Shown piece by piece: positions 1 to 37,051 of a stretch of 37,051 bases of DNA; positions within the stretch are counted from its first letter, which is position 1; every line of letters starts with the position of its first letter. This stretch comes from Defluviitaleaceae bacterium (GTDB lineage: Bacteria > Bacillota > Clostridia > Lachnospirales > WRAX01). Both the position numbers and the translations under genes were made by a program. The notes under the pieces are model-generated. The model made no database searches, was not told where the DNA came from, and saw only the letters and a program-made list of their open reading frames with translations. The stretch spans positions 1 through 37,051 of the forward strand of contig WQZZ01000008.1 in assembly GCA_009780485.1 (NCBI GenBank), read 5' to 3'.

Positions 1-1
1 C

Positions 2-112
2 TCATTTTTGACTGCATGGATTGAATGCAAGAGTGCATTTGCCTGGGTTGCGAGGGTATCTGGCTTGGTAATGTTAAAGAACCAGCTTGGTCTTGACTAT
101 ATCACTACATGA
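2..112 (+). CDS. Possible C-terminal end of an upstream ORF (partial)
   Basis: Frame 2 is open from the window edge to a TGA at 110-112 and encodes 36 residues ending in a Leu/Val/Met-rich stretch and Asp-Tyr-Ile-Thr-Thr. It lies just before virD4, where a co-transcribed conjugation gene would be expected. The piece is too short to assign to a family and could be chance reading. Confidence 0.3.
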   Translation, partial: SFLTAWIECKSAFAWVARVSGLVMLKNQLGLDYITT

Positions 113-172
113 CCGAGTGACTGTTCGGGTAGCTGTGTAAAGTTTAGATATTTCTTTACCTGTAATTTGAGT

Positions 173-209
173 TTGACCTTTTGTTTTGGGGTTGACTTTT
201 GTTTTGGGG
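173..209 (+). repeat. Tandem repeat of about 18 bp upstream of virD4
   Basis: TTGACCTTTTGTTTTGGGG (173-191) is followed directly by TTGACTTTTGTTTTGGGG (192-209) and a partial third unit starting TTGAAC at 210. Each unit starts with a -35-like TTGAC, but no good -10 follows at 17 bp. The repeat is 37 bp upstream of the virD4 start, so it could be a regulator binding array or simple slippage. Confidence 0.6.
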
Positions 210-246
210 TTGAACTTCTGATTTTTTGCAAAGGGGTTGGTATTAT

Positions 247-981
247 ATGGACAAATCTAGGAAAATAAAGTTTGCGATTGGCGGGGCGTTGATTGTTATT
301 CTGGTGTTGTACAGTGTCGGTGTAGCTTCTCAGTTAATTTACGAATTATTATCATGGCTTGGCAGGGGCGGTGGTTTCGGAGGTTTCGGTGGTCTTGGAC
401 AAGAGTTGGCTGGTTTGGTGTCTGACGCAGTTGGGCTGGATGTCAACGGTGTAGATGTTAGCTATGGTATAGGTGCAGATGTGGCTATAAACACAGAAGC
501 GGAAGCTGCTTTGTCGCACTCCCACACCATCGGCCATCCGCTACACGCTCTATCGGCACTGCTCAACACCCCATATAACCTATACGGTATTGTGTTCGTT
601 GGTATCCTCACTGGTGTCATCATCATCTTCCTGCGAAAAAATAATACAGTTGACGGCATCATGGACAATGAACGCAATCTGGTTTACTCCGTTAAAGGCA
701 CTTACGGCACTGCAGGCTGGATGACCGATAAGGAATTACACGAGGAATTAGAAGTGACCAAGGACTTAAAGCGTGTCCGAGGTACTATTCTGGGTGAGAT
801 TGGCTCTGGTGTTGATAGGGGCAAGGTTGTGTGTGTTCCAGAAGATACTATGATGAACCGAAACGTGGCTGTGTACGGTGCGGCCGGCAGTATGAAGTCC
901 CGTGCCTATGTTAGAAACATGGTTTTTCAAAGTGTTCGTAGGGGAGAGTCGCTAATCGTGACGGATCCTAAAGGCTTATAA
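247..981 (+). CDS. virD4: VirD4/TraG-type coupling protein, N-terminal part, interrupted by an IME
   Basis: This is the first 242 codons of a type IV coupling protein, the membrane ATPase that links the relaxosome to the conjugation channel. The ATG at 247 is preferred because an AAAGGGG ribosome binding site ends about 11 bases upstream. Residues 9-35 form a membrane segment, followed by a Gly-rich loop; a second membrane segment lies near residues 115-130. The Walker A motif reads GAAGSMKS, a variant common in clostridial VirD4 proteins. The frame then reaches the Walker B region (SLIVTDPK) and stops five residues into foreign sequence, at 981. The missing remainder begins at 17985 on the far side of the inserted element, in the matching frame. 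As it stands the fragment lacks the rest of the ATPase core and cannot be functional alone. The assignment is firm; whether excision restores the gene in the cell is inference. Confidence 0.9.
   Translation: MDKSRKIKFAIGGALIVILVLYSVGVASQLIYELLSWLGRGGGFGGFGGLGQELAGLVSDAVGLDVNGVDVSYGIGADVAINTEAEAALSHSHTIGHPLHALSALLNTPYNLYGIVFVGILTGVIIIFLRKNNTVDGIMDNERNLVYSVKGTYGTAGWMTDKELHEELEVTKDLKRVRGTILGEIGSGVDRGKVVCVPEDTMMNRNVAVYGAAGSMKSRAYVRNMVFQSVRRGESLIVTDPKGL
965..971 (+). repeat. Left attachment repeat (attL core, ATCCTAA)
   Basis: ATCCTAA here ends the left virD4 fragment and is repeated at 17986-17992. The flanking bases differ on both sides (G before and A after on the left; C before and G after on the right), so the common core is 7 bp. 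It spans the codons for Asp-Pro-Lys of the coupling protein's Walker B. Confidence 0.85.
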
Positions 982-1139
982 TAATAAAGTCCCAATAACC
1001 CCAACTTCTTTCACCATACAAAAACTAGATAAAACTGGGCTGTATAGCCACTTACATTCAAAACACTAGAGTGTTAAATGGTACAGCACAGTGCGTAATA
1101 CACTTTTCGGATAGCCCCAAATACAATCCAAGGGTTTTC

Positions 1140-1235
1140 ATGAATCAAGTTCAAGATATGGTGAAAAGTATTAAATCCAGAAGTCACGGGAAACTTTATT
1201 ATGAATACATAAACCAGAAGGGAGCAACCCAATGA
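1140..1235 (+). CDS. Possible 31-residue ORF coupled to the recombinase
   Basis: An ATG at 1140 opens a 31-codon frame whose TGA (1233-1235) overlaps the recombinase ATG (1232-1234) as ATGA. A weak AAGGG lies upstream. The peptide is basic and starts MNQVQDMVKSIKSRS. The ATGA overlap suggests translational coupling, and the recombinase ribosome binding site lies inside its last codons. Because the frame is short it may be chance. Confidence 0.35.
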   Translation: MNQVQDMVKSIKSRSHGKLYYEYINQKGATQ

Positions 1236-4144
1236 ACAAAATCATAGCCATATACACCCGCCTATCAAATGATGATGAACGGCAAGGGGGTAGCAGTAAC
1301 CGAAACAAAGGTCAAAACTACGGTAATATCAGTAGTCAAAGTAGCAATATTGGCACTGGCGACAGCAACAGCATCCAAAACCAAAAGAACCTCCTAGAAA
1401 CCTACGCAATAAACCAAGGTCTTACCAACATCCGCCACTACAGTGATGACGGCATATCTGGCACAAGATGGGGTGAAGCCCGCCCTGCCTTTCATCAACT
1501 AACAGAAGATGTAGAAAAAGGCGATATATCCATGGTTTTAGTCAAGGATATGTCTAGGGTTGGTCGTGACCTAATACGTGTTAGCCTGTTTTTAGAAGAA
1601 CTTGCTGAAAGAGATATAAGGCTAGTAGCAGTAGCAGAGGGTATAGACACAAGTGCGGGTATAGACGATTTTATACTCCCCATCAAAAATATGTTCAACG
1701 AATTTCACTCAAAAGACACCAGCCGAAAGATAAACGCTGTTTTTCAAGCTAAGATGGACGAGGGCAAGCGGATGAGTGGTGCTGTGCCATATGGATATAA
1801 AGCCAACAATGGTGACATCAACGACTTGGTTATAGACGAAGAAGCAGCAACAGTTTTAAGACGTGCTTATAACCTAGTCATACAAGGACACACGGTAAGC
1901 AGAATAGCACGAACGCTCGAAGAAGATAAAATCCCCACCCCAAGCTATCATCTCCACGAAAAGGGCTTATCCAGCAGAGCAGTCAAAAACCTAGATGGCA
2001 AATACGCTTGGAATATAACATCCCTAATGAGAAACCTACGTGACCCCATCAACAAAGGTACATTGGTACTCGGCAAAACAAAGTGGATTAAGAAAGGTAA
2101 AACCCGCAAACTCATTCATCTACCACAATCTGAATGGCGACAATTCCATAACCATGTTCCAGCCATAGTAGATGAACAAACATGGGACAAAGCACAAGAA
2201 CTACTAAAAAGAAAACGCAGACCAAAGAAACACGAAATCACACCACGCCCCCTGTCGGGTTATCTGTATTGTGCTGATTGTAATTCGGTTATGAACTTAA
2301 AGTCCAGTTCCTACACAAAAAAGAGTGGTAACAAAGATGAAAATGTGCGGTATATCTGCTCAAATAATCGTGTTAGAGGCAAGGAAGTTTGTAGTATTAA
2401 TTCAATAAACTACAATGATATTGAATATTTGGTGTTGTATAATATTCGTTTGCTTTGTGCTTATGCTAGGTATCAAGGTAATCAAAGTAGCGAGGGTGAT
2501 AAAGGTAATAATGGCAACAACTTTATGGGAGAACTCGAAAAATATGCTGATGACTTCAACATAACCTTGATAGATACCGCCAAAAGCAAGGCAAACACAG
2601 CAAAAAAGCGACACACAGAATTAGACGAGCTAATAACAAGCCTATACCCCAACATGGTAAAAGGGTTAGTTTCGGAAGCTTTGTACAAAAAACTAATGGA
2701 TGAATACGTAACAGAACAAACCAACCTTGACAACCAAATATCAGGGCTAGAACAAGAAATCCACAACCTAGAACAACGCAACCTTGAAATGGATAACTTC
2801 ATTACCCTCATCCACAAAGAACTTGACCTATCAGAACTAACAACAGAATTAGTCGTATCTTTTCTTGACAAGATTATCGTACACAAAAGACCCGAAAAAC
2901 GCAGTCCCATCCGTGATGTTGATATTTATTTTAAGTTTGTGGGTGATATTTCTAATATCGCCAGCATAGCAAACGCAACCAATGCTACTAACACAGCCAA
3001 TACCAATAACGCAGCTAATACAAACAATGCAACCAATTCAACAAACACAACTAATACCAATAATACCAATAATAGCAATACTGATGTTGCTGATATTACT
3101 ACGGTCAATGCTACCACTACAACCACCACCGCTACAAACCTAGCACTTACTGAACTCCCCACCCCTACATTTATTGAACTCTCTACTCCCACCTTCACCG
3201 AACCCACCACCCCCACCTTTACCGAACTCGCCACCATTGACGGCTACTCCGAAACAAGACGCAAACAACTATCAGAAAAAGCCATCCTACGCCAACAACA
3301 AGCAGAAGCCAAAAAACCCCAAAAAGATAAGAAATACCAAGAACAACTAGCATACAACAGAGAGCTATACCAAAAACACCTATCGGGAACTTTGAACAAT
3401 CAAGAACAATCCGACTGGGACAAACTCCGAGCATATCGCCAAACCCATTTGGAACGAATGACAGCCAAACGTGAGCAAGAACACCTAGAAGAAAGCACAC
3501 GAGAACTAGCAAAAGACCCCAATTGGAGAAAAAGACCCTTGGGCATTGCTGAAATAAGAAAACTCATCAAAAACGGCTCACCTGTTACAAACGAGGAAGT
3601 CCAGCGACTTGAAACCTACAAAGCCCGAAAAGCTAAGTACGCAAGAGAAAGAAACGCCAGATTACGAGCTGACAAGGAATTACACCTAGCCCTTAACCCA
3701 GAATTACAACCACTACAAAAGCCATTCCAAAAAGATGTAATTGCCAAGCATAGGCAGGGCTTACCACTAACAGAAGAAGAACAAGCTATATTTGAAGTCT
3801 ACAAAGAAAGGCAAAGAAAATACAATAGGCAGACATATCAAAAAGCTTTGCAAAACCCCGATATGTACAAGCAATACTATGGTCGGGATGTTCCGCAGAA
3901 ACAGGTTGAAAGCGACACCAAGACCAATCACGAAGCTAAAATCAAACACAAAGCCAACAAAACCGAACATGAAGTCAGAACCGAGTATGAAGCCAAAACT
4001 GACAACAAAGACAAAGCTTACCACCAAGACAAAACCAACAACGAAGCTAAAACAAAGCACAAAACCCCAGAAATCCGCAAAAACGAGCAATTGAATGAGC
4101 CATTAGGACATTCAAATGAGCAATTATCCGACCGACCAGCGTAA
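1232..4144 (+). CDS. Large serine recombinase with long C-terminal extension
   Basis: Site-specific recombinase that would integrate and excise the element. The N-terminal catalytic domain (about residues 1-185) has the YTRLS motif with the likely nucleophile Ser12, and downstream the conserved DDGISG, KDMSRVGRD and the SRKINAVFQAKMDEGKR helix. An unusual Ser/Asn/Gly-rich insert of about 30 residues follows the active-site loop. A recombinase domain spans about 190-335. A zinc ribbon (Cys-x2-Cys near 346, then two more Cys) lies at about 345-390, followed by a coiled coil and a DUF4368-like segment near 540-570. A typical Tn4451-type recombinase would end there. This protein of 970 residues continues with an Asn/Thr-rich linker (about 573-640) and a highly charged tail of about 300 residues with internal repeats. 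The ATG at 1232 follows AAGGGAG. Position next to attL fits the role. Confidence 0.92.
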   Translation: MNKIIAIYTRLSNDDERQGGSSNRNKGQNYGNISSQSSNIGTGDSNSIQNQKNLLETYAINQGLTNIRHYSDDGISGTRWGEARPAFHQLTEDVEKGDISMVLVKDMSRVGRDLIRVSLFLEELAERDIRLVAVAEGIDTSAGIDDFILPIKNMFNEFHSKDTSRKINAVFQAKMDEGKRMSGAVPYGYKANNGDINDLVIDEEAATVLRRAYNLVIQGHTVSRIARTLEEDKIPTPSYHLHEKGLSSRAVKNLDGKYAWNITSLMRNLRDPINKGTLVLGKTKWIKKGKTRKLIHLPQSEWRQFHNHVPAIVDEQTWDKAQELLKRKRRPKKHEITPRPLSGYLYCADCNSVMNLKSSSYTKKSGNKDENVRYICSNNRVRGKEVCSINSINYNDIEYLVLYNIRLLCAYARYQGNQSSEGDKGNNGNNFMGELEKYADDFNITLIDTAKSKANTAKKRHTELDELITSLYPNMVKGLVSEALYKKLMDEYVTEQTNLDNQISGLEQEIHNLEQRNLEMDNFITLIHKELDLSELTTELVVSFLDKIIVHKRPEKRSPIRDVDIYFKFVGDISNIASIANATNATNTANTNNAANTNNATNSTNTTNTNNTNNSNTDVADITTVNATTTTTTATNLALTELPTPTFIELSTPTFTEPTTPTFTELATIDGYSETRRKQLSEKAILRQQQAEAKKPQKDKKYQEQLAYNRELYQKHLSGTLNNQEQSDWDKLRAYRQTHLERMTAKREQEHLEESTRELAKDPNWRKRPLGIAEIRKLIKNGSPVTNEEVQRLETYKARKAKYARERNARLRADKELHLALNPELQPLQKPFQKDVIAKHRQGLPLTEEEQAIFEVYKERQRKYNRQTYQKALQNPDMYKQYYGRDVPQKQVESDTKTNHEAKIKHKANKTEHEVRTEYEAKTDNKDKAYHQDKTNNEAKTKHKTPEIRKNEQLNEPLGHSNEQLSDRPA

Positions 4145-4154
4145 TAAGGCATCT

Positions 4155-4189
4155 AGCAACCACCCGCACAGTGGTTGCTATTTTTATTT
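4155..4189 (+). terminator. Terminator after the recombinase
   Basis: AGCAACCAC (4155-4163) pairs with GTGGTTGCT (4171-4179) around a 7-base loop and is followed by ATTTTTATTT. A near-identical hairpin occurs at 5254-5288. Confidence 0.8.
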
Positions 4190-4271
4190 CCAAAAACCTA
4201 ATAAATACATTCCCGAAAACTTACACAAATACGCAGACACATAAAAATGATTGGAGGATTTTAACAAGCCA
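4155..4271 (+). repeat. Terminator-leader repeat, left copy
   Basis: The hairpin, the following CCAAAAAC block and the distal AATGATTGGAGGATTTTAAC all recur at 5254-5336. The left copy carries an extra block of about 30 bp in the middle and has lost the start codon that follows the ribosome binding site in the right copy. The Rpn nuclease gene lies between the two copies. Confidence 0.75.
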
Positions 4272-4319
4272 TTGCGATTTTGTACTCCCCAAAAACCGTC
4301 CCACCACCAAAGTTTACCC

Positions 4320-4348
4320 TTGAAACCCACAGAAAAGTATGCTATAAT
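4320..4348 (+). promoter_or_regulatory. Promoter of the first Rpn nuclease gene
   Basis: TTGAAA (4320-4325), 17-bp spacer, perfect TATAAT (4343-4348). The -10 box lies 21 bp before the ATG at 4370, with GGAGG between. Confidence 0.75.
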
Positions 4349-4369
4349 ACCACATGGAGGGATTACAAA

Positions 4370-5149
4370 ATGACAAAACTAGAACATACTCTAACCAACG
4401 ACATCTTGTGCAAATTACTATTTATAAAATATCCCGACCTACTCAAAAGGCTTGTGTCGGAGCTTTTAAGCATAAAATATAATGACATAACAGAAATTTA
4501 TATGACCAATCCAGAAATGCCACCTGAAACCATAGGTGATAAATTTTGTAGACTGGACATCAACATGATGGTAAACGAAAAACAAGTAAGTCTTGAAATT
4601 CAAGTGGCACGGCAAAGTTATTACCCAATACGCAGTTTGTACTACTGGTCAAGAATGTTTTCAACTGCCCTAAAAGCAAGTGGAGAATACGCCACCCTGC
4701 CCCCGACAATCAGCATAAACATTATTGACTTTAACCAATTTGAAAACCCCAATAAATTTGAATGGGAATTTCAATTTAGAGAAACCCAGACCCACGAACT
4801 ACTAACCGATAAAGCGACCATTCGCTTTTACGAGCTAAAGAAGTTACCGCCCTTAAAAGATGAGGATGGCGGTAAAGAACTATGGCTAAAGTTATTCAAA
4901 GCCAAGACCGAGGAAGATTTAGAAGAAATCGCAAAAATGGAGGTGCCAGTTATGAGTCAAGCGATAGCAGCATATCGCCATGTGGTGGCTACTGATGAAT
5001 TTAAGGAAATAGAGCGTTTAAGGGCAAAAGCTAGGAGCGATGAAGCACAGGCTATGTATGATATAAATGAGCATTGGCGGGAGATTGTGGCGGATAAGGA
5101 TGCGAAAATAGCCGAACTAGAAGCCCAATTAAAGAATCGTAATGTATAA
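4370..5149 (+). CDS. Rpn/PD-(D/E)XK nuclease family protein (259 aa)
   Basis: This belongs to the family labelled PD-(D/E)XK nuclease family transposase, or Rpn. Known members are DNA endonucleases linked to recombination and phage defence. The hallmark is visible at about residues 62-82: LDINMMVNEKQVSLEIQ, with the Asp and the Glu-x-Gln of the nuclease core, followed by the conserved RSLYYWSRMF helix. The C-terminal part has a charged coiled coil ending AELEAQL. The ATG at 4370 is chosen over the earlier in-frame start because GGAGG sits 8 bases upstream and the promoter -10 box is at 4343. The gene has its own promoter and terminator and sits between duplicated leader sequences, so it looks like a self-contained insertion in the IME backbone. 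Transposition by such proteins is suggested by the family name only. Confidence 0.85.
   Translation: MTKLEHTLTNDILCKLLFIKYPDLLKRLVSELLSIKYNDITEIYMTNPEMPPETIGDKFCRLDINMMVNEKQVSLEIQVARQSYYPIRSLYYWSRMFSTALKASGEYATLPPTISINIIDFNQFENPNKFEWEFQFRETQTHELLTDKATIRFYELKKLPPLKDEDGGKELWLKLFKAKTEEDLEEIAKMEVPVMSQAIAAYRHVVATDEFKEIERLRAKARSDEAQAMYDINEHWREIVADKDAKIAELEAQLKNRNV
4952..5149 (+). CDS. Possible intragenic small protein from the Rpn C-terminus (65 aa)
   Basis: An in-frame ATG at 4952 lies 6 bases after a strong GGAGGTG (4939-4945) inside the Rpn gene. It would yield the 65-residue C-terminal helical and coiled-coil tail alone, starting MSQAIAAYRHV. Internally initiated small products that inhibit the full-length nuclease have been described for Rpn proteins. 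Here it is a prediction from the ribosome binding site only. Confidence 0.45.
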   Translation: MSQAIAAYRHVVATDEFKEIERLRAKARSDEAQAMYDINEHWREIVADKDAKIAELEAQLKNRNV

Positions 5150-5164
5150 TTGCCAATAAATAAA

Positions 5165-5217
5165 CGACAACAAAACGAGTTGCCACCCATTGCATGGTTG
5201 CTCGTTTTTTTGTTGTC
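5165..5217 (+). terminator. Terminator after the first Rpn gene
   Basis: ACGAG (5175-5179) pairs with CTCGT (5201-5205) around a loop that can form further pairs; a run of T follows. The outer GACAACAAAA and TTTTGTTGTC also pair, so it may act in both directions. Confidence 0.65.
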
Positions 5218-5253
5218 AAAAATCGAATCTTATAAAAGGTAAGAAGGTTAATT

Positions 5254-5336
5254 ATGCAACCACTCGCACAGTGGTTGCTGTTTTTATTTCCAAAAACTTG
5301 CATAAACATACAAAATGATTGGAGGATTTTAACAAT
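5254..5336 (+). repeat. Terminator-leader repeat, right copy
   Basis: GCAACCAC and GTGGTTGC stem, T-rich run, CCAAAAAC and TGATTGGAGGATTTTAACA match the copy starting at 4155. Here the leader runs straight into an ATG (5335) and drives the TnpW-like gene, so this is probably the functional original junction. Confidence 0.75.
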
Positions 5337-5781
5337 GGAAGTTGTATCAACAGAAGCAATACCAACAACGGTATTACAAATACAATTGCCACCAACATCA
5401 ACACCACCAACACAATCAAGAACCGAATTAAAACTCGGCAGAAAAGTATTTAGAGTAGCCATAAAATCCGACCCAACCGCCACCAACAACAAAACACTTA
5501 ATGACTGCCTAACAGGGTTTCTCAAACAACGTATTTCAGCCTACCTCTCAAATCCAAAAGACCCTGCTGGCATATGGCTATCCAATCACAGAGCTAATTC
5601 CGAGGTTATTCACGGAGTTAATCATGAAGTTAATTCCAAGATTATTTCCAAAGTTAATCATGCGGTTATTCCCAAATACAACCTTACAAATGATAGCCAC
5701 CCAAACCAAACACAACAACGCCCACCCCAAAACAAACCAAAACCACGCTCGCCCCCTCATCCATCAACACCACAGCCTTGA
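5335..5781 (+). CDS. tnpW: TnpW-like transposon protein (148 aa)
   Basis: Residues about 32-70 (ELKLGRKVFRVAI, then a Thr/Asn stretch and LNDCLTGFLKQRI) resemble the core of TnpW proteins of Tn4451-like elements: a Lys/Gly turn, a Tyr/Phe-x-Val strand, then a helix with a hydrophobic face. TnpW genes usually sit near the recombinase, as here, once the inserted Rpn gene is set aside. Their role is not well established. The protein is longer than usual: the C-terminal half has a repeated Val-Asn-His/Ser pattern (about 85-110) and a Pro/Gln-rich tail. The ATG at 5335 is preferred because GGAGG lies 8-12 bases upstream; the frame stays open further upstream without a better start. The family call is by pattern, with moderate certainty. 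Confidence 0.55.
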   Translation: MEVVSTEAIPTTVLQIQLPPTSTPPTQSRTELKLGRKVFRVAIKSDPTATNNKTLNDCLTGFLKQRISAYLSNPKDPAGIWLSNHRANSEVIHGVNHEVNSKIISKVNHAVIPKYNLTNDSHPNQTQQRPPQNKPKPRSPPHPSTPQP

Positions 5782-5832
5782 CGATTGAGCAAGGTACGTA
5801 TGATGATAGCCATGCTATCCCCATACACCTTG

Positions 5833-5855
5833 CGAGGGGTTGCTACGCCCCCTCG
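5833..5855 (+). other. Candidate oriT hairpin
   Basis: CGAGGGG (5833-5839) and CCCCTCG (5849-5855) form a perfect 7-bp stem around TTGCTACGC, followed by ACCCCTGTTTAAGACC. A GC-rich hairpin in an AT-rich non-coding stretch of a mobilizable element, just before a relic of the mobC start, is where an oriT would be expected. There is no T-run, so it is not a normal terminator. No nick site can be proven from sequence. Confidence 0.4.
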
Positions 5856-5896
5856 ACCCCTGTTTAAGACCAGAAACCATAGCCCATAGGCTATCC

Positions 5897-5973
5897 AAAA
5901 ACCAAAGCCATTTTACAGACCAACCGTCAAAAACCAAAGCCATTTTACAGACCAGTCATCAAAAGCCAACCCC
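5897..5973 (+). repeat. 32-bp tandem repeat near the candidate oriT
   Basis: AAAAACCAAAGCCATTTTAC plus 12 more bases (5897-5928) repeats at 5929-5960 with three changes, and a partial third unit (AAAAGCCAACC) starts at 5961. Directly repeated short units beside an oriT can be relaxosome protein binding sites. The rest of 5782-6128 holds the hairpin at 5833, the mobC relic and a promoter. Confidence 0.7.
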
Positions 5974-5990
5974 TAAATCGAAAAAAGTTT

Positions 5991-6113
5991 AGGAGGAAAA
6001 TTTTATGACCGCATAAAAATAATTGTAATAATGGATATACACCAAATTTAGATTTTGTAAAAGTTCATAAAAATCCTTATGGGACTTGCATATTGGTGAA
6101 TTTTAATGTATAA
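5991..6113 (+). pseudogene. Decayed copy of the mobC start
   Basis: AGGAGGAAAATTTTATGACC (5991-6010) differs by one base from the ribosome binding site and start of mobC at 9525-9544. The following codons also match (AATAATGGATATACAC against AATAATGGCTATACAC). An extra G after ATGACC shifts the frame to an immediate stop. Without it, 35 residues starting MTHKNNCNNGYT could be read before TAA at 6111. The regulator, peptide and aminopeptidase genes lie between this relic and intact mobC. Confidence 0.6.
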
Positions 6114-6114
6114 T
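6086..6114 (+). promoter_or_regulatory. Promoter of the first HTH-TPR regulator
   Basis: TTGCAT (6086-6091), 17-bp spacer, TATAAT (6109-6114). It shares ACTTGCAT and an ATTGGT in the spacer with the promoter at 7756-7784, which suggests a common operator. Confidence 0.75.
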
Positions 6115-6158
6115 GTCAAAATAAGCACTTGCAAAGGTTACAAGATTGGGGTGAAAAT

Positions 6159-7469
6159 ATGAAGCATAAGCAAGATACCAAAATGAGCAAAGAGCAGAAA
6201 ATCAAGCACGTAAGAATTAAGCAAGGCATATCCCAAGAAACCCTTGGTAAAGGCATTGGTTCTTCAAAATCAAAAATAGGACGCATTGAATGTGAGAAAG
6301 ACAAAAATCAAGATTCCAAATACACAGAAGATGAATTGCGTCTGGCAAAAGAATTTCTTGACATTGAAAACGCACCTTTCACAAATGAAGAACTTGATAA
6401 TTTCAGAAAACGACTATACAGGTGGAATGACTTAACAAAAAACGGTCATCTGGTCGAAGCCAGAAACAGCCAGCAAGAATTTGAGGTTATAACCAAGCTT
6501 GACTTTGAAAAGGATTTGATTTTGCTTTACAAGATGTTTGAAGTTAGACTTTTGTTAAAGGAAAGAAATAATGCTCTTGCAGAAGAAATGTTGATGCTTT
6601 ACAAACCTGAATTAGAAGAAGCGGATAGCGAAAACGGCTACCATTTCCATTACAACATGGGGTCGCTTTATATGTTAAAGTCGGACTTCGAGAGTGCTTT
6701 GGTCTTTTACCTAAAAGCTTATAGTCTTGAAGTTCATGCGTTTGAACGAGAAGTTTTTTTACAATTGAATATCGCCACTTGTTACTCAAAGTTAGGCAGG
6801 TACGTTTTTGCGATAACCTCCTTATTGGAAGCCGAGGACTCATTTAACCACGATAAAACTCATATAGCATGGACATACATAGATAACTTGCTTGCTTTGA
6901 ATCATATTAGGATTGGGCAGATAGAGAAAGGAAGGAAACGCCTTCACGCTTCATTAGAGGAAGCGATTAGGATAAATGATACCGCCTGCATTGCCTATGT
7001 TTATCACAATCATGGCGTTGCTTGCTTTGTTGAAAATAAATACAAGGAAGCAATTGCGTACTTCGACAAAGCCTTTACATACTACAAAGATAACAACGCC
7101 TACTTTCTAGAATGTCACTACTACAAAATCCGTTGCACCATTGCAATGAGAAAAATATCTGATAGCAAAACACTTTTGCAAAATGCCGAAAAACTAGCAA
7201 AAGGAAACGACCATTACACCTTAATGCTAAAATCCCTAAATTCTCTACTGACTTTAAGCAACAAGAATTGCGTCCATTTTATACAGGAAACTACAATCCC
7301 ATATCTGATTGATAAATACGAATATTTCAAGGCTTTGGATTTTTGCAAAGAGCTTGAAAAGGAATTTACGGGAAAAGAAGGTTACAAAGCAAAACTTGCC
7401 GAAATTGTATCGGTGATACGAGATACTCAATATAAAATAGCTTTTGGCGAGGAGGTGATTGTACAATGA
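6159..7469 (+). CDS. HTH-TPR (RRNPP-type) peptide-responsive regulator (436 aa)
   Basis: Residues about 15-65 form an XRE-type helix-turn-helix (IKHVRIKQGISQETLGKGIG, with SKSKIGRIE as the recognition part). The rest is helical with tetratricopeptide-like repeats, for example YHFHYNMGSLYMLKSDFESA, YHNHGVACFVENKYKEAI and YFDKAFTYYKDNN. This is the layout of RRNPP regulators (Rgg, PlcR, PrgX, TprA types), which bind an imported peptide in the TPR domain and change DNA binding. The ATG at 6159 has GGGGTG 7 bases upstream; a later in-frame ATG at 6183 is possible. The stop overlaps the start of a small exported-peptide gene by ATGA, typical of a receptor-pheromone pair. It has a consensus promoter 45-70 bp upstream. 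Targets are not shown, but its own promoter and the one at 7756 share sequence. Confidence 0.85.
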   Translation: MKHKQDTKMSKEQKIKHVRIKQGISQETLGKGIGSSKSKIGRIECEKDKNQDSKYTEDELRLAKEFLDIENAPFTNEELDNFRKRLYRWNDLTKNGHLVEARNSQQEFEVITKLDFEKDLILLYKMFEVRLLLKERNNALAEEMLMLYKPELEEADSENGYHFHYNMGSLYMLKSDFESALVFYLKAYSLEVHAFEREVFLQLNIATCYSKLGRYVFAITSLLEAEDSFNHDKTHIAWTYIDNLLALNHIRIGQIEKGRKRLHASLEEAIRINDTACIAYVYHNHGVACFVENKYKEAIAYFDKAFTYYKDNNAYFLECHYYKIRCTIAMRKISDSKTLLQNAEKLAKGNDHYTLMLKSLNSLLTLSNKNCVHFIQETTIPYLIDKYEYFKALDFCKELEKEFTGKEGYKAKLAEIVSVIRDTQYKIAFGEEVIVQ

Positions 7470-7621
7470 AGAAAAAAATCATATGTGTTGCTCTAACTCT
7501 AGTGACAGTTTTCAGCATTAGTGTTGTTGCGACAGCAGAGGCTTGTGGCGCACAACCCTTCTCTGCACCAATCATCATCACACCAATCATTATTGCCCCA
7601 GACTTAGATACCGATAATTAA
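7466..7621 (+). CDS. Small exported peptide, candidate pheromone of the adjacent regulator (51 aa)
   Basis: This frame overlaps the regulator's stop by ATGA and has GAGGAGGTG 7 bases upstream. The peptide starts MKKKIICVALTLVTVFSISV and continues VATAEA, a clear signal peptide with a likely cleavage after Ala-Glu-Ala. The exported part is about 25 residues: CGAQPFSAPIIITPIIIAP and then DLDTDN. It holds a doubled Pro-Ile-Ile-Ile motif, like the hydrophobic pheromones read by RRNPP receptors. Size, signal peptide, tight coupling to the receptor gene and a terminator 36 bp downstream all fit a PapR/SHP/Phr-like precursor. The mature form cannot be told from sequence. The Cys after the cleavage region could instead point to lipidation. 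Confidence 0.8.
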   Translation: MKKKIICVALTLVTVFSISVVATAEACGAQPFSAPIIITPIIIAPDLDTDN

Positions 7622-7656
7622 TACTTAACAATTGTAAATGATGGCAACCCCCCCTT

Positions 7657-7688
7657 AGAACCGCTAAAATTGGCGGTTCTTTTTTGTT
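7657..7688 (+). terminator. Terminator of the regulator-peptide operon
   Basis: AGAACCGC (7657-7664) pairs with GCGGTTCT (7673-7680), loop of 8, followed by TTTTTTG. Confidence 0.9.
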
Positions 7689-7755
7689 ACTTGAAATACC
7701 CTGTACAGAAAATAACACCCATTTACTAAAAATATGGATTATTTACAAAAAAGAC

Positions 7756-7784
7756 TTGCATTTAATACTGCAATTGGTTATAAT
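7756..7784 (+). promoter_or_regulatory. Promoter of the M29 aminopeptidase with a 300-base leader
   Basis: TTGCAT (7756-7761), 17-bp spacer, TATAAT (7779-7784). The next gene starts at 8093, so the transcript has an untranslated leader of about 300 bases. It contains short hairpins: TTCCC with GGGAA near 7835-7850, CTTGGATT with AATCCAAG near 7895-7920, and CCTAT with ATAGG followed by TTTTATTTT near 7960-7978. The last could act as an attenuator. No ORF of note lies in 7622-8092. Confidence 0.7.
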
Positions 7785-8092
7785 TACAAAAAGACCATTT
7801 TAACTAATAAAATATATAAAAATTAAATACTTGTTTCCCATTTCGGGAATTGTTTCATGCCACTCTAATAAACATTGGGTTGGCTACGATAAACTTGGAT
7901 TGACTGCACTAAAATCCAAGAAATTCACACTCACACTAAAGTTTAATAAAATAACAGCCTATAAATAGGTTTTATTTTGATACTCATTTACAAGCTGGTT
8001 GGGGACTAACAATCTAAACAAATCTCTAAATACCCTATTCAAGCCCAAATTCCAAAAGTAATTAAAATAAATATAATCATTAGGAGGACATT

Positions 8093-9343
8093 ATGAACAC
8101 TATTGTCAAGAAAGAAACAGAAAAAACACTAAGAAATTATGCCAATCTGGTAGTCAAAATCGGAGCAAACGTCCAAAAAGGACAGTTTGTAGTAATCACC
8201 AGCAAGGTGGATTGTGCGTACTTTGCAAGAATGGTGCAAGAATCTGCATTTGATGCTGGGGCTTGTGATGTGGCAATCAACTGGCATGATGAAAAATCAG
8301 CCCGAACCAAGTTTTTGAGAGCAGATGATGAAGTTTTTGACGAATATCCAGAGTGGATGGTAGACCGCCATAAGCAATGGGATGAAAAGGGTGCAGTTTA
8401 CATAAGTATCATTTCAAATGACCCAGATAATTTTAATGGTGTTGACCCAAGCCGTTTAAGGCGTTTTAGCAAGTTGGCAAACTCAAAAAACAAGGCTCAT
8501 TCAGATTTAACTATGGCTAACAAGTTGCGTTGGACGCTTTGTGCTGTGCCATCTCCAGAATGGGCTAAGAAGGTGTTTCCAGAACTTACAGAAGATGAAG
8601 CAATGGAGCGTTTATGGGATTGTATCATAAAGGCTTCTAGGGCTGATGGTGATGACCCTGTGGGGGAATGGAAGAAGCATAGAGAAAGCTTTGTAGACCG
8701 TGTGAGATACCTTAATGAACAGCAATTTGACTTAATTCGTTTTACAAACAGCCTTGGTACGGATATAACCCTTGGTATGCCAAAAGACCATGTTTGGAAA
8801 GGTGGCGGGAGTTTCGATAAGGACGGTATACCTTTTAATCCTAATATCCCAACGGAAGAAATATTTTCAGCACCAGACCGTATGCGGGTTGATGGGCGTG
8901 TGGTTGCGTCTTTGCCTTTGGCGTATCAAGGTAAGTTGGTTGAGGGTATAGACTTGACCTTTGAAAACGGAAAGATTGTTGATTTTAAGGCGAGCAGTAA
9001 CCAAGAAACACTTGCCAATATAATAGAGATGGATGAGGGTAGCGGTAGATTGGGTGAGGTTGCATTAGTTCCTAGCTCATCTCCTATAAATAAGATGAAA
9101 ACGCTGTTTTATAATACACTTTATGATGAAAATGCTTCTTGCCACTTAGCCATAGGAAAAGCGTATCCTAACAGCATAAAAGGCGGGGCTGACCTTTCTA
9201 GTGAGGAATTGCTGAATAGGGGTATCAACACGTCTTTGATTCATGTTGACTTTATGTTTGGCACAGCGGATATGAAGGTTGTTGGCATTAGGGCGGATGG
9301 TAGTGAGGTTGTTATTATTGAGGGTGGGGAATATGTTTTTTGA
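8093..9343 (+). CDS. M29-family aminopeptidase (416 aa)
   Basis: The protein matches the aminopeptidase T/AmpS/PepS family, cytoplasmic metallo-aminopeptidases with two divalent metals. Family landmarks are visible in order: the N-terminal VKIGANVQKGQFVVI strand-turn, GTDITLGMP, NIPTEEIFSAPD with a ligand Glu, DEGSGRLGEVALV with the second Glu, NASCHLAIG with the His, and LIHVDFMFGT with His and Asp. Length is normal for the family. The ATG follows TTAGGAGGAC. It lies in the regulatory cargo module, with a promoter like that of the RRNPP regulator upstream and a terminator downstream. It might trim imported signalling peptides or the RiPP, but it may simply be a housekeeping-type enzyme carried along. 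The catalytic assignment is good; the role is inference. Confidence 0.9.
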   Translation: MNTIVKKETEKTLRNYANLVVKIGANVQKGQFVVITSKVDCAYFARMVQESAFDAGACDVAINWHDEKSARTKFLRADDEVFDEYPEWMVDRHKQWDEKGAVYISIISNDPDNFNGVDPSRLRRFSKLANSKNKAHSDLTMANKLRWTLCAVPSPEWAKKVFPELTEDEAMERLWDCIIKASRADGDDPVGEWKKHRESFVDRVRYLNEQQFDLIRFTNSLGTDITLGMPKDHVWKGGGSFDKDGIPFNPNIPTEEIFSAPDRMRVDGRVVASLPLAYQGKLVEGIDLTFENGKIVDFKASSNQETLANIIEMDEGSGRLGEVALVPSSSPINKMKTLFYNTLYDENASCHLAIGKAYPNSIKGGADLSSEELLNRGINTSLIHVDFMFGTADMKVVGIRADGSEVVIIEGGEYVF

Positions 9344-9423
9344 TAATTCTGAAACGCTCACTTGACAGCCCTAAAATCTAAGGCGATGTATTTTAAGTTA
9401 AATTTCTGCCACAAAACATAGCG

Positions 9424-9465
9424 AAAATGACCACCATTTCTTGGATTTGGATGGTCATTTTAGTA
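9424..9465 (+). terminator. Terminator after the aminopeptidase
   Basis: AAAATGACCA (9424-9433) and TGGTCATTTT (9452-9461) form a 10-bp stem extended by CC/GG inside. With A-run and T-run on either side it can work on both strands. Confidence 0.7.
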
Positions 9466-9538
9466 TGGCGAAATAAGACCTACTTATTAGCCCGTGAGCT
9501 ATGCAAAAATAAAAATCATTTCACAGGAGGAAATTTTT

Positions 9539-10141
9539 ATGACCCATCAAAACAATATCAATAATGGCTATACACATATCAGAGAAGTCCCGACAAATTC
9601 AAGTCTAGAAATAACAAACCTAAGACCATTAAACTCAAGACCGTCAAATATAGCACCACACCCAACTGTAACACCACAAAGACCACAAATACCAACACCA
9701 CAGCCAGACCCACAATCAACCTCGAACACCGCAACACAAGCCGAGAACTTAATACCCACAGAAACCACCCTATCAGGAGTGACACCCGCTAAACCCGCCA
9801 CCAAACCATCCACCCGCAAACGCTCACAACAAGTAATCCTTCGGGTAACGCCCATAGAAAAAGAAAATATCGACAAGAAAAAGTCCGCAACCAAGCACAA
9901 AAGCTATGCGGATTTTTTTATTGATACTATGTCTAGTAAGCGATATGTTACCGTTACTTCTCTTGATGCGGTCTTGACAGAGCTAAAGCATCAAGGTAAC
10001 AACTTAAACCAACTGGCAACCGTTGCAAATGCTACAGGTTCTGTACATTTTGAAAATATCAATGCTACTTTGCGGGAGTATATCAGGGCATACCGCAATC
10101 TGGAGAAGTTGGCTAATGAGGTGCGTTATGGTAATGTTTAG
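9539..10141 (+). CDS. mobC: MobC-type relaxosome accessory protein (200 aa)
   Basis: MobC proteins bind near oriT and help the relaxase open and nick DNA. The C-terminal half (about 95-195) has the family pattern: VILRVTPIEKENIDKK, then YADFFIDTM and ELKHQGNNLNQLATVAN, followed by a helix ending in REYIRAYRNLEKL. The N-terminal 95 residues are Pro/Thr/Gln-rich and look disordered, longer than usual for the family. The ATG at 9539 follows CAGGAGG by 8 bases; an earlier in-frame start has no such site. Relaxase follows 150 bp downstream. A diverged copy of the 5' end lies at 5991. Confidence 0.88.
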   Translation: MTHQNNINNGYTHIREVPTNSSLEITNLRPLNSRPSNIAPHPTVTPQRPQIPTPQPDPQSTSNTATQAENLIPTETTLSGVTPAKPATKPSTRKRSQQVILRVTPIEKENIDKKKSATKHKSYADFFIDTMSSKRYVTVTSLDAVLTELKHQGNNLNQLATVANATGSVHFENINATLREYIRAYRNLEKLANEVRYGNV

Positions 10142-10291
10142 GGGGTATGATGTAGCGACATTTAAGGTGGTGTGTTATGGTGGCGTTTAGAGAATGTGCC
10201 ATAACGTCATTTGCGACAACGTTCAAGAAATTTGGTGTGTATGACATTGCAGAAGCATGGTATGTCGTGTATGACATTGGGGAGGTATGGT

Positions 10292-12007
10292 ATGGCAATA
10301 TTCAGCATCAAAGCACGAAAGAACGGCCCAAAGGCGGGTATTGACTACATAATCGACCCCAAGAAAGCCACTATCACCAGCACACAGTTTTTGGTGGATG
10401 ACTTTGGCATTCGCTCGAATACCGCAGACAATCATGTAAATAACACAGCCCATGACAATCTAACCCACATTCACGCAAATCTTGCGGATAATCACGCAAA
10501 TGTCACAACCAATAATAAAAAACTACCAGACAACCACAAAAACCTTAAAGTTGCCTATGATGAACACCCTAACAATAACATAGACATTGCAACCCATCAC
10601 AGCAACCTTGCAGACAATCACAAAAAACTAGCAGACAACTACGCAAAGCAAATGAAATCCACAGCCCACCGCTTCGGTAAAAACAAAAAAGCTGGTGAGA
10701 GGACATACTACAGCATCATCATATCACCAAATCCCAATGATAATGCCACACCAGAACAATCCCACCAGTTAGCTAGGGAAATTGCAAGACGACTATTCCC
10801 GAAATATGAAGCTGTTATTGCTACCCATACCAATACAGATGATGTACATAGTCACATCATTCTGAATAGTGTCAACTTTGAGGATGGGAAGAAGTTACAA
10901 ATATCAAGAAGCAAGAATGGCTTTGAGAAACACCATGGTTCGTATGGTTGGTATAAAGACCAAGTGCAGGATATAGCCGAGGAATTAGGACTTACCCCCA
11001 CAGATTGGCGGGAGGACACTAGGACAAGACGCATTAAAGAGCGTGAGGGTGAGAAGTTAGGGTTAAAACCCGATTATTCCAGTCATTATGACCAACCCGA
11101 CCACTACCGACAACCCGACCAGCACCAACCCTTACAGCCCACCCAGCCAAGCCATCACACCGAAAGAACTCATTCTACTCAACAAAACCAACCCGACCTT
11201 TCCAACCATCATAGTCAGTATCATCAACTGGACTATAGCTACCAGAATGGTCAAAATAATCAGCGAAACCAGCATTGCCAAAACAACCCCAAAATCCAAC
11301 ATCACAAGCGTAACCAACACACCCATCAAGAACAAGGCATAAAACTCCGTGCTGATGATACAGGGGTTGATTGGGGCGAATTATCATGGAAAGAAAACCT
11401 ACGCCGTTGGATAGATGTAGCCAAGGAACAAACCGCAAGCCGTTCGGAGTTTGAAGCCTATCTCAAAGATAATGCTGGCATAACAATGCCTAGAAACACA
11501 GCGAAGACCGTGAGTTTTAAGCATCCATACCAAACGAAAAACGACACAAACAAAGCGAACTCCACAAATAACACAAACACAAAAAGTACCACAAATACCA
11601 ATAACACCACAACCACAACCATCAGGGGCAACAAACTAGGCGACAACTACACCGCACAGGCAATAGACACCGCCCTAAAAATAACAGCCAAAAGGAGAAA
11701 ATTCAACCATGAATATGAAACTACCAAACAAGCAAGAAACACCGCCACAAACCGCATCAACACCCCAGACCATACAGCACAAGATAATATTGGACGACTT
11801 GTCCATGAGAGTGCTAGAAACCTTAGAGAAGAACAGATTGCAAGACAGCGAAAACTTCGAGAACAGGCTAAACGAGATGCAGAAGCTACTCGCAGAGATG
11901 CAGAAGCAAAACAACAACCAAAACATCAACCTAAACAACAAAATTCGCCAATTACAGAGCCAAAACCACCTATTCAGCCAGACCGTGGCTGGGGTATTGG
12001 CAGATAG
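10292..12007 (+). CDS. mobA: MobA-type relaxase (571 aa)
   Basis: DNA-nicking and strand-transfer enzyme that starts mobilization at oriT. The three-His motif is clear: HTNTDDVHSHIILN with His179, His186 and His188, followed by the conserved helix with HGSYGWYKDQVQDIAEELGL. The N-terminus (MAIFSIKARKNGPKAGIDYI) has the usual strand, but the family's short connector is replaced by about 80 residues of Asn/His-rich repeats (DNHANV, DNHKNL, DNHKKL). A second Gln/His/Asn-rich stretch lies at about 265-350. The start at 10292 has GGGGAGG 8 bases upstream. The last 299 bp overlap the next gene in another frame. The MOBP-like class is inferred from the motif spacing. Confidence 0.88.
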   Translation: MAIFSIKARKNGPKAGIDYIIDPKKATITSTQFLVDDFGIRSNTADNHVNNTAHDNLTHIHANLADNHANVTTNNKKLPDNHKNLKVAYDEHPNNNIDIATHHSNLADNHKKLADNYAKQMKSTAHRFGKNKKAGERTYYSIIISPNPNDNATPEQSHQLAREIARRLFPKYEAVIATHTNTDDVHSHIILNSVNFEDGKKLQISRSKNGFEKHHGSYGWYKDQVQDIAEELGLTPTDWREDTRTRRIKEREGEKLGLKPDYSSHYDQPDHYRQPDQHQPLQPTQPSHHTERTHSTQQNQPDLSNHHSQYHQLDYSYQNGQNNQRNQHCQNNPKIQHHKRNQHTHQEQGIKLRADDTGVDWGELSWKENLRRWIDVAKEQTASRSEFEAYLKDNAGITMPRNTAKTVSFKHPYQTKNDTNKANSTNNTNTKSTTNTNNTTTTTIRGNKLGDNYTAQAIDTALKITAKRRKFNHEYETTKQARNTATNRINTPDHTAQDNIGRLVHESARNLREEQIARQRKLREQAKRDAEATRRDAEAKQQPKHQPKQQNSPITEPKPPIQPDRGWGIGR

Positions 12008-12422
12008 TGTGTCAGCTATAGAAGCGAATATCACACACCATGCCCAAAACACCATAGATACAGTAAGAGTAGATATGTTGACCGAAAACAAGAAAATCTT
12101 CAAAGACAATCAAAAAGCCTTTGAAGAAAGCCGAAAATCCCTCACCGAAAACCATGAACAAGTTAAAAAAGAACAATCCAATTACCTAAAAACAATAAAA
12201 ACCCACCACACCGAAATATCCAAGAAGATGAAAGATTATTCTGTGGGTATTTCGTTATCAGGGTGGCTACTTGTCGCATTGGTTATCGCTATGATGGTGG
12301 CTGTTGCCACGACTAATCTTTGGAATGTGATTATAGCCCTACATTGGGGATGGTGGATTTTGATAATCATTGCTTTGGTTGGGGTTACTTGGTTGATTGT
12401 TTATTGTGTGAGGAATGAATAA
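11709..12422 (+). CDS. Coiled-coil membrane protein overlapping the relaxase gene (237 aa)
   Basis: Residues about 35-180 are a long amphipathic coiled coil rich in Gln, Asn, Glu and Lys. Two membrane segments follow at about 185-205 (LSGWLLVALVIAMMVAVATT) and 213-233. A short charged tail ends in CVRNE. Proteins of this shape follow relaxases in many mobilizable elements (MobB-like) and may anchor the relaxosome at the membrane. The ATG at 11709 has AAAAGGAG about 11 bases upstream, so translation probably begins inside the relaxase gene, giving a 299-bp out-of-frame overlap. The family name is not certain. Confidence 0.75.
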   Translation: MNMKLPNKQETPPQTASTPQTIQHKIILDDLSMRVLETLEKNRLQDSENFENRLNEMQKLLAEMQKQNNNQNINLNNKIRQLQSQNHLFSQTVAGVLADSVSAIEANITHHAQNTIDTVRVDMLTENKKIFKDNQKAFEESRKSLTENHEQVKKEQSNYLKTIKTHHTEISKKMKDYSVGISLSGWLLVALVIAMMVAVATTNLWNVIIALHWGWWILIIIALVGVTWLIVYCVRNE

Positions 12423-12518
12423 TCGGAAGCAACAATTCTTTATCCTTTAGCTATTTGGCACACGACCGTGTAATACTGGTGTTCTGCTATACAATGGACG
12501 GTTGTATGGTTTACCTAC

Positions 12519-12546
12519 TTGACAAGATAATTTCTGGCTGTATAAT
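12519..12546 (+). promoter_or_regulatory. Promoter of the second HTH-TPR regulator
   Basis: Perfect TTGACA (12519-12524), 16-bp spacer, perfect TATAAT (12541-12546). Downstream, TAACATT occurs twice (near 12571 and 12599), a possible operator pair before the ATG at 12617. Confidence 0.8.
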
Positions 12547-12616
12547 TATATAAAGAATAAACACATTTTTTGTAACATTCTGTAAACGCTTTGTTTTATA
12601 ACATTGAGGTGATAAA

Positions 12617-13555
12617 ATGGCCATGTTTCATATAGGCACGCTTATTAAGGAGCAACGAACGGGCAGGGGCGCCACCCTTGACCAGCTATGCAAAGGTATT
12701 TGCCACCGTACAACCTTGATGCGGATTGAGGTCGGCGAACGCACACCTAACAATTTCGTTTTGGCGAAATTGTTAGAACGTCTAGGTTTTCATGCAGAAA
12801 GGTTTTATTTTAGCGGTCAAAGCGAAATAGAACTTCGCTTTTTTAATCTTTACTACGAGATAGAGGGTTGCATCATGGTAGGCGAACTTGCTGATGTCGC
12901 TACCAAAGTCTTCAAACTGGAGCAACTTCATCAAGAGATGAATCGAAGTGAAACGGAAAGCAAAATACGCCAACAAATGATTATGGTTATGAAATGTGCA
13001 TTAGCCCAAAAGGAGAAAGAAGAAGCGTCCAAACGTATTGAGGACGCCAAAAATGCACTTGGATTGACATTAGGTTCATTTAATGAAGTTGATGTATCTA
13101 AGCTGATGATTTCGTATGATGAAATTTCGCTACTCAATATGCTGGCGGCGGCATATGGCGAAAACGGCGAAACGGATAGAGAAATAAATCTACTCTACCG
13201 AACAAAAGAAAGTATGGATAAATATCACATCGACGAATACGAAAAGTCGAGAGGGTACATATTGACACTTTTTAACTTGTCAACTGTTTTGGGATTTGCA
13301 GGGCGACACGAGGAATCTTTGGAAATAACTAATATTGCAATCAAATATTGTGTGATACACAGAAGACTCAACCTTCTCCCTGCCCTAAAATTTAACAAGG
13401 CTTGTTCATTACACTTTTTAGGTAGTGACGAAAACTATAGACGATTAGCCATCGAAGCCGTATACTCACTAAGAAATAACGAGCAGTATACAAGTGCAGC
13501 CAAGCGTAAAGAGTTCGCCGAAAGGGAAATGGGAATCGTATTCCCGTTTTGGTAA
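12617..13555 (+). CDS. Second HTH-TPR regulator, RRNPP/Rgg-like (312 aa)
   Basis: Residues about 5-65 form an XRE-type helix-turn-helix (IGTLIKEQRTGRGATLDQLC, then CHRTTLMRIEVGERTPN and a leucine-rich helix). The remaining 240 residues are helical with TPR-like stretches, for example SLLNMLAAAYGENGETDREI and LFNLSTVLGFAGRHEESLEI. The length is close to Rgg proteins. The ATG follows GAGGTG and a consensus promoter. The gene faces a minus-strand gene for a small exported Cys-rich peptide and stands just upstream of the RiPP operon. In streptococci Rgg-type proteins control radical SAM RiPP operons together with small peptides, so this is the likely local regulator. Its ligand is not known. Confidence 0.82.
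   Translation: MAMFHIGTLIKEQRTGRGATLDQLCKGICHRTTLMRIEVGERTPNNFVLAKLLERLGFHAERFYFSGQSEIELRFFNLYYEIEGCIMVGELADVATKVFKLEQLHQEMNRSETESKIRQQMIMVMKCALAQKEKEEASKRIEDAKNALGLTLGSFNEVDVSKLMISYDEISLLNMLAAAYGENGETDREINLLYRTKESMDKYHIDEYEKSRGYILTLFNLSTVLGFAGRHEESLEITNIAIKYCVIHRRLNLLPALKFNKACSLHFLGSDENYRRLAIEAVYSLRNNEQYTSAAKRKEFAEREMGIVFPFW
13531..13549 (+). terminator. Possible short terminator at the regulator's 3' end
   Basis: GGGAAT (13531-13536) and ATTCCC (13540-13545) with a 3-base loop, followed by GTTTT. It lies within the last codons and is weak. Confidence 0.35.
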
Positions 13556-13591
13556 TCATCGGGGTAACCTGCATTTTAGCTAGCAGTAGGT

Positions 13592-13801
13592 TTACTTATC
13601 AATAGGCTCTCTATCAATATATCGTGAACACCTTGCTTGTGATACCACCTCTTTGCACTCCTGTGACACTTCACAACACTTCGTTTCATTTGCAAAAATT
13701 TGCTTGCCTTGCACAGGTATAGACACCATGACGAGTAGGGTTAAAATTACAACGACTTTATGGCACTTGGTATTCGTTTTTGGGTTTTGAAAAAACTTCA
13801 T
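13592..13801 (-). CDS. Small exported Cys-rich peptide, divergent from the RiPP operon (69 aa)
   Basis: The minus-strand frame has GAGAGGAT 9 bases before its ATG and a consensus promoter at 13853-13880. The N-terminus is basic, residues 16-31 are a hydrophobic core (VVVILTLLVMVSIPVQG), and a possible cleavage follows Ile-Phe-Ala at residue 37. The remaining 32 residues are charged and have four Cys (42, 43, 49, 58). The peptide could be a pheromone precursor read by the adjacent regulator, an immunity peptide for the RiPP, or a second antimicrobial product. It does not resemble the RiPP precursor. Real expression is likely given the promoter and ribosome binding site; the function is open. 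Confidence 0.65.
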   Translation of the reverse strand: MKFFQNPKTNTKCHKVVVILTLLVMVSIPVQGKQIFANETKCCEVSQECKEVVSQARCSRYIDREPIDK

Positions 13802-13852
13802 AACAAATTCATCCTCTCTATAGAAAATACAGAATAACTCATATTTACCATG

Positions 13853-13880
13853 ATTGTAACACGACCTTCCATTTTGTCAA
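13853..13880 (-). promoter_or_regulatory. Promoter of the divergent peptide gene
   Basis: On the minus strand TTGACA (13880-13875), 16-bp spacer, TACAAT (13858-13853). The -35 box overlaps the left end of the 24-bp inverted repeat at 13878-13933. Confidence 0.75.
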
Positions 13881-13933
13881 GGTAGCATTTTAGGCAACAA
13901 GACACGAAGCTTGTTGCCTAAAATGCTACCTTG
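13878..13933. repeat. Perfect 24-bp inverted repeat between divergent promoters
   Basis: The arm at 13878-13901 starts CAAGGTAGCATTTTAGG; the arm at 13910-13933 is its exact reverse complement; the loop is ACACGAAG. The outer ends touch the -35 boxes of the minus-strand peptide promoter and of the RiPP promoter. As RNA on the plus strand it is followed by TTTTTTT, so it can also serve as a strong terminator. An operator and a terminator role are not exclusive. Confidence 0.9.
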
Positions 13934-13959
13934 TTTTTTTCGACAGGAAGTGATATATT
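13931..13959 (+). promoter_or_regulatory. Promoter of the RiPP operon
   Basis: TTGTTT (13931-13936), 17-bp spacer, TATATT (13954-13959) preceded by TGA as an extended -10. The first three bases of the -35 are the end of the inverted repeat. The start codon of the precursor is 65 bp further on. Confidence 0.6.
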
Positions 13960-14023
13960 AAAAGCGGAAATACAATTGTCAGCCAATTATTGGCACTCTA
14001 AGGACAAGAAAGGAGGGTTAACG

Positions 14024-14137
14024 ATGAGAATTTCAAATTTCAAAGCAGAAACAGTACGCACAGTAGTTTCGAGAGTGGCGGGTAGATGCAAAGTTGGAGA
14101 TTGTGCGCAGCGAGCTGAGCAGATGTGCCTTCGCTAA
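14024..14137 (+). CDS. RiPP precursor peptide with three Cys (37 aa)
   Basis: The small gene just before a radical SAM maturase is the expected precursor. The ATG at 14024 follows AAAGGAGGG by 6 bases; an upstream in-frame start at 13931 lies in the promoter and is rejected. The leader (about residues 1-21) is basic and contains MRISNFKAETVRTVVSR. The likely core CKVGDCAQRAEQMCLR has Cys at 22, 27 and 35 (spacing x4 and x7). Cys-rich cores with SPASM-type partners usually gain thioether links, as in sactipeptides and ranthipeptides. There is no double-Gly cleavage site; Ala-Gly-Arg at 19-21 is a possible site. I do not recognise the sequence family. Confidence 0.8.
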   Translation: MRISNFKAETVRTVVSRVAGRCKVGDCAQRAEQMCLR

Positions 14138-14157
14138 GTAGATTTAGTATGTAGTGT

Positions 14158-14215
14158 GGCAGCACTCACTAAAAATGATGTACATATTTATATGTAGACA
14201 TAGTGATGTGCTGCC
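14158..14215 (+). promoter_or_regulatory. Stem-loop between precursor and maturase genes
   Basis: GGCAGCAC plus TCACTA (14158-14171) pairs with TAGTGA, a bulged T, and GTGCTGCC (14201-14215). Inside, TACATA and TATGTA form a second stem. No T-run follows, so it is more likely an RNA-stability or partial-stop element that keeps precursor levels above enzyme levels. Confidence 0.7.
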
Positions 14216-14244
14216 CTACTACAAAAATAGAGGAGGGAAGCTTC

Positions 14245-15420
14245 ATGGCTAGCTTTTGGATTAATTTGACAGATAATTGTAATCTCAATTGCTCCTATTG
14301 TTATCAAAAAGTGCGTAAGTACGGCAATATGACTTTGGAAACGGCAGGTCAGGTTGTGTCAATGATAAAAGAGCGGTGTAAGGTGGTCGGTGCTGAAACA
14401 TTAAAGCTTACTTTTTTTGGAGGGGAACCTCTATTAAATTTTGATGCCCTTAAATACATCGTCGATTCTTTTTCGGACTTTGAGTTTCCAGCAACTTTCC
14501 TAATGACTTCAAACTTCTCGCTGGCTTCTGATGAAATCATAAATTTTCTTGTCAAACACGACTTTGGTATGATGATTAGTATTGATGGGGACGAAGATAC
14601 GCAAGAACTCAATCGTTCATCAGCCGACAAAACTAAGAAACACAATACTTTTTCTTCACTCATTAATGCTATAAACAAATTGAATAAACTTGAGTATGGC
14701 GAAAATTTTCGTCTCGCAAAGGTTATCGCTTCAAACAGTGCCGCCAACCTGAAAAAAGACATAATATTTTTGAGCGAGCTTCACAAAGATATTGTTATTA
14801 ATTTTGATAATAACGTCTATACAGATTGGGAAATAACACCTGAGGACGAGAGGGTTCTGAGAGAAGAACTTAAAAAGGCTTTCGAATGGTATCTAAATGA
14901 TGGACGGACAAAAGGAGTACGTGTTGATTTTTTTGAAGCCTGCTTAGAAAATGTTGCTAATATGTTTATGTGCGGAAGTAGCACGAACTTGTCTAGTTGT
15001 TTGGGGATTGATAGTATCATGCCAACGTTTAGTCCAGACGGTGCCATTCATGCGTGTCATCTTTTGTTTGAGATGTTCGAAAACGAAGAAGGTCAAAAGA
15101 CCACTGAAGAACTTATACATTTGTTGGAGCATAGTGAAGATTATGGAAAATTGAAAAATGAGCAACTTGCTGAAACGTTTAACGGGAGATTTAAGGCTGA
15201 TACGTGTATTGCGTGTAGATATTTTCACTACTGTCGCTACGACTTTATAGATGATTGGGCTTCGGTCTGTTTTTATCGCCTGTACGGAGTTAATACAGGT
15301 ATTGGTCACAGGAAATCAAATTTTACTTCATCTTTCTGTATCAATAGATTTATGAATGACTATATTTTTGAAGCCATCAATAATGGGGAGGTGGATATAA
15401 ATGCTTTACTACAGCAATGA
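14245..15420 (+). CDS. Radical SAM/SPASM peptide maturase (391 aa)
   Basis: The enzyme would modify the precursor peptide by radical chemistry. The N-terminal CNLNCSYC has Cys12, Cys16 and Cys19, the classical CX3CX2C motif for the SAM-binding iron-sulphur cluster, followed by the FFGGEPLL motif near residue 56. The C-terminal SPASM-like region has a Cys, 13 residues, Gly-x4-Cys (SPDGAIHAC), then CIACRYFHYC with Cys321, Cys324 and Cys330, and one more Cys further on, enough for auxiliary clusters. The ATG at 14245 has AGGAGGG 7 bases upstream; an in-frame ATG at 14203 lies inside the stem-loop and is rejected. The gene overlaps the next by 20 bp. The type of link (for example thioether) cannot be read from sequence. 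Confidence 0.92.
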   Translation: MASFWINLTDNCNLNCSYCYQKVRKYGNMTLETAGQVVSMIKERCKVVGAETLKLTFFGGEPLLNFDALKYIVDSFSDFEFPATFLMTSNFSLASDEIINFLVKHDFGMMISIDGDEDTQELNRSSADKTKKHNTFSSLINAINKLNKLEYGENFRLAKVIASNSAANLKKDIIFLSELHKDIVINFDNNVYTDWEITPEDERVLREELKKAFEWYLNDGRTKGVRVDFFEACLENVANMFMCGSSTNLSSCLGIDSIMPTFSPDGAIHACHLLFEMFENEEGQKTTEELIHLLEHSEDYGKLKNEQLAETFNGRFKADTCIACRYFHYCRYDFIDDWASVCFYRLYGVNTGIGHRKSNFTSSFCINRFMNDYIFEAINNGEVDINALLQQ

Positions 15421-16099
15421 TATAACTGCAAACATTGCACTAGACAACTTCATAAAGACGCAACTTAATAAAGATTCAATAATCAAAAACAACTTTGTTT
15501 ATACAGATGTAACTGAGAAATGTATTGTTGATGCCGTGTCATACCTTAAAGATTACAACGATTATCTTTATTATCTATTGAACGATTTGACTGGTGTTTT
15601 CTTTAACTATGACATCTCACTAACAACATTTGATACTAGCCAAGATTTAGATTTGTCAACATTAAAACGATTTTCTTATGTAAAAGAGGGCTTTTTTTCT
15701 AAAGGAAATTGTGTGACGCTGTATTTCTCTTCTGACCACATATCAAATCCTTTGGATGTGCTTTATTCATTAAACAATATGCTAACATTGTCCTTTGAAT
15801 ATTTCGATGTAGTTATGGACTACCTGTTATTCGAGGACAAGATTGTATACTATATGCTATTTAGGTACAGCCTTTTATTGGAACCCAATTTAAGCGAAAT
15901 TATGAAAATTAAAGACCTTATAAATGATTCTTTCGAATTGACTCATTGCAAAGACAAGGACAACATTTTTCCAATCATGCAAGTGAAATTTGAGAACGAA
16001 CATATGTCTAGTTTCCCTGTTTTGAAAGTAGGAGACAGGCTTCTGTTCGAAGGCGTATCGCTACAATATCCATTATATCCTACATCGGACTGTAATTAA
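15401..16099 (+). CDS. Unknown RiPP-operon protein (232 aa)
   Basis: The ATG at 15401 lies within the 3' end of the maturase gene (20-bp overlap) and has GGGGAGG 8 bases upstream, so the two are translated together. The protein is acidic and rich in Tyr, Phe, Leu and Asp, with no signal peptide and no clear membrane segment, and with no metalloprotease or kinase motif. Short aromatic blocks such as YNDYLYYLLNDLTGVFF stand out. Its place between maturase and exporter suggests a partner in peptide recognition, maturation, leader removal or self-protection. I do not recognise a family. Confidence 0.8.
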   Translation: MLYYSNDITANIALDNFIKTQLNKDSIIKNNFVYTDVTEKCIVDAVSYLKDYNDYLYYLLNDLTGVFFNYDISLTTFDTSQDLDLSTLKRFSYVKEGFFSKGNCVTLYFSSDHISNPLDVLYSLNNMLTLSFEYFDVVMDYLLFEDKIVYYMLFRYSLLLEPNLSEIMKIKDLINDSFELTHCKDKDNIFPIMQVKFENEHMSSFPVLKVGDRLLFEGVSLQYPLYPTSDCN

Positions 16100-16162
16100 T
16101 GTGAATAGAGTTATTTTATAACTTATTCTTAAAAACGTAGAGGTAGCCAAGGAGGTGCGAAC

Positions 16163-17752
16163 ATGAAAGACATCACCAAAATAATGCTTGGCAGTGTCGG
16201 AACGAAAGTCATGCTTATATTTTATGCCTTGCTATCAGTTGGTTCTGGGTTTTTAATTATACAAGGTAACGAAATGTTGAGAGGGGTTTTTGACAATTAT
16301 TTACTAACACAAGTGTACGGTGTGTTCGGCTTCCGATTGGCGACCACCACTTCTGTGTTTCTGCTTATTTTTGGGGTACATATTTTGAGTGAGTTTCTTT
16401 TGCAACGCTTTACATGGGACGGACAAGCTCGCTTGGCAGAACATTATATGAGGGGGTTATTGCGTAGTAAATTTAGCTTTTTCACGAAGGAAGAACCTCC
16501 CAAGATTTGGAGTGACTTGACCACGGCAACACAAGGTACAGCACATCTTTATCAATCATTAGTTTCGACTTTCGATACATTTGTCAGGTTTGTTTTTTAT
16601 GGAATTGTAGTGTTTAGCGTGGATTTTTACGCCGGTCTTTTTACATTGGTTGCATTACCCATATATTTTTTAGCTAACTGGGGTGCGCATAAAAGGTTTT
16701 ATCCTATTCAAGAAAGAAGGATGAAGGCTATGGGTGAGTTGAGTGTGGCCGCTAACGAATCTTTCACGGACGTCGCCAATGTAAAGGCAAAAAATTCATA
16801 TGACTTTTTTGTAGGACGTATCAACAAATCACAGCAAGTCACCTCTCGGTTGATGTGTAATTTTAATGTTTTGTATGCGTACATAAGCAATATATCGAAT
16901 CTCGTCAGCATTATTGCCCCGCTTTTGATATTGTTTGGTGCCATGCAGTTTTCTGACACGCTGACTCTTGATGCTGGCGTTGTTCTGGTGCTTTACATAA
17001 ATATCCCACTACTTTTGAGCAGTTTCCAAGGTTTTCACAATTTATATATAAATTACAAATCTAGAAAGCCTTTAGTCGAAAAACTTAAAAGCTTTGCGGA
17101 CATCCCCGCAGAGCAAAGTGGAAGTACGACAATAAATACTTTTGAAAGTTTAAGCACATATGGTGTAAAAGTCAATTTTGAAGGTGAACGCAACGTCACC
17201 GTCCCCGATTTTACCATAGTAAAAGGTGAAAAGGTAATGTTTTCTGGGGAGAGTGGTGTAGGAAAGTCTACCATCTTTAATATAGTGATTGGATTGATTG
17301 AAGATTACGAAGGGGATATAACTATAAACGGCGTGAACCTGCGTGAAATCGACAAGGATTCACTTCGTGAAGTATTCGGTATAGCTTTCCAATCTGTAAA
17401 TGTTATGACCCTCACATTGAAGGAAAACATTTTATTGGGAATAGAAAGTGATGACATTAACGAAATTATAAAACTTACAAACCTAAAAACCCAATTAGAA
17501 AGCAAATCAGAGCAAACCCTTAATAGTAAGGTGCTGTCGGGTGGGGAAAAATCCCGCCTTGGACTTGCCCAAATGCTGATTAGAAATCCCGAGGTCATAT
17601 TTATTGACGAAACATTTTCCAGTCTGGATGAGGAGATGGAAAAACAGATAATCACAGGAGTGTTTGAAAAATACACCGACAAGACCATTATCTGCATTAA
17701 CCATCGCAGCGGAAGTCGTGCCTTTTTTGAAAGAGTAATTGAGTTCAATTAA
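16163..17752 (+). CDS. ABC exporter, fused permease and ATPase (529 aa)
   Basis: Residues about 1-310 are a type I exporter membrane domain with six hydrophobic stretches (for example IMLIFYALLSVGSGFLII near 12-32). The ATPase domain follows: Walker A GESGVGKST near 363-371, Q-loop FQSV, signature LSGGEKSRL, Walker B EVIFIDE with SSLD, and the switch His in INHRS. No C39 peptidase domain is present at the N-terminus, so leader cleavage must come from another protein. It ends the RiPP operon, 63 bp after the unknown gene, with AAGGAGGTG before the ATG. The likely role is export of the modified peptide, and possibly self-protection. A stand-alone drug exporter is less likely given the context. 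Confidence 0.92.
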   Translation: MKDITKIMLGSVGTKVMLIFYALLSVGSGFLIIQGNEMLRGVFDNYLLTQVYGVFGFRLATTTSVFLLIFGVHILSEFLLQRFTWDGQARLAEHYMRGLLRSKFSFFTKEEPPKIWSDLTTATQGTAHLYQSLVSTFDTFVRFVFYGIVVFSVDFYAGLFTLVALPIYFLANWGAHKRFYPIQERRMKAMGELSVAANESFTDVANVKAKNSYDFFVGRINKSQQVTSRLMCNFNVLYAYISNISNLVSIIAPLLILFGAMQFSDTLTLDAGVVLVLYINIPLLLSSFQGFHNLYINYKSRKPLVEKLKSFADIPAEQSGSTTINTFESLSTYGVKVNFEGERNVTVPDFTIVKGEKVMFSGESGVGKSTIFNIVIGLIEDYEGDITINGVNLREIDKDSLREVFGIAFQSVNVMTLTLKENILLGIESDDINEIIKLTNLKTQLESKSEQTLNSKVLSGGEKSRLGLAQMLIRNPEVIFIDETFSSLDEEMEKQIITGVFEKYTDKTIICINHRSGSRAFFERVIEFN

Positions 17753-17758
17753 AGATGC

Positions 17759-17808
17759 AATAGAGCAATACTCAAAAACCGTTTTTGAGTATTGCTCTAT
17801 TTTGTTTT
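17759..17808 (+). terminator. Terminator of the RiPP operon
   Basis: A perfect 20-bp stem (17759-17778 with 17782-17801) with a 3-base CCG loop, followed by TTGTTTT. The remaining 177 bp to attR hold no convincing gene. Confidence 0.9.
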
Positions 17809-17984
17809 ACACCACTTATTATGGAAAGGCAATTTCTTCAAGAGTTTCGAAATACTCTACGCAATTTACCCACTTACAAACACCCTGTTACGTAGGTTGT
17901 TTGTAAAAACTCTTGTCTATATTAAATGCTTTTTTCACCAACCAAACATTTTTAGAAGTTTTCAAAATTACACCTTGACAAAAG

Positions 17985-19988
17985 CATCCTAAGTCGGAGC
18001 TTTACGCAAGCACCGCAGAGTATTTGCGAGATAAAGGATATGTGGTTAAGGTATTCAACCTAATATCCCCTGAAAACTCCGATAGTTGGAATTGCTTGCG
18101 GGAGATTGAAGGTGACAATCAGGAGCTTATGGCGCAGATATTTTGTGATGTAGTTATCCGAAATACTCTGCTTAACGGCAAGATGGATCCATTCTGGGAC
18201 ACAGGTTCCATTTCTCTACTCAAAGCCCTGTGTTTGTATGTGGTGCAGATATATCCAGAAGAAGATAGAAACATTGGCGAGGTTTACAAGTTACTTGAGA
18301 ATGTAGCTTCTACCAACGGTGGTAGTGGTTTGGGCATGAGTCTAGGGAGTAGTGGCGGTAGTGGTCTAAAAGCTGCATTTTCTGCCCTACCCTTTGGACA
18401 TTCCGCTAAAGCCCCGTTTAACATCTTCCAGCAAGCTAGTGATAATGTACAATCAGGCATCATCATAGGTCTTGCCAACCGCATCCAAGTGTTTCAAATA
18501 GAAGCCTTACGAGCAATTACAAGCCATAGTGACGGCATAGACTTAACCCTGCCAGGCAAACAAAAATGTGCATATTTTTGTATCACAAGCGACCAAGACT
18601 CAACATTTGACTTCTTGAGTTCGCTATTTTTGTCCTTTTTGTTTATTAAGTTGGTAAGGTTTGCAGATGGTCAACCTAACCAATCTTTACCTGTACCTGT
18701 TCACCTACTGGCAGACGAACTGGCCAACATAGGTGTCATACCTGACCTAACCAAGAAAATCTCCACAGTACGCAGTCGCAAAATCAGCATGAGTGTGATA
18801 TTCCAAAATATTGCACAAATGCAGAACCGATACCCCGATAATGCTTGGCTTGAGATAATCGGGAATTGTGATACCCAGTTATTTTTAGGTTGTACCGATG
18901 AGTTAACTGCTAAATTCATCTCCGACCGAACAGGTGAGGTGACAATCGGTGTGGAAAGTACCGCTAAGGAAATACGTTCAATACGATTAAGCAACTATGT
19001 GCCTTCACACAGGGAAGTCACATCCATAGGGAAGCGAAAGCTATTAACTCCCGACGAGGTACTTAGATTACCCCGTGATGATGCTCTCGTGATATTTCGT
19101 GGGCAAAAGGTGTTGAAGGTTAGAAAGTTTGACTATACCAAGCACCCAGAAGCCAGGAAGTTGCGGGACTGTAATGCTAGGGATTATGTTCCTAACTGGC
19201 GGGTGGCAAATGTAGATGATGAGAGTTCAGGTGGGTGTAACCACATCGCAAAAGTGGGTACGATTGGTCACGAACAACGACAGAAGGATACTTGCAATCT
19301 AGAGGTCAGTAACATTTGTATGTACGATATGAATGGCGCGGTTGTTGCGGATGACGCAAACGGAGCAAATGATAAAAATGGTGTAAATGTCAGCAACACA
19401 AGCGATACTGATTTAACATCCTACGTAATACCTGTGGCAAAAGCGATTAGAGTTGCAAAGTCCGCCGAGTCCACCAAAGGAGTTATTTCCGCCAAGTCAG
19501 TAAAGCCGATAAAGTCAGTAAACCTCATTAAGACTAGTAAGTCTGACGAGTCCGATAGAGACACCGAGTTTTCCGAAACCATCGAACCTATCAAAGCTAC
19601 CAAACGTGGCAGAGCTACCAATAAAGCCGAAACACCAATCCAAATATCCCTATCAGATCCAGCAATCACAATACCTTTGAGTGTTACGAAAACAGGCAAA
19701 CATACTCAGTTGTCCTTGTCCGAATTGTCTGCCGCATCTACTACTACGACCAGATTTGTGGATGCACCTAAATCGCTTGCAATCAAACCCCTTTCAGATG
19801 TTGGCGGCTCATCTTCCCTGACACCCCCACCAACAGCAGTAGTAGTACCACCATCATCATCAATACTGCCACCACTACCTTCCACACGAACAAATGTGCC
19901 TGCAAACTCACCCAAAGCATCTGCCTTAAAAGACAATAACGAAGCCTTCAAGCAGATTCGTGTTGAGGATTTACTGGCAGATTTGTAG
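17985..19988 (+). CDS. virD4: VirD4/TraG-type coupling protein, C-terminal part after the IME
   Basis: Continuation of the gene begun at 247. From the repeat at 17986 the frame reads (Asp)-Pro-Lys-SELYASTAEYLRDKGY, a typical coupling-protein Walker B region, and continues with the hallmark LLADELANIGVIPDLTKK, STVRSRKISMSVIFQNIAQ and IIGNCDTQLFLG blocks. Joined to the left part, the protein would have about 906 residues. The core ends near 19220; the last 250 or so residues are low-complexity, rich in Ser, Lys, Thr and Pro, and end in EAFKQIRVEDLLADL. This tail is longer than in most VirD4 proteins. The fragment has no start codon of its own with a ribosome binding site; the TTG at 18024 is an artefact. 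It is silent as a coupling protein unless the IME excises. Confidence 0.92.
   Translation, partial: HPKSELYASTAEYLRDKGYVVKVFNLISPENSDSWNCLREIEGDNQELMAQIFCDVVIRNTLLNGKMDPFWDTGSISLLKALCLYVVQIYPEEDRNIGEVYKLLENVASTNGGSGLGMSLGSSGGSGLKAAFSALPFGHSAKAPFNIFQQASDNVQSGIIIGLANRIQVFQIEALRAITSHSDGIDLTLPGKQKCAYFCITSDQDSTFDFLSSLFLSFLFIKLVRFADGQPNQSLPVPVHLLADELANIGVIPDLTKKISTVRSRKISMSVIFQNIAQMQNRYPDNAWLEIIGNCDTQLFLGCTDELTAKFISDRTGEVTIGVESTAKEIRSIRLSNYVPSHREVTSIGKRKLLTPDEVLRLPRDDALVIFRGQKVLKVRKFDYTKHPEARKLRDCNARDYVPNWRVANVDDESSGGCNHIAKVGTIGHEQRQKDTCNLEVSNICMYDMNGAVVADDANGANDKNGVNVSNTSDTDLTSYVIPVAKAIRVAKSAESTKGVISAKSVKPIKSVNLIKTSKSDESDRDTEFSETIEPIKATKRGRATNKAETPIQISLSDPAITIPLSVTKTGKHTQLSLSELSAASTTTTRFVDAPKSLAIKPLSDVGGSSSLTPPPTAVVVPPSSSILPPLPSTRTNVPANSPKASALKDNNEAFKQIRVEDLLADL
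17986..17992 (+). repeat. Right attachment repeat (attR core, ATCCTAA)
   Basis: Second copy of the 7-bp core. Immediately right of it GTCGGAGC restores the coupling-protein reading frame. Immediately left, CTTGACAAAAGC is element sequence. Confidence 0.85.
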
Positions 19989-20061
19989 TATGTAGTGGAT
20001 TGACTTACGAAAAGTATCAAGAAAATAACCAAAAAATAATTTTTAAGAAAGGAAAATTCGC

Positions 20062-20292
20062 ATGGGAAATAAATGTTCGGTTACACGCAAACGAGCCAAA
20101 CACATTTATGACGAGCGATCGTGTGAGCTGAAAGGACGCAATAGTGCTAAGTTCGGTGTTCTGAATCACAATCACAATAATAATAAATTTTGGTCTATTC
20201 CTGGTGGATGTCATGCACCTAAGAATAGGTCGTTTTTTATACCCAAGAAGCGGTGTGTAGTTCGCCGCAAACCAAAACAAAAACGGAGGTAA
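20062..20292 (+). CDS. Small basic protein of unknown function (76 aa)
   Basis: The ATG follows AAAGGAAAA. The product is strongly basic (many Lys and Arg, tail KKRCVVRRKPKQKRR) with three Cys and a run of His/Asn near the middle (NHNHNNNKF). Its stop codon overlaps the end of the ribosome binding site of the next gene, as in an operon. It may be a nucleic-acid-binding accessory protein. I recognise no family, and real translation is likely but not certain. Confidence 0.5.
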   Translation: MGNKCSVTRKRAKHIYDERSCELKGRNSAKFGVLNHNHNNNKFWSIPGGCHAPKNRSFFIPKKRCVVRRKPKQKRR

Positions 20293-20298
20293 TTGCTT

Positions 20299-22101
20299 AT
20301 GGCGAAGAAGAAAGTTGAGGTAATTTCGGAAGCTAAAGTGACCACGGAGTTTGAAGTGGCTTCGGAAATTGAAAATCTGGTATCAAATGAAGGCCTGGAT
20401 CTAAATGAAAACGGGGACTCGGGTGAAGATTTGGAGCTAAACGGAAATTTGTACTTAAATGAAAATTTGGAATCAAGCCAAAACATAGAAGGAGTGAACG
20501 GAATGATGGGAATGGACTTTATGACGAGTGACTATATGATAGATGATACAGACTCAGGAATGGAATCGGGCGATATGACCGTGGAAGTGTTTGACGATGC
20601 GGATTTTGCTGATGATACGAGTGATGTAGGCAACTCGAATAATAATCCAGATGATGACGATTATACAGGTTTGGCAGATGATGTTTCAACAGATGCCCTT
20701 ACAGATTTGACCTCTATAGAGGACACATCCGCCCCCAAAGAACTCGCCCCAGCACCAAAAACAAGGAAATCTAGGACGAAAGCTACGACCTCAGCAACAA
20801 GCCAAGAAGTCGTTGTTGATGATAAGGAGCAGGCGGGACAAGCATCTACTGATGGTATTGCAGACCACGAACTCACCAATAACACCAATGCAGATGCAGA
20901 GCAAACCGACCCCGACCCTAACCACACCCTACCAATCGAACCCAACCAAGCCCCAACAGTCCCACCCATCGGGGATGACCCTACTATTACCCAGGATACT
21001 CCAGACCATACCACGGACAACCAATCCAATACAATCCATGACAGCCCCACCCATATCGAAACCGACAATCCCTCCGACCCCAACACTACCCGCACTTCTG
21101 GTTTAGACACCACCAACGATTCTTCCTCTAGCCCCACCCCACCCCCAGCACAATCCCGTCCCCAACCGACACCTCAACCACGACCTCCACAAGCCTCTGT
21201 GCTAACCTTGGAAGTGGGTGGCGAGATAGTCACCCAAAGAGACAAAGAAGATGCCATCTGGCATGAAATCAAAAACTCCCAAGTCAGCGGCTCTCATTTA
21301 ACGGGAACATTAGGTAAAGTTGAACATTTGGAAAATGGCAACATTATTGCCATCATTGATTATAGGGGCCAGCGCATTGCCATCCCTCTCAAAGAAATGA
21401 TGATTGTACTCAACAGACCAGAAGAACAGAGTGATGCCGTATACAACGAGCGTGTTTCTCGCATCCTCAACCGCATGATGGGTGCGGAAATCGACTTTAT
21501 TGTGCGAGGTATAACGGGTTCTGGCGAGGAGCGTGCCGCTGTTGCGAGCCGTAAGGCTGCTATGCTTCGTTTGCGTCGACGCTACTACTTAATTAACACA
21601 GTAAACGGTAAACCTCAAGTCTATCCCGACCGCATTGTGGAAGCTCGTGTTATTGCCGTTAGCCAAACGGTCATCCGTGTGGAAGTTTTTGGCGTCGAAA
21701 CATCAATCCGCAGTCAGGATTTAAGCTGGGGGTATGTGGGTGATGTAAGGGATTTATACTTTGTAGGTGATACAGTTCAAGTGCGTGTTGTGCGTGTGGA
21801 TGGCGATGCTCCAGAAAATCTTAGTGTTAGAGCAAATATAAAATCCTTAACCATTGACAACACCCGTGAAAAACTGATGGCTCTAAAGCCCCAAACCAAT
21901 TGCATGGGTACGGTTACTGATGTTCGCCAAGGGGTCATTTTTCTATCTCTGGTTGATGGTGTGAGAGCTATATCCCATAAATCCTTTGACCACCGCAGAG
22001 TTGGTCGTGGAGACCATGTTTTGTTTGTTGTGACTAAGATTGATGAGGATACTGGAACTGCTCTTGGCATTGTTTCCCGTATTGTTAAGCGGAATATTTG
22101 A
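20299..22101 (+). CDS. S1-like RNA-binding-fold protein of the conjugative element (600 aa)
   Basis: The N-terminal 300 residues are acidic, then Pro/Thr/Ser-rich, and likely disordered. The C-terminal 300 residues hold beta-rich repeats of S1/OB type: a segment near 335-375 (GTLGKVEHLENGNIIAIIDY), one near 450-515 (EARVIAVSQTVIRVEVFGVE, then VGDTVQVRVVRVDGD), and one near 530-595 (GTVTDVRQGVIFLSLVDGV, then GDHVLFVVTKIDED). Similar proteins sit beside VirD4 in clostridial conjugative elements, but their role is not established. The start at 20299 has GGAGGT 8 bases upstream. An in-frame upstream codon at 20293 is rejected. Confidence 0.75.
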   Translation: MAKKKVEVISEAKVTTEFEVASEIENLVSNEGLDLNENGDSGEDLELNGNLYLNENLESSQNIEGVNGMMGMDFMTSDYMIDDTDSGMESGDMTVEVFDDADFADDTSDVGNSNNNPDDDDYTGLADDVSTDALTDLTSIEDTSAPKELAPAPKTRKSRTKATTSATSQEVVVDDKEQAGQASTDGIADHELTNNTNADAEQTDPDPNHTLPIEPNQAPTVPPIGDDPTITQDTPDHTTDNQSNTIHDSPTHIETDNPSDPNTTRTSGLDTTNDSSSSPTPPPAQSRPQPTPQPRPPQASVLTLEVGGEIVTQRDKEDAIWHEIKNSQVSGSHLTGTLGKVEHLENGNIIAIIDYRGQRIAIPLKEMMIVLNRPEEQSDAVYNERVSRILNRMMGAEIDFIVRGITGSGEERAAVASRKAAMLRLRRRYYLINTVNGKPQVYPDRIVEARVIAVSQTVIRVEVFGVETSIRSQDLSWGYVGDVRDLYFVGDTVQVRVVRVDGDAPENLSVRANIKSLTIDNTREKLMALKPQTNCMGTVTDVRQGVIFLSLVDGVRAISHKSFDHRRVGRGDHVLFVVTKIDEDTGTALGIVSRIVKRNI

Positions 22102-22124
22102 TCGGGAGGGAGTTGGAGTAAGTA

Positions 22125-23156
22125 ATGGAAAATAAGTTTTTGTCAGTAACGTTGGCGATGCCATTGATGACGACAACACCATCTAAATCGGTCCAAGTGG
22201 GTCGACAAATCGGGTCGCTTGGACCGTCGATTCATACAATATCTTGCAAACCAATAATGTCAGTGATACTACTGACATTATTGGTGCTGGCGACTATAAC
22301 ATTTGTGGGGTGTTCTGGTGGTAATCCCATTAGCGATGCCACTCTGTTAGGGATTGATGTGCATATCAGAGAAGGTCAAGAACCGCAGGAACTCAACCCC
22401 AGTGATTTATTGTCCGTTCACTTCATAGATGTGGGTGAAGGCGATGCTATTCTGGTTGTACAGGGCAACTATGCCATGCTAGTTGATGGTGGCCCTACCG
22501 AGATGGGTACGACCGTATTTTCATACCTTCGCGAGCAGGGTGTAACCACCCTTGAATATGTGGTGGCAACCCACCCTTTTACCGACCATGTGGGCGGGCT
22601 TCCTGATATACTGCGACGTATCACCATCAGAAATGTTCTCCTGCCAATGGTCTACCACGATACCCCCGCCTACAACAACTTCTTGTTCGCTGTAGAGGAT
22701 TCTGGCGCAACTGTGACAATACCATTTGCAGGCGACACATTTACCATTGGAGATGCAGACATAACCATCTTATCCCCAAACCCCACAGATACTTGGGATA
22801 ATCGTGCCAACTACTCAATCGTTATGAGGATAGAGTTTGGTTCAACCAGCTTTTTGCTAATGGGTGATGCTATGCGTGAGGTGGAGAGTAACTTGTTAGA
22901 CAGCACAGTGCAATTATTAGCAGATGTGCTAAAGGTTGCCCGACACGGTGCTTCGTCAGCAACCACCAGTGGCTTTCTTGATGCAGTAAGTCCGTCAATA
23001 GCCGTCATATCAGCAGGTGAGAGTAACAGCTTCCTATCCCAAGATACTTTGAGAAGGTTGTCAAATGCTGGTGTCCATACCTTTAGGACGGATTTGAGCG
23101 GGAATATTGTGATTACGAGTGATGGCACTACACTAGGAGTGGTATTGGAGCGATAG
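22125..23156 (+). CDS. Secreted ComEC-like metallo-beta-lactamase-fold lipoprotein (343 aa)
   Basis: Residues about 45-62 are hydrophobic and end in a lipobox (TFVGC, Cys near 63), so the protein is probably a lipoprotein outside the membrane, though 44 residues precede the hydrophobic segment. The domain begins SVHFIDVGEGDAILV, then MLVDGGP and the metal loop at THPFTDHVGGL, as in the C-terminal domain of ComEC and related hydrolases. The usual second His of HxHxDH is Phe152 here (His150, Asp154, His155 are kept), so one metal ligand may be lost. Later motifs (LLMGDA, KVARHGA, VISAGE) are conserved. The start has GGAGGGAG upstream. Two strong palindromes lie in the signal region. Confidence 0.82.
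   Translation: MENKFLSVTLAMPLMTTTPSKSVQVGRQIGSLGPSIHTISCKPIMSVILLTLLVLATITFVGCSGGNPISDATLLGIDVHIREGQEPQELNPSDLLSVHFIDVGEGDAILVVQGNYAMLVDGGPTEMGTTVFSYLREQGVTTLEYVVATHPFTDHVGGLPDILRRITIRNVLLPMVYHDTPAYNNFLFAVEDSGATVTIPFAGDTFTIGDADITILSPNPTDTWDNRANYSIVMRIEFGSTSFLLMGDAMREVESNLLDSTVQLLADVLKVARHGASSATTSGFLDAVSPSIAVISAGESNSFLSQDTLRRLSNAGVHTFRTDLSGNIVITSDGTTLGVVLER
22250..22285. repeat. 15-bp perfect palindrome inside the signal-peptide codons
   Basis: ACCAATAATGTCAGT (22250-22264), six-base loop GATACT, then the exact complement ACTGACATTATTGGT (22271-22285). Just upstream CGGTCCAAG (22189-22197) and CTTGGACCG (22218-22226) form another perfect stem. The inner ATG at 22257 would be hidden in the stem. 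Confidence 0.8.
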
Positions 23157-23204
23157 TCTTGGAACAATTATCGCCCTGTCGCTGTATACAGCTTGCAGCT
23201 ACTG

Positions 23205-23306
23205 ATACTGATTCCAGATTAAAACCATGAAAGCGAGGCGGAAAATCGCTATGGTTCACGGCGTTTTTCGCCGAAGCCTTTCATGGATTTTAATCGGAAT
23301 CAGTAT
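23205..23306. repeat. Long imperfect palindrome of about 100 bp
   Basis: ATACTGATTCC (23205-23215) and GGAATCAGTAT (23296-23306) are perfect outer arms. The next 20 bases of each side pair with few mismatches (GATTAAAA, CCATGAAAG). The centre has GGCG TTTTT CGCC as a small hairpin. It fills most of the 302-bp gap after the lipoprotein gene. No protein is encoded. It may be a small non-autonomous element, an RNA or a terminator without T-run. Confidence 0.7.
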
Positions 23307-23458
23307 GACACAATGAGTCAAAGAAATGAACTTTCAACCAACAGCACACCTAAGTCAAAAGAGCGACTCTAGACTTTACTCAAGATAGATGCCCAACACC
23401 GTGACACTTATTAATCCCATAACTGCCCCTAACTCACAAAAAGAGAGGAGAAAACACT

Positions 23459-23962
23459 ATGACCAAAATATATGCAGAAATGCTTTGGAATCTCAAAAAA
23501 CACTTTGACAGGTGTTTTGACGAGTACATGGATGGAGTTTTGAAGTTAGACAAGCAAGCCATAATTGACACTTCCAGCGAGATTGCTGCCGTAAAGGAAG
23601 TTCATTGTGAAATGACATTTTGGCTGGTTATGTCCATGAGTAGCGGTACCAAATGGCCAAACGAATTGATTAAGCAACCCATCGAGGAACAGGATGTTAT
23701 TCATCTGCTGTACCTTGAGAATCCCTTAAAAATGCTTGCGGATAAATTTTGGGTTTACACCGTTGGTAACAAGGCTGATTTTCAGGAGTTTTACTCAGAA
23801 GTTATCTTAAAGGTCCCAACCGAAAAAGAGGTCGGAGATACAAGTAGTGACGGAAATGCATGTTTAAGCGAAGTCGGAAACAAAAGCGTAAATGCTAGTA
23901 GGGGCGAGGGCAAGTGTAAGAGCGAAAGCGAGGGGTGTTCTTTATGTGTAAAAAGGAAGTAG
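23459..23962 (+). CDS. Hypothetical protein (167 aa)
   Basis: The ATG follows AGAGAGGAG. Residues 1-120 are mostly helical and soluble, with many acidic and aromatic residues (MTKIYAEMLWNLKKHFDRCF). The last 45 residues are Ser/Gly/Lys-rich with several Cys and look disordered. The gene overlaps the next by 19 bp. The overall shape recalls short hypothetical proteins of clostridial mobile elements, but I recognise no family with confidence. Confidence 0.7.
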   Translation: MTKIYAEMLWNLKKHFDRCFDEYMDGVLKLDKQAIIDTSSEIAAVKEVHCEMTFWLVMSMSSGTKWPNELIKQPIEEQDVIHLLYLENPLKMLADKFWVYTVGNKADFQEFYSEVILKVPTEKEVGDTSSDGNACLSEVGNKSVNASRGEGKCKSESEGCSLCVKRK

Positions 23963-24792
23963 ATGCCTCAGAGAGCAATCATGTAAACTGCAATCCCCAA
24001 AGTATGCATCCCAACACCTGCTCCACTACATCTAATGACACTTGCATCACAATACACACATCTGCTTGCGATACCAACATAGCCACCCACCCCATAACCC
24101 CAAAGCCGATATTCAAAAGGCTTTTAACATTGTTTGGAGGTGGTGTGGGTTGTTCACTTGTAGGCATTGTGGTGTATGCGGGTACAGGGGATTTGGTAAC
24201 GATGATTTTATCAGCAATCTTAGGCGTGTCCTTTGTTACCAAAGGCTTTATGCTTAGAAACAAAATCCGCAAGGGTTTGATTTTTGATGTTTCTGGCGTA
24301 TGCGTTGGTATCGCCCCTAAGTTTTTCGGCAGATATAGGCGCATTGAGCTTCTTAATGTTGACACAGGGGGCAGTGCCTACTTTATTTTACCAAAGAAAA
24401 TCACATTCAAGATTGGTCATGTCTATACCTGTTACCTCGATACCCCAATAAATGTCTCAGCTTCAGTTATTGCAGGGGACAGCAAAGGGTGCGGTAATTC
24501 CAATGACATCATTTATGGTGACAATGACCATGAAGGCAAAAGCGACCTAAACAGTCATTCTGACACTAATAACGGCATCAGTAGTGCGACCAACAACAAC
24601 GGCTACGGGAGCAATTCACCCAAAAGTCGTTTTTTTAATTACGGCATGGACTTGCCAACCAATGGCTTTTTAGGATTTGAGGATTTTGGAGTTTATCAAG
24701 AAAAACCTCTAACTTCAAGCCTAACTGCCACCGAAGTAGTCACGGCTTCTGATAAATCACCTCACGACCAAGATGTTGTGGGGGACAAATAA
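23944..24792 (+). CDS. Hypothetical membrane protein with two membrane segments (282 aa)
   Basis: The ATG at 23944 (after GAGGGG) lies inside the previous gene; a GTG nine bases earlier is less likely. The first 55 residues are Cys/Thr/His/Asn-rich. Two hydrophobic segments follow near 60-80 (GGGVGCSLVGIVVYAG) and 85-105 (LVTMILSAILGVSFV). A small beta-rich domain (about 110-175) is followed by an Asn/Ser/Gly-rich tail. No enzyme motif is seen. Overlap with the gene before it suggests a paired function in the conjugative element. Confidence 0.7.
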   Translation: MCKKEVDASESNHVNCNPQSMHPNTCSTTSNDTCITIHTSACDTNIATHPITPKPIFKRLLTLFGGGVGCSLVGIVVYAGTGDLVTMILSAILGVSFVTKGFMLRNKIRKGLIFDVSGVCVGIAPKFFGRYRRIELLNVDTGGSAYFILPKKITFKIGHVYTCYLDTPINVSASVIAGDSKGCGNSNDIIYGDNDHEGKSDLNSHSDTNNGISSATNNNGYGSNSPKSRFFNYGMDLPTNGFLGFEDFGVYQEKPLTSSLTATEVVTASDKSPHDQDVVGDK

Positions 24793-24911
24793 AATTTGGA
24801 GGACACAAAACCGCTCCACAGCATCTGCTGATAGTATAGGGCTATCAATACAAAACTAAACGAAAGGTAAGTGTAGTGAAACCCTATGTTTTCATTATAC
24901 AAGGATACATT

Positions 24912-26579
24912 ATGAATCAAGAAAACGCCTTAAGAAGCAAGTTTTTAATGAATGAATTATTAATAAGCAAACCATCAACAAACAGGTCGTCACCGAGTCG
25001 AATGTCAAACCTCGTCACAAAGCTTGTCTTGGCTTTTGTTCTGACAATAATGCTGACACTATGTTTGCAGATGATTGTTTTTGCCAATGAAGGTAATCCA
25101 ATCCTAACTATCGACACATCTTTGAATGTGCAGGCTGGGCAACGTGGCTCGGAAGGTACGGGGTACAACGATGACATACACAATCATCCAGCCCAAACCG
25201 AAGAAATCCCGTGGGTTTGGCATCCCATTAGTGTTACCCACGAAACAATGGGCGGGTTCAATGCCATACGTAGAACATATGCCCTGCCCTCTTATATCAA
25301 CCCTGCCGTTATCTCCACTGGGGACATTCATATGCTAGGTCAGACATTCACTTTTGCATACATGACACAGCAACCAACCTCTAGCGAACACTTTAGGGAA
25401 ATACGAGAAGTCGTCACCATCGAAACCCGCACCCGTGACCTTGGAGAGATATTGTCTAATCTCGAACAGGAGATTTGGTTTGAAAGGGACGGCTTTGCTG
25501 GTACATTGACATTGGATATTCACTCAATCACCAGTGCAGTATCAGGAACGACCCACCACACCAGCACAGCCACTAGACAACGCACTTTTCCATACCTATC
25601 CAGCCCAGATAACTTCCTTATACCCCGCACCATAGAGGATGGCGGCACTACGTTTCAACTAACAAATGTGGATTGGCGAACCAATAGCGTATCATCAATA
25701 GATGGTCACTCCTTTGCATCCAGTTATGCCGCCCACGCTACATACTCTGCCCAAGTAACTCAAACCCGTACCATAGGTTACACCACCACGGCAGAGTTTG
25801 TAGGGACAGTATTCAGAAATGCCCAAGGGATGACCATGTTTACTGCGGTGTTTTATGGTGACTTAATCCCAGAAATGTGGTTGAGTGGTTCGAGTGTTGG
25901 TGGTAGCGGGAGTGGTTTGGGAAACTGGGGTGGTTTCGACGCAGGTAATAATAACGATGGCGGTGGTTTTAATCATGGTGCGTCTGACGGCTCTTTTGCA
26001 AACTCTGATGGTGTCACCAATTCAAACTTTGACCCCAATTTCGACTCAGACTCAAATACGACTTCGGCTTCAACGCAAACAGGTGCACCTAATAACTTAG
26101 GTGGTGCAGATGGTAATACTGGTGATGCCAGCAGTGGCGGTGCGGATAATGGAGTTATGGTACTTACTATAATCGGTGTACTTATCTCTATTAGTGCAAT
26201 TGGTGTAGGTGGCTTCATTCTAACAAAACGCTTTATAGGCTCTAGCGTCACCGTTTACAGCATCAATGGTCCACGGGAGATTATTAGAGCAGGCAAAGTG
26301 AAGATTGACCTTAAAAGCCCAGAACTCACTATAGCATTAAATGATACAGTTTCACGCTCCCCAGCCAAAACCGATAGATATATTATTCAGATTGCGAAAA
26401 AGACCACTTCAAAACTTGTCGGAAAGAGTTTACGGGTGCTTCTCCATGACAAAGAAGCTATCCATAAAGTACCCGAGCAGGCTCTGGACGCTCCCGTTTA
26501 TGAGTTTGAGGTAAACTTTGCCGATGATGAGGATGAACTTGATGACCACGTTAATACCCCTATGGATTTGGGTCATTAA
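24912..26579 (+). CDS. Exported, membrane-anchored surface protein (555 aa)
   Basis: Residues about 36-57 form a signal segment (KLVLAFVLTIMLTLCLQMIV) with a likely cut after Val-Phe-Ala. A beta-rich extracellular part follows (about 65-330), then a Gly/Asn/Ser-rich linker (about 330-415). Then comes a membrane segment (VMVLTIIGVLISISAIGVGG) and a cytoplasmic tail of more than 100 residues. The tail is unusual for a sortase substrate, and no LPxTG-type motif is visible, although a sortase gene follows. Two starts are possible: ATG at 24912 (AAGGAT upstream) or GTG at 24876 (AAAGG upstream). Likely a surface component of the conjugation machinery, by context only. Confidence 0.75.
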   Translation: MNQENALRSKFLMNELLISKPSTNRSSPSRMSNLVTKLVLAFVLTIMLTLCLQMIVFANEGNPILTIDTSLNVQAGQRGSEGTGYNDDIHNHPAQTEEIPWVWHPISVTHETMGGFNAIRRTYALPSYINPAVISTGDIHMLGQTFTFAYMTQQPTSSEHFREIREVVTIETRTRDLGEILSNLEQEIWFERDGFAGTLTLDIHSITSAVSGTTHHTSTATRQRTFPYLSSPDNFLIPRTIEDGGTTFQLTNVDWRTNSVSSIDGHSFASSYAAHATYSAQVTQTRTIGYTTTAEFVGTVFRNAQGMTMFTAVFYGDLIPEMWLSGSSVGGSGSGLGNWGGFDAGNNNDGGGFNHGASDGSFANSDGVTNSNFDPNFDSDSNTTSASTQTGAPNNLGGADGNTGDASSGGADNGVMVLTIIGVLISISAIGVGGFILTKRFIGSSVTVYSINGPREIIRAGKVKIDLKSPELTIALNDTVSRSPAKTDRYIIQIAKKTTSKLVGKSLRVLLHDKEAIHKVPEQALDAPVYEFEVNFADDEDELDDHVNTPMDLGH

Positions 26580-26857
26580 CAAAGCGAAGTATTTTAGTGT
26601 AGTAACATCTACCGCCCTAGCGTCAAAAGCGAGTGGTCAGATGCCAACGCACAACAGCTCACCACCTGCAACTAACGGTCGACAATGTTTTTTCTTTGAT
26701 TTTTTTGGACAAACACATTCGGCTTACGACTGTCGACACCTGTGTTTGTCAACCGATTTTAGTTTAGCAGAAACAGTCGACACCCGAAATATGCAACGCA
26801 TAGTCACAAAATCTTTGGCTTAGATATCAAATTTAGAATATTTGGAGGTACTCATTT
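26580..26857. other. Intergenic region with GTCGACA repeats and a hairpin
   Basis: GTCGACA occurs three times (near 26680, 26732 and 26788). GACAAACACA (26708-26717) and TGTGTTTGTC (26741-26750) form a 10-bp stem around one of them. A TTTGGAGGT before 26858 serves the sortase gene. No convincing ORF; a frame at 26518-26823 is probably chance. Confidence 0.5.
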
Positions 26858-28078
26858 ATGGTATTCAAAAAACAATCAAATGCAACAGCTGTACTGGCAA
26901 GATTGGTGAAAGATGCTTTCGCCCTTGCGACAATCGCCCTTATCACCCTAATAACCCCAACAACTGCCCATGCAGACAACACTGCCACCCACACCAATCA
27001 CTTCACCAATCCCAACTGGCAGAACATGAACCACACGGAAAACTGGAACTGGCAACATAACTGGGCATATCACCCACCCCAATACCAATTCCAATCAACC
27101 TTTCCTGTTGACCAATGGGGACGACCCACTTCATCCAATATAGCCGCCCAAAATACCCCAAACATACGCAGGGACAGACACGCTGCATTTTTGCCCCCTG
27201 GTCACGGGACTGTTACTGGATTTTTTAGTGGGGAGTTTCCAACGGGGCAGGTAAACCCATTCGCCCCTAGGTACAACAATAATCCCGATGCCAGTCATGC
27301 CGTGATTATAGCGGGTTCGCCTTTTGCACTTCTTCCTAGTGAAACTGGTGTAAATGTGCAATCTCAAGCATCTCATTCTGGAGGGTTTCTTGCGAATACC
27401 AGTATGGTGCAGGGCGGTTTAGGGAGCGACAATGTCAACAACCCAGCCAGCAACCATACCCCATCACCCTCGTGGATAAACCCTACCAACCAAACCCCAA
27501 TATCACCCAATCAAGTAACCAGCAATGCCCACAATGCAAGTGCCGACCAAAGTGGCTTTTCTGTGACTCACAGACCCATGCAACCCCCGCAAACCAATCA
27601 ATCACCAACTCAATCCACGACCCAATCCACCAACCAAGCTTCATCACGGCAAACAACCCAAAGCAACCGCATAACCACAGTGACCCCGTTCAGTAATGGC
27701 ACAATAGGCAGAATAACCTTCCCGACCCTTAACAATCGTGTCGCATATGTACGAACAGGGCTAGCACTTCCTACCTTAGACCATTATGTTGGACATTTCA
27801 CAGGTACAAGCCAATGGGATGGGAATATATCCCTTGCAAGCCACAATCAAGGTCCAGGGAGTTTTTTCGCTGGCATTTGGAACATGAGGTACGGTGATAG
27901 AATTTACTATGAAACCACAATGGGTATGAGAGTATTCGAGATTGTGAGTATCCACCAGATATCCGAAAGCGACCTGTCGAACCTAGACCATAGCCATGAG
28001 AATATTTTGACCCTTGTAACCTGTGTTGCGGGACAACCTTCGCTTAGGTGGAGTGTTAGGGCTGTAGAGATAGCTTAG
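26858..28078 (+). CDS. Sortase with long disordered linker (406 aa)
   Basis: Transpeptidase that attaches surface proteins or pilins. A signal peptide is present (residues about 15-43, hydrophobic core FALATIALITLITPTTAHA). Residues about 45-275 are Pro/Gln/Asn/Ser-rich and look disordered. The catalytic domain occupies about 280-406 with His329 (SLASHNQG), Cys389 (LTLVTC) and Arg397 (SLRW), the sortase triad. A sortase with such a long N-terminal linker is unusual. The start follows TTTGGAGGT. The gene follows the surface-protein gene, but no sorting motif is seen in that protein, so the substrate may lie outside the window. The class cannot be fixed by eye. Confidence 0.85.
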   Translation: MVFKKQSNATAVLARLVKDAFALATIALITLITPTTAHADNTATHTNHFTNPNWQNMNHTENWNWQHNWAYHPPQYQFQSTFPVDQWGRPTSSNIAAQNTPNIRRDRHAAFLPPGHGTVTGFFSGEFPTGQVNPFAPRYNNNPDASHAVIIAGSPFALLPSETGVNVQSQASHSGGFLANTSMVQGGLGSDNVNNPASNHTPSPSWINPTNQTPISPNQVTSNAHNASADQSGFSVTHRPMQPPQTNQSPTQSTTQSTNQASSRQTTQSNRITTVTPFSNGTIGRITFPTLNNRVAYVRTGLALPTLDHYVGHFTGTSQWDGNISLASHNQGPGSFFAGIWNMRYGDRIYYETTMGMRVFEIVSIHQISESDLSNLDHSHENILTLVTCVAGQPSLRWSVRAVEIA

Positions 28079-28242
28079 TTAAGCTTGAAAATCTTTTTTT
28101 CTGCAATTTTAACCCACCATTAGCTAAGCCATTCGCCACCTAAAAACAATGACCACTACACCAACATTCCACAAATCTTATGATTCATAGAAACGTCAGC
28201 ACAATGAAATAGTGCATAGTGTTAGAATACGCAAGAAAAAAA

Positions 28243-28353
28243 CGGCAACCACACAAAGCTCTGAACCGCCCCCTTCTCATGAGCTGTCTTTTGTTTTAAC
28301 TATCCACATTTGAAGGTAGTGGTTCATACATCGTTGTGGTTGCTGTTTTTTTA
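28243..28353 (+). terminator. Large structured terminator, possible regulatory RNA
   Basis: CGGCAACCACA (28243-28253) pairs with TGTGGTTGCTG (28335-28345), with one G-T pair, followed by TTTTTTTATTT. The 81-base loop contains GAACC (28263-28267) and GGTTC (28321-28325), which also pair. The closing stem has the same core (GCAACCAC/GTGGTTGC) as the hairpins at 4155 and 5254. The rest of 28079-28680 shows no gene, only the promoter at 28577. Confidence 0.6.
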
Positions 28354-28576
28354 TTTATCTATATTCTAGTTTAATGCGAACAGGTTCTAACCAAAATGAA
28401 CCACCCAGCGTCTTCATCAGAAACTTTAGTGTGCGAACGCTTTTGATGCATTATCCGCCCAAAACTGATAGAGTAACAAAAATCAACACGCAACAGGAAT
28501 TTTCGGTTATTAATTCAACCCCAAAACCCTTCTCTAGTTTTTCGCAAACTTTTTATCGGCTCTTCACAAAAACCCC

Positions 28577-28605
28577 TTGACAAAATCCTTGCATAAGTAT
28601 ATTTT
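28577..28605 (+). promoter_or_regulatory. Promoter of the HU gene
   Basis: TTGACA (28577-28582), 17-bp spacer, TATTTT (28600-28605). The start codon follows 75 bp further, after CAGGAGG. Confidence 0.75.
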
Positions 28606-28680
28606 AGATAGATAGGATAGCAGTAAATCAACAAAACCATCCAAAGCTATCCAATTTTCAAAAAACAGGAGGAACACAAG

Positions 28681-28962
28681 ATGAACAAATCCGAACTAAT
28701 CTCCGCCATTGCGGACAAAACAGAAGTAACTAAGAAAAGTACAGAGGAAATCCTACAGGTTTTTGTAGATGTAATTACAGACGAACTCGCTAAAGGTGGT
28801 AAAGTCCAACTTGTAGGCTTCGGCACATTCGACGTGGCAGAGCGCGCCGCCAGAGAAGGCAGAAATCCTCAAACAGGCAAGCCCATGCCCATTCCTGCTT
28901 CGAAAGCACCGAGGTTTAAGGTGGGTAAAGGATTAAAAGATACCATTAATGTTAAGAAGTAA
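28681..28962 (+). CDS. hup: HU-family DNA-binding protein (93 aa)
   Basis: Small histone-like protein that bends DNA and can aid recombination and relaxosome assembly. The sequence matches HU over its whole length: MNKSELISAIADKTEVTKKS at the start, then VQLVGFGTFDVAERAAREGR, the NPQTGKPMPIPASKAPRFK arm with the intercalating Pro, and KDTINVKK at the end. Length is normal. It has its own promoter and follows a large terminator, so it is a single-gene unit. Whether it belongs to the conjugative element or is chromosomal cannot be told. Confidence 0.95.
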   Translation: MNKSELISAIADKTEVTKKSTEEILQVFVDVITDELAKGGKVQLVGFGTFDVAERAAREGRNPQTGKPMPIPASKAPRFKVGKGLKDTINVKK

Positions 28963-29313
28963 AGAAGTAGGTGAATATCTGGTGGTGAGGATGAAGTGTC
29001 ATCCAAGTGTAACGAGCGTTTGCAATTACAACAATATCTCAATCCTTGCCTGCTGTAAGGTTTTTTGATTTGGAAGATTTTTGACATGAATACTCCGACA
29101 CACCAACACTGTAATGCGGGATATTCCGATGTAAGAAGATATTGCCCCAATGAAAAATATTGCCCTAACTCAAAAATATAACACTCTTGAAGTTGCACTC
29201 GGGACAAATGCGACTTGGTTTAGGGGTTGAGCTTTCGTGGTTTGGGATGTCATATTGGATGCTGTTTGTCGACTCCTGAAGCACATTTGTCCACTCCCAA
29301 AGCAAATTAGTTA
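28963..29313. other. Intergenic stretch after HU
   Basis: No firm gene. A 31-codon frame at 29086-29181 (start MNTPTHQHCNAGYS, three Cys) has only GGAAG upstream and is doubtful. The motif TTTGTCGACTCC recurs nearby as TTTGTCCACTCC (29264-29296). Confidence 0.4.
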
Positions 29314-29342
29314 TTGACAAATCTGGGATTATATGGTATTAT
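29314..29342 (+). promoter_or_regulatory. Consensus promoter without an obvious gene
   Basis: TTGACA (29314-29319), 17-bp spacer, TATTAT (29337-29342). Downstream, GAGAA near 29443 and TTCTC near 29489 followed by GTTTTTTG could end a transcript of about 150 bases, so a small RNA is possible. Confidence 0.6.
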
Positions 29343-29501
29343 GAGGTCATAAGCATTTCAGATTACAGAGCTTTATCAGATTGAACAATTGCAGGGCAGG
29401 CAAATCGCTGTTACCGCCAAGAATTGACGAGATAATAAGAAAATGAGAATGATGATCAATTACTGCCCTTCGGGATTTTTTGGGATGGTTCTCGTTTTTT
29501 G

Positions 29502-29531
29502 TTGTGACCCACCCCTGCTTGGTGGTATAAT
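29502..29531 (+). promoter_or_regulatory. Second promoter in the same gap
   Basis: TTGTGA (29502-29507), 18-bp spacer, perfect TATAAT (29526-29531). It would transcribe the frameshifted small ORF and end at the terminator at 29788-29845. Confidence 0.55.
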
Positions 29532-29567
29532 AGCCTATAGGATAAGGTGTACTGTAGCAGGCTTTCT

Positions 29568-29806
29568 GTGGAGAAATATAAAGTAGTCGATATGTTGGCT
29601 TATCAGTATAGGATAGAAGATGAGAATCAACCTCGTACATCGACGGGGTCGAGAATATGCGGACGTTACTTTTCTAATCAGATGCTTTCTAAACTGATGG
29701 CGATGTAATCAACGATGTCATGTCAAAGGCAAGTAAGCCGTCAGGTAATCAAAATCAAGCAAACGAACAACTAACCGAGTTAAAATCAGCGGGAACGGAT
29801 TTATAG
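29568..29806 (+). pseudogene. Small ORF apparently broken by one frameshift
   Basis: A GTG at 29568 opens a 46-codon frame ending at 29708 (reads EKYKVVDMLAYQYRIEDENQ and on to SNQMLSKL). One base shift near 29695 continues into DGDVINDVMSKASKPSGNQN and ends ELKSAGTDL at 29806, inside the terminator stem. The combined product would be about 79 residues. Promoter before and terminator after support a former gene. A sequencing error is also possible. No family recognised. Confidence 0.4.
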
Positions 29807-29845
29807 CCACAAAAGCGTGGTTTGTCCGTTCCCGCTTTTTTATTT
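29788..29845 (+). terminator. Strong terminator before the large unknown genes
   Basis: AGCGGGAACGGA (29788-29799) pairs with TCCGTTCCCGCT (29825-29836); CCAC and GTGG pair within the loop; TTTTTATTTTTT follows. Confidence 0.9.
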
Positions 29846-29986
29846 TTTCTGAGAAGTTCATACACTTTAAGGATGCCGCTCCGAGATGCTTTTTCTTCGG
29901 AGTGACCTTAGTGCATTTGTGACAACCCAGAAACCAGCAGGAGGAGAAAGAGTTAAAAACTCAAGAAATGATAAGGAGGATTTACA

Positions 29987-32833
29987 ATGTCAAACAAAGT
30001 GAACAAAGACATGGGCTTTAGTGCCTTCAACAACCAAGTAAACATCGAACTATTTAACGATGTTGTGGAATTCATAGCAGCAACGGCATCCGCCGACAAC
30101 TCTATGACGATTTTAAGACACCTTAAAGCCACTAACCTATGGTACACCCAAACCCACGACGAAAATATTCGCCACAAATATGGATTTCGTTACTTCGGCG
30201 AACTACTGGAAAGGTACGAGGAGCGTTTTGGCTCTGATATTGCTGACATCCGTGCGATTGCACTGGCAATGGCTTATTCGAAAGATATGCTTTCAGACGA
30301 TATGTTCGTGGGCAGACAAAAAGACGATTTTATTCGCAGGTTTACAAGACTTTCAGAAGCGAACCAGTCAACAGGCAAAGGGTTTGCGGTGTCATTAGAA
30401 ACAGAAGTTGAAACCGAGGCCAAATTGGGTGGGGCTGCCAAATTTGAAGCAAAGTATCTTTCGGAAGTGCAGTCTGTGCCAAGAATAGCAAGTCCAGAAA
30501 TTGGTTCAATAACAGCTACAAGTTCACAAATGAACCTAGGTATGTGTCTGGACATTCACATCGACACGCAATCTAACGGATGTTCAGGGGTTGGTACACT
30601 AGTTAGCACATCAACCGTTGTGGGGTCTGCACAAGCCACACCAGAAGAGGATGTGGCTGATGAAAAGGGGTTACGGATGTCTGCAACATCAGCAAATACT
30701 TCCGCAGAGTATTCAGAACCAACCTTAACGGCTTCTGGAAGGGATTTATACTTAACAGGTGCGTTATACCTTCTCGGTAAAGGTGAAAAGGACATCCAAG
30801 GACTCCTTAACCACCTCACCAAAGTAACATATTCAAAAACCGAGGAGCTAATCTTCGCCGTGTCGCTATTCGACAACTTCGAGGAAGCCTTTACAGTATT
30901 CAAATCACAACTCCTGAAACTGTTCGGGAAGGATAATAGCATCAAGATAGTTGGGGACTTGTGCAGCGGTGTAAGTGTCAACATAAACGACCAATTAAAT
31001 AGTATTATGGGTAGCCATTTAATTGGCGTAACGGATAACGCCATAAATGAAGATGCAGCCATTAAACCATCCAATAACATCGGCATATACTGTTGGCTAA
31101 TAAAAAATCTACGTAGAGACTCAGGTTCATGGATGAAATCCATGCGCACCAAAGACATGGTTTTATTCCGTGCTTTGGCAGAACTACCTGTATCTTTTGT
31201 GAAAGAAGGAAGCAGGCACCACACAACACTTCTAAACAATGGATACACTACGTATGACATTTTATTTCTGAACAGTATCCTAATAAGGTACAAAATAACA
31301 AATGACACACTGCACCCAGATTCCATAGTTGCCCACAAAATTGCTGTGCATACCTGCGAAACCTTCATCAATAGCGAAAACGCCCACACAAGGGATGTTT
31401 ATGAGCATTTAGAGTGGCTTCTGAACAAGTATCATAACTTTACCATTAAAATAGGCGGAGATGAAGGGATCTATAAAGCCATTCAGAACACGATAAAACT
31501 TTCCAACCCACTAACTTTCCTTTGGCTGTATAGGATTGTACGCCCAAGGGATGTTCGCAACTATCACTGGATAAACAGGCTACCAGAAGCGGTCTTCGAT
31601 TTTGACATCATAGATAAGAGGTGGGATGTGTTGAGTGCGGTGGCGACCGATAATTCTGATGATGAATCTGTTACAAGCTTCTCCGCTGATTGTTATCGCC
31701 ATCTCTTTACCAACCATTTACTACGCAGAGGGCGCAAGTTCTCAAAAGACCAACTTGAAGAATATATTCAAAAATATAACGACCTCACGGGGTCGCCATA
31801 TTTGAGTATATTTGAGAACGAGCATCTTCATGTCGGAGAACTCGTGTTCCCTTTAATGGTTGAAAAGGACATCTTCAATCTCGTAGATGCATTTGAAGCA
31901 AGTCGAGATAAATATATTCTAAGTAGAAATGCTGTAAGTGAAGCCACCTCAAAAGGTACTCAAAATAAAGATGGACCACCCGTGTTGTGCTACATTCTGG
32001 ACTACGTTAAAAGTATACCGAGCAGACAGGCATTTGAATTTCTTCAACACCTCAGAAGTAAGTATAGCTTTGAGGTGATAAGAGAGTTGGTTGCTGCGAG
32101 GGGGTACAAGAGTGAAGACGACTTTTTTATGGATCCTTTCTATGTGCTTATCAGAAGAAATTACGGCAATAACGATACGTACCATATCAAGATTAAGAAG
32201 GATTTCTTGACGGATGAGGAGCATAGACAACTCTTTGAATGGTTGGATGAGTATATATTCACGTATAAATCCAATAAATACACTGATTTCACCGTGATTA
32301 TGCTACTGGATGACTTCATCAACGACATCTATCCAAAAGAAGAATTGTTGCCAATATATCACTCCATTAAAAATCTCGACACAGTATTGATGAAACAACA
32401 CGGCAACGCTAACCGTCTAAAAAACAAGTTTCTAACAGAAGTCGAGCTTCAAACTGAACGAGATGCAGATGAAGCTCGTGAGGCTGAACGGAGGCGATTG
32501 GCAAAAGAAGCGGAAATAAAAGGTTTTAGGGATGATATTCAGACCATATATAACGGCACATTTAAGTCAATCCATGATTTCCTAGAGAAATATAGATACA
32601 GAAATCAACGAGAGGTTGATATCGTAGCCATGGAGTATCTCATTCTTACCTTAACCGAGGCAGACTATAGCGTTTGCAGTGAGGATATTAGCTACTTCTT
32701 AATATCAGGAGCAAAGCTGCAAGAAAAAGGTGCAATCTCCTTCAATGATTTCAAGAGCTATATTTCTAAGATTAAGGAAGTTGTGGTGTCGGAGGATATT
32801 TCTTGCTCAGATAGCATTGATGACGTTGTCTGA
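29987..32833 (+). CDS. Very large unknown protein A (948 aa)
   Basis: The ATG follows AAGGAGGA by 7 bases. The protein is soluble and mainly helical, without signal or membrane segments. Features: an N-terminal helical part (about 1-115), a Ser/Thr-rich low-complexity segment (about 120-245), a long helical body, and a charged coiled coil near 815-850 (EREADEAREAERRR-like) before a compact C-terminal part (FKSIHDFLEKYRYRNQREVD). No ATPase, nuclease or protease motif is evident. Unknown protein B follows 168 bp downstream with an equally strong ribosome binding site, so they may act together. I recognise no family. Confidence 0.8.
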   Translation: MSNKVNKDMGFSAFNNQVNIELFNDVVEFIAATASADNSMTILRHLKATNLWYTQTHDENIRHKYGFRYFGELLERYEERFGSDIADIRAIALAMAYSKDMLSDDMFVGRQKDDFIRRFTRLSEANQSTGKGFAVSLETEVETEAKLGGAAKFEAKYLSEVQSVPRIASPEIGSITATSSQMNLGMCLDIHIDTQSNGCSGVGTLVSTSTVVGSAQATPEEDVADEKGLRMSATSANTSAEYSEPTLTASGRDLYLTGALYLLGKGEKDIQGLLNHLTKVTYSKTEELIFAVSLFDNFEEAFTVFKSQLLKLFGKDNSIKIVGDLCSGVSVNINDQLNSIMGSHLIGVTDNAINEDAAIKPSNNIGIYCWLIKNLRRDSGSWMKSMRTKDMVLFRALAELPVSFVKEGSRHHTTLLNNGYTTYDILFLNSILIRYKITNDTLHPDSIVAHKIAVHTCETFINSENAHTRDVYEHLEWLLNKYHNFTIKIGGDEGIYKAIQNTIKLSNPLTFLWLYRIVRPRDVRNYHWINRLPEAVFDFDIIDKRWDVLSAVATDNSDDESVTSFSADCYRHLFTNHLLRRGRKFSKDQLEEYIQKYNDLTGSPYLSIFENEHLHVGELVFPLMVEKDIFNLVDAFEASRDKYILSRNAVSEATSKGTQNKDGPPVLCYILDYVKSIPSRQAFEFLQHLRSKYSFEVIRELVAARGYKSEDDFFMDPFYVLIRRNYGNNDTYHIKIKKDFLTDEEHRQLFEWLDEYIFTYKSNKYTDFTVIMLLDDFINDIYPKEELLPIYHSIKNLDTVLMKQHGNANRLKNKFLTEVELQTERDADEAREAERRRLAKEAEIKGFRDDIQTIYNGTFKSIHDFLEKYRYRNQREVDIVAMEYLILTLTEADYSVCSEDISYFLISGAKLQEKGAISFNDFKSYISKIKEVVVSEDISCSDSIDDVV

Positions 32834-33001
32834 GAGGCGGATACCAATTAGGTCGTGTCTTAAATATAGTTTTGTGGCATCGTATCGGTTGTGTCCAGAT
32901 ATTGTTGTATGAACATTAGCAACCTACAGCATTTGAAGAAATTGTTATCAAAGTATTCTTTCAGAAAAATATATAAAAACAAATGATTATGAGGAGGATT
33001 T

Positions 33002-35797
33002 ATGCTAAAAACAAAAGAGCGTCTTGGCCTTGTTTTATCCTTAACCAAATATGGCTTGGATTTAGGTTTGGTGAAAGAGTTTAGCTCGGAAAGATTATTG
33101 AAGCTATGCCAAACACTCGAAGAAGAGCAAGCACCTAAATCTTGGTATTTAGGACAAATATCCATCCAAAAGGAACTGTTACAACATGAACGGTTCCTTT
33201 TATATTTGGATAAAGTGAATAACATAGAGCATCCCGACCCCAATCTTTTGGGTGAGTTTGTGAAGGTCATCCACGACCATGGTGAAAGTGCTTGTGATTA
33301 TTCCATTGACCGATTCGCGAAGAGTGTTGTCGCAGTGACAGAGACAAGAATGACTGCTGATGTGTTTTACAACTTCCTGTCGTGCTTTAGCGGTTCGCAT
33401 CCAAGTGAAGAGCATATACATATCATCATTGAAAATCTAAGCCACTACGGAAGTTCGTTATCTAAACCAGTTGCGGAGTTTCCAGATAAAGAAAAGACCC
33501 TGTTTGCAGAAAAGGCTCTGACATTAAGAAGTTTGATGCCAGAGTCTAAAGATATAAACAAAACCTTTGAGATGCTTGCCGAACAGGATGCCTTGCTGGA
33601 CATTATCCGCTTTTTCTACGAAAATGAAGTAGGGGCTGACTTAACTATAGATAACTATAAGTCATTTAGCAAAAGCCCTGCGGAAACCCTAAAGAAACTG
33701 GAGGAGATAAAAACTCTGCTAGACGTTCACATTGGTTCACTCGGAATAAATATGTTCGTAAAATGTTGGCTGAGGAATAACTGCCCTAAATATGACCTTG
33801 ATATGTTTATGCGTCGTATTAAGGAGTACACGGCAGATGCCCAAATCCAGGTTGGTCATTCACTCCAAGATGGAGATGATGGAGTTATATATAAAGATGA
33901 AAATACCCGCCAAAGTGAAACTGGATGCCAAGTAAAAACGACATCGGGCGAAGATGATAACGAGACAACTTTAGTAAGAAATGAACTTAAAGCTATTCTA
34001 CATGGTCGTAGCTCATATATAAACTTCATCTACGGAGATCGCATCAGCACAATCCCTCTACAAGGACTACCCCACTACAAAGAAGATATTTTGATTTATG
34101 CCATTACCAATAAAAAGACCGCTTTTATACGGCTTGTTGAGGAAAACCCAGAACTCTTTTCTCTGTTGGGGCAAGATTCTATCTTATTTGAGCAGGAATT
34201 TTATACAAAGTATATCAACATCAATGCACTAAATACAAATAACCTTCGTGACTGTGTTTGGATGGTCAATCCTACGTATAGACGCATGATACCCAAACTT
34301 CAATTTGACAACCTTGAGGACAACAAAACATACACTTTCGAGGAAATCAAGATATTGTACGGACTTCCTGAGCAGTATTATAGGCTCTATGCAGGCTTAG
34401 ACATATCCCGCATTGATGAGAAGCTGAAAGTATTCAGACAGATAACCAAGCGAAAGCTGTTGGCTAAAGTCTCCAATGATGACCACGTGACTAGGCTTGC
34501 GAAAAGGCTTTCACAAAAACCTCTGTCGGAATGGCACAAAGATAATTTTGCTCATATTTCAGGCATAAAAGCACAGGATGCAGTTCATTTACTTATCCAT
34601 TGGGATGAGGTCAAGGGGTTGATAGCTCAAATGAAAGTCAAAGCCGATGCTTTATTGGTCATACGCAACGCCAATAATGCTTGTACATATCAATCTCTCG
34701 ATGATATGAAAAGTGACTTAATTTCTGTTGATGTCGAATGGGGCAAGCTTGCGAAGAACATGAAGCTGTCAAATGACTTCTTGATCCGAAACAAAGACTG
34801 CATCGTGGATTTTCTCAATCAAAACGGTGCAGATATTGCCCATACCTATTTTTCTGGTCTTAAAACAGAGGGTCAAAAAGAGAGTTTTAAGCGGATCGTT
34901 AAGTCAGTTCTAATGGGTGAGTTTGCCTCATTAAAATACCATGGTGATGACCTTCGCAAGGAGCTTGAATACCCTGTTGTTGAAACTCAAAAGCTTGTGT
35001 GGATGGATAATTCCGCACTTAGTGGCAGGGATAGTGTTATTGCCAAAAATGCAAATAAGAAACTAGCAAAAGGTTCGGGCGATAGCTACCCAGTTGTTAT
35101 TGGTGCTGGTGACATCGAAATAAGAGAGTGTGACGATTTCTACGGAACAATGCTTCTAGGGACTATGCCACAAAGAACTTGTCTATCTTATATTGACGGC
35201 AACGCAAAAGACTGTTTACTTTCGGGTTTTGACAGTAACAAAAAGATTCTGCAAGCCCACAAGGATGGAGAAGTTGTTGGGCGTGCACTTTTTAGGTTGA
35301 CAAAGGGGAGATTTGATGCACCGCCAACCAAGATTGAAACATCGCTATCCTTTGTAGATCTGGACAAAGATAAAGAAACAAGTGTAGGCAACAGCAGTGG
35401 TGATGTTGGCACTTTTAGTAGGGATGGAGGTGGTAGGGATGGAGATGGCATCGCTACAGACGAATCAAGAGCAATGAGAAGAACCCAAGAGCGACTGATT
35501 ATCTTCTTAGAGCGCCCATATACCGCAGGCGTGTGCGATAACACGGCGGAAGCAATCAAAGCCATGTATGTGGAGCTATTATCAAAAAAGGCTGAGGATA
35601 TGGGGGCTATGTTGGTGTTGAGCAATTCCTATGAAGGAATCTCCAAGGACTTTGTAAGAACTTCATTTCATGTCTATATATCCAAATCTAAAGCAGGTGC
35701 CCAGTATCTCGATAGCCTTAATGGTTCTGCCTACATCTCGGATGAGGGCGGTTATAGGTCTAATGTGTTCTATATCCACAGGAATTCTTTGGAGTAA
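33002..35797 (+). CDS. Very large unknown protein B (931 aa)
   Basis: The ATG follows GAGGAGGA by 5 bases. Soluble and helical in the first 650 residues. A low-complexity acidic insert lies near 285-315. The C-terminal third differs: IEIRECDDFYGTMLLGTMPQ, then RTCLSYIDGNAKDCLLSGFD, and SNKKILQAHKDGEVVGRALF read like a folded, probably catalytic or ligand-binding domain with two conserved-looking Cys, Asp/Asn and Gly-Arg. A Ser/Gly/Asp insert follows (about 790-815), and the end is beta/alpha. Pairing with protein A suggests one system. No family recognised; a defence or element-maintenance role is only a guess. Confidence 0.8.
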   Translation: MLKTKERLGLVLSLTKYGLDLGLVKEFSSERLLKLCQTLEEEQAPKSWYLGQISIQKELLQHERFLLYLDKVNNIEHPDPNLLGEFVKVIHDHGESACDYSIDRFAKSVVAVTETRMTADVFYNFLSCFSGSHPSEEHIHIIIENLSHYGSSLSKPVAEFPDKEKTLFAEKALTLRSLMPESKDINKTFEMLAEQDALLDIIRFFYENEVGADLTIDNYKSFSKSPAETLKKLEEIKTLLDVHIGSLGINMFVKCWLRNNCPKYDLDMFMRRIKEYTADAQIQVGHSLQDGDDGVIYKDENTRQSETGCQVKTTSGEDDNETTLVRNELKAILHGRSSYINFIYGDRISTIPLQGLPHYKEDILIYAITNKKTAFIRLVEENPELFSLLGQDSILFEQEFYTKYININALNTNNLRDCVWMVNPTYRRMIPKLQFDNLEDNKTYTFEEIKILYGLPEQYYRLYAGLDISRIDEKLKVFRQITKRKLLAKVSNDDHVTRLAKRLSQKPLSEWHKDNFAHISGIKAQDAVHLLIHWDEVKGLIAQMKVKADALLVIRNANNACTYQSLDDMKSDLISVDVEWGKLAKNMKLSNDFLIRNKDCIVDFLNQNGADIAHTYFSGLKTEGQKESFKRIVKSVLMGEFASLKYHGDDLRKELEYPVVETQKLVWMDNSALSGRDSVIAKNANKKLAKGSGDSYPVVIGAGDIEIRECDDFYGTMLLGTMPQRTCLSYIDGNAKDCLLSGFDSNKKILQAHKDGEVVGRALFRLTKGRFDAPPTKIETSLSFVDLDKDKETSVGNSSGDVGTFSRDGGGRDGDGIATDESRAMRRTQERLIIFLERPYTAGVCDNTAEAIKAMYVELLSKKAEDMGAMLVLSNSYEGISKDFVRTSFHVYISKSKAGAQYLDSLNGSAYISDEGGYRSNVFYIHRNSLE

Positions 35798-35829
35798 CCA
35801 GTAGAGGCTACCCACTAAGTAAGGTGCAT

Positions 35830-35876
35830 TTGCACATGACTGCTCATCTTATAGGCGGGTGAGCAGTCATGTGCAA
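35830..35876. repeat. 17-bp perfect inverted repeat
   Basis: TTGCACATGACTGCTCA (35830-35846) and its exact complement at 35860-35876 flank a 13-base loop. No T-run follows on either strand. It lies 33 bp after protein B; the region to 36066 shows no convincing gene (a 64-codon frame at 35876 has no ribosome binding site). Confidence 0.8.
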
Positions 35877-36066
35877 TGTACAAAAAAATCATAACCCAAC
35901 CACACCGAAATGTTTCACATCTTTCGTTTGAGTTATTCAGGGTAGCAAACAGTCATGGCTATTCCATCTTTTTGGAGTCAGTTCAAACGAGTGGTCCGTG
36001 TGTGGCGTGGAGTATTCATCTAGTGCTACTAAATATAAAAGCCATGTGCCTAAAGCGAAAAAACTA

Positions 36067-36095
36067 TTGAAAATCACACTCAAATATGGTATCAT
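36067..36095 (+). promoter_or_regulatory. Promoter of the second Rpn nuclease gene
   Basis: TTGAAA (36067-36072), 17-bp spacer, TATCAT (36090-36095). The layout (TTGAAA, 17 bp, leader of about 25 bp) matches the promoter of the first Rpn gene at 4320. Confidence 0.7.
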
Positions 36096-36122
36096 AAATA
36101 TATAAGAGGAGAAGGTGCTGAT

Positions 36123-37001
36123 ATGGAGAAGAAAAAAGATATTGGACTCAAAAACGAAACCGAACCCAGAAAGGAACTAAACACCAGAGATTACTCCGTC
36201 AGAAACAGCAAAGACTCGCTTTTTCGGTACATATTTTCCGATAGCGATGCCCTTGAGGAAATTTACACATGGGTTTCTGGTAAAAACATAAGCCGAGATA
36301 ATATTGAACCCATAATCCTCGATGAAAAGTTGCAACGCAGGAGCAGATTTAATGACACCGCTTTTATCACAAATGATGACAGACTAATTGTGTTTTTGGA
36401 ACACCAAAGTACACTAAACATAACCGTTGCTTACCGTATGCTTGAATACTATGTCGATGTAATGAGAAGCCTAAAATTAAGCCGACCTAAAAATTTATCT
36501 CAATTGCCTATGGTGGAGATGTATGTAGCCTACAATGGCAAACAGGAACTAAAGGACGAGGAAAAGGTAGCCGTCATAAATCTGGGGGCTGTACAGATTA
36601 AAGTTGATGTGGTTGATGTTCGTTTTGAAGCATTACCCAAAGAGCGTACTGAGGATTCCGATAGCAGTCTTGCTGGTTATGCCTACTTCGTAAAGTTTTT
36701 TGAAGAGGGCAAGGCAAGTGGTAAAACAGCCTATGAATCCTACCATTACGCAATCAATGAATGTGCTGAAGCTGGATATTTAGCGGATATAGTTAACAAT
36801 AAGGAGTTGATTGATATGTTTGGTGAACATTATAGTTATGATGACCAGATTTTTGATGAAGGAAGAGAGTATGTATTGCGCCAGGCCATAAAGAATGGTT
36901 CGCCCATACCTCTTTTAGAAACCCTTGCCGAGTATGCTGACATAAGCACAGAACGCCTATATCAAATTTTGGAAGAAATGAAAGGCAGCGTGTTGGTGTA
37001 G
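36123..37001 (+). CDS. Second Rpn/PD-(D/E)XK nuclease family protein (292 aa)
   Basis: The sequence begins, after a charged N-terminus, with the family hallmark SKDSLFRYIFSD (about 29-40). The nuclease core follows near 80-100: FNDTAFITNDDRLIVFLEHQST, with Asp and Glu-x-Gln placed as in the family, then VAYRMLEYYVDVMR. A middle part (about 125-185) is beta-rich, and the C-terminal region from about 225 is a helical tail with a regulatory-looking helix-turn pattern (ADISTERLYQILEEM). The ATG follows GAGGAGAAGGTG. It is a different subfamily from the gene at 4370 and has its own promoter. The C-terminal segment starts to repeat just after the stop codon. Confidence 0.85.
   Translation: MEKKKDIGLKNETEPRKELNTRDYSVRNSKDSLFRYIFSDSDALEEIYTWVSGKNISRDNIEPIILDEKLQRRSRFNDTAFITNDDRLIVFLEHQSTLNITVAYRMLEYYVDVMRSLKLSRPKNLSQLPMVEMYVAYNGKQELKDEEKVAVINLGAVQIKVDVVDVRFEALPKERTEDSDSSLAGYAYFVKFFEEGKASGKTAYESYHYAINECAEAGYLADIVNNKELIDMFGEHYSYDDQIFDEGREYVLRQAIKNGSPIPLLETLAEYADISTERLYQILEEMKGSVLV
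36795..36829 (+). repeat. Repeat of the Rpn tail start, first copy
   Basis: 35 bp with three mismatches to 37017-37051, 222 bp apart and in the same frame. It includes the ribosome binding site AAGGAG, the spacer TTGATTGAT and the ATG of the internal start. Confidence 0.85.
36816..37001 (+). CDS. Possible intragenic small protein from the second Rpn gene (61 aa)
   Basis: AAGGAG (36801-36806) lies 9 bases before an in-frame ATG at 36816, which would make the C-terminal 61 residues alone (start MFGEHYSYDDQIFDEG). The same ribosome binding site and ATG recur downstream of the full gene, which suggests the small product matters by itself. Confidence 0.5.
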   Translation: MFGEHYSYDDQIFDEGREYVLRQAIKNGSPIPLLETLAEYADISTERLYQILEEMKGSVLV

Positions 37002-37051
37002 GTTTTAGCTCTATGCAACGACAAGGGGTTGATTGATATGTTTGGTGAACA
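37002..37051 (+). CDS. Start of a second copy of the Rpn tail (partial)
   Basis: After the stop codon, AAGGGG, TTGATTGAT and ATGTTTGGTGAACA (37037 onward) repeat the internal start of the Rpn gene and run off the window. It probably encodes a stand-alone version of the small tail protein. Confidence 0.45.

Follow-up and report, generated by a model that had tools for sequence, protein, structure and literature searches.

A probable peptide-regulated radical SAM RiPP locus carried by an IME in a Defluviitaleaceae bacterium

In a window of 37,051 nucleotides from a Defluviitaleaceae bacterium, the stretch from 12617 to 17752 is probably a peptide-regulated RiPP locus under quorum-sensing control; an IME carries it as cargo at its right end. 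It contains six genes, coding for a receptor-type regulator, a 69-aa peptide, a 37-aa precursor, a radical SAM enzyme, a 232-aa protein and an ABC exporter; thus, as in radical SAM RiPP loci generally, a short precursor ORF, an adjacent CX3CX2C enzyme and an exporter occur together. All six ORFs were confirmed at the coordinates of the original prediction, their frames are intact, and the precursor is, as described, a 37-aa peptide with three Cys. By contrast, the predicted single unit with one final terminator did not hold. The 69-aa gene had been called divergent, which is correct relative to the precursor gene; however, it lies on the minus strand and is convergent with the regulator gene and, therefore, the locus comprises three transcription units, with an additional inverted repeat at 13878-13933. 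A secreted signal candidate, an ABC exporter and carriage by an IME all stand, whereas the Rgg identity of the regulator does not. Signal candidate, precursor and 232-aa partner had been described as unlike known families, and none of the three matched a Pfam, NCBIfam or PHROG family. No known RNA family was found in the window.

Precursor, maturase and exporter

The RiPP operon, on the plus strand, has a candidate promoter at 13931-13959 (TTGTTT-17-TATATT) with a weak -35 box and with the same position relative to the inverted repeat as in relatives; ribosome sites lie upstream of the precursor, maturase and exporter genes, and a terminator lies at 17759-17801 (+). The precursor (MRISNFKAETVRTVVSRVAGRCKVGDCAQRAEQMCLR; 14024-14137, +) follows an AGGAGG site and contains one CX3D motif, CKVGD at residues 22-26, a single match to the CX3D/E pattern that is weak on its own. 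In shuffles of the intergenic stretch, a precursor-like ORF with an AGGAGG site arose in 1.3%, and one that also had at least two Cys in the last 20 residues in 0.12%; thus, the ORF is unlikely to be a product of chance.

The radical SAM maturase (391 aa; 14245-15420, +) has the CX3CX2C motif and is too short at its N terminus for a recognition domain; its start is most likely ATG 14245, behind AGGAGGG, and GTG 14203 was rejected. Its best NCBIfam model is PapB (NF047865) with 106.7 bits, which does not reach the cut-off of 340, and its best PDB sequence match is 5wgg (CteB). L060, the nearest of the relatives found, is a PapB-family enzyme (382.7 bits, same cut-off) encoded beside a 37-aa peptide with CX3D motifs. 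In direct scans of viral contigs, plasmids and genome contigs, the maturase had either no relatives or matches to distant radical SAM proteins only. By sequence, the maturase is nearest to the PapB/CteB thioether group, though under the PapB cut-off, and the product may be ranthipeptide-like. PapB and CteB act on Cys-containing peptides, in agreement with the three-Cys precursor.

A sactipeptide, in which Cys is linked to an alpha-carbon, or a product with another C-C or C-S link is an unlikely but serious alternative to a PapB-type Cys-Asp thioether. The enzyme scores above noise with many RiPP maturase models, the models listed for the ABC protein include the streptosactin exporter GggC, and an acidic residue stands at the PapB spacing from one of the three Cys only; however, PapB accepts CXnD with n = 0-6 and also tolerates Glu (PMC9413430), and PapB remains the best family model, CteB the best solved relative, and the PapB-family L060, with its CX3D peptide, the nearest relative. 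We therefore favour a PapB-type link.

The gene for the 232-aa protein (15401-16099, +) has a 20-base overlap with the maturase gene. The C-terminal half of this orphan is related to a protein encoded directly before a homologous ABC gene in one genome (G014), the only relative in a class-wide search, and direct scans of viral contigs, plasmids and genome contigs yielded none. Its AlphaFold model was useless (mean pLDDT 32.5). The ABC exporter (529 aa; 16163-17752, +), which is supported as part of the locus, lacks a peptidase domain. Its clade occurs in 8 of 392 genomes of the order, and it was rejected as a cluster marker because many copies occur singly, with no RiPP genes beside them. A close relative of the precursor did not turn up, nor did any full-length relative of it, of the 69-mer or of the intact 232-aa protein; therefore, the frames of these three rest on context.

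Receptor, propeptide and palindrome

The regulator (312 aa; 12617-13555, +) is preceded by a promoter at 12519-12546 (+; TTGACA-16-TATAAT) matching the consensus at 12/12 positions, and it combines the N-terminal HTH with the TPR-type, PlcR-like C-terminal domain of RRNPP proteins. PlcR was the best fold match of its structure model (3u3w, E 6.7e-8; model pLDDT 89.8) as well as the top match of a profile built from 14 regulator homologues (E 1.9e-21), while single-sequence Pfam scores fell just under the cut-offs (HTH_3, 22.8 vs 23; RNPP_C, 18.3 vs 26.5). Comparative sequence evidence thus establishes the receptor fold, and from sequence and model we classify the regulator as an RRNPP receptor of the PlcR/TprA branch that is predicted to bind a peptide. 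The Rgg/SHP class was rejected, since the best match is PlcR, not Rgg, and the adjacent gene encodes a 69-aa Sec-type propeptide and no short hydrophobic peptide. The genome encodes three OppA-type binding proteins.

The propeptide gene (13592-13801, -) has its promoter at 13853-13880 (-; TTGACA-16-TACAAT; 11/12 consensus matches), abutting the palindrome, and the exported part of the peptide contains four Cys. In related genomes, a convergent gene for a secreted peptide of 48-69 aa accompanies 9/16 regulator homologues compared with 1/187 control genes (p = 8e-11), by a filter that, like the palindrome test below, was framed only after examples had been seen. A tenth pair, in L030, was recognized on inspection (10/16), the ribosome-site filter alone having missed it. 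The pairing of receptor gene and adjacent secreted-propeptide gene is therefore recurrent, strongly supporting the 69-mer as the signal candidate, not as one of SHP type but as a Sec-type propeptide nearer to TprA/PhrA.

Between the propeptide and precursor genes lies a perfect palindrome with 24-bp arms and an 8-nt loop (13878-13933). A palindrome with arms of 17-29 bp separates propeptide and divergent target in 9/10 loci with a propeptide; by contrast, arms of at least 17 bp were found at 0/6 regulators without a propeptide, in 0/18 other divergent intergenic gaps and in 0/360 dinucleotide shuffles (longest arm, 13 bp). Promoter halves at both palindrome edges scored on average 8.9 of 12, compared with a null of 7.3 (sd 0.24; 2000 draws, maximum 8.19). 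Eight loci were measured, and in each the propeptide start codon follows the hairpin at a distance of 60-76 nt, and a promoter half adjoins either edge of the hairpin. This palindrome-promoter layout is shown by the comparison of sequences, and we read the palindrome as the candidate shared operator of an autoinducing quorum-sensing module. Covariation between regulator and palindrome was only weakly positive (Mantel Pearson r 0.42, p 0.03; Spearman not significant), and the half-palindrome was found in the genome at this locus only.

A T run follows the palindrome in the window locus, L028 and L054 and, therefore, the palindrome could there also be a terminator; in the window, TTGTTTTTTT comes after the hairpin, which scores as one. 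Moreover, equally long hairpins occur in 3/66 co-directional gaps (two test loci left out) and 3/11 convergent gaps of the same loci. It is nevertheless improbable that the palindrome is the terminator of the regulator gene, the convergent peptide a secreted effector or immunity peptide and the regulator a sensor of something else: the hairpin has no T run in L022, L023, L026 and L034, it keeps its place between the promoter halves, it is missing wherever the propeptide is missing, and the regulator has the fold of peptide receptors.

With the palindrome as shared operator, we propose that the 69-aa propeptide would leave the cell via the Sec route and be cut outside. A short, probably C-terminal, fragment would re-enter by an oligopeptide permease and bind the PlcR/TprA-like receptor, which would act at the palindrome, whose ends touch the -35 boxes of both divergent promoters. 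Whether by activating or by ceasing to repress, the receptor would thereby turn on its own propeptide together with the operon for precursor, maturase, 232-aa protein and exporter. The radical SAM enzyme would cross-link precursor Cys, most likely in one or more thioethers, e.g. Cys22 to Asp26; the leader would be removed by a separate protease, and the presumably active product exported by the ABC protein.

The mobile element and related genomes

A serine-recombinase IME of 17.0 kb, which interrupts the traG gene of an ICE, contains the cluster. The 7-bp direct repeat ATCCTAA marks its left end in traG (965-971, +) and the right end of the element (17986-17992, +). The element encodes a large serine recombinase (1232-4144, +; Resolvase, Recombinase, Zn_ribbon_recom, DUF4368), a NikA/MobC-like mobilisation protein (9494-10141, +; PF21983, PF05713) and a MobA/VirD2-type relaxase (10211-12007, +; PF03432), while no transfer-channel genes were found among the element ORFs searched, which included part of the small ORFs. 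The rejoined flanks of the split traG read ...GESLIVTDPKSELYASTAEYLR..., including TDPKSELY, and an uninterrupted homologue exists. Comparative sequence evidence thus shows the element and its insertion site: with its own recombinase and relaxase, precise insertion at a direct repeat and no transfer channel found, it is an IME, as predicted. A streptococcal origin was rejected, the relatives being termite-gut Defluviitaleaceae (PMC7024585).

Related genomes contain the same control layout together with different cargo, and two further receptor-propeptide modules (L054, L022) stand beside radical SAM, short Cys peptide and ABC genes. In L028 and L005, from the same genus and family, a homologous ABC gene is present but maturase and precursor are missing. 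That the window cluster is likewise degraded or non-functional, or the 37-aa ORF not a substrate, is the least probable alternative, for although both loci have decayed (in L028 a TGA interrupts the regulator and the region of maturase and precursor is gone; of the 232-aa protein, L005 keeps just the C-terminal half) and the precursor lacks relatives, the window locus retains six intact frames, ribosome sites and two consensus promoters, and the precursor ORF has the low chance rate given above.

Tentatively, and with less confidence than for the locus itself, we suggest that Defluviitaleaceae and relatives have a hitherto undescribed branch of peptide quorum sensing, in which a receptor, a convergent Sec-type propeptide and a very long palindrome serving two symmetric divergent promoters travel with different secreted products, including three or more radical SAM peptide clusters that are unrelated to each other, and in which here the 232-aa partner may replace the recognition domain missing from the maturase. 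If this is true, density control of radical SAM peptides would not be peculiar to streptococci but would recur, under a different branch of receptors, in Clostridia of the gut. Moreover, the receptor-propeptide-palindrome layout would be a sequence signature revealing signal, operator and target operon together, and could reach RiPP clusters missed by family models. Finally, a self-contained, communication-controlled peptide cluster would reside on a mobilizable element, and its signal could report the abundance of the element's carriers.

Comparison with known systems

Peptide-controlled RiPP loci are already known in streptococci, and the present locus is a variant. By sequence, its receptor-propeptide arrangement is closer to pneumococcal TprA/PhrA than to streptococcal Rgg/SHP. 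In TprA/PhrA and TprA2/PhrA2 of Streptococcus pneumoniae, a PlcR-type receptor gene is likewise paired with a gene for a small peptide on the other strand and adjoins a RiPP operon with ABC transporter genes (PMC5436883); however, that operon encodes a lanthipeptide, whereas here the cluster is of the radical SAM type, the exported part of the 69-aa propeptide carries four Cys, two divergent promoters are separated by a long palindrome, and the locus is carried by an IME in a Defluviitaleaceae-type host.

The Rgg/SHP RaS-RiPP loci of streptococci share the receptor superfamily, a single locus that unites precursor, radical SAM enzyme and transporter, and the logic of density-dependent RiPP production, proposed here from the genes (PMC13361665, PMC12445099). 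By contrast, the receptor here is nearer to PlcR than to Rgg, the signal candidate is a convergent Sec-type propeptide and not a short hydrophobic peptide, and the precursor is unrelated. Moreover, the orphan 232-aa protein occupies the slot where, in other loci, a recognition-element gene can stand.

PapB/freyrasin (PMC9413430) and CteB (5wgg) represent the nearest radical SAM families and share the CX3D motif in the precursor; however, the maturase here scores under the PapB family cut-off and has no room for the N-terminal recognition domain, and the precursor has one CX3D motif compared with six in that of PapB/freyrasin. Finally, the element resembles the serine-integrase IMEs in traG of ICEs in its serine recombinase, its relaxase, the lack of detected transfer-channel genes and the disruption of a VirD4 gene, but differs from them in occurring outside streptococci and in carrying a RiPP quorum-sensing cargo (PMC5357655).

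The RiPP locus and the IME that carries it

All six ORFs named in the original prediction were found in the window. The regulator gene (12617..13555, plus strand, 312 residues) is convergent with the gene for a 69-residue propeptide (13592..13801, minus strand), which is divergent from the gene for the 37-residue precursor (14024..14137, plus strand). Genes for the radical SAM maturase, a 232-residue protein (15401..16099, plus strand) and an ABC exporter (16163..17752, plus strand) complete the RiPP operon, which ends in a strong terminator (17759-17801); the maturase gene and that of the 232-residue protein share 20 bases. A precursor ORF with such a ribosome site would rarely arise by chance: when the intergenic stretch was shuffled, any comparable ORF appeared in 1.3% of cases and one with at least two Cys near its end in 0.12%. 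The maturase probably starts at ATG 14245, which is preceded by AGGAGGG, giving a product of 391 residues; its frame opens only a little upstream of this start, leaving no space for an N-terminal recognition domain.

The RiPP locus adjoins the right end of an IME, and its predicted carriage by such an element was borne out. An ICE VirD4/TraG gene is in two parts, the first ending near 970 and the remainder restarting near 17990, and ATCCTAA is common to both element boundaries (965-971 and 17986-17992); with the element removed and the flanks rejoined, the sequence reads GESLIVTDPKSELYASTAEYLR. Moreover, another genome of the family has an uninterrupted homologue of the split gene, in which the matches to the two parts lie 5 bases apart. 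Since a serine recombinase, a NikA/MobC-like mobilisation protein and a MobA/VirD2-type relaxase are encoded between the boundaries, we conclude that the element is a 17.0-kb IME. Serine-integrase IMEs inserted in traG are known in streptococci (PMC5357655). The window thus holds a nested mobile element (965-17992), an IME within the traG of an ICE, disrupting the coupling-protein gene of the latter. The same IME encodes a second, larger HTH-TPR protein (6129-7469, 446 residues), with stronger Pfam matches in its TPR repeats than the RiPP regulator has, and carries an M29-type aminopeptidase gene as cargo (8093-9343), the product of which could perhaps trim leader or signal peptides. The genome carrying the window comprises 2.04 Mb in 169 contigs (completeness 85.7%); its nearest named relatives, via the ABC gene, are termite-gut Defluviitaleaceae assemblies (survey paper, PMC7024585).

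A predicted receptor, its candidate signal and a shared palindrome

The regulator had been described as Rgg-like. A single-sequence PDB search placed PlcR first (E 2.4e-6, HTH part only), and a profile of 14 homologues matched PlcR from end to end (E 1.9e-21). Moreover, the AlphaFold model (mean pLDDT 89.8) had PlcR-PapR as its best structural match, with Rgg2 and ComR behind. Because sequence, profile and structure all put PlcR first, we conclude that the regulator is PlcR/TprA-like and not Rgg.

The 69-residue propeptide is the candidate signal. Fetched neighbourhoods of regulator homologues were screened for propeptides, i.e. ORFs of 35-80 residues with an ATG start, a ribosome site, a basic start and a hydrophobic stretch, on the opposite strand and with a stop -30 to +120 nt from the gene's stop; one filter served for all genes, but it was drafted with the first examples already known. 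Of 16 regulators, 9 had a convergent ORF of this small, secreted type, compared with 1 of 187 further genes from those loci (Fisher p = 8e-11), and a tenth regulator with a propeptide (locus L030) was missed solely through its ribosome site, GGGGG. The propeptide C-termini are mostly acidic and Pro-rich, and PF[HN]YK is common to the two propeptides of the window's genus (loci L027 and L028). L027 (contig C56 of the same genome, 7073-8560) holds another module of receptor, propeptide and palindrome, which is divergent from the gene for a 64-residue exported Gly-rich peptide with one Cys. L028 (genome G009, contig C5, 7243-10385) is a decayed sister locus in which a TGA interrupts the regulator; propeptide, palindrome and ABC gene are kept, and insertion-sequence-like scars lie where precursor and maturase would be expected.

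A candidate operator, an inverted repeat whose arms span 17-29 bp, lies between the propeptide gene and the divergent target in 9 of the 10 propeptide systems (in the window, 13878..13933, 24-bp arms, 8-nt loop) and in 0 of 6 regulator systems without a propeptide; in the exception, L024, the regulator is interrupted and the contig end is near. For the eight systems measured in detail, the distance from the start of the repeat to the propeptide start codon was 60-76 nt. Arms never exceeded 13 bp in shuffled sequence (360 trials), and arms of at least 17 bp occurred in 0 of 18 other divergent gaps. Equally long hairpins elsewhere, mainly terminators, were found in 3 of 66 co-directional gaps (two test loci left out) and 3 of 11 convergent gaps. 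A promoter starts at the very edge of the repeat on either side: 16 repeat sides had a mean of 8.9/12 consensus matches (null 7.3, sd 0.24, maximum 8.19 in 2000 draws), and in the window the propeptide promoter reads TTGACA-16-TACAAT and that of the RiPP operon TTGTTT-17-TATATT. Elsewhere in the genome, the half-repeat of the window does not recur. A T run follows the repeat in three loci, the window among them, and a terminator role is therefore also possible there. Related receptors tend towards related repeats, in a weak test (Mantel: Pearson p 0.03, Spearman not significant).

Maturase, precursor and orphan protein

The maturase scored best against PapB (106.7 bits, below the cut-off of 340), and its best match among solved structures was CteB (5wgg). 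Its only sizeable relative among 392 genomes of the order, at locus L060, reached 382.7 bits, above the PapB cut-off, and adjoins a 37-residue peptide with two CX3D motifs; the window precursor has one, CKVGD. In the PapB system, Cys is joined to Asp or Glu, and CXnD motifs with n = 0-6 are tolerated (PMC9413430). On these grounds, a Cys22-Asp26 thioether is the leading guess for the product, and only a guess. At L060 (genome G149, contig C10), the N-terminal domain of the PapB-family maturase sits in another frame, and an ATP-grasp gene and a 39-residue peptide ORF lie upstream.

The same control module occurs with a different radical SAM gene, a short Cys peptide and ABC genes at L054 and L022, the enzymes of which are nearer CefB, Clo7bot or TIGR04463; thus, the module combines with unrelated maturases. 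The peptides have 33 residues with two Cys at L054 (genome G077; ...NNCPVNNFAAGCGK) and 27 residues with three Cys at L022 (genome G014, contig C7; ...NNCQCTNECPSG), where the enzyme reads in two pieces.

Family searches with the 232-residue protein gave no match, and its structure model was uninformative. Its C-terminal half has a relative in genome G014 (35% over about 92 residues) that directly precedes a homologous ABC gene, so the window is not the only place where such a protein and the exporter are paired. At this locus (L005, contig C16, 5107-8089), the same-clade ABC gene is followed by an S66-type carboxypeptidase gene and there is no radical SAM gene. Same-clade ABC exporters also stand alone, without RiPP genes, in several genomes (L051-L053, L055-L059). 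The 232-residue protein could supply the recognition partner missing from the maturase, confer immunity or serve as a subunit of the exporter.

Proposed pathway and known systems

We propose that the propeptide would be exported, trimmed and re-imported; the genome encodes three OppA-type binding proteins. The re-imported peptide would be bound by the predicted receptor, which would act on the shared palindrome. Propeptide and RiPP operon would be expressed jointly and the precursor then matured. As the ABC protein lacks a peptidase domain, the leader would be cut off by a protease from outside the cluster before export. TprA2 represses when the peptide is absent (PMC5436883); here, the candidate operator, contacting the -35 boxes, would allow either sign of control.

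Among the papers searched, under the terms used, none described such an arrangement, which marks the limit of the search and is not proof of absence. What is new is the combination itself, together with its host group, its carriage on an IME, the orphan protein and the long shared palindrome. The locus resembles TprA/PhrA in having a receptor and an opposite-strand peptide gene beside a RiPP operon (PMC5436883), and the streptococcal RaS-RiPPs in the peptide control of radical SAM RiPPs (PMC13361665, PMC12445099).
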